Shown piece after piece: positions 1-64,000 of a DNA stretch of 64,000 nt (position 1 is its first letter; each line of letters begins with the position of its first letter). Made by a program: the position numbers and the translations under genes. The notes below the pieces were generated by a model. The model was not told the DNA's origin. It saw nothing but the letters and a program-made list of their open reading frames with translations, and searched no databases. Source of the DNA: Catellatospora coxensis (lineage in GTDB: Bacteria; Actinomycetota; Actinomycetes; Mycobacteriales; Micromonosporaceae). The stretch is from assembly GCF_016862635.1 (NCBI RefSeq), contig NZ_BONI01000021.1, positions 1-64,000 on the forward strand, given 5' to 3'.

Positions 1-114
1 GCCGTCAAGCGAGAGAGTTGGCAGCGCTGGCTCGCCTCGGATGCGGATGTCTGACCATCCCGCCGCCAGTCCGTACGATCGATCGCGACCAAAAACCTCA
101 AACGTCACCGCGCG

Positions 115-1110
115 TCAGAAGGTGCGGATCGCGATCTCGGCCGGCGCGGCCAGACCCTTGACGATCTCGTCGTCGAGTCTGACCAGGGTCAGTGAGGCTC
201 CGGCCATGTCCAGGGAGGTGCAGTACTCGCCGACGTAGTTGCGCCGCACGTGGATGCCGCGGGCTTCGAGCTGCTGGTGGGCGCGGCCGTAGAGCAGGTA
301 CAGCTCGCCGATCGGGGTGCCGCCCAACCCGTTGATCATCAGGGCGACGTCGTCGCCGCGTTCGTAGGGCAGGTCGGTCACGACGGCTTCGAGGAGCTCG
401 TCGATGATGGTGTCGGCGTTGGCGAGCTTCTCGCGGCGGCGGCCGGGCTCGCCGTGGATGCCGACGCCGATCTCCATCTCGTCGTCGCCGATCTCGAACA
501 GCGGCGAGCCTTTGGCGGGCGGTGTGCACGAGGTCAGGGCCATGCCCATGGTCCGGGTCACCGAGTTGACCTTGTTGCCGAGGCGTACCAGCTCGTCGAT
601 GTCTGCGCCGGCTTCGGCGGCCGCGCCGACGACCTTGATGACGAAGAAGTTGCCGGCCACGCCGCGCCGGCCGATGGTGAAGGTGGAGTCGGCCACGGCG
701 ACGTCGTCGTCGATGAGCACGGTCTGGATCTGCACGCCTTCGGCTTCGGCCATCTCCTTGCCCATGTCGAAGGCCATCCGGTCGCCGGTGTAGTTGTTGA
801 TCAGGTGCAGTACGCCTTTGGGTGTGGCGAGCAGCTTGCTGGTCTCCAGCACGTAGTCCATCGGCGGGGCGGCGAACACGTCGCCGGGGCAGGCCGCGTC
901 GAGCATCCCCTTGCCGACGATCATCACGTGGGCGGGTTCGTGCCCGGACCCGGAGCCCTGGATGATCGAGACCTTGTCGTCGCGTGGGGCGTCGGCGCGC
1001 ATGATGAGGTTGTATTCGGGGACGTAGCGCAGGGTGTCCGGGTTGGCCAGGGCGACGCCTTTGAGCATCTCGGGCACGAACTGGCGCGGGTCGTTGACGA
1101 ACTTCTTCAT
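115..1110 (-). CDS. dhaK: DhaK-type dihydroxyacetone/ketose kinase, substrate-binding subunit
   Basis: The 331-residue protein matches the DhaK family over its full usual length. It holds GSGSGHEPAHVMIVGKG near residue 52 and GVGIHGEP near residue 217, whose His is the residue that covalently holds the ketose carbonyl in the family. DhaK works with DhaL to phosphorylate dihydroxyacetone or another short ketose in the cytoplasm. It is the last gene of a minus-strand operon, 16 bases after dhaL, with a GGAG ribosome site seven bases before ATG 1110. An EIIA-like DhaM is not visible, so ATP is the likely phosphate donor. The real substrate could be a tetrulose or pentulose instead of dihydroxyacetone. 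The 114 bases after the stop hold nothing I recognise. Confidence 0.93.
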   Translation of the reverse strand: MKKFVNDPRQFVPEMLKGVALANPDTLRYVPEYNLIMRADAPRDDKVSIIQGSGSGHEPAHVMIVGKGMLDAACPGDVFAAPPMDYVLETSKLLATPKGVLHLINNYTGDRMAFDMGKEMAEAEGVQIQTVLIDDDVAVADSTFTIGRRGVAGNFFVIKVVGAAAEAGADIDELVRLGNKVNSVTRTMGMALTSCTPPAKGSPLFEIGDDEMEIGVGIHGEPGRRREKLANADTIIDELLEAVVTDLPYERGDDVALMINGLGGTPIGELYLLYGRAHQQLEARGIHVRRNYVGEYCTSLDMAGASLTLVRLDDEIVKGLAAPAEIAIRTF

Positions 1111-1126
1111 GGCGGCGCTCCCGTGT

Positions 1127-1768
1127 TCAGAAGGTGGTGGGCCAGGCGTCGGCGAGGGCTTCGATGATCACGGCCACCGCGGTGGCGCCGGGGTCGACGC
1201 TGCCGATGCTGCGTTCGCCGGTGTAGCTGGCCCGGCCGCGGCGGGCTTCCAGTCGCGCGGTGGCGTCGGCGCTGGTGCGGGCCACGGTCGCGGCGGCCCG
1301 GACCATGGTCTGGGCGTCGCTGCCGAGTTCGAGCTGGCGGGCCATCTCGTCGGTGGCCGGCACGAGCGCGTCGAGCAGGGTCTTGTCGCCGAGGCTGGCG
1401 TTGCCGCGGGCCTGGATGCCCTCCGCGGCGGCGCGCAGCATCGCGACGACGGTGGCGCCGTCCAGTTGTGGCTGGGCCGTGGCGGCGGTGGCGGCACGCA
1501 GGAACGCGGTGCCCCACAGCGGCCCGGAGGTGCCGCCGATCTTGCTGGTGATGACGACTGCGATCTTGCGCAGGAACGTGGCGACGTCGGCGCGGTCGAA
1601 GGTGTCCCAGTCGGCGAGGACGACTTCGAAGCCGCGGGCCAGCGAGTAGCCGAAGTCGCCGTCGCCGACGACGGCGTCGAGGTCGCCGAAGTACTTCTCG
1701 TTGGCCACGGCGGTCTGCGCGATCGTGCGGACCACGAACTCGACCTGCGGCATCGGGTTGCCGGTCAT
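1127..1768 (-). CDS. dhaL: DhaL-type kinase subunit (nucleotide-binding)
   Basis: A 213-residue all-helical DhaL-family subunit, which carries the nucleotide and phosphorylates the ketose bound in DhaK. The metal-binding loop reads VVGDGDFGYSL near residue 33; the usual family form is GDGDHG, so the His is replaced by Phe. The later segment TSKIGGTSGPLWG is typical. I chose ATG 1768 because it overlaps the stop of the upstream phosphatase gene by four bases (ATGA); the open frame runs much further upstream but only as a shadow. It lies 16 bases before dhaK. The changed loop is one reason to doubt that plain dihydroxyacetone is the substrate. Confidence 0.9.
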   Translation of the reverse strand: MTGNPMPQVEFVVRTIAQTAVANEKYFGDLDAVVGDGDFGYSLARGFEVVLADWDTFDRADVATFLRKIAVVITSKIGGTSGPLWGTAFLRAATAATAQPQLDGATVVAMLRAAAEGIQARGNASLGDKTLLDALVPATDEMARQLELGSDAQTMVRAAATVARTSADATARLEARRGRASYTGERSIGSVDPGATAVAVIIEALADAWPTTF

Positions 1769-2550
1769 CGCCTGTCCCTTCCGGCCAGGACGGCGGCGAG
1801 GTCGTCCAGCGTCACGTACGCCCCGGGCGTGGCCGGGCTGTGGTCGGCCAGCACGGTGATCGGGGCGGCGTCGGGCTCGCCGAGGGAGTCCACGACGAAC
1901 GCGGCGCCGGTGAAATCCTCGTCGGCGGTGTAGTCGTTGACGGTGACCACGCAGGCGATCCCGGCCGCGACCGCGGCGGCCAGGCCGTTGTGGGAGTCTT
2001 CGATGACGACCGCGTCGTGCGCGCTCAGGCCGAGCCGGTCGAGGGCGAGCAGGTAGATGTCGGGTGCGGGCTTCTTGCGGGGCACGATGTCGCCGGCGAG
2101 CACGGTGAAGTCGCGGGCCCGGTCCGGGCCGACAGCATGTTCCAGCACCGCCCGCACCGACGGCTCGGCCGAGGTCGAGGCGACTGCCAGCCGCCACCCG
2201 GCGGCGTGGGCCTGTTCGGTGATCCTGGCGATGCCGGGCCGGGGCGGCAGGTCACCGGCGGCGACCATGGCCGTGTAGATGGCGGTCTTGCGCCGGTGCC
2301 AGGCGGCGACGGCCTCGGCCTGCCCGGCCGGGTCGGCCGGCAGCCCGGCGGCGGCGACGAACTCGGGCGTGAGCAGGCTGGCCATGCGTTCCTTGCCGCC
2401 GCCGATCGCGAGCCTGCGGCCGTACTCCTGCTCGTCCCACCGCACGGGCAGGCCGAACTCGGCGAAGGTCTGGTTGAACGCGGGCAGGTGCCCGTAGCGT
2501 TCGGTGTCGGCCAGCACGCCGTCGCAGTCGAAGATCAGTGCCGTCACCAT
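1765..2550 (-). CDS. HAD-superfamily phosphatase (CbbY/beta-phosphoglucomutase-like)
   Basis: A 261-residue HAD subfamily I hydrolase. Motif I is IFDCDGVLADTE at the N-terminus with the nucleophile Asp, motif II is ASTSAEPS, motif III is PRKKPAPDIY and motif IV is VIEDSHNG. The family removes phosphate from sugar phosphates or isomerises them. ATG 2550 overlaps the aldolase end by seven bases, and the stop overlaps dhaL by four, so the gene is translationally coupled in the ketose operon. Here it probably recycles or detoxifies a phosphorylated sugar made by the kinase; the exact substrate cannot be read from sequence. Confidence 0.9.
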   Translation of the reverse strand: MVTALIFDCDGVLADTERYGHLPAFNQTFAEFGLPVRWDEQEYGRRLAIGGGKERMASLLTPEFVAAAGLPADPAGQAEAVAAWHRRKTAIYTAMVAAGDLPPRPGIARITEQAHAAGWRLAVASTSAEPSVRAVLEHAVGPDRARDFTVLAGDIVPRKKPAPDIYLLALDRLGLSAHDAVVIEDSHNGLAAAVAAGIACVVTVNDYTADEDFTGAAFVVDSLGEPDAAPITVLADHSPATPGAYVTLDDLAAVLAGRDRR

Positions 2551-3404
2551 GCGCGCCCCGTGCTGCCGAAGCGGTCGGCGTAGCCGGCGGCCATCGCGGT
2601 GACATCGGCGGCGACGTGCCGGAACAGCGACGGCGGATCCCACTTGTGCTGCGTCTCGGCCTCGCGCAGGAACGCCAGGTTCGACTGCATGTAGGTCATC
2701 TTGAGGGCGGTGGACACGTTGACCTTCGCGCAGCCGCGGGCGATCAGGTCGGCGAACTGGGCATCGGTCAGGCCCGTGCCGCCGTGCAGCGCGATCGGCA
2801 CGCCGGTCGCGGCGACCAGGTCGCTGACGCGCTGGCCGTCCAGGTGCGGTTCGGCCGAGTAGACGCCGTGGGCGTTGCCGATCGACGGGGCGAACACGTC
2901 GACGCCCGACGTCTCGATGAAATGGACCGAGACGTCCAGGGTCTGCCGGTGGGCAGCCTCGTCGCTGCCGACACCGTCCTCGACGCCGGTGATCGCCTCG
3001 ATCTCGCCCTCGACGTGGGCGCCGTGGGCGCGCGCCTCGGCGACCACCTCGACGGTCTGGCGCAGATTCTCCGCCACGGGCAGCGTGGAGGCGTCGAACA
3101 GCACCGAGTTCCAGCCCCTGGCCAGGCACTCGGTGATCACCGCCCGCTCGGGGCAGTGATCCAGGTGCAGGCTGACCGGCACCTCGATCCCGGCGGTCAT
3201 CGCCCGCCACATCGCGGACAGCACGTCGGAGCCGATGGACTTCACCGTCTTCACCGACGTCTGCACGATCATCGGGGACCTGCGCTCGACAGCGGCGGCC
3301 AGCACGCTCTCCAGCGTCAGGTCGTTGACGATGTTGATCGCGGGCACGCCGTAGCGCTCCCGCATGGCCCGGTCGACGATCTCCTTGAGCGAGACCACAC
3401 CCAT
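2544..3404 (-). CDS. Class II fructose-bisphosphate/tagatose-type aldolase
   Basis: A 286-residue zinc-dependent class II aldolase of the GatY/KbaY/Fba type. Zinc-ligand segments are LHLDHCPE (about residue 79), SIGNAHGVY (about 175) and IALHGGTGL (about 204), with the usual EGEIEAITGVEDG loop. It would cleave a ketose 1-phosphate to DHAP and an aldehyde. It opens the operon aldolase-phosphatase-dhaL-dhaK. ATG 3404 is preferred over an upstream TTG because homology begins at MGVVSLKEIVDRA; there is no clear ribosome site, and a TAGTGT box lies about nine bases upstream on the minus strand, so a leaderless start is possible. The 292 bases to the next gene otherwise show nothing definite. Confidence 0.88.
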   Translation of the reverse strand: MGVVSLKEIVDRAMRERYGVPAINIVNDLTLESVLAAAVERRSPMIVQTSVKTVKSIGSDVLSAMWRAMTAGIEVPVSLHLDHCPERAVITECLARGWNSVLFDASTLPVAENLRQTVEVVAEARAHGAHVEGEIEAITGVEDGVGSDEAAHRQTLDVSVHFIETSGVDVFAPSIGNAHGVYSAEPHLDGQRVSDLVAATGVPIALHGGTGLTDAQFADLIARGCAKVNVSTALKMTYMQSNLAFLREAETQHKWDPPSLFRHVAADVTAMAAGYADRFGSTGRAW

Positions 3405-3696
3405 ACGCCGAACACTAGAACGCCAAAGCGTCCGGATTGCCGGTATTGACCACAACGGCTGGCGGTTTGGTCATTTCCCATCGCCCCCGAGCCGCGTTCT
3501 GCCGCCGGTTCCACCCAGGTTCGGCCTGGCAGGACGGTGCTGACCGACGATGATCGCGATGTGCGCTCCGCCGCGCGAGCGTGCCGCCGGCGCGGCCGCC
3601 CACGCCGGGATCGACGAGGTGGTGGTGAGCCATCCAGAGTCAGGGGCGGGCGTGGTTCGGCGACCGGGCGAGCAAGCCGGCCCGGTCGCCTACCTG

Positions 3697-4485
3697 TCAG
3701 CCGCGGATGATCTCCTTGATCCAGCCGGAGATGTTGTCCACCCGGGAGGTCCGCTCCTCCAGCGAGTGCGGGCAGGACGGTCCGCCGCTTTCCACCGACA
3801 CCAGAGTGGGCCGCCCGCTGCCGTGCTCCATGAAGTACGGCGCACCCGAGTCGTACGGGCAGGCGCTGGTGTCGGGCGCCGGTGCCAGGGCGGTCACCCC
3901 GACGGTGGGTTCGGTCACCGAGACGACGGTGACCTGGCCGGTCCGCAGCTGCGGCGACGGCACGGGGTTGGAACTGGTGATCGACCCGAAACCGGTGATC
4001 CGCAGGACGTCGCCGACCTCCGGCGCCTTGCGGCTCAGGGCCAGCGGCCGAATGTCCTTGATCGGGAAGCTGAGCTTCGCCAGCGCCAGATCGGTGGTGG
4101 GCGACTGGCGCACGGCGATGACGGTGGCGACGTGACCGATGTCGGTGGTCAGGTCGGCCCGCCCGACGGTGGCGGTGGTCAGGTCGGCGACCGGCCGCTC
4201 CACCCGGACGCCGTTGAAGTCGCGGAAGCAGTGTCCCGCGGTGACGATCCACTGTGGTGCGATGAGCGCACCCGAGCAGGCGCTGTTACGGCGACCGCCG
4301 TCGGCCGTCGGGATCCCGGTCATGGTCAGTTTGACCGCGAACCGGAACTGGCCGTTGGGCACGATCTCGCCGTTCGCGACGGCGTGTGCCGGGCCTGCCG
4401 GGAAGATCCCGAGGCCGGCCGCGACGACCGTCGACGTGAGCAGCAGCCCGGCTCGACGAATGCGGTGCTTGAGCGTGACGTCCAA
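3697..4485 (-). CDS. Secreted trypsin-like serine protease (S1 family)
   Basis: A 262-residue exported protease. A basic n-region (KHRIRR), a hydrophobic core and an AHA cleavage site form the signal peptide. The chymotrypsin triad is visible as TAGHC (His), TTDLALAKL (Asp) and ACPYDSGAPYF (Ser). The residue before DSG is Tyr instead of the usual Gly of GDSGGP, which sits at the oxyanion hole. I chose TTG 4485, eight bases after a GAGG ribosome site; a GTG at 4572 gives 29 more residues that do not look like a secretion signal and has no ribosome site. It stands alone, divergent from the beta-propeller gene, and probably degrades extracellular protein. Confidence 0.85.
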   Translation of the reverse strand: MDVTLKHRIRRAGLLLTSTVVAAGLGIFPAGPAHAVANGEIVPNGQFRFAVKLTMTGIPTADGGRRNSACSGALIAPQWIVTAGHCFRDFNGVRVERPVADLTTATVGRADLTTDIGHVATVIAVRQSPTTDLALAKLSFPIKDIRPLALSRKAPEVGDVLRITGFGSITSSNPVPSPQLRTGQVTVVSVTEPTVGVTALAPAPDTSACPYDSGAPYFMEHGSGRPTLVSVESGGPSCPHSLEERTSRVDNISGWIKEIIRG

Positions 4486-4527
4486 GAACTCATCCTCTGC
4501 TCTGCGCGGGAGCACCCGCGTCTGTCT

Positions 4528-4557
4528 GTCGTCGACTGCCTCGACGGCGTCGACGAC
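4528..4557. promoter_or_regulatory. Inverted repeat in the divergent protease/propeller intergenic region
   Basis: GTCGTCGAC (4528-4536) and GTCGACGAC (4549-4557) form perfect nine-base arms around a 12-base centre. The repeat lies 43 bases upstream of the chosen protease start, in the roughly 290-base gap shared with the gene at 4776. It could be an operator; if the longer GTG start of the protease is used, it would be inside the coding region. No other signal stands out in this gap. Confidence 0.3.
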
Positions 4558-4775
4558 AAACGTTGCTTTCACTATGGATAGACGCGGACCACCTGCCCCC
4601 AGGTTGTGATCTCGACGCTTCCAATGTGGTCATGCGAACCGAAGGTCGCGAGGGCGGCCGGCTGGTCCGGGGCTGACCGGGGGCCTGGCGGACCAGCCCC
4701 GCACGCGAGGCGCAGCTCACCGCCGCGCTGGTGGTGTGGCCTGAAACGCAGCCGGCGATCCGTTACAGTCCGCCC

Positions 4776-6011
4776 GTGTCGACCGACCAGTTGCTGCTTA
4801 CTCACCCCGATCCGCCAACACCGCGGCACCTGCGCCTCGAGGTCGACGGGGCCCGGCTGCGACGCTGCACCTGGAGGGGCTCCGGCAAGGAAAGGTGCAG
4901 CTCCCGCGACTTCCCCAATCACGAGGCCGCCCGCGACGCCCTGGCGCGTGAGGCCGCGGCCCGTATGCGCGAGGGCTTCGCCTACGTCCGAGACGCGGCC
5001 GGCACCCCGCCCGGTGAGCCCGTCCTGCGGTGCGCCCCGCCGAACCGTTACGGTCCACAGACATTCGACCTGCACCCGCAAGGCCACACCCTCGCCGTCG
5101 CCTCCCTGCGCCGCGACGCGTACGGCGCCGACCTGCACCTCGTCGAAGTCGCCACCGGCCGACGCCGACTCGTGCACACCGAGGCGCCAGGCTCGGGACC
5201 CACGGGACAGACGTTCATCCATGCCGTGCTGTTCGACGCCGACGGCACCGGCTTGGTATACGCGCTCAACGGCGAGACCCGTCACCTCGACCTCGCCACC
5301 GGCACCACCCGGGTCCTCGCACATTACGAGCATCTCGGCAATGCCCGGTTCAACCACTTCTGCACCCGGCCGGCGCAGGACGCCACCCGGCGGCGGCTGC
5401 TGCTGTTCGATGCCGGCGACCAGGTCCGGGTCCGCGACACCGGCACCGGCGAGGACGTGCTGGTCGTGCCCGTCGCCGACCGCCCCGAGTGCCGCGCCGG
5501 AGCCCTGTCGCCCTCGGGGCGGCTGCTCGCCCTCGCCTTCGGCGTCGATGACTCCATCGTGCAGGTGTGGCACGTCGAGACCGGTCAGTTGCTGCACAGC
5601 ACCCCCTTCCCGTTCCCGTTCTCCGGCACCACCGGCCGCACCGGGATCAGGGACCTGGGGTTCGACCCCGGCGAGAGGTTCCTCGTCGCTGCCGGCGGCT
5701 TCGCCGAGGGACCCTTCGCACTACCCGTCGGCGGGGACACGCTCGCCTGGGCGGTGCCCGATCCGTACCGGACCGACCGCTACGGCACCTGTTTCGGTTG
5801 GCAGTACTCCCCGTCGGGGGACCTTCTCGCGATCGGCGGCCGGCTGGGCGCCACGCTGCACCTGCCGGACGGCGCACCTTCACCGGTGCCGCTGGCGCTG
5901 TCGCACACCGGCCGCACCCACCGCGTCGTCTTCTCCGCCGACGGCACCCTGCTTGCCTGTGGCGGTGACAGCGGCCGGCTGTCCGTGCACCGCGTGACCG
6001 GCCAACCCTGA
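4776..6011 (+). CDS. WGR-like domain plus beta-propeller repeat protein, unknown role
   Basis: A 411-residue cytoplasmic protein without a signal peptide. Residues 15-70 resemble a WGR-type domain (RLEVDGARLRRCTWRG onward), a module found in DNA-damage and regulatory proteins. Residues 90-410 are WD40/YVTN-like propeller blades, seen in repeats such as FDADGTGLVYAL, LSPSGRLLALAF and FSADGTLLACGGDSGRLSVH. I prefer GTG 4776, since the N-terminal domain starts soon after it, to ATG 4731. It is monocistronic. Propeller proteins usually serve as scaffolds; no enzyme motif is visible and the role is unknown. Confidence 0.75.
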   Translation: MSTDQLLLTHPDPPTPRHLRLEVDGARLRRCTWRGSGKERCSSRDFPNHEAARDALAREAAARMREGFAYVRDAAGTPPGEPVLRCAPPNRYGPQTFDLHPQGHTLAVASLRRDAYGADLHLVEVATGRRRLVHTEAPGSGPTGQTFIHAVLFDADGTGLVYALNGETRHLDLATGTTRVLAHYEHLGNARFNHFCTRPAQDATRRRLLLFDAGDQVRVRDTGTGEDVLVVPVADRPECRAGALSPSGRLLALAFGVDDSIVQVWHVETGQLLHSTPFPFPFSGTTGRTGIRDLGFDPGERFLVAAGGFAEGPFALPVGGDTLAWAVPDPYRTDRYGTCFGWQYSPSGDLLAIGGRLGATLHLPDGAPSPVPLALSHTGRTHRVVFSADGTLLACGGDSGRLSVHRVTGQP

Positions 6012-6198
6012 CTTCTCGGGACATGACGGGGGGTTGGTCCTGCCGAGGTGCTTCCGCCAGGGTTCCGGACGGCGAGGATCTGAGCAGCGGACCCGACAGG
6101 CCGACTGCGAGGACGTGGCGATCCACTGTGGAGGGGGTGCGCGGCAGTCGATGTCACGAAGCCGTAAGATTTCGCCGTCCTCAGCGCGACTAGGGTCG

Positions 6199-6771
6199 AT
6201 GGACATGAAGAAGGTTCTCGCCGCAGTCTGCGCTGCCGCAAGCCTCGCCCTGGCCGCATGCAGCGACGCCCCTGAACCTGCGGCCGACCCACCTCCCAGC
6301 AGCGGATCAGTGACCACGTCAGCGTCACCGGCCAGTCCCGCGCCGGACCCTGGCGGCACCGGCGAGACACCGCAGACGTTGCGGTTCACCGCCACCACCG
6401 TCGACGGCAAGACCTTCGACGCGGCCGCCCTCGCCGGCAAGCCCGCGGTGCTGTGGTTCTGGGCCGCCTGGTGTCCACGCTGCCGCGGCGACGCCGCGGA
6501 GATCCGTGACCTGCAGCAGCAGTACGCCGGGAAGGCCGGCGTCGTCGGCGTGGCCGGGCTCGGCAGCGGCGCCGCCGCGATGAAGGACTTCGTCGCCGAC
6601 TACCGCCTCGACGGGTTCCCGCAGCTCGCCGACGACGCCGGCAAGGTGTGGCAGCGCTTCGAGGTGCCGAGCCAGCACTACTACGTCATCCTGGACAGCT
6701 CCGGGAAGGTGGCCCACTCCGGTCCGCTGACCGTCGCGCAGCTGAAGCAGAAGGTCGACGGGCTGCTCTGA
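6199..6771 (+). CDS. TlpA-like thioredoxin-fold lipoprotein
   Basis: A 190-residue lipoprotein: MDMKKVLAAV... with lipobox LAAC about residue 17, then a Ser/Pro-rich linker and a TlpA/AhpC-type thioredoxin domain. The redox site is WAAWCPRC near residue 90, and the cis-Pro segment VPSQHYYVILD follows. Such proteins reduce disulfides or supply reductant outside the membrane. Its stop overlaps by one base (TGATG) with the CcdA-like gene, so the membrane partner that supplies electrons is coupled to it. ATG 6205 is an equally possible start. This pair often serves cytochrome c maturation or copper-protein thiol repair. Confidence 0.9.
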   Translation: MDMKKVLAAVCAAASLALAACSDAPEPAADPPPSSGSVTTSASPASPAPDPGGTGETPQTLRFTATTVDGKTFDAAALAGKPAVLWFWAAWCPRCRGDAAEIRDLQQQYAGKAGVVGVAGLGSGAAAMKDFVADYRLDGFPQLADDAGKVWQRFEVPSQHYYVILDSSGKVAHSGPLTVAQLKQKVDGLL

Positions 6772-7622
6772 TGCCCGACGCCCCCTACGCTCTGGCGCTG
6801 GCCGCCGGGGTGCTGGCCGCGGTGAACCCGTGCGGATTCGCTCTGCTGCCCGCATACGTGTCGCTGCTGGTCGTCGACCAGCAGGCACCGGGGCGCAGGG
6901 CGCTGCCGGTGCTGCGGGCGCTGGCCATGACCGGGGCGATGACCGCGGGGTTCGTCACCGTGTTCGGGGCGTTCGGCCTGCTGGCCGCGCCGGCCGCGGA
7001 CTGGGTGTCCCAGCGCCTGCCCTGGTTGACGGTCGTCATCGGCCTGCTGCTGGTGGCCCTCGGCGGGTGGCTGCTGTCCGGACGCGAGCTCGCCTCGCCG
7101 GTGCCCAAGCTCGGCCGGGCACCGGACCTGCGGCGCCGGTTCTGGCCGATGTACCTGTTCGGGATGTCGTTCGCGGTGGCGTCGCTCGGCTGCACCATCG
7201 GACCGTTCCTCGGCGTCGTCGTCATCGGGTTCAGCGCCGGCTCCACGGCGGCCGGCGTCGGGCTGTTCCTGTCCTACGCGGCGGGCATGGCCCTGGTCGT
7301 CGGCACCGTCGCGGTCGCCGTCGCGCTGGCGCAGCAGCCGGTGATCAGGGCGATGCGCCGCGCGGCGCCGCTGCTGTCACGCGCCGCGGGACTGCTGATG
7401 GTCCTCGCGGGGGCATATGTCGCCTGGTACGGCTGGTACGAGATCCGCATCTTCGCCGACCCGGACACCACCGACCCGGTCATCGACGCCGCCGCCACCG
7501 TACAGACAGCCCTCGCCGCCTCCGTCGATGCCATTGGCGCGGGTCGGCTTGCCGCAGCGCTCGGTGTTCTGGCCGCGGTGGGGGCGCTGGTGGCGCTGGC
7601 GCGGCGGCGGTACGGGCGATGA
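6771..7622 (+). CDS. CcdA/DsbD-like thiol-disulfide transporter
   Basis: A 283-residue membrane protein of the CcdA/DsbD-beta family that carries reducing power from cytoplasmic thioredoxin across the membrane. The first helix ends in AAVNPCGFALLPAY and the fourth region has SLGCTIGPFLG, giving the two conserved redox Cys. About seven to eight hydrophobic segments are visible. ATG 6771 shares its first base with the stop of the tlpA-like gene, so the two form a coupled operon. The C-terminal tail after residue 230 adds an extra helix ending in ARRRYGR. Confidence 0.9.
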   Translation: MPDAPYALALAAGVLAAVNPCGFALLPAYVSLLVVDQQAPGRRALPVLRALAMTGAMTAGFVTVFGAFGLLAAPAADWVSQRLPWLTVVIGLLLVALGGWLLSGRELASPVPKLGRAPDLRRRFWPMYLFGMSFAVASLGCTIGPFLGVVVIGFSAGSTAAGVGLFLSYAAGMALVVGTVAVAVALAQQPVIRAMRRAAPLLSRAAGLLMVLAGAYVAWYGWYEIRIFADPDTTDPVIDAAATVQTALAASVDAIGAGRLAAALGVLAAVGALVALARRRYGR

Positions 7623-7659
7623 CCGGCTGAATGCCTGAACGAAGATGGCGGCGAGGGCT

Positions 7660-8172
7660 TCAGGTGTCGTACTCGCCGTTCCAGGGCTCGTGGAAGCCGA
7701 GCCGTTGCGGGTAGAGCTCCGCCCATGGGCCGCTGCGGCTCTGTTCCGGATCGTCGGAGGTCTCGTCGATCAGGCCGAAGACGACTTCGTCGACGTCGAC
7801 CCGGAAGGGCCGGATCGCGATGTCGCAGAAGGTGACCGGCCCGATGTCCGACAGCCAACCCGTCACCGTCTGGTCGGCCCGCTCGACTGCGTCTCCGTCG
7901 GCCCTGACGCCCGCGAACAACACGTCCGAGCCGAGGTGCTGTCCGGTGTCGTCGAAGCGGTGCAGGACCGCGTATATCCGCTGCTCCTGCCGCCAATCGT
8001 CGCCGAGGACGGCACCTTCTCGGTACGCGCCGGTGACGTCGGCGAAGAACTGTCCGCCTGCGTACCGGCCGATCCGGTCAGTGCGGTAGCCGGGCTCATA
8101 CTTGATCGGGATGACTTCCGGGAGTCGCACATCGCGGATCTTAACTGCCTTCAGCGTGCAGAGCCTGCGCAT
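7660..8172 (-). CDS. Conserved-looking hypothetical protein
   Basis: A soluble, acidic 170-residue protein that I do not recognise. It has no signal peptide or membrane segment; Trp-rich pieces such as DDWRQEQRIYAVLHRFD suggest a folded domain. The open frame extends to 8226, but the first 18 codons are Arg/Pro-rich and would cover the operator at 8213-8228, so ATG 8172 is my preferred start. It ends 37 bases from the ccdA-like gene (convergent) and starts divergently from the galactanase region. Confidence 0.55.
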   Translation of the reverse strand: MRRLCTLKAVKIRDVRLPEVIPIKYEPGYRTDRIGRYAGGQFFADVTGAYREGAVLGDDWRQEQRIYAVLHRFDDTGQHLGSDVLFAGVRADGDAVERADQTVTGWLSDIGPVTFCDIAIRPFRVDVDEVVFGLIDETSDDPEQSRSGPWAELYPQRLGFHEPWNGEYDT

Positions 8173-8212
8173 CCTGAGCAATGGACGTGCGCCCGGTCGT
8201 GGAGCACGTGCA

Positions 8213-8228
8213 CTGTGCACGTTCACAG
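8213..8228. promoter_or_regulatory. Operator-like 16-mer, distal copy of the galactanase operator
   Basis: CTGTGCACGTTCACAG is the exact reverse complement of the 16-mer at 8406-8421 and is itself a palindrome with one mismatched pair around a central CG. A central CG is typical of LacI-family operators. The 177-base gap between the two sites would allow looping, or this copy may control the divergent gene at 7660-8172, starting 41 bases upstream of its ATG. Confidence 0.6.
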
Positions 8229-8374
8229 GCGATTCGGCCCGCAGAAGCGGATGGTCGCGGGCTGACCGGACGGCCGGTTGCTGCTCCGCCGGTCCGGCGT
8301 CTCGGCTGCCCGCAACGCATGTTCACCTGCTTATTCCAGCAATCAGGACGAAGCGGCGGCGACACGATCACCTC

Positions 8375-8402
8375 TTGACAGCCGCAGCGCCATCGTTACC
8401 TT
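8375..8402 (+). promoter_or_regulatory. Sigma-70-type promoter of the GH53 galactanase gene
   Basis: A consensus -35 box TTGACA (8375-8380) is followed after 16 bases by TACCTT (8397-8402), which fits the actinomycete TAnnnT -10 box. The operator at 8406-8421 covers the expected transcription start. Confidence 0.6.
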
Positions 8403-8405
8403 GAA

Positions 8406-8421
8406 CTGTGAACGTGCACAG
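8406..8421. promoter_or_regulatory. LacI-type operator over the galactanase transcription start
   Basis: CTGTGAACGTGCACAG lies four bases after the -10 box and 48 bases before the chosen start codon. It is a near-perfect palindrome with central CG, repeated exactly in inverted orientation at 8213-8228. A repressor bound here would block initiation. No LacI gene is in the window, so the regulator would be encoded elsewhere. Confidence 0.65.
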
Positions 8422-8469
8422 AAGTCAGGTAGAGCCCGCGTTTCGAGCAGGTTGACCAGGAGGATGTAC

Positions 8470-10422
8470 ATGCGCGGCAAGCACACCATCCGTGCCCCCT
8501 TGGCGGTCGTCGTGGCCACGGCCGTGGCGTTCGCCGGCTCCGTCGCCGGCACCGCGGCGCCCGCGACGGCGGCGGCCGGCGACGTCACCATCACGCCGGT
8601 CGAGAGCAACCTGGCCGGCAAGCCCTGGGTCTCGGCCGCGGCCAGCAGCGCATCGGCCAAGGCCGCCCGCGCGATCGACGGCGACCCCGGCACCGCGTGG
8701 CTGGCCTCGCGCCAGCGAGCGGGGGAGTGGCTGACCCTGCACCTCGGCGGACGCTATGACAACGTGCGCAAGGTCGAGGTCGTCTTCCCGGACAAGGGCG
8801 CCGTCTACCAGTACGTCATCGACGCGTCCTCCGACGGGACCACCTGGACGACGGTCGTCGACCGTACCGGCTCCTGGGTGCCGGGCCGCGGCGGGGTGCA
8901 CCTGTTCACCCGCCCCGGCACCGCCCACCTGCGCGTCACCATCACCCGCGCCTCGCCGGGCGCGAAGATCGGTATCAGCGAGCTCTCGGCCTTCAACTAC
9001 CTGCGCGACGACCTGGTGCTGGGCGCCGACCTGTCCTACGCCGACCAGAACACGGCCAGGGACGGCCTGACCTACCACGTCGACGATCCCGCCCAGGCCG
9101 TCGACCTGCTGTCCTTCGCCAAGAACGCCGGCATGGAGTACGTCCGCCTGCGGGTGTTCAACGACCCGCGCGACGAGCGCAGCCACGAGTACCTCGACCC
9201 CGCCTACCAGGGTCTCGAGCGAACCGCGGCGGTCGCGAAGTCGGTCGCGGACAAGGGCATGGGGCTCGGCATCGACCTGCACTACTCCGACCACTGGGCC
9301 GACCCGAGCAAGCAGGCCAAGCCGACCGCCTGGACCAGCCTGTCCTTCGCGGACCTCACCGCCGAGGTCTACGACTACACGCACGACTACGTCCAGGCGC
9401 TGGTCGACCAGGGCACGACGCCGGACAAGGTGGCCGTCGGCAACGAGCTCATCAACGGGTTCCTCTGGGGCAGCGAGCGGCCGCAGCCGTGGTTCGCCGA
9501 CCCGGCCGACTGGTGCTTCACCTGCTACTTCAACAATGATCCCGCCTTCGTCGCGCAGCCGGGCGGCGGCCTGCTGTGGGACTACTTCGGCTCGTCGGAC
9601 GCCACCGAGCGGGCCGCGTACGACGCGGCATGGGACCGGTTCACGACCCTGCAGGCCGCGGGCATCAAAGCCGTCCGCGACGTGTCGGCGGCCAATGGCC
9701 TCGACATCAAGCTCGAGACCCACGTCATCATCGACGACGGCAGGCTCGACCGGACGCTGGAGTTCTGGAGCCAGTTCCTCACCCGGCTCAAGGCCAAGGG
9801 CCAGGACATCGACGTGATCGCGCACTCCTACTACCCGGAGTGGCACGGCAGCGCGGAGGACTACGAGCGCAACCTGCACGCGATCGCCGCGGCACACCCG
9901 GGCTACGAGCTTGAGATCGCCGAGACCTCCCACCCGGCCAACGACTGGGACGGGATCCCGGTGCCGAACTCGCCGTACCCGAAGACCGCGCAGGGGCAGG
10001 CCGACGCGTACCAGCGGGTCTTCCAGATCGCCAACGACCTGCCGGACAACCGCGGCATCGGCGCGCTCGTCTGGGAGCCGGCCAACTGGCAGGAGATGGT
10101 CGACTGGGGCAACTCCAGCTGGCCCGTCCTGAACGTCTTCGGGTCGGTCGAGGTCTACCGCAAGAGCGACGCCGAGCGGGTGCTGCAGGACACGGTCTAC
10201 ACCGCGACGCCGGTCCGGCGGGCGCCGCGCCTGCCCGCGACCGTCGACGTGCTGACGACGGCCGACGGCTCGATCGCACCCGTCGCCGTCACGTGGGACG
10301 CGGTCCCGAGCGGCGCCACGAGCGCACCGGGGGAGATCGTGGTGAACGGCACGACCGCGTACGGGCCGGTGACCGCCGTCGTGGACGTGGTAAGGCGCCT
10401 CGGCCCGCCGATCATCGCGTGA
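8470..10422 (+). CDS. Secreted GH53 endo-beta-1,4-galactanase with F5/8C and Ig-like domains
   Basis: A 650-residue exported enzyme that cleaves beta-1,4-galactan side chains of pectin. After a signal peptide (ending about residue 35), residues 41-176 form an F5/8C (discoidin-like) carbohydrate-binding domain. Residues 178-567 are the GH53 barrel with acid/base Glu326 in VGNELINGFLWG and nucleophile Glu485 in EIAETSHP. Residues 583-650 resemble a bacterial Ig-like (Big_4) module. ATG 8470 is seven bases after the AGGAGG site; ATG 8464 would touch it. The gene is monocistronic, with its own promoter, operator and downstream terminator, so it looks substrate-induced. Confidence 0.93.
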   Translation: MRGKHTIRAPLAVVVATAVAFAGSVAGTAAPATAAAGDVTITPVESNLAGKPWVSAAASSASAKAARAIDGDPGTAWLASRQRAGEWLTLHLGGRYDNVRKVEVVFPDKGAVYQYVIDASSDGTTWTTVVDRTGSWVPGRGGVHLFTRPGTAHLRVTITRASPGAKIGISELSAFNYLRDDLVLGADLSYADQNTARDGLTYHVDDPAQAVDLLSFAKNAGMEYVRLRVFNDPRDERSHEYLDPAYQGLERTAAVAKSVADKGMGLGIDLHYSDHWADPSKQAKPTAWTSLSFADLTAEVYDYTHDYVQALVDQGTTPDKVAVGNELINGFLWGSERPQPWFADPADWCFTCYFNNDPAFVAQPGGGLLWDYFGSSDATERAAYDAAWDRFTTLQAAGIKAVRDVSAANGLDIKLETHVIIDDGRLDRTLEFWSQFLTRLKAKGQDIDVIAHSYYPEWHGSAEDYERNLHAIAAAHPGYELEIAETSHPANDWDGIPVPNSPYPKTAQGQADAYQRVFQIANDLPDNRGIGALVWEPANWQEMVDWGNSSWPVLNVFGSVEVYRKSDAERVLQDTVYTATPVRRAPRLPATVDVLTTADGSIAPVAVTWDAVPSGATSAPGEIVVNGTTAYGPVTAVVDVVRRLGPPIIA

Positions 10423-10506
10423 CCACGTTCGACCGGTCCGGACCGGCCGGATCTGACATCAAGTCGGCCACCTTCCGCACCTCGGAGCCGGCGGTCTGAC
10501 ACGCAC

Positions 10507-10560
10507 CCGATGACGACCTCGGCTCCCGCGGCACGCCGTAGGATCCGAGGCCGTCATCGG
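10507..10560. terminator. Bidirectional hairpin between galactanase and cupin genes
   Basis: Sixteen-base arms CCGATGACGACCTCGG (10507-10522) and CCGAGGCCGTCATCGG (10545-10560) pair with one mismatch around a 22-base loop. It sits between two convergent genes. Confidence 0.75.
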
Positions 10561-10564
10561 GCCG

Positions 10565-11083
10565 CTATCCCAGCCGTGGCGTGAGCGGGGTCAGCTGCTG
10601 GATGTCGTGCCGTGCCCGCAGCTCCGCGATCGCGGCCTGGTCCGGTCGGCCGCCGCCGATCAGGTCACTCAGCTCCTGCAGGTACACCTCGTGTCCGGCC
10701 GGGGTCACGAGGAACAGCATCCGTGCCGGCGCGGGACCCGGGTTGAAGAACGCGTGCGGCACCCCCGACGGCACGAACATGCTGCTACCCGCGCCGCCAC
10801 GCAGCACCTTGGCGCCGTCGTCGGACTCCCAGCCGCGCCAGTCGCCCGCGGCGGTCGGCGACCCCGCCCGGGGACGGAACGCCAGCAGGTCGAGCTCGCC
10901 CTCCAGGATGTAGAACAGCTCCTCGGCATGGTGATGGAAGTGCGCCCCCACATCGAAGCCGGGCTGCACGACGGTCTCGAACATCGACCAGGTCGGGGTC
11001 TGCTCGGCGCCGACCTTCATGGTCATGCCGGAGCCCGCGATGGGCCGTCCGGCGCCGGGAGGCAGCAGAAGTCCAGCAGTCAT
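10565..11083 (-). CDS. Cupin-domain protein
   Basis: A 172-residue single-domain cupin. Motif 1 is seen as GAHFHHHAEELFYILEGELDLL and motif 2 as MFVPSGVPHAFFNPGP; the His and Glu metal ligands of motif 1 are present. Small cupins of this kind are metal-dependent enzymes or sensors for small molecules and the substrate is not evident. ATG 11083 lies nine bases after a GAAGGG ribosome site; ATG 11092 would be too close to it. The gene is divergent from the MmyB-type regulator at 11256, a common arrangement of a regulator with its target. Confidence 0.85.
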   Translation of the reverse strand: MTAGLLLPPGAGRPIAGSGMTMKVGAEQTPTWSMFETVVQPGFDVGAHFHHHAEELFYILEGELDLLAFRPRAGSPTAAGDWRGWESDDGAKVLRGGAGSSMFVPSGVPHAFFNPGPAPARMLFLVTPAGHEVYLQELSDLIGGGRPDQAAIAELRARHDIQQLTPLTPRLG

Positions 11084-11255
11084 CGGTGTCATCCCTTCAA
11101 CGGCACAGGTTCGGCGGTGGTGCGCCCGGTCGCGCGGACCACCGTCCACGTCGTCCACCGCCGCCGCGGTCTCGCCCCACAGACGCTACCGAGACCTGGA
11201 CACCTGGTCCTGGTACAGAAGCTGCTACTCTCCCGCCGAGACCGGGGGACTGTCC

Positions 11256-12074
11256 ATGGACGAAGCGGCGGCGCGTCGAGCCGAACTCGGCCTGTTCCTG
11301 CGTACTATGCGGGCGGCCGTGACACCCGCCGACGTCGGGTTGACGCCCGACCTGCAGCCCGGACGGCGGCGCACGCCGGGGCTGCGCCGCGAGGAGGTCG
11401 CCGAGCTGTCCGGCGTCAGCCTCACCTGGTACACCTGGCTCGAACAGGGCCGTAACGTCACCCCGTCGACCCAGGTCGTGGACGCGCTCGCGCGCGCCCT
11501 GCGGCTCAACGAGGACCAGCACCACCACCTGCGCCGCCTCGTCGGCCCCAGACCGCCGGTCCGGGCGCCGCAGCCGCAGCCGCACCGCCGGCTGCAACGA
11601 CTCGTCGACGCCCATACGACGGTCCTCGCCGTCGTCTACGACCGCCACTTCGACTATGTGGTGTGGAACAGGGCGTACGCCCAGGCGCGGCTCGACCCGC
11701 TGACGCTGCCCGCGGACCGGCGCAATCTGCTGTGGATGATGTTCACGTACCAGCCGAACCGTGCGGTGATGGGTGCGCGCTGGGAGGTCGCGGCCCGCGC
11801 GGTGCTCAGCCAGTTCCGCATCGCGGCAGGCGAGCATCCCGGCGACCCGCGGTACACCTACCTGGTGGATCTGCTCCGGCGGTCGAGCCGCGAGTTCGCC
11901 ACGTGGTGGGCCGAGTACGACGTACGTCCGTTCCGCGCGGCACGCCTCGTCCTGCACGGCGACAGCGCGGACACCGCCGTGGACGTGTTCCAGCTCCGCC
12001 TGGTCGACGAACCCGACCTGCTCATGGTGATCCAGGTGCCCGCGACCGGCCCGGACGACGCTGCCGCCGCGTGA
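11256..12074 (+). CDS. MmyB-type helix-turn-helix transcriptional regulator
   Basis: A 272-residue regulator. Residues 1-90 hold an XRE-type helix-turn-helix with the family hallmark RRTPGLRREEVAELSGVS and TWLEQGR. Residues 105-260 are the MmyB-like PAS/ligand-binding domain with DYVVWNRAYA, NLLWMMFT and DVFQLRLVDEPDLLMV. In this actinomycete family the second domain binds a small lipophilic ligand and the usual target is the neighbouring gene. ATG 11256 follows a GGGG site. The 172-base region shared with the cupin gene probably holds its operator. Confidence 0.9.
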   Translation: MDEAAARRAELGLFLRTMRAAVTPADVGLTPDLQPGRRRTPGLRREEVAELSGVSLTWYTWLEQGRNVTPSTQVVDALARALRLNEDQHHHLRRLVGPRPPVRAPQPQPHRRLQRLVDAHTTVLAVVYDRHFDYVVWNRAYAQARLDPLTLPADRRNLLWMMFTYQPNRAVMGARWEVAARAVLSQFRIAAGEHPGDPRYTYLVDLLRRSSREFATWWAEYDVRPFRAARLVLHGDSADTAVDVFQLRLVDEPDLLMVIQVPATGPDDAAAA

Positions 12075-12082
12075 GGCGGGCG

Positions 12083-12619
12083 TCAGGAGACCGCCGGTGG
12101 CCAGCGGTGTTCGCGCCACTCGTCCCAGGTCGCGAACCCGGCCGGCGGGTCGTCGATGGGTTCGCTGCCGTCGAGCTCGCCCGGTGTGGGGATCTCGATG
12201 AAGGCGGCCCACTCGGCGAGTTCCTCGTCGGACATCGGCCAGGTGGTGTGCGGCGCTTCGGCCAGCCGCCGGTCGGCTCGTCTGCGCTGCTCGGCGGGGG
12301 CGAGTTCGAAGTAGCGCAGCTCGGCCGCCGCGCCCAGGTCCGCTGCCGCCCGGCGGAGCGCGGAGCGCTCGTCGCGGCTCCAGAGGCCGTAGTCGATCAC
12401 GACGTTGTTGCCCAGTTCCAGGGCGCGCAGCCCGATCTGGATGAGCCGCCCTTCGATCACGTCGCCGGCCGAGGTCGGATTGTCGTGGCCGTAGAGGGCC
12501 TTGACCCACTCGTCCTTCGTGAGGCGAAGTGCCTGGTGCTCGATCTCGATGCACCGAGCGGCGGTGGTCTTCCCGGTGCAGGGCAGCCCCACGGTCAGGA
12601 ACAGTGTCGGTCGCCTCAT
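12083..12619 (-). CDS. P-loop AAA/zeta-toxin-like kinase
   Basis: A 178-residue small ATPase. The Walker A motif GLPCTGKTT begins near residue 10; VVIDYGLWSRDER near residue 66 resembles a Walker B/lid segment of the nucleotide-kinase-like AAA_33 group. Related proteins phosphorylate small molecules or antibiotics. ATG 12619 is used because the fold begins at once (MRRPTLFLTVG); the open frame upstream is Arg-rich shadow. It is convergent with the MmyB regulator and divergent from the next gene, so it is probably monocistronic. Confidence 0.75.
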   Translation of the reverse strand: MRRPTLFLTVGLPCTGKTTAARCIEIEHQALRLTKDEWVKALYGHDNPTSAGDVIEGRLIQIGLRALELGNNVVIDYGLWSRDERSALRRAAADLGAAAELRYFELAPAEQRRRADRRLAEAPHTTWPMSDEELAEWAAFIEIPTPGELDGSEPIDDPPAGFATWDEWREHRWPPAVS

Positions 12620-12843
12620 GATCACCCGCTTTCGCCGAACCGGAACCCTCATCATCGCCTCCGCCGGTTCGGCGGCGAACGGCGGCCGGGCCGCAGCCCT
12701 TGTCCGCCCGCGCCGCCGAGCGCGGGTCGGCCGGCGGAGAAGAGCCGACCGCACCCGCCCGGTCCCGGGTGAGGCACGGACGCCCGAGAAGGCCGCTGTC
12801 TCGCGACTCCACCGAGTCATGAAGCAGGCCGTAGCATGGCCGG

Positions 12844-14148
12844 ATGGCCATTCCGGAGTCCCTGCTGGCCGATATGGCCGATCCGGTCTGGTGGGCTGCC
12901 TACCTCCCCGACTGCCGCGAGTTCGACGCCGCCGACGACGGCGCGGACCCGCCGTTCTGGTTCGAGGACCGACCGCCGGTGGACCTCCCCGTGGCCGGAG
13001 GCTACGGTCTGCGGCTGGGCGGCCGGTACGGCTTCTGGTTCCATCTGCTCGAACTCACCGGCCCTGGGTCGCTGCTCGGCCCGCTGGGCAGCGACGACGG
13101 CGCACATCCTGTGCCGCACGTGTTCCGCTGGGACGAGTTCGACCTGCTATGTCGCGCGATGGCACTGAACGATCCGGCCCTGCGCTATCCCGGACCCGCC
13201 GCGGCGCTGCTGTGCCGATTCGCCTTCCTGTCCGAGGAAGAGGATCTGGACGCCGTGACGCCCGTGCTCGACGCTTCGTTGCACGCCACCCGCCCGCAGT
13301 CGCTGGGCCTGTACGGCGCCTGGCCCGGTGCGGGTCACTGGCTTCGCATGCGCGATCTGCGCGGCACCGGCGTCACATGGCACCGTGACACGGCGGGCGA
13401 CCTCACTGCGGACCAGGACCACCGGCAGCGGACCGACACCCTCTGGCCGCTCCACACACTCCGTCGCCGCAGCGAGCCGCGTGCCGTGGCCGCTCCGGGC
13501 GACGACCATGGGCCGGACGCGGGGCGACCGGACGACGGCTCAGGCGAATTTCCGTGGCCCGGATGGCGGGCGATGCTGGCGGCCGCGGAGCTGACTCTGG
13601 CGAACGCGGCGGATCCGGCGTGGCGGGCCGACCCCCGTATCAGCGCCCACCTGGGCGACCTGCTCGCGGGGGAGCTGCGCAGCGGCCCGGTGCTGGCCGC
13701 GCTGCTGGCGCGGGCGGGCTGCCGTCACCCGACCGTGCTGCGGGCCCTGCGCGAGCCGGTGCATCCGCTGGAGGCGGTATGGGTGGCCGAGTTGCTCACC
13801 GGCGTACGCCGGGGCACGCTGCTCGCCTCCCACTGCGGACCCAGCCCGTTTCATCCCCGGCCGAGCCGGGAGCTGACACTGCAGTTCGATCTCGACCGCG
13901 AGTCCATGGCCCGCTTCGGCGAGCTGGTGCTGGAGCTCGACGTGGCGTTGCGCTGCCGGTGGCAGGGTGACGCGATGGGCTTCGCATACAGCCATCCCGC
14001 GATGGCCTCGGCTGCAGGTGCCGGGCTAGGGCAGGCGTCGATCACGCTGGTCGGTGACGTCGAGAGCGGTAGGCGTACGGTCGGCGAGGTGCTGGCCAGG
14101 CGCGGTGCCGGCATCCGGTTGACCGCCGGTGGCGGCGCGTTCGCCTGA
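12844..14148 (+). CDS. Large hypothetical cytoplasmic protein
   Basis: A 434-residue soluble protein that I cannot assign. The N-terminal 200 residues are rich in Trp/Phe and acidic residues (DPVWWAAYLPDCREFDA; YGFWFHLLELTGP), residues 205-235 form a disordered acidic linker, and residues 236-434 are helical with Leu/Ala repeats resembling an armadillo-like helical array. No signal peptide, membrane segment or catalytic motif is visible. ATG 12844 sits close to the first conserved-looking residues. It runs divergently from the kinase gene. Confidence 0.6.
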   Translation: MAIPESLLADMADPVWWAAYLPDCREFDAADDGADPPFWFEDRPPVDLPVAGGYGLRLGGRYGFWFHLLELTGPGSLLGPLGSDDGAHPVPHVFRWDEFDLLCRAMALNDPALRYPGPAAALLCRFAFLSEEEDLDAVTPVLDASLHATRPQSLGLYGAWPGAGHWLRMRDLRGTGVTWHRDTAGDLTADQDHRQRTDTLWPLHTLRRRSEPRAVAAPGDDHGPDAGRPDDGSGEFPWPGWRAMLAAAELTLANAADPAWRADPRISAHLGDLLAGELRSGPVLAALLARAGCRHPTVLRALREPVHPLEAVWVAELLTGVRRGTLLASHCGPSPFHPRPSRELTLQFDLDRESMARFGELVLELDVALRCRWQGDAMGFAYSHPAMASAAGAGLGQASITLVGDVESGRRTVGEVLARRGAGIRLTAGGGAFA

Positions 14149-14161
14149 TGCGGCGTGACCA

Positions 14162-14383
14162 CTACGCGAGCAGGCAAGCGGCCACGCCGAAGATCAGCAC
14201 TAGCGCGGCGGCGATCCACCATTCGCCGGTCAAGCCGCGCAGCACCTCGGACTCCCGGGCGACCAGCGCGGCACGGCCGATGACGAGGACGCCGGTGACG
14301 ATCAGCCACAGGACGGCCAGTTTCACGTCGACGAGTCCGAGCACGGTGCCGCCGAGCAGTATCACTCCCGCATAGACCCACAT
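14162..14383 (-). CDS. Small membrane protein
   Basis: A 73-residue protein beginning MWVYAGVILLGGTVLGL. Three hydrophobic segments are visible (about residues 2-20, 21-40 and 52-72), separated by a charged loop AALVARESEVLRG. The function is unknown. The longer upstream reading to 14521 adds a Pro/Arg-rich stretch that I do not accept. It faces the preceding gene and lies divergent to the large ThuA fusion gene. Confidence 0.5.
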   Translation of the reverse strand: MWVYAGVILLGGTVLGLVDVKLAVLWLIVTGVLVIGRAALVARESEVLRGLTGEWWIAAALVLIFGVAACLLA

Positions 14384-14591
14384 GACGACTCCACTCGACA
14401 GAACGGCGACGTGTCTCGAGCCCGCATCCCACCAGATCGGAGGGTACGGGAACCCGGAGGTCCTGGTCGATGCCAACGTCGTATGAGGTGACGGCGGGCG
14501 GCCGGTCCGGATCGGAGGCACTGCGGGCGGTCGGCACGTGCTGAGCCTTCACAACGGCGGGGGAGTCTGTTTAACTGTCTGCACCCCTATA

Positions 14592-14605
14592 GGAGAGCGC
14601 TCTCC
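14592..14605. promoter_or_regulatory. Perfect GGAGAGCGCTCTCC palindrome, CebR/LacI-like operator
   Basis: A perfect 14-base palindrome with the GAGCGCTC core of the actinomycete CebR operator (published form TGGGAGCGCTCCCA). It lies 186 bases before the ThuA-dehydrogenase start and just after a TATAGG sequence that could be a -10 box. The roughly 400-base gap from 14384 to 14791 shows nothing else clear. Confidence 0.55.
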
Positions 14606-14791
14606 CATCGGCTCCGATCAGGACGGAGGTGAGGGCGCGCACGCCCGCGTTGCCGGGCGGTGCGGCGCCACCCATCGAGTCGCACCAATTCTGAGGCCCA
14701 CCGAGTCACGGTGCGGCCGACAGCTCACCGAACAGACGTGATCGGCGCACGTCTTCATCAGTTCTCTCTACGGGAGAGGTGCCAACCGATC

Positions 14792-18673
<3,882 letters not shown>

Positions 18674-18686
18674 TCGGGTAGACCGA

Positions 18687-18723
18687 CCGGGCGCGGAGGA
18701 CCGCTCAGGTCCTCCGCGCCCGG
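18687..18723. terminator. Strong hairpin after the ThuA-dehydrogenase gene
   Basis: Perfect 16-base arms CCGGGCGCGGAGGACC (18687-18702) and GGTCCTCCGCGCCCGG (18708-18723) around a five-base loop, between convergent genes. Confidence 0.85.
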
Positions 18724-18737
18724 CAGGCGTCACGGCG

Positions 18738-19400
18738 TCACTTGCCGGTGCCGTCCGGCAGGCCGTCGCCGGCCATCAGCCCGTCCACGCCGGTGGTGCT
18801 CAGGTAGACGTGCTGGTGGCCGTTTCCGGCATCGACGTTGATCTGGTCGAGCTGCGTCGCGGCCACCGACCAGGCCGCCACCGCCAGCTCGCGCTGCCGC
18901 GAAGCCGCGGCCTCCACCGGCCGGCGGGACGACTCGGGCAGCGCCCGCGCCGCGGACAGCGTGTCCAGCGCGGCGGCCAGCTGCTCGACCGCGTTGCGCA
19001 GCGCGCCCCGGGCGACATTGGTGGCCGTCATTCCCGACACGGTCGTGGTATACCACGCGATCTCGGCCGTCATGGTCTTCTTCCACTGTGCCAGCTGGGC
19101 GTCATCGACCTTGCCCGGCTCGGCGAGCCCCTCGGCGATCGGCGTGATCACCCCGGCGGTGGCCCGCGCATGCGTGGTCAGCTCGGCGATCTGCGTCTTG
19201 TCCCGGCGGGCCTCCTGCTCGCGCAGCTGCTCCACCGTGGTGTCCGCGGCTCCGGGCGCGGCGACCTGCGTCCCGATCAACACCCCGACCAGCACCGCCA
19301 CCGCCAAGCCGGCGAGGATCCGCAGCACCTGCGCGGCTGGACGGGCCGGCCGCGACGCGGCGGGCGTGGTGTAGGACGGCTTGCCGGTCTTGCGTGACAT
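18738..19400 (-). CDS. Membrane-anchored hypothetical protein
   Basis: A 220-residue protein with a basic Pro/Ala-rich cytoplasmic tail (1-24), one membrane helix (about 25-48, VLRILAGLAVAVLVGVLIG) and an extracytoplasmic domain rich in helices (TTVEQLREQEARRDKTQIAEL; RNAVEQLAAALDTLSAARALP). The helical outer part may be a coiled coil or four-helix sensor-like bundle, but no signalling domain is attached. I do not recognise a family. It lies 122 bases downstream of the copCD-like gene on the same strand and may be a separate unit. Confidence 0.65.
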   Translation of the reverse strand: MSRKTGKPSYTTPAASRPARPAAQVLRILAGLAVAVLVGVLIGTQVAAPGAADTTVEQLREQEARRDKTQIAELTTHARATAGVITPIAEGLAEPGKVDDAQLAQWKKTMTAEIAWYTTTVSGMTATNVARGALRNAVEQLAAALDTLSAARALPESSRRPVEAAASRQRELAVAAWSVAATQLDQINVDAGNGHQHVYLSTTGVDGLMAGDGLPDGTGK

Positions 19401-19522
19401 CGGGATGCTCCTTGGCGAAGGCAGGACAGGTCACTGATCGCCGCCGCACGATCATCCGCGACGACAGTAGCGACGGTGATCGGCCGGTGTCCATGCCGGT
19501 CGCGCATCCCGGAACGGCGAGC

Positions 19523-21199
19523 TCAACCTCTGACGACGAAGTCCAGCTCACCGACGGGGTTGGCGAACTGGCTGACCCGCAGCGACACCTGCATCCGCCA
19601 CGTCCCGGCGACCGGGAGCATGACCTGCGCCGTGTACAGGCCCGCCGACACCTGCGTCAGCGGGACGGCGCCGAGCGACGTCCCGCCGGAGGACAGGCGT
19701 ACCACCGGCGGGGCGACGCCCTCGGTGGGTTCGCCGGCCGCGGTGGTCAGCCGCAGGGTGATGGTGTTGGAGCCGCGGGTGAGCGGGTTGAGGGAGGCGC
19801 GCACCTTGATGTCGCCCAGGGTCGTCTCGTGCGTGTCCGGATCGGCCTCGGCCGACGCGCTCGCGGGCCGGGGGTCGGCCTCGGGGCTGGTGTCGACGAG
19901 GAATCCGGTGATGAGCAGGGCGACGGCGAGGAATGCGCCCTCGATCGCGGTCGCGCGCACCACCGGTCGGGAGTGCGCCTGCGGGCCGGTCCTGCTCGCC
20001 GCCCGCCTGAGGCGGGGGAGCAGCGACCACCTGTTCCACGCCGCGATGGCCAGAGCCGCCAGCACGACGGCGATCTTCGCCAGGACCAGCCGGCCGTAGC
20101 CGGTGTCGACGAGAGCCGTCCACGAACCGAGGATCCGCCACACGAGCAGCGTGCCGGTGGCGACCAGGGCCGCGAGGACGCCCGCGGCGGCGGTCGAGAA
20201 CCGGGCGAGCACCTCGGCCGCGGTGGTGCCACGGCCGGCCAGGGCCGGCAGGGTCAGCGCCAGTCCGGCGAGCCCGCCGAGCCAGACGCTGCCCGCGAGC
20301 AGGTGCAGCGCGTCGGCGCCGACGACGGGGAGTTCGGGGCTGGCCGCGCGGGTGTGCCCGACCAGGGCGGGGGCCATGGCCGCGAGCGCGGCGGCTGCTG
20401 CCGCCGCGACGTGCCGCCGTCGTGCCGCCGAGCCCGTGCTGAGCAGCGTCACGGCCAGCGCCAGCCCACCCACGACGGCCCCGGTGACGGCGTACTCGGT
20501 CAGCGGCAGGGAGGACCAGGTCGCACCCTGGCTGAGCAGGGACGGCCCGCCGCCGAGCAGGTAGACCGCGGTGATCGGCAACGCGGCGAGCCAGGCCACG
20601 GCCGCGGCGGCACCGGCGGCGCGCGCGAGGGCGGCGATCCGGCGTCGTGGGCGATCGGCGCCGGGGTCGGCGGGCAGGAACAGGGCGGCGAACGCGACGA
20701 GCCCGGCGGCGAGCAGGAGGCCGAGGTAGCCCAGCACGCGGGCCAGGGTCAGCGTCCAGGGGACCTCGGGGATGCTGCTCGGTTCAGCCGCGGCCGGGGT
20801 GTTGACGGGGGTGGGCGCGCCGACGGAGAAGGTGAGCGCGCCGCTGATGGGATGGCCGTCCTCGGACACGACCCGCCAGGTGACCACGGTCGTGCCGTCG
20901 CCCAGGCGGGCGGGCAGCTCGACTTCGAGTTCAGCGCCCGTGACGGTCGGCTGCGCTTGGACCGGCTCACCCTGCGGGCCGTAGACCTGGACACCGCCCG
21001 GGACAGCGCGTACGGCTTCGTCGAAGGTGAACAGGATCCGCTCGGGTGCGGTCTGCAGCACCGCGCCCTCGGCCGGGTCGGTGCTGGTGAGGTGCGCGTG
21101 CGCGTGCGCCGGCTGGGGCAGGCCGAGCAGCATCGCGGAGACGAGGACCAGGACCAGCAATGCCGTCGTCCGGATCCGCCGCGCCCCTTGGCCGGTCAT
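19523..21199 (-). CDS. CopC-CopD fusion copper protein
   Basis: A 558-residue exported and membrane protein. The signal peptide ends in AHAHAHLTSTDP; the His at the mature N-terminus is the CopC copper ligand. Residues 29-130 are the CopC beta-barrel, with GHPISGALTFSVG near its end. Residues 150-440 are the CopD domain with about eight helices. A beta-rich tail (470-558; TTLGDIKVRASLNPL) resembles the FixH/YtkA-type domain. Fusions of this kind (YcnJ-like) take up or handle copper outside the membrane. ATG 21199 overlaps the ycnI-like gene stop by four bases, so the two are coupled. Confidence 0.9.
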   Translation of the reverse strand: MTGQGARRIRTTALLVLVLVSAMLLGLPQPAHAHAHLTSTDPAEGAVLQTAPERILFTFDEAVRAVPGGVQVYGPQGEPVQAQPTVTGAELEVELPARLGDGTTVVTWRVVSEDGHPISGALTFSVGAPTPVNTPAAAEPSSIPEVPWTLTLARVLGYLGLLLAAGLVAFAALFLPADPGADRPRRRIAALARAAGAAAAVAWLAALPITAVYLLGGGPSLLSQGATWSSLPLTEYAVTGAVVGGLALAVTLLSTGSAARRRHVAAAAAAALAAMAPALVGHTRAASPELPVVGADALHLLAGSVWLGGLAGLALTLPALAGRGTTAAEVLARFSTAAAGVLAALVATGTLLVWRILGSWTALVDTGYGRLVLAKIAVVLAALAIAAWNRWSLLPRLRRAASRTGPQAHSRPVVRATAIEGAFLAVALLITGFLVDTSPEADPRPASASAEADPDTHETTLGDIKVRASLNPLTRGSNTITLRLTTAAGEPTEGVAPPVVRLSSGGTSLGAVPLTQVSAGLYTAQVMLPVAGTWRMQVSLRVSQFANPVGELDFVVRG

Positions 21200-21966
21200 G
21201 GCCGGCGGCGCTGTCGGACGAGCGCCGTGCCGCCGAGCAGCGCGCCGAGGACCCCGGCCACCAGCGCGGCGATCGTCAGTGCGCGGTCCGTTCCCGGCGC
21301 GGGCGCCGCGGCGGGGGCGTGCGTGGCGTGGGCGTCCCCGGTGGCCGTGTGGTGGAGCGTGCCCGCGGCGGGCGCGGAGGTGGTGAAGCTCGGGGCGGGC
21401 AGTTCGAGCGCCTCGGCGTTCCGCCCGTCCTGGGCGACCTCGATCCAGGCGGATTCGCCCTGCTCGCAGGTCTGGATGGTCGGGAAGACGAGCTCGGTCC
21501 CCGCGGTCTCGGGCAGCTGGACCGAGAGTTCGAAGACCTCGCGGTAGCCGTTCGGGAGCGGGGACTGCGTGCTGAACGAGACCGAGGCGACCCGTTGCAC
21601 GATCTTGTTGCCGTGGGCGTCCACCGCGGGCGGGTCGACCGTCTCGGTCTGCTTCGCGATCGTCCACAATGCCGTCCGGGTGGGGGTCACCGAGGTGATC
21701 TGCGGCGGGATCTGAATGGTGATCTTGGTGGTGGGCGAGTCCTCGCAGCCGTGCCCGACGCTGAACTGCAGGACGGCGTGGGCGCCGGCCGCGGTCGTGG
21801 ACGGGGTGACGGTGACGTGCGCACTGGCCGGGTCCGCGAAGCCGAACACGCTGACGATCAGCGTGGCGGCGCTGGTCTGCAGGACGCGCCGGGCTTGCGT
21901 TCGGGTCGAACGGCGGTCGTGCCGGCCGGCCTGGATCCGGGCGGATCCGATGTCATTGCGCCGCAT
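21196..21966 (-). CDS. YcnI-like DUF1775 copper-associated protein
   Basis: A 256-residue exported protein. The signal segment LQTSAATLIVSVFGFADPASA is followed by HVTVTPSTTAAGAHAVLQF; the mature N-terminal His is the known copper ligand of YcnI proteins. The central GCEDSPTTKITIQIP and the C-terminal membrane helix (LTIAALVAGVLGALLGGTALV) with RQRRRP complete the family plan. It is coupled by a four-base overlap to the CopC-CopD gene. ATG 21966 is preferred; the upstream extension to 22053 is not signal-like. Confidence 0.88.
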   Translation of the reverse strand: MRRNDIGSARIQAGRHDRRSTRTQARRVLQTSAATLIVSVFGFADPASAHVTVTPSTTAAGAHAVLQFSVGHGCEDSPTTKITIQIPPQITSVTPTRTALWTIAKQTETVDPPAVDAHGNKIVQRVASVSFSTQSPLPNGYREVFELSVQLPETAGTELVFPTIQTCEQGESAWIEVAQDGRNAEALELPAPSFTTSAPAAGTLHHTATGDAHATHAPAAAPAPGTDRALTIAALVAGVLGALLGGTALVRQRRRP

Positions 21967-22131
21967 GTCGCTTCCTCGCGCCTCAGGACGAGCCGGCTCG
22001 CCGGTGTTGATCTGTGCGGGCTCGCCGATTCGGGGTCGCAGTGATTCGACCAACAGGCCGAACCGATGTCAAGTATGTGAACTCTCGGCGGACCCTGGCC
22101 TTGCGGCGTCTCAGACAGCACAGTAGCGTCA

Positions 22132-22147
22132 GTTCACGTTGATGAAC
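22132..22147. promoter_or_regulatory. GTTC-N8-GAAC operator upstream of the tautomerase
   Basis: GTTCACGTTGATGAAC, inside the longer AGTTCA-N6-TGAACT inverted repeat, lies 42 bases before the tautomerase ATG. The same architecture recurs before kduI and the copper radical oxidase gene, so it is the best candidate site for the nearby IclR regulator. Confidence 0.6.
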
Positions 22148-22151
22148 TGAG

Positions 22152-22166
22152 GTCCATATCGTGGAC
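22152..22166. promoter_or_regulatory. Second small palindrome upstream of the tautomerase
   Basis: GTCCATATCGTGGAC has five-base arms (GTCCA/TGGAC) around a five-base centre, four bases after the GTTC-N8-GAAC site. It may be part of the same operator region. Confidence 0.35.
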
Positions 22167-22189
22167 AGCCGCTAAATGGGAGGGGCGCC

Positions 22190-22414
22190 ATGCCTAACAT
22201 CACCGTCGAACTGCTCGCGGGCCGGTCCGTGGAGCAGCGCAGGGCGTTCGCCCGAGCCGTGACCGACAGCGCCGTCGAGATCCTCGGAGCCCGTGAGCAG
22301 GATGTCCGCATGGTGTTCACCGAGATCACCGCGGACGTCGTGGCCAACGGAGGTGTGCTGGCCAGCGAGGACGCCTCGCGCGCCGGGGTGGTGGCCGCGC
22401 TCGAGAAGCGCTGA
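22190..22414 (+). CDS. 4-oxalocrotonate tautomerase family protein
   Basis: A 74-residue small tautomerase. After Met removal the N-terminal Pro (MPNITVELLAGR) is the catalytic base of the 4-OT family; Arg12 of the pattern LAGRSVEQRRAF is also present. The family interconverts keto and enol forms of 2-oxo acids. A GGGAGG site lies just before the ATG. Its upstream operator matches those of kduI and the copper radical oxidase, so it may act on a 2-keto acid in the same catabolic route. It converges on iclR. Confidence 0.88.
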   Translation: MPNITVELLAGRSVEQRRAFARAVTDSAVEILGAREQDVRMVFTEITADVVANGGVLASEDASRAGVVAALEKR

Positions 22415-22462
22415 GACCACCGCTCGTTCGCGCACTGTGCGGGCGCGAGCGGGTGGAGGAGC

Positions 22463-22491
22463 GGGGCCGACCCATGGGCAGGGTCGGCCCC
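22463..22491. terminator. Hairpin between tautomerase and iclR
   Basis: GGGGCCGACCC (22463-22473) and GGGTCGGCCCC (22481-22491) pair perfectly around a seven-base loop between convergent genes. A weaker CCACCGCTCG/CGAGCGGGTGG hairpin lies just before it. Confidence 0.75.
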
Positions 22492-22553
22492 ATCGTCGTT
22501 GTCGGGGCCGGTCGGGTGGTGTGCCGCCGGCAGAGCGCGACCCGTGCGCCGGG

Positions 22554-23369
22554 TCAGCGCACCAGCCGGTTGTCGCGCATCGCCGACAGGCGGGCTTTCA
22601 CACTCAGCAGGGTCTCGATGATGAAGTCCTCCCGGCCCTTCTTGAGCCGGCTGATCGGGACCGCGATGCTCAGCGCGTCGACCGACTGGTGCGAGAACGG
22701 CAGCGCGACGCCGAAGCAGCGCACGCCCAGGCAGGATTCCTCGGTCTCCTCCGCGTAGCCGAGCTGGGCGGCCTTGTCGATCGTCGCCAGCAGCGCGTCC
22801 CGGTTCGTGATCGTCTGAGAGGTGATGGCCTTGATCTGGTGGGGGACGAACGTGCCGCGCACGTCTTCGGGCATCTCGGCGAGCATCGCCCGGCCCAGGG
22901 CCGTGCTGTAGGCCGGCAGGCGGCGGCCGACGGCCGAGTACATGCGCAGCGGGTGTTTGGACTCGCGCTTGGCGGTGTAGATGACCTCCGCGCCTTCCAG
23001 CCGGCCCAGGTGCACCGTCTCCTCGGTGGCCGCCGCGATCTCGTCCATCACGCCGCTGGCGCGCGCCAGCACCGGGTCGCCGTCGATGTAGGCGGAGCTG
23101 ACCGTCAGCGTGTGCACCCCGAGCCGGTAGACGCTGCCGGTCTGGTCGGTGTCCAGCCAGCCGCGGGCGCACATGGTGCGCAGTAGCGCGTGCAGGCTGC
23201 TCTTCGGGATGCCGAGGCGGGTCGCCAGCTGCAACTGGGTGCCGGGTCCGTTGGCCGCGATGTCGTCCAGGACGTCGAGGACACGCGCAGCGGATTTGAC
23301 CGCCGAGGTGGCGGAGCTGCCGTTGACCGTCTTGTCCGCGTCCACCGCGGCCTCCTCATCAATCGTCAC
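22554..23369 (-). CDS. IclR-family transcriptional regulator
   Basis: A 271-residue regulator of the size usual for IclR/KdgR. The winged helix-turn-helix is at residues 22-85 (QLQLATRLGIPKSSLHALLRTMC), and the effector-binding domain spans 95-265 (EETVHLGRLEGAEVIYTAKRES; LPAYSTALGRAMLAEM; GVRCFGVALPF). IclR proteins of this type often sense 2-keto-3-deoxygluconate or related acids. It is divergent from kduI across 142 bases that hold a full and a degenerate GTTC-N8-GAAC site, so it most likely controls kduI and itself. Confidence 0.93.
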   Translation of the reverse strand: MTIDEEAAVDADKTVNGSSATSAVKSAARVLDVLDDIAANGPGTQLQLATRLGIPKSSLHALLRTMCARGWLDTDQTGSVYRLGVHTLTVSSAYIDGDPVLARASGVMDEIAAATEETVHLGRLEGAEVIYTAKRESKHPLRMYSAVGRRLPAYSTALGRAMLAEMPEDVRGTFVPHQIKAITSQTITNRDALLATIDKAAQLGYAEETEESCLGVRCFGVALPFSHQSVDALSIAVPISRLKKGREDFIIETLLSVKARLSAMRDNRLVR

Positions 23370-23404
23370 AGTGCATGTTCCCGACGTTATACCACTAAAC
23401 CACA

Positions 23405-23420
23405 GTTCACATGGAGGGAC
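23405..23420. promoter_or_regulatory. Degenerate GTTC-N8-GGAC operator near the iclR promoter
   Basis: GTTCACATGGAGGGAC differs from GTTC-N8-GAAC by one base. It lies 35 bases upstream of the iclR start codon, just beyond a minus-strand TATAAC box, which fits autoregulation. AGTTCACAT here is repeated exactly at 23471-23479. Confidence 0.5.
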
Positions 23421-23433
23421 TGATTTCGGCCCC

Positions 23434-23463
23434 TTGACTCGTGATCGGGGCCATAGGTATCGT
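23434..23463 (+). promoter_or_regulatory. Candidate kduI promoter
   Basis: TTGACT (23434-23439) and TATCGT (23458-23463) are separated by 18 bases and fit the actinomycete housekeeping promoter pattern. The operator at 23472-23487 falls at the expected transcription start. Confidence 0.5.
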
Positions 23464-23471
23464 CGCGTTCA

Positions 23472-23487
23472 GTTCACATAGCGGAAC
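23472..23487. promoter_or_regulatory. GTTC-N8-GAAC operator upstream of kduI
   Basis: GTTCACATAGCGGAAC lies nine bases after the -10 box and 25 bases before the kduI start. A further GTTCACA half-site follows at 23491-23497. A bound repressor would block initiation of the whole kduI-kduD-transporter operon. Confidence 0.6.
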
Positions 23488-23511
23488 CGGGTTCACAAAC
23501 GAGGAGCAGTT

Positions 23512-24327
23512 TTGATCGAGGTAAGGCACTCCGTATCGCCGTCGAGCGTGGAGACGGCAACGAATGCGGACCTGCGGAAGAACTTTCTCGTCGACAGCCT
23601 GTTCCGCACCGGCGAGGTGCACGGGGTCTACACCCACGACGACCGGCTGGTCGTCGGCGGAGCGGTTCCCGGCGCCGGCCGGCTCGAACTGCCGGCCTGG
23701 GACGTGCTCGGCACGGACTCGCACCTGGCCCGCCGCGAGCTCGGCATCGTCAACGTCGGCCAGGCCGGCCACGTGCTCGTCGACGACGAGAAGTTCGAGC
23801 TGCGCCACCTGGACGGGCTGTTCGTCGGCCGCGGCAGCGAGGTCGTGTTCGCCGGGGCCGACGCCGCGTTCTACTTCGTCTCCGCTCCGGCGCACGCGTC
23901 CTACCCCACCGCGCTGCTCAGCCACGCGGCGATCGAGCCGGTCAAGCTGGGCACGGCGCAGGGCGCGAGCGAGCGCAGCCTCTACCGGTACGCCTGGGGT
24001 CAGGAGCTGCAGACCTCGGTGCTCCAGTTCGGCGTGACCGTCATCGCCGACGGCTCCGTCTGGAACACGTTCCCGCCGCACCTGCACGACCGGCGCACCG
24101 AGGTCTACATGTACGTCGACCTCGACGAGAAGGACCGGATCTTCCACCTGATGGGCCAGCCCGGCGTCTCGCGCCACCTCGTCGTGCGCGACCGCGAGGC
24201 CGTCATCTCCCCGCCGTGGTCGATCCACTCGGGCGTCGGCACCGGCTCGTACGCCTTCATCTGGGCGATGGCCGGCGAGAACAACGACTACACCGATCTG
24301 CAGGCCGTGGCGCTGGAGGACCTGTGA
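23512..24327 (+). CDS. kduI: 5-dehydro-4-deoxy-D-glucuronate isomerase
   Basis: A 271-residue KduI family cupin isomerase that converts 5-dehydro-4-deoxy-D-glucuronate, the product of unsaturated uronates, to 3-deoxy-D-glycero-2,5-hexodiulosonate. Metal ligands are visible in FPPHLHDRRTEVYMYVDL (two His, Glu) and in SPPWSIHSGVGTGSYAFIW (His). The length fits the family. The start is TTG 23512, six bases after GAGGAG. Its stop overlaps kduD by four bases (GTGA). It opens a long operon with kduD, an ABC importer and an aldehyde dehydrogenase, controlled by the divergent IclR. Confidence 0.94.
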   Translation: MIEVRHSVSPSSVETATNADLRKNFLVDSLFRTGEVHGVYTHDDRLVVGGAVPGAGRLELPAWDVLGTDSHLARRELGIVNVGQAGHVLVDDEKFELRHLDGLFVGRGSEVVFAGADAAFYFVSAPAHASYPTALLSHAAIEPVKLGTAQGASERSLYRYAWGQELQTSVLQFGVTVIADGSVWNTFPPHLHDRRTEVYMYVDLDEKDRIFHLMGQPGVSRHLVVRDREAVISPPWSIHSGVGTGSYAFIWAMAGENNDYTDLQAVALEDL

Positions 24328-25103
24328 CCACCCCGCCCGCCGCGCCACCGCGGTCGCCGTTCGACCTCAGCGGTCGCTGCGCCGTGGTGACCGGGGCCGG
24401 CCGCGGCCTGGGCCAGGCCATCGCCTACGGGCTCGCCCAGGCGGGAGCCGACCTGGTCCTGCTGGGCCGGCCGGGCAGCCAGTCGGCCACCCGCGACCGG
24501 GTGGCCGAGCTCGGCCGGGACGTGCAGCTCGTCGACCTCGACGTCAGCGACCACGACGCCGTCGAGCGGGTCGCCGCGCGGGTCACCGCCGACCGCCAGG
24601 TCGACATCCTGGTCAACAACGCCGGCATCATCGACCGCGAGGACTCGGTGGACGTGAGCCGGCAGTCGTGGAACCGCGTGGTGGACGTCAACCTGAACGG
24701 CCTGTTCCTGCTCTGCCAGCAGTTCGGGCGCCCGATGACCGAGCGCGGGCACGGCAAGATCGTCAACATCGCCAGCCTGCTCTCCTTCCAGGGCGGACTG
24801 CGCGTGGCGGCGTACGCCGCCAGCAAGCACGGCGTCGCCGGCGTCACCAAGGCCCTGGCCAACGAGTGGGGCCGGTTCGGGGTGCAGGTCAACGCCATCG
24901 CGCCCGGCTACATGAACACCGACAACACCACCGCGTTGCGGGCGGACCCGGACCGCTCCCGGTCCATCCTCGAACGCATCCCCGCCGGTCGCTGGGGAGA
25001 CGCCGCCGACATCGCCGGAGCGGCCGTCTTCCTGAGCTCCGCCGCCGCAGACTACGTCAACGGCCATGTCCTGGTCGTCGACGGAGGTTGGATGGCCCGC
25101 TGA
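24324..25103 (+). CDS. kduD: 2-deoxy-D-gluconate 3-dehydrogenase type SDR
   Basis: A 259-residue short-chain dehydrogenase. The NAD(P) site is VTGAGRGLGQAIAYGL; LVNNAGIID follows, and the catalytic set is Ser in NIASLLSF plus YAASK. The KduD-like tail NAIAPGYMNTDNTTALR is present. It reduces 3-deoxy-D-glycero-2,5-hexodiulosonate to 2-keto-3-deoxygluconate, the step after KduI. GTG 24324 overlaps the kduI stop by four bases, so the pair is translationally coupled. No KDG kinase or aldolase gene is in the window. Confidence 0.92.
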   Translation: MTTPPAAPPRSPFDLSGRCAVVTGAGRGLGQAIAYGLAQAGADLVLLGRPGSQSATRDRVAELGRDVQLVDLDVSDHDAVERVAARVTADRQVDILVNNAGIIDREDSVDVSRQSWNRVVDVNLNGLFLLCQQFGRPMTERGHGKIVNIASLLSFQGGLRVAAYAASKHGVAGVTKALANEWGRFGVQVNAIAPGYMNTDNTTALRADPDRSRSILERIPAGRWGDAADIAGAAVFLSSAAADYVNGHVLVVDGGWMAR

Positions 25104-25232
25104 CCCTGGCCTCCAGCGCACCAAACCCGTACGATCCGCCGACCGCCATCCGCCCAAATGGCGGCAGGTTTCTCGCTCGATTTGTGCCACCCCCAGCCGG
25201 ATTCTCCGGCACTGAAGAGATCGAGGATCACC

Positions 25233-26318
25233 GTGAAGATCGCGTTTCGTCCCACCGCAGTCTTATTGACCCTGTCCCTGGCAGTCGTCGGCCTGGCCGC
25301 CTGCAGCGAGGCCCCGGCCGGGGAGAACGACCCCGCCGGCGCGGGCGCCTGCAAGCCGGCCGACGTCAAGCTGGTCGGCCAGGTCCGCAACGAGTCCAAC
25401 CCCTACGAAGCCTCGTGGCTGGCCGGCGGCGACGCCTTCGCCAAGACGGTCGGGCTCACCCAGCAGCGCCTCACCTACGGCGGTGACTCCACCAAGCAGC
25501 AGGAGCAGATCAGCCAGATCCTGGCCGGCGACACCAAGTGCCTGGTGATGAACGTGCTCCCCAACGGCGACTCGGACACCGCGCCGATCGTCAAGGGCGC
25601 CGACAAGGCCGGCGCGTTCCTCGTCACCCAGTGGAACAAGCCGGCCGACCTCAAGCCGGCCGACTACAAGACGTGGATCAGCCACATCACCTACAACGGC
25701 GTCGAGTCCGGCAAGCAGATCGGTGACGCGCTGGCCAAGTCGATCGGCGGCTCGGGCGGCATCATCGCGCTGCAGGGCGTCCTGGACACCGCGGCCGCCA
25801 AGGACCGGTTCGCCGGCCTGCAGGAGTCGCTCAAGGCGAACCCCGGCGTCCAGTTGCTCGACCAGCAGACCGCCAACTTCTCCCGCGCCGAGGCGCTGAC
25901 GGTCACCAAGACGCTGCTGACCAAGCACGGCGACAAGGTCAAGGGCATCTGGGCCGCCAACGACGACATGGCGCTCGGCGCTCTGGAAGCACTCCAGCAG
26001 GCGGGCAAGTCCGGCAAGGTCGCGGTCGTCGGCATCGACGCCGTGCCCGACGCCGTCACAGCGGTCCAGAACGGCACCATGACCGCCACCGTCTCCAGCG
26101 ACGGCACCTGGCAGGGCGGCATCGGCCTGGCGATCGGCTTCTGTGTCGCCACCGGCAAGCTGCAGGTCAAGGACATCGCCGCCGACAACCGGGCGTTCTT
26201 CGCCGAGCAGTTCCTCATCACCAAGGACAACGCCGCCGACTTCGCCCAGCCGAAGACGAACCCGTCGGACTTCGACTGCGCCAACGTCTTCAAGCGTGTG
26301 GCCGGGCCCCTGAAGTGA
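25233..26318 (+). CDS. Ribose-type ABC transporter substrate-binding lipoprotein
   Basis: A 361-residue lipoprotein of the RbsB/Peripla_BP_4 family. The signal ends in the lipobox LAAC near residue 23. The bilobed fold is recognisable by KLVGQVRNESNPYEASWL at the start of lobe one, VKGIWAANDDMALGALEAL and VAVVGIDAVPDAVTAVQNG. It binds the imported sugar or sugar acid outside the membrane. GTG 25233 is used because the signal begins there, after GGAT-rich purine sequence. It starts 129 bases after kduD and overlaps the first permease by four bases. Confidence 0.9.
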   Translation: MKIAFRPTAVLLTLSLAVVGLAACSEAPAGENDPAGAGACKPADVKLVGQVRNESNPYEASWLAGGDAFAKTVGLTQQRLTYGGDSTKQQEQISQILAGDTKCLVMNVLPNGDSDTAPIVKGADKAGAFLVTQWNKPADLKPADYKTWISHITYNGVESGKQIGDALAKSIGGSGGIIALQGVLDTAAAKDRFAGLQESLKANPGVQLLDQQTANFSRAEALTVTKTLLTKHGDKVKGIWAANDDMALGALEALQQAGKSGKVAVVGIDAVPDAVTAVQNGTMTATVSSDGTWQGGIGLAIGFCVATGKLQVKDIAADNRAFFAEQFLITKDNAADFAQPKTNPSDFDCANVFKRVAGPLK

Positions 26319-27313
26319 CGGTCACATCCGGGGTCGCCGCGTCTCGCCGGATCTTCCGGCGGGGCGCGGCGTTTCGAGACGCCGGGCCACCGGTCGCGCT
26401 GGTCGTCCTGTTCCTGATCTTCGCGGCCCTGAGCCCGCAGTTCCGCAGCATCGAGAACGTCCAGAACATCGTGGACGCCGCCGCGGTGCTCGCCGTGGTC
26501 ACCTGCGGCATCACGTTCGTGCTGATGATGGGGTCCATCGACCTGTCGGCCGCCGGCGTGATGGGCGCGTCCGCGCTGACCGTGTCGCTGCTGGTGGCCA
26601 ACAACCGCAACGACAACGACTTCGGGCTGGCCGGGATCGCGGTCGCCGTGGTGCTGGGCTGTGCGTTCGGCTGCCTGAGCGGGCTCGCTCTGGTCCTGCT
26701 GAAGGTGCCGTCGTTCATGGCGACGCTCGGGGTGTCGGCCATCGGGCTCGGCGTCGCGACCCTCATGTTCGCCGGCGTCCAGCCCAACATCACCGACGCC
26801 ATGCTCAAGAGCTGGGCGATCGAGCGCTTCCTCGGGCTGTCCTATCTCACCTGGATCGCCGCCGCGTGCATCCTGGTGGGCTGGCTCATCCAGCGCTACA
26901 CCCGGCTCGGCCGGTACGCGTTCGCGATCGGCGGCGCCGAGGAGGTGCTCACGCTGTCGGGCGTGAAGGTGAAGCCGTACAAGGTAGCGGTCTTCGCCCT
27001 CGCCGGGGCCTTCTACGGCCTCGGCGGGGTCATGGTGACCAGCCAGCTCGGCGCGGGCCTCGTCCAGGCCGGCAACGGCTACGACTTCTCGGCCATCACC
27101 GCCGCCGTCGTCGGCGGCACCCTGCTCACCGGGGGCCGGGGCGGCATCCTGCACTCCGCCGTGGGTGTCGTGCTGGTCATGGTGCTCACGAACGGTCTAG
27201 TGCAGGTCGGGGTCAGCCCGTACTGGCAGGGTGGCGTCGAGGGCCTCATCGTCGTCGCCGCGGTCGCCGCCGCGGTCATCCCCCAGCGTCGTAGAAACCA
27301 GGTGGTCAAGTGA
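26315..27313 (+). CDS. Ribose-type ABC transporter permease (first)
   Basis: A 332-residue RbsC-family membrane protein with eight to ten hydrophobic segments. Family signatures are LMMGSIDLSAAGVMGASAL, KVPSFMATLGV and VVGGTLLTGGRGGILHSAVG. GTG 26315 overlaps the binding-protein stop, and its own stop overlaps the ATPase start, so subunits are made in step. A second, different permease follows the ATPase, so the channel is probably a heterodimer. Confidence 0.92.
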   Translation: MTVTSGVAASRRIFRRGAAFRDAGPPVALVVLFLIFAALSPQFRSIENVQNIVDAAAVLAVVTCGITFVLMMGSIDLSAAGVMGASALTVSLLVANNRNDNDFGLAGIAVAVVLGCAFGCLSGLALVLLKVPSFMATLGVSAIGLGVATLMFAGVQPNITDAMLKSWAIERFLGLSYLTWIAAACILVGWLIQRYTRLGRYAFAIGGAEEVLTLSGVKVKPYKVAVFALAGAFYGLGGVMVTSQLGAGLVQAGNGYDFSAITAAVVGGTLLTGGRGGILHSAVGVVLVMVLTNGLVQVGVSPYWQGGVEGLIVVAAVAAAVIPQRRRNQVVK

Positions 27314-28863
27314 GCGTCCCAGCCGAACGGGAGCCCACCACGTCCGCGCCGGTGCCGGCGCTGGAGGTCCGCGGCCTCGTCAAGCACTACCCGGGGGTGA
27401 AGGCGCTCGACGGCGTCGACCTGGTGGTCCATCAGCACGAGGTGCTGGGCCTGGCCGGCGAGAACGGCGCGGGCAAGTCCACGCTGCTCAAAGCGCTGGT
27501 CGGCCTGGTCACCCCCGACGCCGGCGAGATCTACGTCCGCGGCGGGGCCGTCAAGCTGCGCAGCGTCGTCGACGCCGCCGACCACGGCATCGGGATGGTG
27601 TTCCAGGAGCAGTCCCTGGTGCCCAACCTGACCGCCGCGGAGAACATCCTGCTCGGCGGCGAAGGCCCCGCGGTCCGTCGCGGTGTCTACCGCTGGGACG
27701 TCATGCGCCGGCTGGCCCAGGAGCAGCTCGACAAGATCGGCTCGAAGATCGATCCGCTGGCCCGCACCGACTCGCTCTCCTTCGCCGACCGGCAGATGGT
27801 CGAGATCGCCAAGGTGCTGCGTATCGAGCAGCGCAGCCAGCACCCGCCGGTCATCATCCTGGACGAGCCGACCTCGGTCCTGGAGTCCAAGGAGATCGAG
27901 ACCCTGTTCGCGCAGATCCGCCGGCTGCGCGAGTTCGCCTCGGTCGTGTTCGTCTCGCACCGCCTCGACGAGGTGCTCGACGTGTGCGACCGGGTGACCG
28001 TGCTGCGCAGCGGCCAGTCGGTCGGCGAGGTCGCCACCGCCGGCGCCGTCCCGCGCGAGCTGCACCGGATGATGATCGGTTCCACCGGATCCGACGACCA
28101 CTACCACGAGAACGCCGCCACGCCTGTCGCGGCCGAGCAGCCCCGGCTGTCGGTGCGCGGGCTGTCGGGCAAGTCGTTCCAGGACATCGACCTGGACGTC
28201 GCGGCCGGTGAGATCGTGGCGATCGTCGGCGTGCACGGGTCCGGCCGGGAGGACGTCTGCCGTGCCCTGTTCGGCATCGAGCCGACGACCGCCGGTGAGA
28301 TCCGGATGGACGGCAAGAAGCTCAGCCTGCCCAACACCCGGGCCGCGTGCGCCGCCGGCATCGGCTACGTGCCGGCCGAACGCAAGATCGAGGGCATGGT
28401 CGGCCCGATGTCGGTGGCCGAGAACATGACCCTGACCAAGCAGAAGGCCCGCTGCGCGGGCCCCTTCGTGGCGCCGAAGAAGCAAGCCGGCCTGGTGGAC
28501 CGCTGGATCGAGCGGCTGTCCATCCGCACGCCGGGCCGCGACACCCCCATCCAGCGGCTGTCCGGCGGCAACCAGCAGAAGGTGGTGCTGGCCCGGTGGC
28601 TGGTCGGTGGCGACATCCGGCTGCTCCTGCTGGACCACCCGACCCGCGGCCTGGACATCGGCGCCCGCTCGGAGGTCTACCGGCTGATGCGCGAGCTGGC
28701 CGCGAGCGGGGTCGCCACCGTGCTGCTGGGCGACAGCCTCGAGGAGGCCATCGGCATGGCCGACCGCATCCTGGTCATGAACGACGGCCGGGTCGTGACC
28801 GAGGTCGCCTGCCCCAACGGCGGCAAGCCGAGCCCTCTGGACCTCGTGAAAGAGATGGTATGA
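27310..28863 (+). CDS. Ribose-type ABC transporter ATPase (two fused NBDs)
   Basis: A 517-residue RbsA-type double ATPase. NBD1 has Walker A GENGAGKST (about residue 55), signature-like LSFADRQMVEIAKVL and Walker B VIILDEPTSVL. NBD2 has a degenerate Walker A (GVHGSGRED), signature LSGGNQQKVVLARWL and Walker B LLLLDHPTRGLD, with His where the catalytic Glu sits, so only NBD1 probably hydrolyses ATP; asymmetry of this kind is usual in the family. GTG start with four-base overlaps at both ends. Confidence 0.93.
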   Translation: MSVPAEREPTTSAPVPALEVRGLVKHYPGVKALDGVDLVVHQHEVLGLAGENGAGKSTLLKALVGLVTPDAGEIYVRGGAVKLRSVVDAADHGIGMVFQEQSLVPNLTAAENILLGGEGPAVRRGVYRWDVMRRLAQEQLDKIGSKIDPLARTDSLSFADRQMVEIAKVLRIEQRSQHPPVIILDEPTSVLESKEIETLFAQIRRLREFASVVFVSHRLDEVLDVCDRVTVLRSGQSVGEVATAGAVPRELHRMMIGSTGSDDHYHENAATPVAAEQPRLSVRGLSGKSFQDIDLDVAAGEIVAIVGVHGSGREDVCRALFGIEPTTAGEIRMDGKKLSLPNTRAACAAGIGYVPAERKIEGMVGPMSVAENMTLTKQKARCAGPFVAPKKQAGLVDRWIERLSIRTPGRDTPIQRLSGGNQQKVVLARWLVGGDIRLLLLDHPTRGLDIGARSEVYRLMRELAASGVATVLLGDSLEEAIGMADRILVMNDGRVVTEVACPNGGKPSPLDLVKEMV

Positions 28864-29855
28864 GCACTCCCGTCGCCATGCAACCGGTCGCCGAACCCGC
28901 GACCGGCAGGACCGGCCCTCGCCCGGCTCAGCGGCTCACCGGGTTCATGCCGCTCATCGCCCTGGTGGCGCTGGTGGCCGCGCTGACGATCGCCGACCCG
29001 GACTTCCTGACCGCGCGGAGCCTGACCGCGGTGGCGCGGACCGCCGCGCCGCTCATCGTGCTCGCCGCGGGGGCGACGCTCGTCGTCCTGTGCGGCGGCA
29101 TCGACCTGTCCATCGCGGCACTCGCCTCGCTGACGACGGTCCTGCTGGCCCTCTGGCTGCCGCACCTCGGCGGCCTGGCCACACCGGCCGTCATCGGGGT
29201 CGCGGCGGCGATCGGCGCGGTGCAGGGCGTGGCGCACGTGCTGCTGCGGATTCCGTCGTTCATCGTCACCCTGGGCGGGATGAGCATCCTGTCCGCGGTC
29301 GCCCTCGTCGTCTCCGGCGCCGGCACCGTGCGGGTGGTCGACGACTCGCCGGTCGCGTGGCTCGACCTCTATCTCGCCGGCTACGTGCCCATGTCGGCCG
29401 CGATGGCGCTGCTCGTCGTCGCCCTGATCGCCCTCGTCCTCAAGGTGACCCCGCTGCAGAGCTGGATCTCGGCCACCGGCTACTCCGAGTCGGCCGCGCG
29501 CCTGGCCGGCACACCCGTCGACCTGGTGAAGATCGGCGCGTTCTGCGTCTCCGGCGCCTGCGCCGGGTTCGCCGCGGTCATGCTGGTCTCCCGCCAGTTC
29601 AGCGGCGGCCCCACCATGGCCGACAACCTCCTGCTGCCGGCGGTCGCGGCGATCGTCGTCGGCGGCACCGCGATCACCGGCGGCCACGGCAGCCTGTGGC
29701 GCAGTCTCGCCGGAGCGTTCGTCGTGACGCTGCTGCGGGTCGGCCTGCCGATCGTCGGTGTGCCGTCCGCCTACGAGCAGATCCTCTACGGCGTCATCAT
29801 CGTCGTCGCCGTCGCACTCACCCTCGACTGGTCGAAGGTGTCGATCATCAAATAA
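28860..29855 (+). CDS. Ribose-type ABC transporter permease (second)
   Basis: A 331-residue RbsC-family permease, divergent in sequence from the first. Signatures are VVLCGGIDLSIAALASL, RIPSFIVTLGGMSIL and VVGGTAITGGHGSLWRSLAG. ATG 28860 overlaps the ATPase stop by four bases. It completes an importer of unusual gene order: binding protein, permease, ATPase, permease. It ends 53 bases before the aldehyde dehydrogenase. Confidence 0.92.
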   Translation: MSTPVAMQPVAEPATGRTGPRPAQRLTGFMPLIALVALVAALTIADPDFLTARSLTAVARTAAPLIVLAAGATLVVLCGGIDLSIAALASLTTVLLALWLPHLGGLATPAVIGVAAAIGAVQGVAHVLLRIPSFIVTLGGMSILSAVALVVSGAGTVRVVDDSPVAWLDLYLAGYVPMSAAMALLVVALIALVLKVTPLQSWISATGYSESAARLAGTPVDLVKIGAFCVSGACAGFAAVMLVSRQFSGGPTMADNLLLPAVAAIVVGGTAITGGHGSLWRSLAGAFVVTLLRVGLPIVGVPSAYEQILYGVIIVVAVALTLDWSKVSIIK

Positions 29856-29908
29856 CCGGTCCGAATCCGATGCCACGACCAAGGTAACCGCACAAAGGGA
29901 AGGCAATC

Positions 29909-31405
29909 ATGCCCAACGAGAACTCCGCGCTCCTGCCCGCCGTCCGCTCGTTCCTGTCCGCACCGAAGCAGCTGCTCATCGGCGGCGAGTGGGTGGACGC
30001 GAAGGACGGCAGGACGTTCGCCACCGTCAACCCGTCGACCGAGGAGGTGCTCGTCGAGGTCGCGTACGCGTCGGCCGTCGACGTGGACCGCGCGGTCGTG
30101 GCGGCCCGTACGGCGTTCGAGTCCGGCTCCCCGTGGTCGAGAATGACCCCGCGCGACCGTTCCCACCTGCTGTGGCGCATCGGTGACCTCATCGACGCCC
30201 ACGCCGACGAGTTCGCCCAGCTGGAGGCCCTCGACAACGGCAAGCGCGTCGAGGCGGCCCGCGACGGCGACGTGGCGACCTCCGCCGAGCTGTTCCGCTA
30301 CTTCGCGGGCTGGGCCACCAAGATGGAGGGCACGTCCATCCCGATGTCCGTGCCGGGACGCGAGTTCCACGCGTACACCCGCCGCGAGCCGGTCGGCGTC
30401 GTCGCGGGCATCGTGCCGTGGAACTTCCCCCTGCTGATGGCCTGCTTCAAGATCGTCCCGGCGATCACCGCGGGCAACACCGTCATCCTCAAGCCGGCCG
30501 AGCAGACCCCGCTGACCGCGCTGCGCCTCGGTGAGCTGCTGCTGGAGGCCGGCCTGCCCGCCGGCGTCGTGAACATCCTGCCCGGCTTCGGCGACACCGG
30601 GGCCGCGCTGGTCGACCACCCCGGCGTCGACAAGGTCGCCTTCACCGGCAGCACCGAGGTCGGCAAGAAGATCGCCGCCGCGGCCTCGGGCAACCTCAAG
30701 AAGGTCTCCCTGGAGCTCGGCGGCAAGGCGCCCAACATCATCTTCAACGACGCCGACATCGACGCCGCCGTCGCCGGCGCGGTGCTGGGCGGCTACTTCA
30801 ACGAGGGGCAGTGCTGCGTCAACGGCTCGCGCCTGTACGTCCAGCGCGGTGTCTTCGACCGGGTCGTCGAAGGCGTGGCCGCGGCCGCTCGCGCGATCAA
30901 GGTCGGCGACGGCTTCGACCCGGCCTCCCACATGGGGCCGCTGGTGTCCAAGGAGCAGCACGAGAAGGTGCTGGGCTACATCCGCGGGGCGGTGGCCGAA
31001 GGCGCCGTCCTGAACGCGGGGAGCGCCGACGCGGTCGGCGACCGCGGCTTCTTCGTGGCGCCGACGCTCATCACGTCGGTGAACGAGCGGATGGCCGTGC
31101 AGACCGACGAGATCTTCGGCCCGGTCGTGACGGCGATCCCGTTCGACACCGAGGACGAGGTCGTCGCGGCGGCGAACAACACGGTGTACGGGCTCGCCGC
31201 GGGCGTGTGGTCGCAGAACATCGGCACCGCGCACCGCGTGGGCGCCCGCCTGCGGGCCGGCACGGTGTGGCTCAACACGTGGCACGCCGACGACGTCACG
31301 CTGCCGCGCGGCGGGTTCAAGCAGTCGGGCTGGGGGCGCGAGCTCGGATCCTTCGGGCTGGACGACTACACCGAGCTCAAGACCGTCATCGCCGAGCTGC
31401 GGTGA
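29909..31405 (+). CDS. NAD-dependent aldehyde dehydrogenase
   Basis: A 498-residue ALDH-superfamily enzyme of usual length. It has [15 protein letters not shown] and [11 protein letters not shown] for NAD binding, the general-base Glu in [12 protein letters not shown] (about residue 270) and the catalytic Cys in [15 protein letters not shown] (about 304). It oxidises an aldehyde to an acid in the cytoplasm. Placed last in the kduI operon, it may handle an aldehyde from the same substrate, possibly one formed by the extracellular oxidase; this is inference. AAGGGAAGG precedes ATG 29909, and a strong terminator follows. Confidence 0.93.
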
Positions 31406-31445
31406 CCTCAGCTCGCCGTCGAGGTGAGCGATGCGCGTGACCTGA

Positions 31446-31485
31446 AGAGGTAGGCCCCCGGAATCCTTCCGGCGGGCCTACCTCT
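31446..31485. terminator. Terminator closing the kduI operon
   Basis: AGAGGTAGGCCC (31446-31457) pairs perfectly with GGGCCTACCTCT (31474-31485); the inner CCGGAA/TTCCGG extends the stem. Confidence 0.85.
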
Positions 31486-31534
31486 GTATCGGTCGTCGCC
31501 TGAACGGGTGCGAATGATCGTGTATCAAGTTCTG

Positions 31535-31550
31535 GTTCGCATATATGAAC
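31535..31550. promoter_or_regulatory. GTTC-N8-GAAC operator upstream of the copper radical oxidase
   Basis: GTTCGCATATATGAAC has the same architecture as the sites before kduI and the tautomerase. CATATATGAAC (31540-31550) is also a perfect 11-base inverted repeat with 31565-31575. It lies 38 bases upstream of the -35 box. Confidence 0.6.
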
Positions 31551-31564
31551 TCCTAGAAACATGC

Positions 31565-31580
31565 GTTCATATATGTAGAC
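31565..31580. promoter_or_regulatory. Second, degenerate operator copy upstream of the copper radical oxidase
   Basis: GTTCATATATGTAGAC matches GTTC-N8-GAAC except for one base in the second half. Its first 11 bases mirror 31540-31550. The two sites are centred 30 bases apart, about three helix turns, so two dimers could bind on one face just upstream of the promoter. Confidence 0.5.
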
Positions 31581-31587
31581 CCAGTTC

Positions 31588-31617
31588 TTGACACGCCATT
31601 CACGAGTGTCTTACGTT
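31588..31617 (+). promoter_or_regulatory. Promoter of the ThuA-copper oxidase gene
   Basis: TTGACA (31588-31593) followed after 18 bases by TACGTT (31612-31617), matching TAnnnT. The operator pair ends seven bases before the -35 box. Confidence 0.6.
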
Positions 31618-31678
31618 CAGGCTCTTGCGGCGGTCTCCGTTCCCGCCGCCGCGCCCGCCGAACCTCAAGGGATCTCTG

Positions 31679-34600
31679 ATGAAAGTGCCCCGCAGGTCTG
31701 CCCGCTCTCACCTGTTCACCCACCTCGATCGACTGCTCGGCGGACTCTCCGGCCGAGCTGTCGCGACGTTCGCCGCGCTGACGCTGGCCGTCACCGGGTT
31801 GACCGTTCCCGCCGCCGCGCAGGCCGCGCCTGCCGACGACGGCCGGCTCAACATCCTGCTGTTCTACAAGTCCAATTTCCACGCCTCGCACGTGCAGGCG
31901 CGCGAGGCGGTGCGTGCCCTGGTCACCCAGCTCGGCACGCAGTACAACCAGCCGGTCGAGATCCAGGAGACCGAGGACCCCGCGGTCTTCAACACCGCCA
32001 ACCTCGCCGTCCGCGACGCGGTCGTCTTCGCGCAGACCGGTGGCGTGCTGTTCAACGCGTCCCAGCGCAGCGCGCTGGAGGCCTACATCCGCGGCGGCGG
32101 CGGCTTCATGGGCATGCACTACACCGGCTGGTCGGCCGGTGAGAGCGAGCACGACGTCAACCCGTTCTACGCCCGCCTCATCGGCGCCGCCTCCGAGGGC
32201 CACCCGGAGAACCCCGGCGTGCGGCCGGGCCGGGTGTTCGTGACGAACACCAGCCACCCGCTCACCCAGGGCGTGACGGCGAGCATCACCCGCAGCGACG
32301 AGTGGTACGACTGGGTCGTCAACCCGGCCCCGTGGGTGCGCACCCTCATCGAGGCCGACGAGTCCTCGTACGGCATGGGCCGGCAGGGCTCCATGCACCC
32401 GCTCACCTGGTGCCAGACGATCGACTCCGGCCGGTCCTGGTACACCTCCATGGGCCACGAGGGCACCGCGTACACCGAGGCGTACATGCGCGCCCAGATG
32501 AAGAACGGCCTGGCCTACGCCGCCAAGCTGCTGCCCGCGGACTGCTCGCCGCCGGTCAAGGACCAGGCCGGTTCCTGGAGCGGCGTCACCCCGTGGCCGC
32601 TGGTCCCGATCAACATGGCGCTGACCTCCGACGGCCGCGTGCAGTCGTTCGGCAGCGTCGGCGGCTGGGGCACCGACACCACGCCGTACGACTGGACCGG
32701 CAACGACTCGGTGACGCAGGGCGGCCAGATGGAGGTCGACGTCTGGGACCCCGCCCAGCCGCGCACCCTGGCGAACCTGCGCAACGGCATCCTGCCGAAC
32801 ACCACGTACACCGACCTGTTCTGCGCCATGCAGGTGCAGTCCCCGCACGACCACTCCACGATGACGGTCGGCGGTGACGACGGCATGGGCGGCAACTCGC
32901 CCAACGACGGCGCTATCGGTGTCACCAGCTACACCACCAACAACGGGCTGCAGAACGAAGCCCCGATGAACTTCCCCCGGTGGTACCCGACCGGCACCAC
33001 CATGCCCAACGGCGACGTCGTCGTCCAGGGCGGCAGCCTGACCGGCGGACCGGGCGGGCGCGGTGTGCTCACCCCGGAGATCTACACCCCGGAGCAGGGC
33101 TCGGGCTGGAAGAAGCTCGACGGCGCCCGGAGCCCGGCCGCGTACGGCGACGGCGGCTCCGACCACGCCGGCGCGGACGAGAACCGCTGGTGGTACCCGC
33201 GGGCGTTCGTGTCCCCGACCACCGGGACGCTGTTCAACATCACGGGCACCCAGATGTACGAGCTCAACCCGTACGGCAACAGCGGGACCGGCCAGCTGAC
33301 GCTGCGCGGCACCCTGCCGACCAACATCTCCAACCAGGGCACGAACGGCAACCCGGTCGGTGCCACCTCCACCGCGACGATGTTCCGCCCTGGCAAGATC
33401 CTGCAGGTCGGCGGCGGCTGGTGGGGCAACGGCGGCGGCCCCGACGGCGCCCGTGCCGGCTTCGTCGTCGACATCACCGGCGGCACCGCCAACCCGGTCG
33501 TCACGGCGACCCAGCCGATGAAGTACCAGCGCCACTGGGCGACCTCGACGCTGCTGCCCGACGGCCGCGTGCTGGTCACCGGCGGCGGCCGGGAGAACAA
33601 CGGCAACGGCGGGTACGTCACCAACCCCGAGATCTGGAACCCGGACACCGGGGGCTGGACCGAGGTCGTCATCCCGGGCGAGCGCGCCCGGCTCTACCAC
33701 TCCACGGCCCTGCTCCTGCCCGACGGCCGGGTGATGATCGGCGGCGGCGGCGCCCCCGGTCCGCGCAACTACACCGATGTGGAGTACTACTCCCCGTCGT
33801 ACCTGTTCGACGGCAACAACCCCGCTCCTCGCCCGGTGATCAACACCGCGCCGGCGAAGATCGGCTACAACGGCACCTTCCAGATCAGCGCGACGGGCAC
33901 GATCTCCAAGGTCGCGCTGATCCGCAACGGCTCGGTGACGCACGGGTTCAACAACGACCAGAACTTCCAGAACCTGGCGTTCAGCCAGTCCGGTGGGACG
34001 GTCACCGTCAACTCGCCGCTCAACGGCAACTACGCGCCGGCCGGTGCGTACATGCTGTTCGTCTTCGACGCCGCCGGCACCCCGTCGGTCGCGAAGATCG
34101 TCAAGATCGACCCCGCGGTCATCATGACGAACCTGAACCCGCGGGTGGTCGACCAGTTCGAGTACCCGCGCCTGCCCGCCGAGTGGCGCACCGACAACCC
34201 GCCCGCGACGGTCGACGTCGCCGCCGGCAACAGCCGGATGGTGCCGTGGACGGTCCAGAGCCAGGTCCAGCTGGTGCGCGGCAACGCCACCGGACAGGGC
34301 GGCCTCGGCTTCACCGGCTACCAGCTGTCCCTGGGCGCCTCGGGCAGTGTCAGGCGCACCGTCAGCGATCTCACCCCCGGTGCCACGTACCGGATATCGC
34401 TGCGCTACGCCCGCGACGCCCGGGCAGCCGGGACCGCCGCGGCGACGGCGACCCTGTCGATCGGCAGCCTGAGCACCACGCTCACCGCCACGACAGCGCT
34501 GCCGTCGACGGCCGCCTACGGCACCTACTCCGGCACCTTCACGGCCGCGACCGCCTCGCAGACGCTCACCCTGACCGGGACCGGCACCGGCCTGATGATC

Positions 34601-35977
34601 GACGACCTGGTGATCGTCGGCGACAACGCGCCGCCGCCCGCCACGGGCATCCCGGTGCGGTACGAGTTCGAGGAGGGCCAGGGCACCACGGCCGCCAACA
34701 CCGGTTCCGTCACCGGGGTGGGGTCGGCCGTCCTGACCGGGACCACCGGCTGGTCCGTCAACGGTGTCCTCGGCAAGGCGATCAACCTGCCCGGCGGCAG
34801 CAACACGAACGCGGTGGACCTGCCGGACAACCTGCTGCAGGGCGCGGCGAACTTCTCCACCGCCTTCTGGGTACGCCCCGACACGAAGTCCAACTGGACC
34901 GGCCTGTTCCACATCGGTGACGGACTCGGCTCCGCCGGGAGCTACTACCAGATCCAGATGCAGACCCAGGCCGGCGGCAGCACCGGACTCGCCGTCACCT
35001 TCAAGGGCAAGACCGGTCCCGAGGAGCGGGTCTTCGCCACCCCGGCGCAGGACGTGGCCGTCAACCAGTGGAGCCACGTGGCCTTCACCCGGTCGGGCTC
35101 GATCGGCACGCTGTACCTCAACGGCGTGGTGATCGCGACCCGGACCGACCTGACCGTCGGCATGACCGAGGTCGGTCCGACGGCCAACAACTGGCTGGGC
35201 CGCAACGGCTACGGCGACGCGCCGTTCGACGGTCTGATGGACGACGTGCGCCTGTACACGTCCACGCTGACCGCGGCGGACATCGCCAAGGTGTACAACG
35301 AAGGCGTCGCCGTCCGCTACACCTTCGACGAGAACACCGGCACCACCGCCGCCAACACGGGAACGAAGTCGTCGATCGGCACAGCCTCCTTCCTGGGCAC
35401 GACCGGCTGGAGCGCAGCCGGCCGGTACGGCAGCGCGGTCTCGCTGCCGGGCGGCGCCGCGAGCACGAACAACCACGTGAAGATGGCCGACAACATCGCG
35501 GCCGGACTGGACGAGCAGTTCACCGTGTCCTTCTGGGCGCGGCCGGACACGCTGCCGAGCTGGGTCCCACTGGTCCAGATCGGCAGCAGCACGGACACGT
35601 TCTTCCTGATGCAGTCGTCGACGAACGGCACGACCACCGGGTTCGGGGCCACGTTCAAGGCACCGGGGGTGGCCACGCAGGAACGGCTGCTGCTCGGTGC
35701 GGGCAGGGACCTGCCGCTCAACGAGTGGACGCACGTGGTGTTCACGATGAACGGGTCGACGGGGAAGATCTACTTCAACGGCGTCCTGCAGGCCACCCGC
35801 ACCGATTTCACCATCGGCATCGGTGACGTGGGCGTGGGCGGCACCACCACGGCCAACTTCATCGGAGGTACGAGCTGGGGGGATTCGAGGTTCGACGGAT
35901 TGATCGACGACTTCCGGCTGTACGGCTACGAACTCACCGCCGAGCAGGTGACGCAGCTGCACCAGGGTCGCCGGTGA
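31679..35977 (+). CDS. Secreted ThuA + copper radical oxidase fusion with two LamG domains
   Basis: A 1432-residue exported protein. After the signal (ending AAAQAA) residues 54-288 are a ThuA-like domain. Residues about 300-700 form a galactose oxidase/glyoxal oxidase kelch propeller and 717-812 its E-set domain. The expected copper-radical residues are visible: Cys382 (TDLFCAMQ) and Tyr436 (PRWYPT) for the Tyr-Cys cofactor, Tyr673-His674 (RLYHST) and His755 (THGFNND). A CBM-like sandwich (818-983) and two LamG domains (992-1207, 1212-1431) follow. It should oxidise alcohol or aldehyde groups of sugars with O2, giving H2O2. ATG 31679 follows AAGGGA. Own promoter, operators and terminator. 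Confidence 0.9.
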   Translation: MKVPRRSARSHLFTHLDRLLGGLSGRAVATFAALTLAVTGLTVPAAAQAAPADDGRLNILLFYKSNFHASHVQAREAVRALVTQLGTQYNQPVEIQETEDPAVFNTANLAVRDAVVFAQTGGVLFNASQRSALEAYIRGGGGFMGMHYTGWSAGESEHDVNPFYARLIGAASEGHPENPGVRPGRVFVTNTSHPLTQGVTASITRSDEWYDWVVNPAPWVRTLIEADESSYGMGRQGSMHPLTWCQTIDSGRSWYTSMGHEGTAYTEAYMRAQMKNGLAYAAKLLPADCSPPVKDQAGSWSGVTPWPLVPINMALTSDGRVQSFGSVGGWGTDTTPYDWTGNDSVTQGGQMEVDVWDPAQPRTLANLRNGILPNTTYTDLFCAMQVQSPHDHSTMTVGGDDGMGGNSPNDGAIGVTSYTTNNGLQNEAPMNFPRWYPTGTTMPNGDVVVQGGSLTGGPGGRGVLTPEIYTPEQGSGWKKLDGARSPAAYGDGGSDHAGADENRWWYPRAFVSPTTGTLFNITGTQMYELNPYGNSGTGQLTLRGTLPTNISNQGTNGNPVGATSTATMFRPGKILQVGGGWWGNGGGPDGARAGFVVDITGGTANPVVTATQPMKYQRHWATSTLLPDGRVLVTGGGRENNGNGGYVTNPEIWNPDTGGWTEVVIPGERARLYHSTALLLPDGRVMIGGGGAPGPRNYTDVEYYSPSYLFDGNNPAPRPVINTAPAKIGYNGTFQISATGTISKVALIRNGSVTHGFNNDQNFQNLAFSQSGGTVTVNSPLNGNYAPAGAYMLFVFDAAGTPSVAKIVKIDPAVIMTNLNPRVVDQFEYPRLPAEWRTDNPPATVDVAAGNSRMVPWTVQSQVQLVRGNATGQGGLGFTGYQLSLGASGSVRRTVSDLTPGATYRISLRYARDARAAGTAAATATLSIGSLSTTLTATTALPSTAAYGTYSGTFTAATASQTLTLTGTGTGLMIDDLVIVGDNAPPPATGIPVRYEFEEGQGTTAANTGSVTGVGSAVLTGTTGWSVNGVLGKAINLPGGSNTNAVDLPDNLLQGAANFSTAFWVRPDTKSNWTGLFHIGDGLGSAGSYYQIQMQTQAGGSTGLAVTFKGKTGPEERVFATPAQDVAVNQWSHVAFTRSGSIGTLYLNGVVIATRTDLTVGMTEVGPTANNWLGRNGYGDAPFDGLMDDVRLYTSTLTAADIAKVYNEGVAVRYTFDENTGTTAANTGTKSSIGTASFLGTTGWSAAGRYGSAVSLPGGAASTNNHVKMADNIAAGLDEQFTVSFWARPDTLPSWVPLVQIGSSTDTFFLMQSSTNGTTTGFGATFKAPGVATQERLLLGAGRDLPLNEWTHVVFTMNGSTGKIYFNGVLQATRTDFTIGIGDVGVGGTTTANFIGGTSWGDSRFDGLIDDFRLYGYELTAEQVTQLHQGRR

Positions 35978-36010
35978 TCGCGCCGACGCCAGGTCGCGGA
36001 TGACATGACG

Positions 36011-36044
36011 AAGTGGACCCCGGGAGGATTCCCGGGGTCCACTT
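36011..36044. terminator. Hairpin after the copper radical oxidase gene
   Basis: AAGTGGACCCCGGG and CCCGGGGTCCACTT pair perfectly over 14 bases around a six-base loop, between convergent genes. Confidence 0.88.
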
Positions 36045-36130
36045 CTGTGCGGAACATGCTTCGGGGGCCGCCCCGGGTGTGTCACGAGGATCCGCCGGCC
36101 GTCCTCCGCCAGGGTCGGCGCTGAAAGCCG

Positions 36131-37087
36131 TCACTCGTATCCCATGGCCGGGATGATCGTGTCGAATGCTTCCTCGATGTGGCGGCGGGTTTCCTCGTCG
36201 AACTGGTCGTTGCGGTGCGCCAGCTGCTGCGACTGGAACGTCGAAGGGGTGGCGAAATCGTCGACGCCGAGCCGTTCGAACAGGGCTCGGCGCCGGCCGG
36301 GCCAGTCGGCGGCGAGGTCCTCCGCCCTCACCTCGATGTATCGCCTGCCGGCCAGGTCGGCCCCGCCCTTCCAGGTGAGCCATCGGTGGTAGACCGGCTT
36401 CAGGTAGACGAGCGCGTCGTCGACGGTGGACGGCGCCCACGGCTGGGCCAGGTGGGATGCGAGCACCGAGACCGGGTGGCGCTTGATGTGCACGATGGTC
36501 GCTTCCGGGAACAGCTCCCAGAGGAAGTCCATGGCCAGCAGGTTGAACGGTGTCTTCTCGCACCAGATCGGCTTGCCCGCGTCGGCGGCCGCTCCGCCGA
36601 ACAGGGTGTCGACCAGGCCGCGCAGGATGGCGAGCAACTCGCCCCGGTCGCTGAAGTACCGGGGAACCACCCGCCGTCGGCCCACCGGCTCGAACGCCCC
36701 GGCAGGCCGGTCGGCGTCCGCGAAGCCGTCCGCGGGTGCGGGCTCGACGAAGGTGCACGCGATCAGCTGCTGCCAGAGCTGTTGCACCGCGTTCCGGTAG
36801 CGCTGCCGGCCGACGAGTTCGGGAACCGTCTTGCCGCGATCGTCGCGCCGGCCGGGCAACCGTACGGTGAGCAGCTCACTCAGCCGGTGCAGAGCGTCCT
36901 CACCGACGTGCGGGTCATATCGCTCGGTGAGCGCGGCGGCCAGGTCCCGCAGGCCGCCCGGGTCGACGATGAACTTCGTCTCCATGGGTATTCGATGGAT
37001 CAGCGGATGTTCGCCGATGACGTCGGCGATCCGTGAGGTTCCCGAACGACCGGTTCCGGCCACGAAGACCGGTGCGGGGGAGAGCAT
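36131..37087 (-). CDS. PAPS-dependent sulfotransferase family protein
   Basis: A 318-residue cytoplasmic sulfotransferase (Sulfotransfer_3 type). The 5'-phosphosulfate loop is VAGTGRSGTSRIADV at residues 9-23, and the 3'-phosphate segment VHIKRHPVSVLASHL is near residue 200, with CEKTPFNLLAMD between. The acceptor is unknown and may be a sugar, lipid or metabolite. It is convergent with the oxidase gene and monocistronic, since the 279 bases upstream hold a palindromic repeat and then the end of the copper ATPase gene. Confidence 0.88.
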   Translation of the reverse strand: MLSPAPVFVAGTGRSGTSRIADVIGEHPLIHRIPMETKFIVDPGGLRDLAAALTERYDPHVGEDALHRLSELLTVRLPGRRDDRGKTVPELVGRQRYRNAVQQLWQQLIACTFVEPAPADGFADADRPAGAFEPVGRRRVVPRYFSDRGELLAILRGLVDTLFGGAAADAGKPIWCEKTPFNLLAMDFLWELFPEATIVHIKRHPVSVLASHLAQPWAPSTVDDALVYLKPVYHRWLTWKGGADLAGRRYIEVRAEDLAADWPGRRRALFERLGVDDFATPSTFQSQQLAHRNDQFDEETRRHIEEAFDTIIPAMGYE

Positions 37088-37142
37088 GGCGAGCAGTCAA
37101 ACTCCCTGCTCGGCGCTCGGGCAAGCCATTTATCTCCCGCGA

Positions 37143-37199
37143 TGATCATGAACTTGTGGCGACGAAACGCCGACGAGCCGTGCCATAAGTTCATGATCA
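37143..37199. repeat. Long imperfect palindrome (REP-like intergenic element)
   Basis: TGATCATGAACTTGTGGC (37143-37160) pairs with GCCATAAGTTCATGATCA (37182-37199) with a single mismatch over 18 bases; the 21-base centre contains GACGAAACGCCGACGAGCC. The AT-rich arms differ from the surrounding GC-rich DNA. It lies 168 bases after the copper ATPase stop on the minus strand and could act as a transcript end, but it looks like a dispersed intergenic repeat. The rest of the 37088-37366 gap shows nothing else. Confidence 0.7.
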
Positions 37200-37366
37200 A
37201 CGCGGAGGTGGCTCGTCGGGGGTGTCAGCCGGGGGCGGCTTGGGCTGGGTCGCCCGGGTCCACGGGGGCAGGACGAGTCGTGTGGAGCCGCCGGTCGGCG
37301 ACCGAAGCCGGGCCGTTCCCGCCGGTGGCGGCGCCAGTGTCGGGCGACGCCACCGGGTCGGGACCG

Positions 37367-39616
37367 TCAGTTGCCGGTGACGGTGCGGAAGCCGCGCAGG
37401 CGCAGGCTGTTGGAGACCACGAACACCGACGACAGCGCCATCGCCGCACCCGCGATCATCGGGTTGAGCAGCCCCAGCGCCGCCAGGGGCAGGGCCGCCA
37501 CGTTGTAGGCGAAGGCCCAGAACAGGTTCGTCTTGATGGTGGACAGGGTCCGCCGGGACAGCCGGATCGCGTCGACCGCCGCGAGCAGGTCTCCGCGTAC
37601 CAGGGTGAGGTCGGCTGCCTCGATCGCGGCGTCGGTGCCGGTGCCCATGGCCAGGCCCAGATCCGCCTGGGCCAGGCCGGCGGCGTCGTTGACCCCGTCG
37701 CCGACCATCGCGACGACCTTGCCCTGCTCCTGCAGGCGTCTGACGACGTCGACCTTGCCCGACGGCAGGACCTCGGCGACGACCTCGGTGATGCCGACCT
37801 CGGCGGCGATGGCGTGCGCGACCGTGCTGTTGTCGCCGGTGAGCAGCACCGGCGTCAGCCCGAGTGCCCGCAGGCCTTCGATCGCCGCGGCGCTGGTCGG
37901 CTTGACCACGTCCGCGACGGCGAACACCGCCCGCGCCTGCCCGTCCCAGCCGGCCAGCACCGCGGTGCGCCCGGCCTCCTCGGCGGCCTGCCTGGCCGCG
38001 TCGAGCTCGGCCGGCACCCGCAGGCCGTGCTCGGCCAGCAGCGCGGCCCGGCCCACCACGACCGCCGTGCCGTCGACGACGCCGGTCACGCCGAGCCCCT
38101 GCGTGTTGGCGAACCCGGTGACGGCGGGCAGGTCGCCGTCCTCGGCGGCGGCCGCGGCGATCGCCTGGGCGATCGGGTGCTCGGAGGCGGCCTCGGCGGC
38201 GCCGGCCAGCCGCAGTGCTTCCTGCTGACCGACGCCTCCGGCGGTGACCAGGTCGACCAGTGTCATCCGGCCGGTGGTGACGGTGCCGGTCTTGTCCAGC
38301 ACCACGGTGTCGACCTTGCGCGTCGACTCGAGGACCTCCGGGCCCTTGATGAGAATGCCCAGCTGGGCGCCGCGTCCGGTGCCGACCAGCAGCGCGGTCG
38401 GCGTGGCCAGCCCGAGCGCGCACGGGCACGCGATGATCAGCACCGCGACCGCGGCGGTGAACGCCGCCGCGACACCGTTGCCGGTGCCGAGCCAGAATCC
38501 GAGCGTCGCCACGGCCAGGGCGATGACGATCGGCACGAACACCGCCGAGATCCGGTCGGCCAGCCGCTGTACGGCGGCCTTTCCGGTCTGGGCCTGCTCG
38601 ACCAGGCGCGCCATCTGCGCCAGCTGCGTGTCCGCGCCGACCCGGGTGGCGCGGACGACCAGCCGGCCGCCGACGTTGACCGTGGCGCCCACGACGGCGT
38701 CTCCGGCGCCCACCTCGACCGGCACGGACTCGCCGGTCAGCATCGACGCGTCCACGGCCGACGCGCCGTCGTCGACGACGCCGTCGGTGGCGATCTTCTC
38801 CCCGGGACGGACCACGAACAGGTCGCCGACCACCAGCTGCCCGGTCGGGATGCGCTGCTCGCGGCCGTCGCGCAGTACGGTGACGTCCTTGGCGCCCAGC
38901 TCCAGCAGCGCCCGCAGGGCCGCGCCGGCGCGGCGCTTGGACCGCGCCTCGAAGAACCGGCCCGCCAGGATGAACACGGTGACCGCGGCGGCGACCTCGA
39001 GGTAGATGTTGCCCGCTCCGTCGGAGCGCGAGATCGACAGCGTGAACGGGTGCGTCATCCCGGGCTCCCCGGCGGTGCCGAAGAACAGCGCCCACAGCGA
39101 CCACCCGAACGCGGCCAGGGTGCCGACCGAGATCAGGGTGTCCATCGTCGCGGCACCGTGGCGCAGGTTCGTCCAGGCGGCGCGGTGGAACGGCGCGCCG
39201 CCGTACGCGACGACCGGAGCGGCCAGCATCAGCGACAGCCACTGCCAGTTGGTGAACTGCCAGGCCGGGACCATGGCCAGGACGACGACGGGCACCGCGA
39301 GCACCAGCGACGTCCACAGGCGGCGGCGCAGGCCCGCCAGCTCGTCGACCGGCTCCGCGCCGGTCTCCGGCTCGGCGACGGGAACGGCCGCGGTGTAGCC
39401 GGTGGCCTCGACGGTGGCGATCAGGTCGTCGGTGGAGACGGTCTCCGGGAAGCTGACCGACGCCTTCTCGGTGGCGTAGTTGACCGTCGCGGTGACCCCG
39501 TCCATGCGGTTGAGCTTCTTCTCGATCCGGGCGGCGCACGACGCGCAGGTCATGCCGCCGATCGCCAGCTCGACCTGCTGCGTCGCCAGGACCAGGGGCT
39601 TGCTGTCGGTGCTCAT
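37367..39616 (-). CDS. copA: Cu(I)-exporting P1B-1 ATPase
   Basis: A 749-residue P-type ATPase. One N-terminal metal-binding domain has [17 protein letters not shown]; the membrane motif is [12 protein letters not shown] (CPC, copper type). [10 protein letters not shown] carries the phosphorylated Asp, [10 protein letters not shown] is the actuator loop, and [16 protein letters not shown] is the hinge. TM7 and TM8 hold [14 protein letters not shown] and [16 protein letters not shown], as in copper pumps. It exports Cu(I) from the cytoplasm. ATG 39616 shares a base with the stop of the preceding gene; it is last in the copZ operon under CsoR boxes. Confidence 0.94.
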
Positions 39617-40575
39617 CAGTGCCCTCCGTGGGCGTGGGTGGGGCTCGGCGCCGGCGCCACGGTCGGCGCGGCCGGTGCCGCCGGTCCGGCCACGGCGGTG
39701 AACGCCGCGGTACGTACGACGCCGTTGTGCTGGAAGTCCAGGAACAGCCGGTAAGCGCCGGCCGACGGCACCTCGGCGTGGAAAACGATCTGCGGCCCGG
39801 CGGAGGTGCGGCCGTCGCCGGGGTTGCCGTCAGGATGCACGTGCAGGTAGGCCAGGTCGCCGTCGCGCAGCGCGACCAGGTGCCCGTAGGCGGCCAGGTA
39901 CGGCTGCAGGTCGGTGACCGGCTTGCCGTCCCTGGCCACGGTGAGGGTCAGCTTCGACGACGTGCCGGGGACCAGGTCGCCGCCGAGGGTCACGGTGTAT
40001 CCGTCGACGGTGGCGGTACGGGCGGCGGCCGGCAGCGCTGCCGGCTGGTACGCGCCCGGTGCGGGCAGGTCCACGCCGAGGGTCAGGCCCTGGTCGCGTC
40101 CGGCGGGCCGGAAGTCGGCGAACAGCCGGTACTGCCCGGCCCCGGCGCCGGCCCGCATCGGGATCTCCCACACGCCGCCCGCGCCGAGGACGGGGTGGAC
40201 GTGCTGGAACCCGGCCAGGTCCCGGCGGACCACGATCAGGTGCAGGTCCTTGTCGTGGGTGGGGGCGTACGCGGTGACCGGCGTCCCGTCGGGTCCGAGG
40301 ATCCGGAACCGCAGCGGCTGCGGCTGCGCGGTCGACAGCTGCGTCGACAGCGGCTGCAGGCGGTAGCCGTCCTGGGCGACCTGCAGCCCGCCGGGAACCT
40401 CGACCGGGCCGGTCCGCGCGGTGGGGGTGGTGTGCTCGCCGCCGTGGGCGGTGCTCTGGTGCCCGGCGGGAGCGGCGGCGGGGGCGGGGCCGGCCACGTG
40501 GCCGGCCCCGTATGACGCTGCGAACACCGCGGCCAGCCCGAGCCCGAACAGGCTCAGCTTGAGCGGGGTGTTCAT
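39616..40575 (-). CDS. Exported His-rich copper-operon protein
   Basis: A 319-residue protein with a signal or anchor ([19 protein letters not shown]) and no cytoplasmic domain. The outer part has repeated beta-sandwich segments containing paired His: [28 protein letters not shown] and a His-rich C-terminus (HAHGGH). The two similar halves (about 80-180 and 185-290) suggest an internal duplication. Proteins like this are common between copZ and copA in actinomycetes; copper binding outside the membrane is likely but not proven. It overlaps copZ by four bases and copA by one. Confidence 0.8.
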
Positions 40576-40784
40576 GACCGTGCTCCCACCAGTTCGTAGC
40601 CGGCCTCGTCGACGGCCGCAGCGACCGCGGCCTCGTCGAGGGCGCCGGCGCTGGACACGGTGACCGCGCCGCCGGCCAGGTCGACCCGCACACCGGTCAC
40701 CCCGTCGAGCTTGCCGATCTCGGTGCTGACCGAGTTGACGCAGTGCCCGCAGGTCATGCCCTTGACGGTGTATACGGTCTCCAT
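40572..40784 (-). CDS. copZ: Copper chaperone CopZ (HMA domain)
   Basis: A 70-residue heavy-metal-associated domain with the copper site GMTCGHCVNSV. It carries Cu(I) to CopA or to CsoR in the cytoplasm. It is the first gene of the copZ-(His-rich protein)-copA operon and lies directly downstream of the CsoR box at 40804-40820. The ribosome site GAGGGA precedes ATG 40784. Confidence 0.92.
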   Translation of the reverse strand: METVYTVKGMTCGHCVNSVSTEIGKLDGVTGVRVDLAGGAVTVSSAGALDEAAVAAAVDEAGYELVGARS

Positions 40785-40803
40785 CGCGATCCCTCCTCAG
40801 ACT

Positions 40804-40820
40804 ATACCCCTGTGGGGTAT
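40804..40820. promoter_or_regulatory. CsoR operator before copZ
   Basis: ATACCCC-TGT-GGGGTAT is a perfect palindrome of the known CsoR G-tract type, 20 bases before the copZ start. Confidence 0.85.
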
Positions 40821-40836
40821 CTGAGCCGACCGTAAC

Positions 40837-40853
40837 ATACCCCCGGGGGGTTT
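40837..40853. promoter_or_regulatory. Second CsoR-like operator before copZ
   Basis: ATACCCCCGGGGGGTTT is a slightly degenerate palindrome 16 bases from the first one, in the gap between csoR and copZ. Confidence 0.7.
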
Positions 40854-40895
40854 GTGTATCGGAGGGAGATGCCGCGCGTCACATCGGGGGCGGCG

Positions 40896-41210
40896 TCAGC
40901 CGCGCTTCATCAGCCGGCCGACCGCGGCCATCAGCTCGGTGGCCATCTCGTCGCCGCGGCCTTCCTCGGCGCCGTGCTGCATGCAGTGGCGGGCGTGGCC
41001 GTCCAGCAGGCCCAGGCCGACCTTGTCCAGCGCCGCCTGGATCGCCGAGATCTGGGTGAGCACGTCGATGCAGTACCGGTCGTCCTCGACCATCTTCTCG
41101 ATGCCGCGCACCTGGCCCTCGATGCGGCGGATACGCGTGAGCAGCTGGTCCTTGCTCGCGGTGTAACCGCGGGTCGTGGCCGCCGGGGGAGTGTGCGCTT
41201 GCGTCGTCAT
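40896..41210 (-). CDS. csoR: Copper-sensing repressor CsoR
   Basis: A 104-residue all-helical DUF156 repressor. Cu(I) ligands fit the CsoR pattern: Cys in DDRYCIDVL and His/Cys in [25 protein letters not shown] is the DNA-contact helix. In low copper it binds GGGGTAT palindromes; copper releases it. It is flanked by five such sites: two toward copZ and three in the 174-base gap to the divergent copper ATPase, so it also regulates itself. Confidence 0.94.
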
Positions 41211-41227
41211 GCCACCAGTGTAGTCAA

Positions 41228-41242
41228 ACCCCTGGGGGGTAT
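41228..41242. promoter_or_regulatory. CsoR operator, csoR-proximal
   Basis: ACCCCTGGGGGGTAT, an imperfect palindrome 17 bases before the csoR start codon, suits autoregulation. Confidence 0.75.
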
Positions 41243-41261
41243 GCTAGCTTCGGCCGAGTCG

Positions 41262-41278
41262 ATACCCCTAGGGGGTAT
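41262..41278. promoter_or_regulatory. CsoR operator, central
   Basis: ATACCCCTAGGGGGTAT, a near-perfect palindrome in the middle of the divergent csoR/ATPase region. Confidence 0.8.
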
Positions 41279-41330
41279 GGGTACCCGAAAGCTCCGGCCT
41301 CGGGCCTCATGCGAAACGCGACCGCGAAAG

Positions 41331-41347
41331 GTACCCCCAAGGGGTAT
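41331..41347. promoter_or_regulatory. CsoR operator, ATPase-proximal
   Basis: GTACCCCCAAGGGGTAT lies 37 bases before the ATPase start codon. Confidence 0.8.
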
Positions 41348-41384
41348 GTTGGAAGTTGATCGAGAACGGACTGGGGAGCCTGCG

Positions 41385-43796
<2,412 letters not shown>

Positions 43797-43799
43797 GCT

Positions 43800-43822
43800 C
43801 GGCTGCCGGTGTCAGGCAGCCG
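43800..43822. terminator. Short hairpin between the CPD ATPase and tetR
   Basis: CGGCTGCC and GGCAGCCG (eight bases each) around a seven-base loop, at the meeting point of two convergent genes and overlapping the tetR stop. Confidence 0.5.
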
Positions 43823-44390
43823 GCGGACGGAGACCGGCCAAGGTCACGGTCACCAGCCGCCCGACACCGGCCTTCGAGGCCAGACCCGCTGCCGCCTGCA
43901 GGGCGTTCAGGCAGAAAGCGGCCAGCTCCGCCGCCGGCACATCGCCGCGTACGTCACCGGCGGCGGCCGCGTCACCGACCAGGCCGGCGACCAGCTCCCG
44001 CAGATGCGCGTGGGCATGGGCCAGGTGCTCGCCCTGGTGCAGCGACGCGGCCATCGGGCCGCCACCGTGCTGTGCCCGGCAGATGTGCGCGTACGCGTCC
44101 AGGACCGCCGACAGCGCCTGGTACGGCTGTTCGGCGTACCGGGAACGGACCTGGGCGAGCTGGTGCAGGTGCGCCCCGACCTGCCGCTCGTGCCACGCCC
44201 GCAGGATCGACTCGACATCCGGGAAGTACTTGTACAGCGTCGCCCGGCCGATCCCGGCCGCCTCGGCGATCCGGGACATCGTCACCGACGCCACGCCCTG
44301 GTCGGCGACCAGGCGCGCGGTGGAATCCAGCACCGCCTCGCGCACCGCGTTGCGGTGCGCGTCGATCGTGGCGTTCCACAGCTTCGGCAC
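43812..44390 (-). CDS. TetR-family transcriptional regulator
   Basis: A 192-residue regulator. The helix-turn-helix at residues 20-65 reads VTMSRIAEAAGIGRATLYKYFPDVESILRAW split over the usual helices. The C-terminal ligand domain has GEHLAHAHAHLRELV, which is His-rich. It is divergent from two small membrane protein genes, with a clear palindrome between, so it probably represses them and itself. Confidence 0.92.
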   Translation of the reverse strand: MPKLWNATIDAHRNAVREAVLDSTARLVADQGVASVTMSRIAEAAGIGRATLYKYFPDVESILRAWHERQVGAHLHQLAQVRSRYAEQPYQALSAVLDAYAHICRAQHGGGPMAASLHQGEHLAHAHAHLRELVAGLVGDAAAAGDVRGDVPAAELAAFCLNALQAAAGLASKAGVGRLVTVTLAGLRPPAA

Positions 44391-44437
44391 CCGAGAAGTG
44401 TACGAGACGTCGTGAGAGATACACCTCGTATTGTGTA

Positions 44438-44450
44438 AGACACTGTGTCT
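44438..44450. promoter_or_regulatory. Palindrome in the tetR/membrane-gene region
   Basis: AGACACTGTGTCT is a perfect 13-base palindrome about 48 bases from the tetR start and 58 from the next gene; candidate TetR operator. A further partial CGAGACGTCG lies at 44404-44413. Confidence 0.55.
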
Positions 44451-44507
44451 CGTTAAAGTCTGCCCCGGGACGGCGACCGCCCTCCTCCACCCGTCAGGAC
44501 GGACACC

Positions 44508-44651
44508 ATGACCTCACCCGACGCCACGCGCGACCGCGCACCGAAGACACCCCGCTGGGTCAAGCTCTCGGCACTGGCGCTGCTCGTGCTCGCCGCGGCA
44601 TTCGTGGCCCTGCACCTGACCGGCAACAGCCCTTCGCACGGCGCCCACTGA
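44508..44651 (+). CDS. Small single-helix membrane protein
   Basis: A 47-residue protein starting MTSPDATRDRAPKTPRWVK, with one membrane helix (LSALALLVLAAAFVALHL) and a short outer tail ending in HGAH. The CAGGAC sequence precedes the ATG. It ends six bases before the next membrane protein gene and probably works with it; both appear to be under the divergent TetR regulator. Confidence 0.65.
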   Translation: MTSPDATRDRAPKTPRWVKLSALALLVLAAAFVALHLTGNSPSHGAH

Positions 44652-44656
44652 CGCGC

Positions 44657-45184
44657 ATGCCACCGCGCCTGCGCAAGACCGCACTCGTCGCGCACGTCAG
44701 CACATCCATCGGCTGGCTCGGAGCCGTCGCCGCGTTCCTCGCCATCGCGGTCGCCGGCCTCACCACCACCGACGGCGACCGCGCCCACGCCCTCTACCTA
44801 GCCGGCGACCTCGTCACCCGGACCGTCATCGTTCCGCTCGCCGTGGCCTCCTGCGCCACCGGCCTTCTGCAGTCGCTGGGCACCAGCTGGGGACTCGTCC
44901 GCCACTGGTGGATCATCGCCAAGCTCGTCCTGGCCCTGCCCGCGACCGGACTGCTCCTGCTGCACACCGGGCCCATCGCCCAGCTCGCCGACCCCGCCAA
45001 CACCACCGCACTGGCCGCTGGCGACCTGCGCGGCATGCAGACCCAGCTGCTCGCCGACGCCGCCGCCGCGATCGTCGTCCTGCTCATCGCCACCGCGCTG
45101 GCCGTGTTCAAGCCGCGAGGCCGTACCGTGCGCGGCCACCGCATGGCCCTCCTGGCAGGGGTCAGGCCACCTGCCCAGTCGTGA
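44657..45184 (+). CDS. DUF2269-like membrane protein
   Basis: A 175-residue protein with four hydrophobic helices: TALVAHVSTSIGWLGAVAAFL, VIVPLAVASCATGLLQSL, WWIIAKLVLALPATGLLLL and AAIVVLLIATALAVF. The His and Trp in the first helix (HVSTSIGWLG) and WGLVRHWWI before the third recall DUF2269 or cytochrome-like integral proteins. Function unknown. ATG 44657 lies six bases after the small gene, so the two are co-transcribed. The 81 bases to the next gene show no hairpin. Confidence 0.7.
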   Translation: MPPRLRKTALVAHVSTSIGWLGAVAAFLAIAVAGLTTTDGDRAHALYLAGDLVTRTVIVPLAVASCATGLLQSLGTSWGLVRHWWIIAKLVLALPATGLLLLHTGPIAQLADPANTTALAAGDLRGMQTQLLADAAAAIVVLLIATALAVFKPRGRTVRGHRMALLAGVRPPAQS

Positions 45185-45265
45185 AGCAGCCGTCGCGTGT
45201 CCCAGCCAGACCCGCGGCGGCGGTGCGTCGCTGTGCGGTGCCGGCCTGGTCGCGAACGGGCCGGG

Positions 45266-46228
45266 TCACCACTGGGCGATGAGCGGCGTGTCCGGCTCGT
45301 GCCGCTGCCATGCCGCGGCGAGGCGGGTCAGGCGGGCGGGCGCGGCGATGCCGCGCACCGTGGTGATCCTGCCGTCGGCGATGTCGAACGTCACCGCGCC
45401 GACCACCTGGTCGCCGACGACGAACAGGATCGCGGGGGCGCCGTTGACGACGGCGTAGTGGACGGCGGACGTGCCGCCGGCAAGTCGCCGTTTGGCGGGT
45501 GTCGATGTGAACCCGGCTCGGGCGACGGCGGCGATGCGCGGGGCGGTGGTGTAGCGCAGCAGCGTCGCGGTCAGCCCGGCGCCGTCGGAGATCGCGGTCG
45601 CGTCGTCGGTGAGCAGCGCCACCAGCCGTTCGGTGCGCCCCGAGGCGGCGGCGGTGAGGAACTCCTCGACGATCCTGCGCGCCGATGCCGGATCGGCTTC
45701 CGCGCCGCGGCGGCGTACGGCGGTGATGCGGCTTCGCGCCCGGTGGAGGTGCTGCTGGCTCGCGGACTCGGTGATGTCGAGGATTCCGGCGATCTCGGCA
45801 TGGCTGTAGGCGAACGCCTCGCGCAGCAGGTAGACGGCCCGCTCGTGGGGGGACAGGCGTTCCATGACGGTGAGCACGGCCAGCGACACCGATTCGCGCT
45901 GCTCGAACGTGTCCGCCGGGCCGAGCATCGGGTCACCGGCCAGCAGCGGCTCGGGCAGCCACGCGCCGACGGCCCGTTCACGGCGGGCCTGCGCCGAGCG
46001 CAGCCGATCCAGGCACAGATTGGTGACGACCTTGGTCAGCCACGCCTCGGGCACGTTGATGAGCCGCCGGTCTGCGGCCTGCCAGTGCAGGTACGCGTCC
46101 TGCACGGCGTCCTCGGCGTCGGCCGCCGAGCCCAGCAGCCGGTACGCCAGCGAGGCCAGCCGGGTGCGGCTGGCCTCGAACCGGTCGGTGTCGAACCGAT
46201 CGGCGACGGTGTCGTCCACACGCAACAC
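45266..46228 (-). CDS. sigJ: ECF41/SigJ-type sigma factor with SnoaL-like C-terminus
   Basis: A 320-residue sigma factor. Region 2 includes LAYRLLGSAADAEDAVQDAYLHW, region 4 includes LREAFAYSHAEIAGIL, and residues 195-320 are the SnoaL-like domain that regulates activity in ECF41 factors, in place of an anti-sigma factor. It ends in AAWQRHEPDTPLIAQW. It is nine bases downstream of the FAD oxidoreductase gene on the same strand; an oxidoreductase next to an ECF41 sigma gene is the typical arrangement and usually its target. Confidence 0.92.
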   Translation of the reverse strand: MLRVDDTVADRFDTDRFEASRTRLASLAYRLLGSAADAEDAVQDAYLHWQAADRRLINVPEAWLTKVVTNLCLDRLRSAQARRERAVGAWLPEPLLAGDPMLGPADTFEQRESVSLAVLTVMERLSPHERAVYLLREAFAYSHAEIAGILDITESASQQHLHRARSRITAVRRRGAEADPASARRIVEEFLTAAASGRTERLVALLTDDATAISDGAGLTATLLRYTTAPRIAAVARAGFTSTPAKRRLAGGTSAVHYAVVNGAPAILFVVGDQVVGAVTFDIADGRITTVRGIAAPARLTRLAAAWQRHEPDTPLIAQW

Positions 46229-46237
46229 CCTAGGCGC

Positions 46238-47437
46238 CTACGCGAGCGACCTGGCGGCGGACGCGTCGTGCGCGACGGCCAGGCGGTGCTCGCGCTGGGG
46301 CAGGCCGAAGGTCGGGTGCCCGACGGCCCACAGCGACATCCACACGATCCCTGCCTTGATCCGCGCTGCGTTGCGGCCACCGACGTACTTCGCACCGGCC
46401 TGCGCTCGGGCGTCGACCGGCTGAAGGATCCCGTCGTGCCGCCCGAGGCTGATGTGGTTGCCGACATAGCTCAGCTTGGTGTTCGCGACCTTGCGGCCGG
46501 TCAGGCGCCCCAGGATCGCTTCGACGGCCTGCCGGCCGGTGTAGCCGGCCGAGGCGCACGACATCGGCAGCGGCAGTCCGTTGTCGCCGACGGCGTAGGC
46601 ACTGTCGCCGGCGGCGAACACGTCCGGATGCGACACCGACCGCATGGTGCGGTCGACGACGATCAGGCCGCTGCCGGTGACCTCCAGCCCGCCGGCGGCG
46701 GCGATGGGGTCGACCGCGAACCCGGCCGTCCACACCGTCGCGTCCGACGCCAGGGCGGTGCCGTCGGCGCACAGCACTCCCGTCGCCTCGACGGCCTGGA
46801 CGACGGTGTGTTCCACGACGGTGATGCCCAGCCGGTCGCAGGCCCGGCGCAGGTGACCGCGGGCACCGGCGGACAGCCGGGCACCCAGCTCGCCGGCGGC
46901 GACCAGCGTCACGGACAGGCCGGGCCGGGCCTCGGCGATCTCGGTGGCCGTCTCGATGCCGGTCAACCCGTCGCCGACGACCAGCACGCGGCCACCCTCG
47001 CCGCGCCTGTCCAGGCTGTCCAGGCGCTCACGCAGGCGCAGCGCGGAGGGCCGGGCCGCGACGTCGAAGCCGTGCTCCGCCGCGCCGGGCACGCCACGGC
47101 CCGCGGCGTGGCTGCCCAGCGCGTACAACAGGGTGTCGTAATCGAGCATGCCGCCGCCGTCGGCGTCGGCCACCGCGACGACCCGCCGGTCGGGGTCGAT
47201 CGCGGTGACGCGGGCCACGCGCAACCGCACCCCGGTGCCGGCGAACACGTCGGCGAGTCTCGGGGCCGCGATGTCCCGGCCGGCCGCCAGCTGGTGCAGC
47301 CGCAGCCGCTGGACGAAGTCCGGTTCGGCGTTGACCACGGTGATCTCGGCACCGGCCGGGGACAGCCGGCGGGCCAGGGTCCCGGCGACAAAGGCCCCGG
47401 CGTACCCGGCGCCGAGGACGACGATGCGGTGTCTCAT
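46238..47437 (-). CDS. FAD-dependent NAD(P)H oxidoreductase (NDH-2-like)
   Basis: A 399-residue two-dinucleotide-binding flavoprotein. The FAD site is IVVLGAGYAGAFVAGTLARR at the N-terminus, the NAD(P)H site is RVLVVGDGLTGIETATEIAE (about residue 155), and VFAAGDSAYAV is the second FAD motif. It may reduce quinones or small electrophiles. ATG 47437 follows GGAGCAG; upstream residues are spurious. It precedes sigJ by nine bases. A TGTCAG sequence 56 bases upstream (minus strand) may belong to an ECF41-type promoter, though the second box is unclear. Confidence 0.88.
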   Translation of the reverse strand: MRHRIVVLGAGYAGAFVAGTLARRLSPAGAEITVVNAEPDFVQRLRLHQLAAGRDIAAPRLADVFAGTGVRLRVARVTAIDPDRRVVAVADADGGGMLDYDTLLYALGSHAAGRGVPGAAEHGFDVAARPSALRLRERLDSLDRRGEGGRVLVVGDGLTGIETATEIAEARPGLSVTLVAAGELGARLSAGARGHLRRACDRLGITVVEHTVVQAVEATGVLCADGTALASDATVWTAGFAVDPIAAAGGLEVTGSGLIVVDRTMRSVSHPDVFAAGDSAYAVGDNGLPLPMSCASAGYTGRQAVEAILGRLTGRKVANTKLSYVGNHISLGRHDGILQPVDARAQAGAKYVGGRNAARIKAGIVWMSLWAVGHPTFGLPQREHRLAVAHDASAARSLA

Positions 47438-47578
47438 GTGCTGCTCCTGTCGGTGTGCTTGCTTGACTCCCGCGAGTTGAGCGGGACAGCTCACCGATTC
47501 CTGACAGGACCCGACTATGGCGTGGGTCACAGTGCGCGCAACACCCACGGGTGATCATCGCCGGCATGGCGCAGCGGT

Positions 47579-47797
47579 TTGGCGCGGTCGGGCGGGGCCT
47601 GGCACAAGGCAGACCGGACCGAGGTGCGCCACCCGCCGCTCCCGGTCCAAGCCGCCGATCTCACCGGTGCCTACAGCTCAGGCGGCGGCAGGCCGGCCAG
47701 ATCACTGGCAGACCTGCAGCAGCTCCTCGGCGAACTGCGCCGCTTCTACGCCGACGCGGCGCGCGGCGACGAAGCCGTCGGCTACCGGTACGGCTGA
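47579..47797 (+). CDS. Possible small protein of unknown function
   Basis: A 72-residue frame whose second half looks protein-like (RSLADLQQLLGELRRFYADAARGDEAVGYRYG), with a Leu heptad suggesting a short coiled coil. The N-terminal part is Arg/His-rich and less convincing, and there is no clear ribosome site. It may be real or a remnant; I see no better content in the 474 bases between 47437 and 47912. Confidence 0.3.
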   Translation: MARSGGAWHKADRTEVRHPPLPVQAADLTGAYSSGGGRPARSLADLQQLLGELRRFYADAARGDEAVGYRYG

Positions 47798-47911
47798 GCG
47801 ATCGCCGTCCCGCAGCCACGATCGGCACCGCGTCGCGTGATGTGCGCGGGTCTGTGCGCCGTCGGGCTGAGATGGAGGAGATCCGACCGACGGGTCGCCG
47901 AGAGGAGCAAG

Positions 47912-48382
47912 ATGAGGCGCGCGCTATCAATCATCGCAGCGGGACTGCTCGTGGCAGCGAGCCTGCTCGTGGCCGGGCCGGCCGCGGCGGTGGACCTGCC
48001 CGGCTGGCCGCCGCCGGAGTACAACCTCGCCAGCACCGGGGTGAGGTCCGGCGACACCATCTGCCATTTCCCGGAGCACGCCGGAATCGGGACCTGCTTC
48101 AAGAAGACCGGCGACCAGCTGTGGGTCCGCGGCACCCCCAGCAGCGGAACCGTCGAGCTGCAGTGGCAGAACGAGCTTTACGTCGGCGGCGGCTCCTGGA
48201 GCCTGTACCGGCAGGGCTACTGCGCCAGCGGCCACGGCGGCCTCTGGGCCGTCTGCAACAAGGACTTCTACGAGAACAGCACCGAGCACCTGTACGGCTG
48301 GTCGGGCAGCCGGATCCGGTGGCGCGCCTGCACCCTGACCACCTGCGGCGAATGGGCCACCTGGGCTCGCAACGACGCCTGA
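47912..48382 (+). CDS. Small secreted protein of unknown function
   Basis: A 156-residue exported protein. The signal is MRRALSIIAAGLLVAASLLVAGPAAA. The mature part has six Cys (TICHFPEHAGIGTCFKK; GYCASGHGG; WAVCNKDF; WRACTLTTCGEW), so three disulfides are possible, with many Trp, Tyr and Gly, as in small secreted beta-domains. I cannot name the family. GAGAGGAG lies before ATG 47912. A strong terminator follows. Confidence 0.8.
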   Translation: MRRALSIIAAGLLVAASLLVAGPAAAVDLPGWPPPEYNLASTGVRSGDTICHFPEHAGIGTCFKKTGDQLWVRGTPSSGTVELQWQNELYVGGGSWSLYRQGYCASGHGGLWAVCNKDFYENSTEHLYGWSGSRIRWRACTLTTCGEWATWARNDA

Positions 48383-48420
48383 ACCGAGCTGGCCCGAGTA
48401 CGCGACGTCGGGCCGGCTGG

Positions 48421-48450
48421 GCTCCCCTTCGGCACCGTCCGAAGGGGAGC
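48421..48450. terminator. Hairpin between the small secreted protein and the SARP gene
   Basis: GCTCCCCTTCGG (48421-48432) pairs perfectly with CCGAAGGGGAGC (48439-48450) around six bases, between convergent genes. Confidence 0.85.
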
Positions 48451-48462
48451 TCGGCCGGTCTG

Positions 48463-49251
48463 TCACACCCTCGCGGTCATCGGCTGCCACGGCAGGGCGA
48501 CGGGCTCGCGGCGCAGCAGCGACCGGTGCGCGGCCTGCAGTTCCGCGCCTGGCTCGACGCCGAGTTCGTCGTTCAGCGCGGCCCGGGCAGCCCGGTACAC
48601 CGCGAGGCCGCCCGCCGTGTCGGCCGACGCCTGGCAGGCCGCCATCAGCACCGCCCAGGCGCGTTCTCTGGTCGGATGCTCGGCGACGAAGAGCTGGAGC
48701 CGCTCCCGCGCCTGCTCGGGCCGGCCCAGCCGCAGCAGCAGGCCGGCGTGCTCCTCGACCGCGGCCTGCCACCACGCCTCCAGCAGCACCCCGGTCGCCG
48801 ACAGCACCGGGCCGCAGGGGACGTCCTGGAACGGGCGCCCGCGCCGGAGCAGGATCGCGCGGTCCAGGCAGCGCTCGGCCTCGTCGGGGTCCACGCCCCG
48901 GGCGTCGCGTCCCGCGTCGAGCGCGGCGCGGAACTCGTCCAGATCGAACCTGACGTCGCCGGGCAGCCGCAATGCCACCACACCGTCCTGTGTGGTCAGC
49001 TGCGGGGCGGGTCGCAGGCACCCGTTGAGCCACTCGCGCAGCGTCGCCAGGTGGTTGCGCAGGTTGCCCGCCGCCGACGCCGGGGGACGGTCGCCCCACA
49101 GCTCGTCGCCGATGCGCCGGCGCAGTACGCGGTGCCGCTTCTCCAGCAGCAGCATGGCCAGGATCGCCCGCACCCGCCGGGGCGGCACGCCGACCTCGGC
49201 GAGGTCGACACTGCTGGCGACCATGGGCCCGAACATGCCGATCGTCTGCAC
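48463..49251 (-). CDS. SARP/AfsR-type transcriptional activator (wHTH + BTAD)
   Basis: A 262-residue SARP. Residues 1-95 are an OmpR-like winged helix (GVPPRRVRAILAMLLLEKRHRV; LWGDRPPASAAGNLRNHLATL) and residues 102-250 are the bacterial transcriptional activation domain (FDLDEFRAALDAGRD; ERCLDRAILLRRGRPF). GTG 49251 lies six bases after GGGGAGG. It sits 133 bases downstream of an HTH-NB-ARC-TPR gene on the same strand; together they carry the parts of one AfsR protein. SARPs activate metabolite gene clusters by binding direct repeats. Confidence 0.88.
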   Translation of the reverse strand: MQTIGMFGPMVASSVDLAEVGVPPRRVRAILAMLLLEKRHRVLRRRIGDELWGDRPPASAAGNLRNHLATLREWLNGCLRPAPQLTTQDGVVALRLPGDVRFDLDEFRAALDAGRDARGVDPDEAERCLDRAILLRRGRPFQDVPCGPVLSATGVLLEAWWQAAVEEHAGLLLRLGRPEQARERLQLFVAEHPTRERAWAVLMAACQASADTAGGLAVYRAARAALNDELGVEPGAELQAAHRSLLRREPVALPWQPMTARV

Positions 49252-49336
49252 GACTGCCTCCCCGCTGCCTGCCCGGCGACCCCGGGCCTTCCTGACAGGT
49301 GCCGGAATCGTCGCAACGCGCCGGCGCCGAGGCGGT

Positions 49337-49356
49337 GATCTCGTACGATCTCGTAC
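49337..49356. repeat. Tandem 10-base direct repeat upstream of the SARP gene
   Basis: GATCTCGTAC occurs twice without a gap, 86-105 bases upstream of the SARP start and 29 bases beyond the NB-ARC gene stop. SARPs bind short direct repeats on one helix face, so this may be a self-regulatory site. Confidence 0.45.
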
Positions 49357-49384
49357 GCCTGGACGTGCGCACACCGGTGCGCCC

Positions 49385-51904
49385 TCAGCCGGTCACCGGC
49401 ACACCCAGCTCGACCGACAGCTCACCGGCGAGGACCCGGCACCGGTCGGCTTCGGCCTCGTCGCCGGCCAGTGCCGCGGCCCGGCCGAGCTCTCCGTAGG
49501 CGTACGCCACCAGCAGCCGGTTCGCGGTCTCGGCGCCTAACCGGACGGCGTCGCGCAGCAGCGCCACGGCGGTGTCCGGCCGCCCGGCGGCGCACCGCGC
49601 CGCCGCGGCCCAGATCGAGGCCGTGCCGAGCAGGTTCGGGTCGCCGAGCGACCGCGCGATGTCCAGCGCCCGCGCGGACAACCGCACCGCCGCTGCGGCA
49701 TCGCCCTCGCGGACGCGCAGCCGGGCGAGTTCCACCAGCGCCTCGGCCTGCTCGTTGCGCAGCCCCTGGGCTTCGCTCAGCCGCAGCGCCGCGTGCAGGT
49801 GCCGGTCCGCGGCGGTCCCGTCGCCGAGTTCCCGGCAGGCGCCCCCGAGCCCGATCAACGCTCTGACCTCGCCGTATCCTGCCCCGGCCAGCCGGCAGAG
49901 CGCCAGCGACTCCTCGAACGCCGCCGCGGCCCGCCGGTGCTCGCCGCAGATCCCCGCGACGCCGCCCAGGTTGCCCAGCTGCAGCGCCAGCCCCGCGTCA
50001 TCGCCCAGGTCGCGGAACAGCGCGATCGCCTCCCGGTAGCGCGCCCGCGCCGGGGCGAACCGGCTCAGCCGCAGCAGCGCGGTGCCGAGGTTGGCCACGG
50101 CCCGCGCCTCGTTGAGCCGGTCGCCGACCTCCCGCAGGGCGGTGGCCGCCGCGGTGTACAGCTCGATCGCGGCCTCGGCCCGTCCGGCGCTGGCCTGCGC
50201 CGAGCCGAGACCGACCAGCAGCTGCCCCACCACGCCGCGTTCCCCGGCGGCCCGTGCCGCACCGAGGGCGATCTCGTGGGTCAGCAGCCACTCCTCGACG
50301 TACCGGCCCGCGAAGAAGTACCGCCACAGGCACAGCGCCAGCTGCCAGCCGTGCTCGGGCTCGCCCGTCTCCACCGCCTGCCGCACCACCGCGACCAGGT
50401 GCGGGCGCTCGCGGTCCAGCCACGCCAGCGCGCCGGCCCGCGAACCGTGCACGACGTCACCGCCGGGTGGCTCGCCCGCCGGGCGGGGGTGGGACCCCTG
50501 CGGCACCAGCAGGTCCATCGCGGCGGCCGCCGCGTGCCGGTAGTGCTCGAACAGCCTGCGCCGGGCCGCGCGACGCCGGCTCGGCGGGTCGAGCCGGCGC
50601 GCCTGGCCGCCGGCGAAGGCCCGGACGACGTCGTGCAGCCGGCCGGGATCGCCGTCGTGCAACAGGTTGGCCTGCCGCAGCTCGGCCAGGTGCCGCCGGG
50701 CGGTGTCCGGATCGACGCCGCTCAGCGCGGCCGCGGCCGCGGGCGTGAAACCGGCGACCGGCGCGATGCCGAGCAGGCGCAGCGTGCCCGCCACCGGCGG
50801 GGGTAGCCCGCGTACGGACAGCGCCAGCGCCGCCTCCACCTCGTCGCAGGGCCCGAGTTCCTGGCGGTGCTCGGCATGGTCGGCCACCGACAGCTCCGGG
50901 TGCTCGCGTAGCCGCGCGCCGCTGACCGCCAGCGCCAGCGGCAGATACCCGCACAGCCGCGCCAGCTGCGCCGCCGCGACGGGTTCGGCGTCGACCCGGG
51001 CCGGGCCGGCGACCGCGCGCAGCAGCGCCACCGCATCGGCCGGATCGAGCCCGGCCAGCTGGATCCGCCGCCGCTGCGGCAGGCCGCGCAGCTGCCGGCG
51101 GCTGGTGACCAGGGTCAGGCAGTGCTCGCCGCCGGGCAGCAGCGCGGCAGCGCTCGCCTCGTCCGCGGCGTTGTCGAGCACGACGAGCACCGGCTGCTGC
51201 CGCGTGATGCGCTGATAGGCCGCCGACCGGGCGGCCGCGCCCGCCGGGACACGGTCACCGGCCACGCCGAGCAGGCGCAGGAACTCACCGAGTACGACGG
51301 CGACGTCGACGGGCCCGCGTTCGGCGTCGACCCCGCGCAGGTCGACGTAGAGGTGATGGCCGGCCGGATGCCCGGCGGCCAGCGCCTGCCGGGCAGCGGC
51401 CAGCGCGAGGCTGGTCTTGCCGACCCCTGCCATGCCTTCGACGGCGACGACGGCACCGTGCCGCGGGTCGGGCCGGGCCGCCCACCGCGCGATCCGGGCC
51501 AGCTCCGCCTGCCGCCCGAGGAGTGCGCCCGCCTGGTCGGGCAGGTGGCCGCGCACGTCGACGAACAGGGCCGCCGCGGTGGCCTCCTGCCGGACCGCAC
51601 GCAGGGCCGCCCGCCATCGGGCCGCGTATCCGCGCGCCGGGTGCAGCGCCGTCACGATCGCGGTGAACAGGTCCTCGTCGAGCCGCTTGCGGCCGGGGGA
51701 GAAGTACCCGGCGACGGTGCTCTTGCTGGTCGCCTCGTGCGCGGGCAGCCCGGCGCGGGCCCGTGCCCGGTTGATCCGGGCCGTGATCACGCCGAGTGAC
51801 GGGTCACCCGCCCAGGCTTTGAGCAGCCGTAGCCGCGCGGTCAGGTCGTCGAGGCCGGCCGCCCGCGCCGGGTCGGGCGGGTCGGTGTCGTGCGCCTGTT
51901 TCAC
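49385..51904 (-). CDS. HTH + NB-ARC + TPR signalling ATPase (STAND family)
   Basis: An 839-residue protein. Residues 15-110 are a DNA-binding-like helical domain (LTARLRLLKAWAGDPSLGV; STVAGYFSPGRKRL). Residues 125-390 are the NB-ARC ATPase with Walker A GMAGVGKTSLAL, Walker B PVLVVLDNAAD, RNBS-like LVTSRRQL and GYLPLAL. Residues 440-839 are tetratricopeptide repeats (LGSAQASAGRAEAAIELY; LGTALLRLSRFAPARARYR). STAND proteins are ligand-triggered switches. GTG 51904 lies five bases after GGAGGAGC. The BTAD activator domain usual in AfsR is missing here and is encoded by the next gene. Confidence 0.9.
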   Translation of the reverse strand: MKQAHDTDPPDPARAAGLDDLTARLRLLKAWAGDPSLGVITARINRARARAGLPAHEATSKSTVAGYFSPGRKRLDEDLFTAIVTALHPARGYAARWRAALRAVRQEATAAALFVDVRGHLPDQAGALLGRQAELARIARWAARPDPRHGAVVAVEGMAGVGKTSLALAAARQALAAGHPAGHHLYVDLRGVDAERGPVDVAVVLGEFLRLLGVAGDRVPAGAAARSAAYQRITRQQPVLVVLDNAADEASAAALLPGGEHCLTLVTSRRQLRGLPQRRRIQLAGLDPADAVALLRAVAGPARVDAEPVAAAQLARLCGYLPLALAVSGARLREHPELSVADHAEHRQELGPCDEVEAALALSVRGLPPPVAGTLRLLGIAPVAGFTPAAAAALSGVDPDTARRHLAELRQANLLHDGDPGRLHDVVRAFAGGQARRLDPPSRRRAARRRLFEHYRHAAAAAMDLLVPQGSHPRPAGEPPGGDVVHGSRAGALAWLDRERPHLVAVVRQAVETGEPEHGWQLALCLWRYFFAGRYVEEWLLTHEIALGAARAAGERGVVGQLLVGLGSAQASAGRAEAAIELYTAAATALREVGDRLNEARAVANLGTALLRLSRFAPARARYREAIALFRDLGDDAGLALQLGNLGGVAGICGEHRRAAAAFEESLALCRLAGAGYGEVRALIGLGGACRELGDGTAADRHLHAALRLSEAQGLRNEQAEALVELARLRVREGDAAAAVRLSARALDIARSLGDPNLLGTASIWAAAARCAAGRPDTAVALLRDAVRLGAETANRLLVAYAYGELGRAAALAGDEAEADRCRVLAGELSVELGVPVTG

Positions 51905-52151
51905 GTGCTCCTCCGGCGGGCCTACCCCGGGCGCCCCCGCGACCGCGGTCCCCGCAGTTCCGGGGCGGCCGGCTCCGGGCCGTGCCACCGCCTGCGACAG
52001 ACATGCGCATACCTGTACGCGCTGGCCCGGCGTGAAGGTGGGTGCATGATCGGCCGGGAACGTCGTACGCGTCCGGATCGGCGGCGGTTCGATGAGTTTT
52101 CCCGCCTGGAGCGGTCATAGGGTTGAAGGGCTCACGAAGGAGATGGTGATC

Positions 52152-52829
52152 ATGGCCGTTCCACCTGTCGTCGACCAGGCGACCTGGCGTAGGGAACTGG
52201 ACGAACTGCGTGTCCGCGAGAAGGCGGCCACCAGGGAACTCGACGCGATCGCGGCGCAGCGGCGAAGGCTGCCGATGGTGCGGATGCCCGAGTACACCCT
52301 GGTCGGGGCCGACGGGCCGGTCCGGCTCGTCGACATCTTCGGCGGCAGATCGCAGCTGATCGTCTACAACCACATGTGGGACCCGGACGCGGAATGGCAG
52401 TGCGGCGGCTGCACCAGCCTCACCTCGTCGTTCACCCGGCTGGACTTCCTCGACAACTACGACGCGCGATTCGTGATCGTCACCCAGGGCCCGATCGACG
52501 CGGCCCTGGCCTACGCCGAGCGCGTCGGCAACAAGATGACGTGGTACTCCACCGCCGACAGCCCGTTCGGGGCTGACGTCGACGCCCCGCCGGGCGGCGG
52601 GTTCGGGTTCAACGTGTTCCTGCGCGACGGCGAGCAGGTCTACCGCACCTGGCACACGACCGGCCGCGGTGCCGAACAGCTCACGTACACCTTCGCGCTG
52701 GTCGACCTCCTGCCCTACGGGCGGCAGGAGGAGTGGCAGGACTCCCCGGAGGGCTGGCCGCAGCAGCCGACCTACAGCGGCTGGCTCGACTCGCCCGATG
52801 TCGCCCGGTTGTACGGTCCCGCGCGCTGA
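52152..52829 (+). CDS. DUF899 thioredoxin-fold protein
   Basis: A 225-residue DUF899 protein, distantly thioredoxin-like. Signatures are WRRELDELRVREKAATRELDAI, MWDPDAEWQCGGCTSLTSSF with two Cys, and GFGFNVFLRDGEQVYRTWHT. Cellular role unknown; such genes often lie beside ECF sigma genes, as here. ATG 52152 is nine bases after GAAGGAG; ATG 52143 would be adjacent to it. It converges on the sigma factor at 52951. Confidence 0.88.
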   Translation: MAVPPVVDQATWRRELDELRVREKAATRELDAIAAQRRRLPMVRMPEYTLVGADGPVRLVDIFGGRSQLIVYNHMWDPDAEWQCGGCTSLTSSFTRLDFLDNYDARFVIVTQGPIDAALAYAERVGNKMTWYSTADSPFGADVDAPPGGGFGFNVFLRDGEQVYRTWHTTGRGAEQLTYTFALVDLLPYGRQEEWQDSPEGWPQQPTYSGWLDSPDVARLYGPAR

Positions 52830-52874
52830 ACGTTCCGCGACCGAGGGCGTTCCGAGCGCGTCCACGCGTGGCTC

Positions 52875-52910
52875 GGGCCGGGACACGCCCTTCGGGTCGA
52901 GTCCCGGCCC
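52875..52910. terminator. Hairpin between DUF899 and sigma factor genes
   Basis: GGGCCGGGAC (52875-52884) and GTCCCGGCCC (52901-52910) pair perfectly between convergent genes. Confidence 0.65.
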
Positions 52911-52950
52911 AAAGCTTCCGCGCAAGCTGCCAGGTTGCGCGGCGGCCCAG

Positions 52951-53961
52951 TCACTCCATATCGGACTGCATGTCGTCCGCGGCCAGGTGATCCGGCAGTC
53001 CGAGCCCCGGGAACCGGTCGTCGTGGAACGTGACGATCTCGGTGATCGCCCCGCCGGTGATGCGCAGGACGTCGATCGTCAGCGGCAGGTACGCGCCCGC
53101 CGGCTCCCGCCGGTGGTAGAAGGCGATGGCGGGCTGCCGGTTAACCCGGGTGTGGACCGCGCGCAGGTGCTCCATACCCTCGAATCCGCTCTCGATCCAG
53201 TCGTCGACCACCGCGTCGCGGCCGACATGCAGGCCCGGGGTGGGCGGCATCGAGCAGCGGACGTCGTCGCGCAGCAGCGTGGCGATCCCGGCGATGTCCG
53301 TGGCCACGCTGGCCTCGGTGTAGCGGCGCACCAGCTCGCGCGTTCCGGAGTCCTGCTCGCCGCCGGTCCAGTCCTGCCGCTCGGCGGGCAGGTGCTCGCG
53401 CAGGCCGGCGCGGGCCCGTTGCAGCGCGCTGTTGACGGAGTTGACGGAGTCCCCGAGCAGCTCCGCGACGTCCCTCGCCGGCCAGCCGAGCACATCGCGC
53501 AGGATCAGCACGGCCCGCGGCCGCGGCGCGAGGTGCTGGACCGCGGCCACGTACGCCAGCTCGATCGTCTCGCGGGCGAGGGCGACGGTCTCCGGGTCGT
53601 CGGTGTCGGCCGCGGGCAGCTCGTCGAGCAGCCGGTCCGGGTACGGCTGCAGCCACAGCACCTCGCCGCCGGCCGCCGGCTCCGGTCGGCACTTGGCGAG
53701 CAGGTCCAGGCAGGCGTTGGTGGCGATCCGGTACAGCCAGGCCCGGAACGTCGACCGCCCCTGGAAGGTCTCCCGCCGCCGCCAGGCGCGCAGGAGCGTC
53801 TCCTGCACGGTGTCCTCGGCGTCCTCGAACGACCCGAGCATCCGGTAGCAGTGCACGTGCAGCTCCCGCCGGTGCCGCTCCGCCAGCCCGGAGAACGTCG
53901 GCTCGTCGACCTTGCCCAGACCGCTCACGCCCAGCTCCTCCAGCCGTGTGTCCGCACTCAT
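52951..53961 (-). CDS. ECF sigma factor with SnoaL-like C-terminal domain
   Basis: A 336-residue sigma factor. Region 2: HCYRMLGSFEDAEDTVQETLLRAW; region 4: LILRDVLGWPARDVAELLGDS; residues 205-325 form a SnoaL-like fold (YTEASVATDIAGIATLLRDD; ITEIVTFHDDRFPGLGLP). This is the SigX5/SigG-like group in which the extra domain replaces an anti-sigma factor. ATG 53961 follows GGAAGG by eight bases; ATG 53985 is the alternative. The gene converges on DUF899, a frequent partner. Confidence 0.9.
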   Translation of the reverse strand: MSADTRLEELGVSGLGKVDEPTFSGLAERHRRELHVHCYRMLGSFEDAEDTVQETLLRAWRRRETFQGRSTFRAWLYRIATNACLDLLAKCRPEPAAGGEVLWLQPYPDRLLDELPAADTDDPETVALARETIELAYVAAVQHLAPRPRAVLILRDVLGWPARDVAELLGDSVNSVNSALQRARAGLREHLPAERQDWTGGEQDSGTRELVRRYTEASVATDIAGIATLLRDDVRCSMPPTPGLHVGRDAVVDDWIESGFEGMEHLRAVHTRVNRQPAIAFYHRREPAGAYLPLTIDVLRITGGAITEIVTFHDDRFPGLGLPDHLAADDMQSDME

Positions 53962-54265
53962 CACGTCATCCTTCCGCCTCGTCATGTCCTGTCGTAGGTA
54001 TGACGGGCGCGGGCGCGACAACTCATCACCGGGCCGACCGGCGCGGCGGAGCACTCGCCGCAAAGCATCGACGCAGCTGATCGTAATCTTGCTGCCGAGA
54101 AGCTTCTCACCTGGGAAGACGTTCCCCTAAGCTCGACCGAATCCCACGCGACTTCGGCGTGTCAGGCGGCAGCCATCGGTGTCGCTGCGCATACGCTTCG
54201 CACCGGGCCAGGGGGCCTGGCTCGACGACGTACGAGGTCAGCGTACGAGCTACGGGGGTTCAACC

Positions 54266-54952
54266 ATGACCAATGCTGTACTGCGCTCCGCGAGAGCTGC
54301 GGCGATCCTGACGACGCTGGGCATAAGCCTGGGTCTCATGGCCGGCGCCGCGCACGCGAAGCCACACCGCGACCGCTTCTGCATCAGCCCCATCTTCACC
54401 GGGGGCAGCGAGCAATGGAGGGATCTGAACCAGCGCTACGACGTCCGGGAACGGATCATCGGCCCGCCCGCGCCCGCGACCAGCGACATCACCGTCCCGC
54501 CCGGCGGGCCTGGCTGCCGCACGGCGCTGGCGGGGGAGAAGTGGGTCCGGGCGGTCCCGCCCTGGCTCACGGCGACGGCGACCGAGCAGACGGCGTTCAT
54601 CACCAGCTTCCAGAGCGCCCGGTACGTGATCGACGCCGGGACCGCGCGCGAGCGGACCATCACGGTGGGCCCGGAGGTCCTGCAGTCCGGGACGGTTCCC
54701 GCCGACGTGGTGCTGCCTGCGGGAACCGCCGGCCTTCCCTACGTCGTGCCGGTGTCTCCGGTCTTCCGGCCGCTTCGCCCCGGCACGCACACCAGCACTC
54801 TCTTCGTGACCATGGCGGAGCGGGTCTGCACCGGCCGCGGGCCCGCGCCGGGCCTCAGCGCCGACTGCCTGGAGGCGGGCGAGTCGGAGTACCCCATCGC
54901 GGACAACGGGCCGTTCACCGTCCTGCCGGGCCACCCGCACGCCACCCCGTAG
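54266..54952 (+). CDS. Secreted protein of unknown function
   Basis: A 228-residue exported protein with a signal ending GAAHAKPH. The mature part has four Cys (DRFCISPIF, GCRTALAG, RVCTGRG, DCLEAGES) and many Pro/Thr, with beta-strand patterns (RTITVGPEVLQSGTVPADVVLP). No family or catalytic motif recognised. ATG 54266 is chosen for the signal peptide; the upstream frame to 54179 is not. It has its own terminator and no operon partner. The 304 bases between the sigma gene and this start show no firm promoter. Confidence 0.65.
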   Translation: MTNAVLRSARAAAILTTLGISLGLMAGAAHAKPHRDRFCISPIFTGGSEQWRDLNQRYDVRERIIGPPAPATSDITVPPGGPGCRTALAGEKWVRAVPPWLTATATEQTAFITSFQSARYVIDAGTARERTITVGPEVLQSGTVPADVVLPAGTAGLPYVVPVSPVFRPLRPGTHTSTLFVTMAERVCTGRGPAPGLSADCLEAGESEYPIADNGPFTVLPGHPHATP

Positions 54953-54986
54953 GCGCGCTTCCGCGAGCGGTGGTCGTGACCACCTG

Positions 54987-55031
54987 CCGATCGGGGTCGA
55001 AGGGCGGCGTCCGCTCTTCGACCCCGATCGG
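54987..55031. terminator. Strong bidirectional hairpin
   Basis: CCGATCGGGGTCGAAG (54987-55002) pairs perfectly over 16 bases with CTTCGACCCCGATCGG (55016-55031), between convergent genes. Confidence 0.88.
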
Positions 55032-55055
55032 CGTCGGCAGGCGCCGCTCGGATCG

Positions 55056-57689
<2,634 letters not shown>

Positions 57690-57800
57690 TCACACGTCCG
57701 CCGTGACGTGATTACTTCAGGCGCTCCCGCTGAGAGCGTGTCTGATTCCACCACGTCCCGACATATTTGAACAGTGGTAACGGTGAATGTCTCGGCTGCG

Positions 57801-58238
57801 TCAGGCCGGGTCGCTCAGCTTCGCCGTCTGTGCCCGCAGCACCGCGATGGTGTGCTCCAGATAGTCGGCGATCGTCGCCAGCTGCTCGGCGTCGTACCGG
57901 GCGACCACCGTGCCCATCTCGCGGGTCAGGTCCGCGAAGATGGCGCTCAGGTCGGGCCGGTCGGCGGTGGCGGCGATCAGCACCCGCCGCCGGTCGTCGG
58001 GGTCCGGCCGGCGCTCGACGTAGCCGGCCCGGACCAGCCGGTCGACGATGCCGGTGACCGCGCTCGCGCCGACCGACAGCTGCGGGGCGAGCGCGCCCGC
58101 GGGCAGCGGGCCGCCGCGCACGATCATGCCGAGCGCCTTGTGCTCGACGGCGGTCAGCCCGAGCCGGCGGGCTACGGCCTCGTGGAACAGCACGCTGGCG
58201 GTGCTCAGCTCCCAGCCCAGATCGCTCACGACGCACAC
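57801..58238 (-). CDS. MarR-family transcriptional regulator
   Basis: A 145-residue winged-helix regulator. The DNA-binding core is LTAVEHKALGMIVRGGPLPAGALAPQL, the recognition region SVGASAVTGIVDRLVRAGYVERRPDPDDRRRV contains the MarR wing with DDRR. It is divergent from a membrane protein gene across 76 bases holding inverted repeats, the usual layout of a MarR repressor and its target. Confidence 0.92.
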   Translation of the reverse strand: MCVVSDLGWELSTASVLFHEAVARRLGLTAVEHKALGMIVRGGPLPAGALAPQLSVGASAVTGIVDRLVRAGYVERRPDPDDRRRVLIAATADRPDLSAIFADLTREMGTVVARYDAEQLATIADYLEHTIAVLRAQTAKLSDPA

Positions 58239-58258
58239 CCTAACCCGCCGGTATTTAC

Positions 58259-58272
58259 TTCATGTCTGTGAA
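58259..58272. promoter_or_regulatory. Candidate MarR operator
   Basis: TTCATGTCTGTGAA has arms TTCA/TGAA around six bases, nested inside a wider GTATTT (58251-58256) and AAATAC (58288-58293) inverted pair. It lies in the 76-base divergent promoter region. Confidence 0.5.
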
Positions 58273-58314
58273 TAGTTTAGTGTCGTGAAATACCTGGGGA
58301 AGGGAGCGGCTGAC

Positions 58315-58875
58315 ATGGGATCGGCCTGGAGTCTGAGTGTCGAGGCGGCGCGCTGGGCGGCGCGGTTCTACGCGGCCCACTGGCCGCTGGTGCTGGGATT
58401 GTCGCTGATCCCGAGCCTGCAGCGGTTCATGGTGATCAACTACGGTGACCGGCTGCCGTCGGGAGTCGGCCCGGCGAGCGAGGTGCTCACCGCGGGCGTG
58501 CGGATTCTGCTCGTCTACCTCATCCTGCGGATCACGGTGGTCGAGGCGGGCTGGTCCCACCTCGGGATCGGCGAGCGCTGGCAGCGGCTCGGCCAGGGTA
58601 TCGACGGCCGGATGCGCGACTTTCTGCTGCAGTTCCTGGTGCTCGGCATCGCGTTCGTGATCTTCGACGTGCTGCCGGAGACCGCGATCTCGCTCTGGGC
58701 GCCCGAGGAGCGCAAGGACCTGCTGCAGGCGATCCTGGTCAGCGTGAAGAACCCGACGGTGATCGCGATGACGATCCTGTGGATGGTCGGCGTGGGACAC
58801 CAGCTGGCAGCGTCGCGGATGGACGACCTGACGCGCGCGGTCCCGAAAGTGGGCCCCGGCGCCGACGGTCCCTGA
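58315..58875 (+). CDS. Membrane protein, likely MarR target
   Basis: A 186-residue protein with an amphipathic start (MGSAWSLSVEAARWAARF) and about four hydrophobic segments (HWPLVLGLSLIPSL; AGVRILLVYLILRITVV; LLQFLVLGIAFVIFDVL; PTVIAMTILWMVGVG). No known family recognised. ATG 58315 is nine bases after GGGAG; the GTG at 58285 lies within the operator region. Small membrane proteins beside MarR are often stress- or drug-induced. Confidence 0.7.
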   Translation: MGSAWSLSVEAARWAARFYAAHWPLVLGLSLIPSLQRFMVINYGDRLPSGVGPASEVLTAGVRILLVYLILRITVVEAGWSHLGIGERWQRLGQGIDGRMRDFLLQFLVLGIAFVIFDVLPETAISLWAPEERKDLLQAILVSVKNPTVIAMTILWMVGVGHQLAASRMDDLTRAVPKVGPGADGP

Positions 58876-58954
58876 GGCTTTCGCCTCATGAAGCGATCCA
58901 CGTCCGTAACTACGTTGAAACGACTCGCTCTTTCACGTACGCAGGAGGTCGCGC

Positions 58955-60349
58955 ATGACAAGGGACTGGATCAGACAGCGGGTGCGGGCGGGCTGGCTCG
59001 CGGCCGGTGGCGCGGCGATGGTGCTCACGGTCGCCGTCGTCGCGCTGACGCCGTCGGCGGGCGCCGCCGCCGAGCTGGTGGTGCAGGCTGAGGCGTACGC
59101 GGCGCAGTCCGGCGCCGTCGTCGAGCCCACCGTCGACGCCGGCGGCGGCTCCGCCGTGGGCTACCTGGCGCGCGGGGACTGGCTGCGCTACGACGGCGTC
59201 GACCTGGGCGCGTCGGGCACGATGGCCGTCTCCGTGCGCGTCGCCTCCGCCGTCGGCGGCTCGGGCGCGATCGAGCTGCGTACGGCGTCGACGACCGGGC
59301 CCGTGCTGGCCCGGTTCACCATCGCGGCGACGGGCGGCTGGCAGGCGTGGGTCACCCGGACGGTGAACCTGACCAGCCACCCGGCCGGCGTCCAGGCGGT
59401 GTACGCGGTCATGGCCAACACCGGCAGCGGGGCCGACTTCGTCAACCTGAACTGGCTCTCGTTCAGCACCGGGGGCACCGGCAGCGGCACCGGCTGGGTC
59501 GACGTCGACCCGGTGAAGTGGAACGCGCAACTGGCCGCGTTCCGGGCGATGGCCATGGCCCCCGCGCCGGCCAACGCCGTGCGGGTCCCGGAGTTCAACG
59601 CGACCTGCACCTACAGCCACTCCGTCAAGGACGACCCCATCGTGTTCCCCGGCCTGCCGGGCGCGTCCCACATGCACAGCTTCTTCGGCAACCGCAGCAC
59701 CAACGCCGGCTCCACCCTGGACAGCCTGCGCGCCAACACCACCACGACCTGCACCCCGGCCCCCGCCGACCTGTCGGCGTACTGGGTGCCGACCCTGTAC
59801 GACCGCGGCACGGCCGTGGAGCCGAAGGGAGTCGTGGTTTACTACGGCTCGCGGCTGGCCGACCCGAGCCGCACGGTGCCGTTCCCGCTCGGCTTCGAGA
59901 TGATCGCGGGCAGCGCGAGCCGGCAGGTCCCCACGCCCGCCGGTGCGGTCAACCAGTTCTACTGCGTCGGCGGGACCACCGGCGGTGAGATCGGCCGCAG
60001 CGCCGACGGCAACTGGCCGATCTGCTCGCCGGGCGGCACGCTGATGTTCCAGCTCGTCTTCCCCGACTGCTGGGACGGCGCGCACCTGGACAGCCCCGAC
60101 CACAAGTCGCACGTGGCGTACACCGCGGACGGGACGTGCCCGAGCGCGTTCCCGGTGGCGATCCCGTCGGTCTCGTTCGTCATCGCGTACCCGGCCGTCG
60201 GCAGCGCCGACGGGTTCACGCTGGCCTCGGGCATGGCCTCGTCCATGCACGGCGACTTCGTCAACGTCTGGGACAACGACGCGCAGGGACACCGGGTGAA
60301 GAACTGCATCGTCCAGTCCGCCAAGTGCAACAGCGCCGGTCAGTTCTGA
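58955..60349 (+). CDS. Secreted DUF1996 protein with N-terminal CBM6
   Basis: A 464-residue exported protein. The signal ends SAGAAA. Residues 40-170 are a CBM6 (VVQAEAYAAQSGAVVEP; VGYLARGDWLRYDGVDLG; FVNLNWLSF). Residues 190-460 are DUF1996, with the hallmark CTYSHSVKDDPIVFPGLPG, SHMHSFFGN, and the later DCWDGAHLDSPDHKSHVAY and MHGDFVNVWD; the conserved His suggest a metal or catalytic site. DUF1996 is common in fungi and actinomycetes that live on biomass, but has no settled activity. AGGAGG precedes ATG 58955; a strong terminator follows. Confidence 0.9.
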   Translation: MTRDWIRQRVRAGWLAAGGAAMVLTVAVVALTPSAGAAAELVVQAEAYAAQSGAVVEPTVDAGGGSAVGYLARGDWLRYDGVDLGASGTMAVSVRVASAVGGSGAIELRTASTTGPVLARFTIAATGGWQAWVTRTVNLTSHPAGVQAVYAVMANTGSGADFVNLNWLSFSTGGTGSGTGWVDVDPVKWNAQLAAFRAMAMAPAPANAVRVPEFNATCTYSHSVKDDPIVFPGLPGASHMHSFFGNRSTNAGSTLDSLRANTTTTCTPAPADLSAYWVPTLYDRGTAVEPKGVVVYYGSRLADPSRTVPFPLGFEMIAGSASRQVPTPAGAVNQFYCVGGTTGGEIGRSADGNWPICSPGGTLMFQLVFPDCWDGAHLDSPDHKSHVAYTADGTCPSAFPVAIPSVSFVIAYPAVGSADGFTLASGMASSMHGDFVNVWDNDAQGHRVKNCIVQSAKCNSAGQF

Positions 60350-60352
60350 GCG

Positions 60353-60394
60353 GCTGCCCGGGCGGGCGGTGTGCGAGACGCCCGCCCGGGCAGC
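60353..60394. terminator. Hairpin after the DUF1996 gene
   Basis: GCTGCCCGGGCGGGCG (60353-60368) and CGCCCGCCCGGGCAGC (60379-60394) pair perfectly around ten bases, between convergent genes. Confidence 0.88.
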
Positions 60395-60406
60395 ATGTTC
60401 GCAGCG

Positions 60407-61036
60407 TCAGCTGACGGTGACCGTGTTGATGTCGGGGGCCGAGCCGGTGTCGTTGAAGAACCTGATCCAGCAGGCGCCCTTCGGCAGCCGCAGCCGCACC
60501 GACGTCCGTGCCGGGATCAGCCAGCTCCGGGCACCGGCGAGGGTCAGCTCGCGGACCGGGCCGTCGTCGACGGCGAGTTTGAGGGTGCGCGGCTGCTCGG
60601 TCTCGTAGACGACGGTCAGGGTCCGCTCACCGGCCTGTGGCACGCCGGTGACGCGCACCGCGAGGGTGTTCGGGCCGCCGATGTAGCCGACCCGGCTGCC
60701 GTCCACGCAGGTGGGGCACTCGATGACCCGCGCGCCCACGCGGATGTTGGCCGGGTCGGCGGCGTGCACGGTGATCGGCTCGAACGTCGCAGGGCTGGTC
60801 GCCCTGGCCGGTGGCTCGGCCCCGCCTGTGCGCTCGTGCACCGCCGACGGAGCGGGTGACGGTGGGACGGTCGTCGCTGTCACGGTCGGCGGGCTGGGCG
60901 CACCGCCTGCCGCAGGTCCGGGAGCCGGCGGTGGGGCAGGCATGATCAGCGGTGGTACGACGGCGATCGTCGCCGCGACGGCCAGCCCCAGGGCCGCCCA
61001 GCCCAGCACACGCCTGTAGACGACGGGCACCGTCAC
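60407..61036 (-). CDS. Membrane-anchored extracytoplasmic CBM35-like domain protein
   Basis: A 209-residue protein. Residues 10-32 are one membrane helix (VLGWAALGLAVAATIAVVPPL), 33-80 a Pro/Thr-rich spacer, and 85-209 a beta-sandwich like the CBM35 domain of alpha-galactosidases: RVIECPTCVDGSRVGYIGG, TLTVVYETEQPRTLKLAVDD and CWIRFFNDTGSAPDINTVTV. It lacks any enzyme domain. GTG 61036 overlaps the response-regulator stop (GTGA), so it is the third gene of a kinase-regulator-CBM operon and may present a sugar ligand to the kinase. Confidence 0.8.
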   Translation of the reverse strand: MTVPVVYRRVLGWAALGLAVAATIAVVPPLIMPAPPPAPGPAAGGAPSPPTVTATTVPPSPAPSAVHERTGGAEPPARATSPATFEPITVHAADPANIRVGARVIECPTCVDGSRVGYIGGPNTLAVRVTGVPQAGERTLTVVYETEQPRTLKLAVDDGPVRELTLAGARSWLIPARTSVRLRLPKGACWIRFFNDTGSAPDINTVTVS

Positions 61037-61692
61037 CGCCGCCCGGTCCACACGACGACCGCCTCGGTGCGGCTGGCCACGCCCAGCTTGGCGAAGATGT
61101 GCTGCAGGTGGTTCTTCACGGTCTTCTCGGCCAGCATCAGCCGGTGGGCGATGGCGGCGTTCGACAGGCCCTGCGCGACCTGCCCGAGCACCTCCTGCTC
61201 CCGCCGCGTCAGCCCGAACCGGGACCTGGCGAGCCGCCGCCGCTCGGCGAGGTCGCGTTCGGTCCGTTCGCGTTCGGCCTGCTCGCGTACGGCCGACGCG
61301 GCGACCGCGGCCGCCACCGGCGACAGCCAGCCGTGCCCGGCCACCACGGCCAGCACCGCGCGGTGCAGTTCGGCCGGATCGAACGCGCCGTGCACCAGGT
61401 AGCCGCGGGCGCCGCCGCGCAGCATCCCGGCGATGAGCTGCGGGCTCGCGTCGCTGGTGAGCACCAGCACGCGGGTGTGGGCGACCAGCTCGCCGAGCAC
61501 CGCGAGCCCGTCGGCGACCGGCATGCGGTGGTCGAGCAGGGTCACCGTGGGCCGGTCGCGGCGGGCCAGCGCGACGGCTTCGCGCCCGTCGGCGGCCTGC
61601 GCCGCCACCCGGATCCCCGGACAGAGCCCGAGCCAGCCGGACAGCGCGGCACGGACGATGGGATTGTCGTCGACGACCATCACCGAGATCAT
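61033..61692 (-). CDS. NarL/FixJ-type response regulator
   Basis: A 219-residue regulator. The receiver (1-120) has VVDDNPIVR with the acidic pair and the phospho-acceptor Asp in VTLLDHRMPVADG, plus VLVLTSD. The LuxR-type helix-turn-helix (150-215) reads LTRREQEVLGQVAQGLSNAAIAH and KTVKNHLQHIFAKLGV. ATG 61692 overlaps the kinase stop by four bases. It ends in an overlap with the CBM35-like gene. Confidence 0.93.
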   Translation of the reverse strand: MISVMVVDDNPIVRAALSGWLGLCPGIRVAAQAADGREAVALARRDRPTVTLLDHRMPVADGLAVLGELVAHTRVLVLTSDASPQLIAGMLRGGARGYLVHGAFDPAELHRAVLAVVAGHGWLSPVAAAVAASAVREQAERERTERDLAERRRLARSRFGLTRREQEVLGQVAQGLSNAAIAHRLMLAEKTVKNHLQHIFAKLGVASRTEAVVVWTGRR

Positions 61693-62867
61693 GCGGATGC
61701 TCCGGCCGGCGTGAGCGCGATGTCCGCGACGACGGTCGTGCCCGCACCCGGCGCGGACAGCACCCGTAGCGCGCCGCGGATCGCGGCGGCCCGTTCGGCC
61801 ATCCCGATCAGTCCGAAGCAGCCGCGCCAGTCGGCCGGCACGGCGAACCCGGCCCCGTCGTCGGCGACCCGCAGCCGGACACCGCCCCCGGCGTATCCGA
61901 ACTCCACGGTCACCAGGCTCGCCCCGGCGTGGCGGGCGATGTTCTCCAACGACTCGTGCAGGATCTGCGCCAGCTCGTAGCGCAGCTCCACCGGCAGGTC
62001 CCCGGCCGCGACCGCACAGCGCACCGGCACGCCCGTACGCTCGGTCCACCTGCGGCAGATCCGGTCCACCGTCGCGCCGAACTCGTGGTTCGGGTCGTCC
62101 AGGCGCAGCCCTTCCAGGACCTCCTGCGCCTGGCGCACCGCCGCGGTGGCCCCGGCCGACACCGTCGCCGCCAGCTGCTCGGCCAGCGCGGGCTGCCGCC
62201 GCAGCGACGTCGGCAGCGCCAGCGCCGCGAACGACACCCCGCGCAGCGTCTTGGTGACCGAGTCGTGCAGCTCGCGGGCGAGCCGGGACCGTTCGGCCGC
62301 CGCTGCGCTGCGCTGCGCCGAGGCCACCAGCCGGACTGACAGCTCGACATGGGCGGCCAGCGCGGCGGTCGCCACCGCGGCCCCGACGGCGGCCAGCACG
62401 TTGACGATGGGGAAGGCCAGGACGAACCCGGCCAGGCTCGCCGCGTCCGGTGCCGCGCCGAGCACGTGTCCGGCCACCAGGTAGCCGAGCGCGGTGTAGC
62501 ACGCGGCAGGCAGCAGCGCCCAGAAGCCGGCGAGCACTCCGGCCAGCGCGGCGGCACCCGCCGCGCAGCAGAAGAAGGCGACGTCGCCGCCGCCGATGCC
62601 GAGCACGGCCAGGACGATCGCGGCGTCGGCGGCCAGCACCGGCAGGGGGTGGGCGACGACGTGCGGATCGCGGGTCAGTGCCACGAGCGCCACGGCCGCG
62701 GTCAGCGCGACGAGCACCAGCACGGCGAGCAGCGGGCCGGGACGGGCGTGCAGGCGCAGGCCGCCGCCCGCGACGGCGAGGGTCGCCGCCGCCCGCCCGA
62801 GCAGCACCGCCCGCGCCACAGCGGCCCGCGCGACCGTACGGTCCGGGTGTCCAGCTGTCGTCGTCAC
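61689..62867 (-). CDS. Sensor histidine kinase (HisKA_3, NarX type)
   Basis: A 392-residue kinase. Residues 20-170 contain about five to six membrane helices and almost no outer loop, so it has no large sensing domain of its own. The dimerisation and phospho-His box is RSRLARELHDSVTKTLRG (about 195-212), and the HATPase has HESLENIARHA and VADDGAGFAV. It pairs with the downstream response regulator; the third gene could supply the missing sensor part. A GAGCGCTC palindrome lies 40 bases before the start. Confidence 0.92.
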   Translation of the reverse strand: MTTTAGHPDRTVARAAVARAVLLGRAAATLAVAGGGLRLHARPGPLLAVLVLVALTAAVALVALTRDPHVVAHPLPVLAADAAIVLAVLGIGGGDVAFFCCAAGAAALAGVLAGFWALLPAACYTALGYLVAGHVLGAAPDAASLAGFVLAFPIVNVLAAVGAAVATAALAAHVELSVRLVASAQRSAAAAERSRLARELHDSVTKTLRGVSFAALALPTSLRRQPALAEQLAATVSAGATAAVRQAQEVLEGLRLDDPNHEFGATVDRICRRWTERTGVPVRCAVAAGDLPVELRYELAQILHESLENIARHAGASLVTVEFGYAGGGVRLRVADDGAGFAVPADWRGCFGLIGMAERAAAIRGALRVLSAPGAGTTVVADIALTPAGASA

Positions 62868-62906
62868 GGTGTCCTGCCCCGGGGTGGGCGATCGCTGTCG
62901 ATCTTC

Positions 62907-62922
62907 GAGGGAGCGCTCTCTC
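62907..62922. promoter_or_regulatory. CebR-like GAGCGCTC palindrome before the kinase operon
   Basis: GAGGGAGCGCTCTCTC has one mismatched pair and shares the GAGCGCTC core with 14592-14605. It lies 40 bases upstream of the histidine kinase start; a weaker CAAGCGCTCC copy is at 62936-62945. Confidence 0.5.
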
Positions 62923-63054
62923 GACGAGGATCGGGCAAGCGCTCCCCGGTTGTCAAGGCGTCCGTCGATCTCCGCCGTGGACGGTCCCGTGACCTTCGCC
63001 GGCCGGTCAACAGCGTGGTCGCCTCAGACACTCTTACCTGTTGTGACTGAGGGC

Positions 63055-63549
63055 ATGAGCTTCGAAGAGTACGTGCTGGCGCGCGGCCCGGCGCTGGTCC
63101 GCCTCGCTCGGCTGCTGGTGGGCGATCCGCACCGGGCCGAGGACCTGGTGCAGGACGCGCTGCTGCGCACCTATCCGCGATGGCAGCGCATCGTGCGGTC
63201 CGACCATCCGGACGTCTACGTGCGGCGGGTGATGGTCAACCTGAGCTCCGCCTGGTGGCGTAGGTTGTCCAACCGCGAGCTGCCGGCCGACCTGCGTGCG
63301 CACGGTCCGGTGGCCGTCGGCGCGGGGCCGGAGGCGACGAGCGTCGCCCGGATGCTGATGTGGGAGCGGATCAACGGGCTGCCGGCGCGGCAGCGGGCCG
63401 TGATCGCGCTGCGGTACTACGAGGACTTCGACGATCACCGGATCAGCGAGATCCTCGGCTGCTCGCGGGCGAGCGTGCGCACTCATGCCATGAGGGCGCT
63501 GAAGGCGATGCGTATCCAGCTCACGGCAGATGTGGAGGCGACCGTATGA
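63055..63549 (+). CDS. SigE-family ECF RNA polymerase sigma factor
   Basis: A 164-residue sigma factor of the actinomycete SigE/SCO family length. Region 2: VRLARLLVGDPHRAEDLVQDALLRTY; the linker has YVRRVMVNLSSAWWRR; region 4: LRYYEDFDDHRISEILGCSRASVRTHAMRALKAMR. ATG 63055 is used; GTG 63043 is possible and neither has a strong ribosome site, so a short or absent leader is likely. Its stop overlaps the next gene by four bases (ATGA), the usual link to its anti-sigma factor. Confidence 0.92.
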   Translation: MSFEEYVLARGPALVRLARLLVGDPHRAEDLVQDALLRTYPRWQRIVRSDHPDVYVRRVMVNLSSAWWRRLSNRELPADLRAHGPVAVGAGPEATSVARMLMWERINGLPARQRAVIALRYYEDFDDHRISEILGCSRASVRTHAMRALKAMRIQLTADVEATV

Positions 63550-64000
63550 ACATCGACATCAATACGCTGGTCGAGCAGTTGCACAGCCGTGCGGAAGGCC
63601 CGGTGGATTCGAGGGCGCTGCTGGCCAGGGTGGAGCTCGTGTATCGCCGACGGCGGTCACGGCGGGCTGTCGTCGGTGCCGTGGCGGCGGTGTCGCTGGT
63701 CATGGCGGTGGCCTTCGCGACGCTCGCGCCCCACGACGGGCAGTCGTCCCCGCCCGGGTCGCCGGGGACGGGGGGCCCGCGCCCGGTGCTGCCCAGCGGC
63801 GCGGCCCGTGCCGGCGATGTCCACCAGGTGCCCGCGTTGCCGGGGATCGGCTCGCTGAACGACGCCTCGGACGTCGGCGCCGATCCGTTCGCCGTCCACT
63901 TCGACACCGGGCGGTTCGCCCACCCCGTGGCGACGGCGCGGTGGTCGGTCGCCGACGGGGTCGAGGAGCTGACCTTCTACGGCGACACCGAGGGCGTCGG
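63546..64000 (+). CDS. Probable membrane anti-sigma factor or sigma-linked protein (partial)
   Basis: At least 151 residues, cut by the window end. It begins MNIDINTLVEQLHSRAEGP, has a basic stretch (YRRRRSRR), one membrane helix (AVVGAVAAVSLVMAVAFATLA) and then a Pro/Gly-rich extracytoplasmic part. The inside-helix-outside plan and the ATGA coupling to the sigma gene suggest an anti-sigma role, but no zinc-type HxxxCxxC motif is present in the inner 35 residues, so that remains inference. Confidence 0.75.
   Translation, partial: MNIDINTLVEQLHSRAEGPVDSRALLARVELVYRRRRSRRAVVGAVAAVSLVMAVAFATLAPHDGQSSPPGSPGTGGPRPVLPSGAARAGDVHQVPALPGIGSLNDASDVGADPFAVHFDTGRFAHPVATARWSVADGVEELTFYGDTEGV

Follow-up and report, generated by a model that had tools for sequence, protein, structure and literature searches.

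In the gamma-proteobacteria, the IclR-family protein KdgR regulates genes for pectin and KDG use, and the deoxy-uronate pathway is usually fed by polysaccharide lyases. For IclR-family regulators, the portions of Suvorova and Gelfand (2021; PMC8222616) drawn on here describe three-box and tandem sites, and a group 1 consensus, GKTYCRYW3-4RYGRAMC, with the subgroup NGT-12-ACN. The class of motif considered below is already known from that work.

The sequence analysed, hereafter the window, comprises positions 1 to 64,000 of the forward strand of contig NZ_BONI01000021.1 from Catellatospora coxensis (assembly GCF_016862635.1; GTDB lineage Bacteria; Actinomycetota; Actinomycetes; Mycobacteriales; Micromonosporaceae). 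A preliminary description of this DNA proposed that a tautomerase, a kduI operon and a copper oxidase form a single regulon, and the conservation and position of the sites across genomes bear this out. We infer that the operators very probably belong to the IclR-family protein encoded at 22554..23369, and that it controls five promoters: those of the tautomerase, iclR itself, the kduI-kduD-ABC-aldehyde dehydrogenase operon, the ThuA-copper radical oxidase, and ycnI-copCD, the last of which had been missed.

Operators and promoters of the cluster

The regulator, presumed to bind all of the sites, lies on the reverse strand and scores above cut-off for both IclR domains (PF01614 and PF09339; HTH_IclR 39.8 against 22 bits, IclR_C 128.4 against 24 bits). 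A pattern search of the window recovered all three exact GTTC-N8-GAAC sites reported previously, at 22132-22147, 23472-23487 and 31535-31550. This two-box core stands, but most operators are longer, with a third box giving GTTC-N8-GRAC-N3-GTTC. The third box is clear at kduI, ycnI and oxidase site 2, reads CTTC or TTTC at iclR, is weak at the tautomerase, and is absent from oxidase site 1. It sits beside the palindrome in alternating direction, as in the three-box sites of the family, an arrangement that would suit an IclR dimer or tetramer. The half-sites are GTYC and GRAC with 12 bases between GT and AC, as in NGT-12-ACN, and the published inner bases, RA-W4-TY, are matched only in part.

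The kduI operon (23512..31405, forward strand), delimited by domain and family searches, encodes KduI (23512-24327; NF002091, 356.8 against a cut-off of 250 bits), KduD (24321-25103; TIGR01832, 352.8 against 338.85 bits), a sugar-binding protein (25158-26318), a permease (26315-27313), an ATPase (27310-28863), a second permease (28872-29855) and an aldehyde dehydrogenase (29909-31405), with identical gene order in six Catellatospora genomes. Its predicted promoter, read from the sequence at 23434..23463 (forward; -35 TTGACT, 18-bp spacer, -10 TATCGT), is mostly conserved in the six genomes. Just downstream lies a full three-box operator, GTTC-N8-GAAC-N3-GTTC (23472..23494, forward), identified by exact match and alignment, for which leave-one-out matrices give genome expectations of 0.07 (three-box) and 1.3 (16-bp). 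On the iclR side, 23405-23420 is a one-mismatch copy of the core, as had been claimed, and the mismatch search, alignment and three-box profile extend it to GTTC-N8-GGAC-N3-TTTC at 23405..23427 (forward; expectations 0.39 and 80.5, respectively).

The tautomerase operator (22132..22154, forward; pattern search and six-genome alignment) reads GTTC-N8-GAAC-N3-GGTC, with expectations of 0.01 (three-box) and 24.8 (16-bp), and precedes a 4-oxalocrotonate-tautomerase-type protein of 74 residues (22190..22414, forward; PF01361, 49.7 against 22 bits). Its exact two-box form is present wherever the tautomerase and its neighbour are transcribed divergently (17 of 17 loci).

Two operators precede the oxidase gene. 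The first, GTTCGCATATATGAAC (31535..31550, forward; exact match and alignment), has a leave-one-out p of 3.9e-9 per position with the 16-bp matrix. The second, GTTC-N8-AGAC-N3-GTTC (31565..31587, forward), recognised from alignments and the three-box profile, begins 14 bp past the first and abuts the -35 TTGACA at 31588; by leave-one-out alone it is weak, with 38.8 expected genome-wide. Its core, 31565-31580, had been listed as a one-mismatch copy, but AGAC for GAAC makes two mismatches, and it is missing from the one-mismatch list. The promoter inferred here (31588..31616, forward; TTGACA, 17 bp, TTACGT) is conserved in six genomes. The product (31679..35977, forward) joins ThuA, galactose-oxidase-type and laminin-G domains, and its FC, RWY, LYHS and VTH motifs, which find their counterparts in an alignment with galactose oxidase 9g8h, presumably supply the cross-linked Cys-Tyr, the second Tyr and the two His that bind copper. 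On domains and motif alignment it is a putative copper radical oxidase with the corresponding chemistry, and an N-terminus resembling a signal peptide, judged by eye, suggests secretion.

Divergent from the tautomerase, on the reverse strand, are ycnI (DUF1775; PF07987; open frame 21196..22053, the true start probably lying inside it) and a YcnJ-like CopC-CopD fusion (19523..21196; PF04234, PF05425), probably co-transcribed with it. All three domains score above cut-off, a DUF1775 protein adjoining CopC-CopD constitutes a YcnI-YcnJ type pair, and the predicted mature YcnI begins with His (by eye). These are putative copper-acquisition-type genes. Alignments and a three-box profile match place an operator, GTTC-N8-GACA-N3-GTTC, at 22060..22082 (reverse), whose GACA box falls within the -35 element, TTGACA, of the presumed promoter at 22044-22072.

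As the operators cover the start region or the -35 at kduI, the tautomerase and ycnI, the most likely mode there is repression by IclR until an inducer is present; the inducer is likely to be a pathway intermediate such as KDG or 4-deoxy-5-keto-uronate. At the oxidase, both operators stand a short way ahead of the -35, a placement compatible with repression or activation.

Conservation and specificity

The sites at the tautomerase, iclR, kduI and oxidase promoters recur in six Catellatospora genomes, and conservation extends across species, families and many genera. In 25 loci carrying IclR orthologues, which are mutually related and five of which are the same loci as in genomes G001, G004, G006, G009 and G039, 50 of 61 exact sites fall in upstream windows amounting to 4.6% of the DNA, around 93 times the density elsewhere. 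G039 belongs to another family, and its IclR is 52% identical; an exact operator separates iclR from an operon starting with kdgK-like and kdgA-like genes and kduI, and its oxidase is preceded by two degenerate sites, again separated by 14 bp. Kribbella (L155) keeps iclR, kduI and the oxidase, with only a one-mismatch site at kduI and no clear operator at the oxidase locus.

The preliminary description had proposed a genome-wide scan and named random scattering as the adverse outcome. The bare GTTC-N8-GAAC is indeed scattered, but the three-box form is restricted: among the candidates scored (in a first look, 150 of several hundred per genome), all 30 matches to the three-box profile R2 lie inside the cluster in the seven genomes that have it, with no further regulon members beyond it, and five congeners without the cluster gave none. 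In the 25 orthologue loci, R2 produced 91 matches, all upstream of cluster genes by position except L151:227, where the gene lies past the edge of the sequence examined; by comparison, two matches, both at one place, came from a set of 25 among the 55 loci retrieved with other IclRs. The two-box profile R1 is looser, with 14 of its 41 matches falling outside the cluster among the candidates scored in the same seven genomes. In C. coxensis three of seven R1 matches are outside and the four best are cluster sites, and in G039 one outside match ranks above the cluster site. Since both profiles were built from these sites, the ranks of their training members are partly circular.

Because the promoters of the six close species are 59-77% invariant, column conservation was set aside as a general test and is usable at the tautomerase only. 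A stricter pattern, GTTCNCATN4GAAC, occurs four times in the genome, twice in the window, and this rarity, like the low p of the 31535 site, points beyond chance. Two further sites of this pattern, C7:144120 before a GH18-like secreted protein and C81:4878 at the start of a hydrolase-like gene (both by eye), are kept in five of the six Catellatospora genomes that have the cluster; as neither is among the three-box matches, they are not claimed as members. The C81 site is a weak two-box R1 match.

Alternative explanations

The number of sites says little about whether the promoter copies are coincidental. The bare motif has 293 copies in the 9.35-Mb genome, around two per 64 kb, and one of the four exact sites in the window is in coding DNA, namely an overlooked copy at 15874 within a ThuA-GSDH reading frame. 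The earlier estimate of about one site by chance depends on the null, as window shuffles average 0.47 (1 in 100 reached four) and the genome density is higher; the exact-site count is therefore weak evidence, and counting GTTC-N8-GAAC alone was rejected. Matches with at most one mismatch (45 in the window against 17.6 expected) are uninformative by number. What had been called striking by count is convincing instead by conservation and position: the upstream enrichment over 25 loci and the profile specificity over seven genomes, five congeners and the orthologue loci make coincidence very improbable. Less remote, though still improbable, is control of some promoters, especially that of the oxidase, by a sister IclR acting alone or with the local one. 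This protein, 45% identical, adjoins the next pathway genes, kdgA-kdgK, on contig C127, and has its own GTTC-N8-GAAC site there, so the half-sites are not unique to the local regulator. Its operator, GTTCATGTTGGTGAAC, is the tautomerase site but for two spacer bases, and the left half resembles oxidase site 2 (GTTCATRTATG). However, the site pairs with GTCACGTATGTGAC, a combination not seen in the alignments of the cluster promoters; Catellatospora sp. KI3 (G009) carries the whole cluster with its operators, yet a search for the sister with E up to 1e-30 gave no match there, and the congeners G002, G007 and G010 carry the sister without the cluster and have no R2 match. Binding of the operators by the local IclR is the more probable reading.

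A somewhat stronger, if still unlikely, alternative concerns ycnI-copCD alone, which may lie outside a regulon of the other four promoters, its element being a promoter plus a chance half-site and its control falling to a copper sensor. The middle box is GACA rather than GAAC, and the TTGACA within the element would be kept in any case, so that overlap with a -35 partly explains its conservation; the leave-one-out expectation is 1.35 per genome (three-box matrix). At L147 the element is intact with no ycnI or copCD found alongside, and the Bacillus ycn operon has a copper-dependent repressor (PMC8424229). Against this, GTTCACAT ahead of the -35 is kept from Micromonosporaceae to Herbidospora, GTTC or ATTC follows 19 bp after the first box in most loci, and the box spacing is that of kduI and oxidase site 2. 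Where copper genes and the tautomerase are arranged divergently, GTTCACATNCTTGACA is intact at every locus (13 of 13); without adjacent copper genes it is so in only one of four and altered in the other three. The element is also absent within 350 bp of the other ycnI-like genes of the genus (13 of 13). Membership of ycnI-copCD as a fifth promoter is therefore probable.

A possible oxidative route

The regulon so delimited would unite copper supply and sugar import with KduI/KduD, an aldehyde dehydrogenase and a secreted copper radical oxidase, which the copper genes presumably serve. One tentative reading, which we consider rather doubtful, is an oxidative, lyase-free entry into the deoxy-uronate pathway, from C6-aldehyde to KdgA, with copper acquisition co-induced to load the oxidase. 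The secreted oxidase would make a C6-aldehyde on a galactosyl-type sugar, and elimination of the 4-substituent would give a 4,5-unsaturated aldehyde, which galactose oxidase is known to form as a side product. Once imported, this would be converted by the aldehyde dehydrogenase to the unsaturated uronate, which the tautomerase, replacing KdgF, would open to 5-keto-4-deoxy-uronate, and KduI, KduD, KdgK and KdgA would complete the pathway, the same carbon-source regulator switching on copper acquisition for oxidase loading. Of the two families examined for lyase supply, pectate lyase PF00544 has ten matches in C. coxensis and none in G039, and GH88/105 (PF07470) is absent in five of seven genomes, C. 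coxensis included.

If correct, copper acquisition would be triggered by a sugar-acid regulator instead of by metal, and matched to one secreted copper enzyme. This would place a bacterial copper radical oxidase, unusual in its fusion to ThuA, in a physiological setting, give it testable substrates, and suggest an oxidative entry to a pathway usually fed by lyases. As the cluster occurs in many actinobacterial genera, this could be tested in several hosts.

Comparison with known systems

The regulon is not described in the literature searched, which lay mostly outside the subscription journals; within the same scope, no paper combined kduI with galactose oxidase. Searches gave no paper combining IclR, kduD, kduI and Streptomyces, and copper radical oxidase together with ThuA only in a Trichoderma review.

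Galactose oxidase and GlxA (AA5) share the copper-site motifs and the cross-link cysteine with the oxidase described here, which differs in having a ThuA domain in front, laminin-G domains behind, and sugar-acid catabolism as its genomic setting; it scores far below the GlxA cut-off (NF052501, 123.5 against 800 bits). KdgR, likewise of the IclR family, is the best NCBIfam match of the local regulator (NF011671), at 136 bits against a cut-off of 275. In the portions of PMC8222616 covered, the KdgR motif, RWWGAAACGNCGTTTCAKKA, has an arrangement unlike the present operators. PcaU of Acinetobacter, as summarised there, likewise has a palindrome and one external box in direct orientation, but it governs aromatic catabolism, and the local regulator is far below the PcaR/PcaU/PobR cut-off (TIGR02431, 116.1 against 284.75 bits).

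The same portions of that study provide the nearest relatives of the operators themselves: group 1 sites with GTTC/GAAC half-sites and eight bases between them, three-box sites whose third box forms a second pair, GAAC-N3-GTTC, and tandem sites about three turns apart, as at the oxidase. Dehydrogenases and sugar-acid genes are abundant in its NGT-12-ACN subgroup. The inner spacer bases here deviate from the subgroup consensus, and the combination of a copper radical oxidase with copper genes is not seen in the regulons of its main text, so far as covered. Finally, the Bacillus subtilis ycnKJI operon, according to the part of PMC8424229 consulted, similarly pairs YcnI with a CopC-CopD (YcnJ-like) partner, but it is governed by the copper-dependent repressor YcnK, whereas the genes described here have an operator of the sugar-regulator type.

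Number of sites and gene neighbourhood

The three exact GTTC-N8-GAAC sites in promoters lie where the preliminary description placed them (22132-22147, 23472-23487 and 31535-31550), although the copy at 31565, for which one mismatch had been claimed, has two. Their number, considered striking at the time, is not: the 9.35-Mb C. coxensis genome contains 293 copies of the bare pattern, about 2 per 64 kb, so that three or four in the window are unremarkable. Shuffled windows, with 0.47 expected, fall well under this genome density. A fourth exact site, at 15874 within the coding frame of a ThuA protein, looks like chance.

The sites are surrounded by ycnI-copCD (minus strand), the tautomerase gene, kduI-kduD, and genes for a sugar-binding protein, two permeases with an ATPase, an aldehyde dehydrogenase and the oxidase, with iclR (minus strand) between the tautomerase and kduI-kduD. 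The oxidase (1432 residues) combines ThuA, galactose-oxidase-type and laminin-G domains with a signal-peptide-like N-terminus. The second ThuA protein of the window (14660-18673) has glucose/sorbosone dehydrogenase, PKD, CBM6 and F5/8 type C domains. Beyond the oxidase, at 37367-39616, a P-type ATPase carries a heavy-metal domain and may act on copper; a copy of it (76% identity) lies near the cluster at locus L145. In another genus of the family, oxidase matches occur in separate pieces (G019:C2:2080076-2082437 and G019:C1:636884-638149; 84, 75 and 77% identical), which suggests related fusions or rearrangement.

Conservation of the operator

Despite the weak count, conservation across Catellatospora, in a probable Blastococcus xanthinilyticus (G039) and at 25 IclR-orthologue loci indicates that the sites are real. 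They are present at the orthologous promoters of five other Catellatospora genomes, with a single base changed in oxidase site 1 (31535-31550) of one, G009. The tautomerase site has invariant half-sites and six variable bases out of eight in its spacer across the genus, a contrast matched by 3 of 166 placements with this geometry; the same test at the kduI, iclR and oxidase promoters of Catellatospora did not discriminate. In G039, where identity to the IclR falls to 52%, iclR is separated by an exact operator from an operon whose first genes encode a sugar kinase and a KDPG-aldolase-like protein (both types judged by eye from translations), with kduI next, and the oxidase promoter carries two degenerate sites, 14 bp apart, then GTTCTTGAC.

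The 25 loci (L140-L164; Micromonosporaceae, Herbidospora, Nonomuraea, Kribbella, Nocardioides, Actinotalea and Blastococcus) hold 61 exact sites, 50 of them within 300-bp upstream windows that cover 23,053 of 495,848 bp, counts that are non-independent, given the relatedness of the loci and the presence among them of five genomes already compared. The kduI promoter has an exact site at 20 loci; of the five that lack it, L161, L163 and L164 have one between iclR and the kdg genes instead. Tautomerase sites are exact at all 17 loci where the gene is divergent and at none of the four where it follows iclR; it is absent from four. Among 20 loci with a usable oxidase start, the oxidase site is exact in nine, has one mismatch in eight and two in three, a one-mismatch match within a 330-bp stretch being weak evidence.

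Three-box form and specificity

Promoter alignment revealed a three-box form, GTTC-N8-GRAC-N3-GTTC, at kduI; ycnI resembles it but with GACA as the middle box, and oxidase site 2 (31565-31587) has mostly AGAC or GGAC there. The third box is CTTC or TTTC at iclR; the tautomerase has a weak one, GGTC or AGTC, and oxidase site 1 lacks it in this alignment.

A profile built from 31 three-box sites, and partly circular because some of these are the sites under test, gave at least 30 hits (E no higher than 10) among the best 150 candidates per genome (of 503-614 in each Catellatospora and 189 in G039) in the seven cluster-bearing genomes; the six Catellatospora clusters account for 29 of the 30 and the G039 oxidase promoter for the other. 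Five congeners without the cluster gave no hits among the best 150 of 528-663 candidates each. In C. coxensis the five hits of this profile among the best 150 candidates are kduI, the tautomerase, ycnI, iclR and oxidase site 2; with an earlier two-box profile, the four best of seven matches there are cluster sites. The two-box profile is less clean, with 27 of its 41 matches in the seven genomes falling in the cluster and 14 outside. Within the 25 orthologue loci the three-box profile made 91 matches, which by position precede cluster genes (at L151:227 the gene itself falls past the end of the locus DNA examined), and it made two, at one place, in the 25 loci compared out of the 55 with other IclRs (L165-L219).

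Leave-one-out matrices, which avoid the circularity, put the equal or better sites expected per genome at 0.01 for the tautomerase, 0.07 for kduI, 0.39 for iclR, 1.35 for ycnI and 38.8 for oxidase site 2. A 16-bp matrix, also leave-one-out, gives p = 3.9e-9 per position for oxidase site 1 and expectations of 1.3 for kduI, 24.8 for the tautomerase and 80.5 for iclR.

Copper genes

ycnI-copCD, overlooked in the preliminary description, is probably a further regulon member, as its promoter carries the operator GTTCACATACTTGACATCGGTTC (22060-22082, minus strand) overlapping the -35. Copper genes (ycnI, copCD or both) diverge from the tautomerase at 13 of the 17 divergent-tautomerase loci; GTTCACATNCTTGACA is intact in all 13 and in one (L147) of the four without them. 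At L144 copCD directly follows and ycnI was not found at the locus, and in Actinotalea (L160) ycnI-copCD lies beyond the aldehyde dehydrogenase instead. Copper genes were not found in the examined DNA of 11 of the 25 loci, so the link, though frequent, has exceptions. The element is absent at all 13 other ycnI-like genes of the genus. PMC8424229 describes copper binding by Bacillus YcnI, and CopD domains as thought to import copper. An inverted repeat, TTCGACC-N4-GGCCGAA (22045-22062), largely conserved and overlapping the inferred ycnI -10, may be a second operator, perhaps a copper-sensor site.

Regulation and pathway

With promoters read by eye, the operator would start at about the transcription start of kduI, overlap the start region of the tautomerase gene and cover the ycnI -35, for which repression is the simplest reading. 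Both oxidase sites appear to lie upstream of the -35, so activation would be as possible there as repression. KDG or its precursors would be the obvious candidate inducers, by analogy with KdgR.

KduI and KduD score above equivalog cut-offs, several orthologue loci have kdgA and kdgK after the aldehyde dehydrogenase, and in Catellatospora kdgA-kdgK lie away from the cluster, divergent from the gene of a sister IclR that shares 45% identity; deoxy-uronate catabolism is therefore well supported, and is here split between two related regulators. The sister IclR has a conserved tandem operator, GTTCATGTTGGTGAAC-N3-AGTCACGTATGTGACC, with one or two changes in a few congeners; in C. coxensis it and the divergent KDPG-aldolase-like and KDG-kinase-like genes (G000:C127:15144-17720, L137) have the conserved pair GTTCATGTTGGTGAAC and GTCACGTATGTGAC. 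Elsewhere in this genome, GTTCGCATGGACGAAC (G000:C7:144120-144135, L138:4121) directly precedes a GH18-like secreted protein gene (type by eye), and is identical in five of the six cluster-bearing Catellatospora genomes.

The regulated set includes the secreted oxidase, aldehyde dehydrogenase, tautomerase and KduI/KduD, with no lyase among the genes identified in it. Galactose oxidase gives a C6-aldehyde and, by elimination, an unsaturated aldehyde (PMC3388858). If such an aldehyde were oxidised, it would yield the compound that lyases normally supply. The tautomerase might then take the ring-opening role of KdgF, ring opening being normally spontaneous or via KdgF as outlined in part of PMC12838403. 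According to PMC3388858 the elimination is a chemical step promoted by heat and alkali, a point against its proceeding readily under physiological conditions. G039 has the cluster and no PF00544 or PF07470 matches; in the C. coxensis genome PF00544 matched ten times and PF07470 not at all, so the supply there may be ordinary pectin. An oxidative, lyase-free entry to the deoxy-uronate pathway is offered as a hypothesis, and a rather improbable one.

Comparison with known IclR operators

GTTC-N8-GRAC-N3-GTTC has the same three-box layout as the IclR-family sites described in PMC8222616, which predicts it for 32 groups of such regulators and reports that PcaU needs it; the motif class is thus already known.
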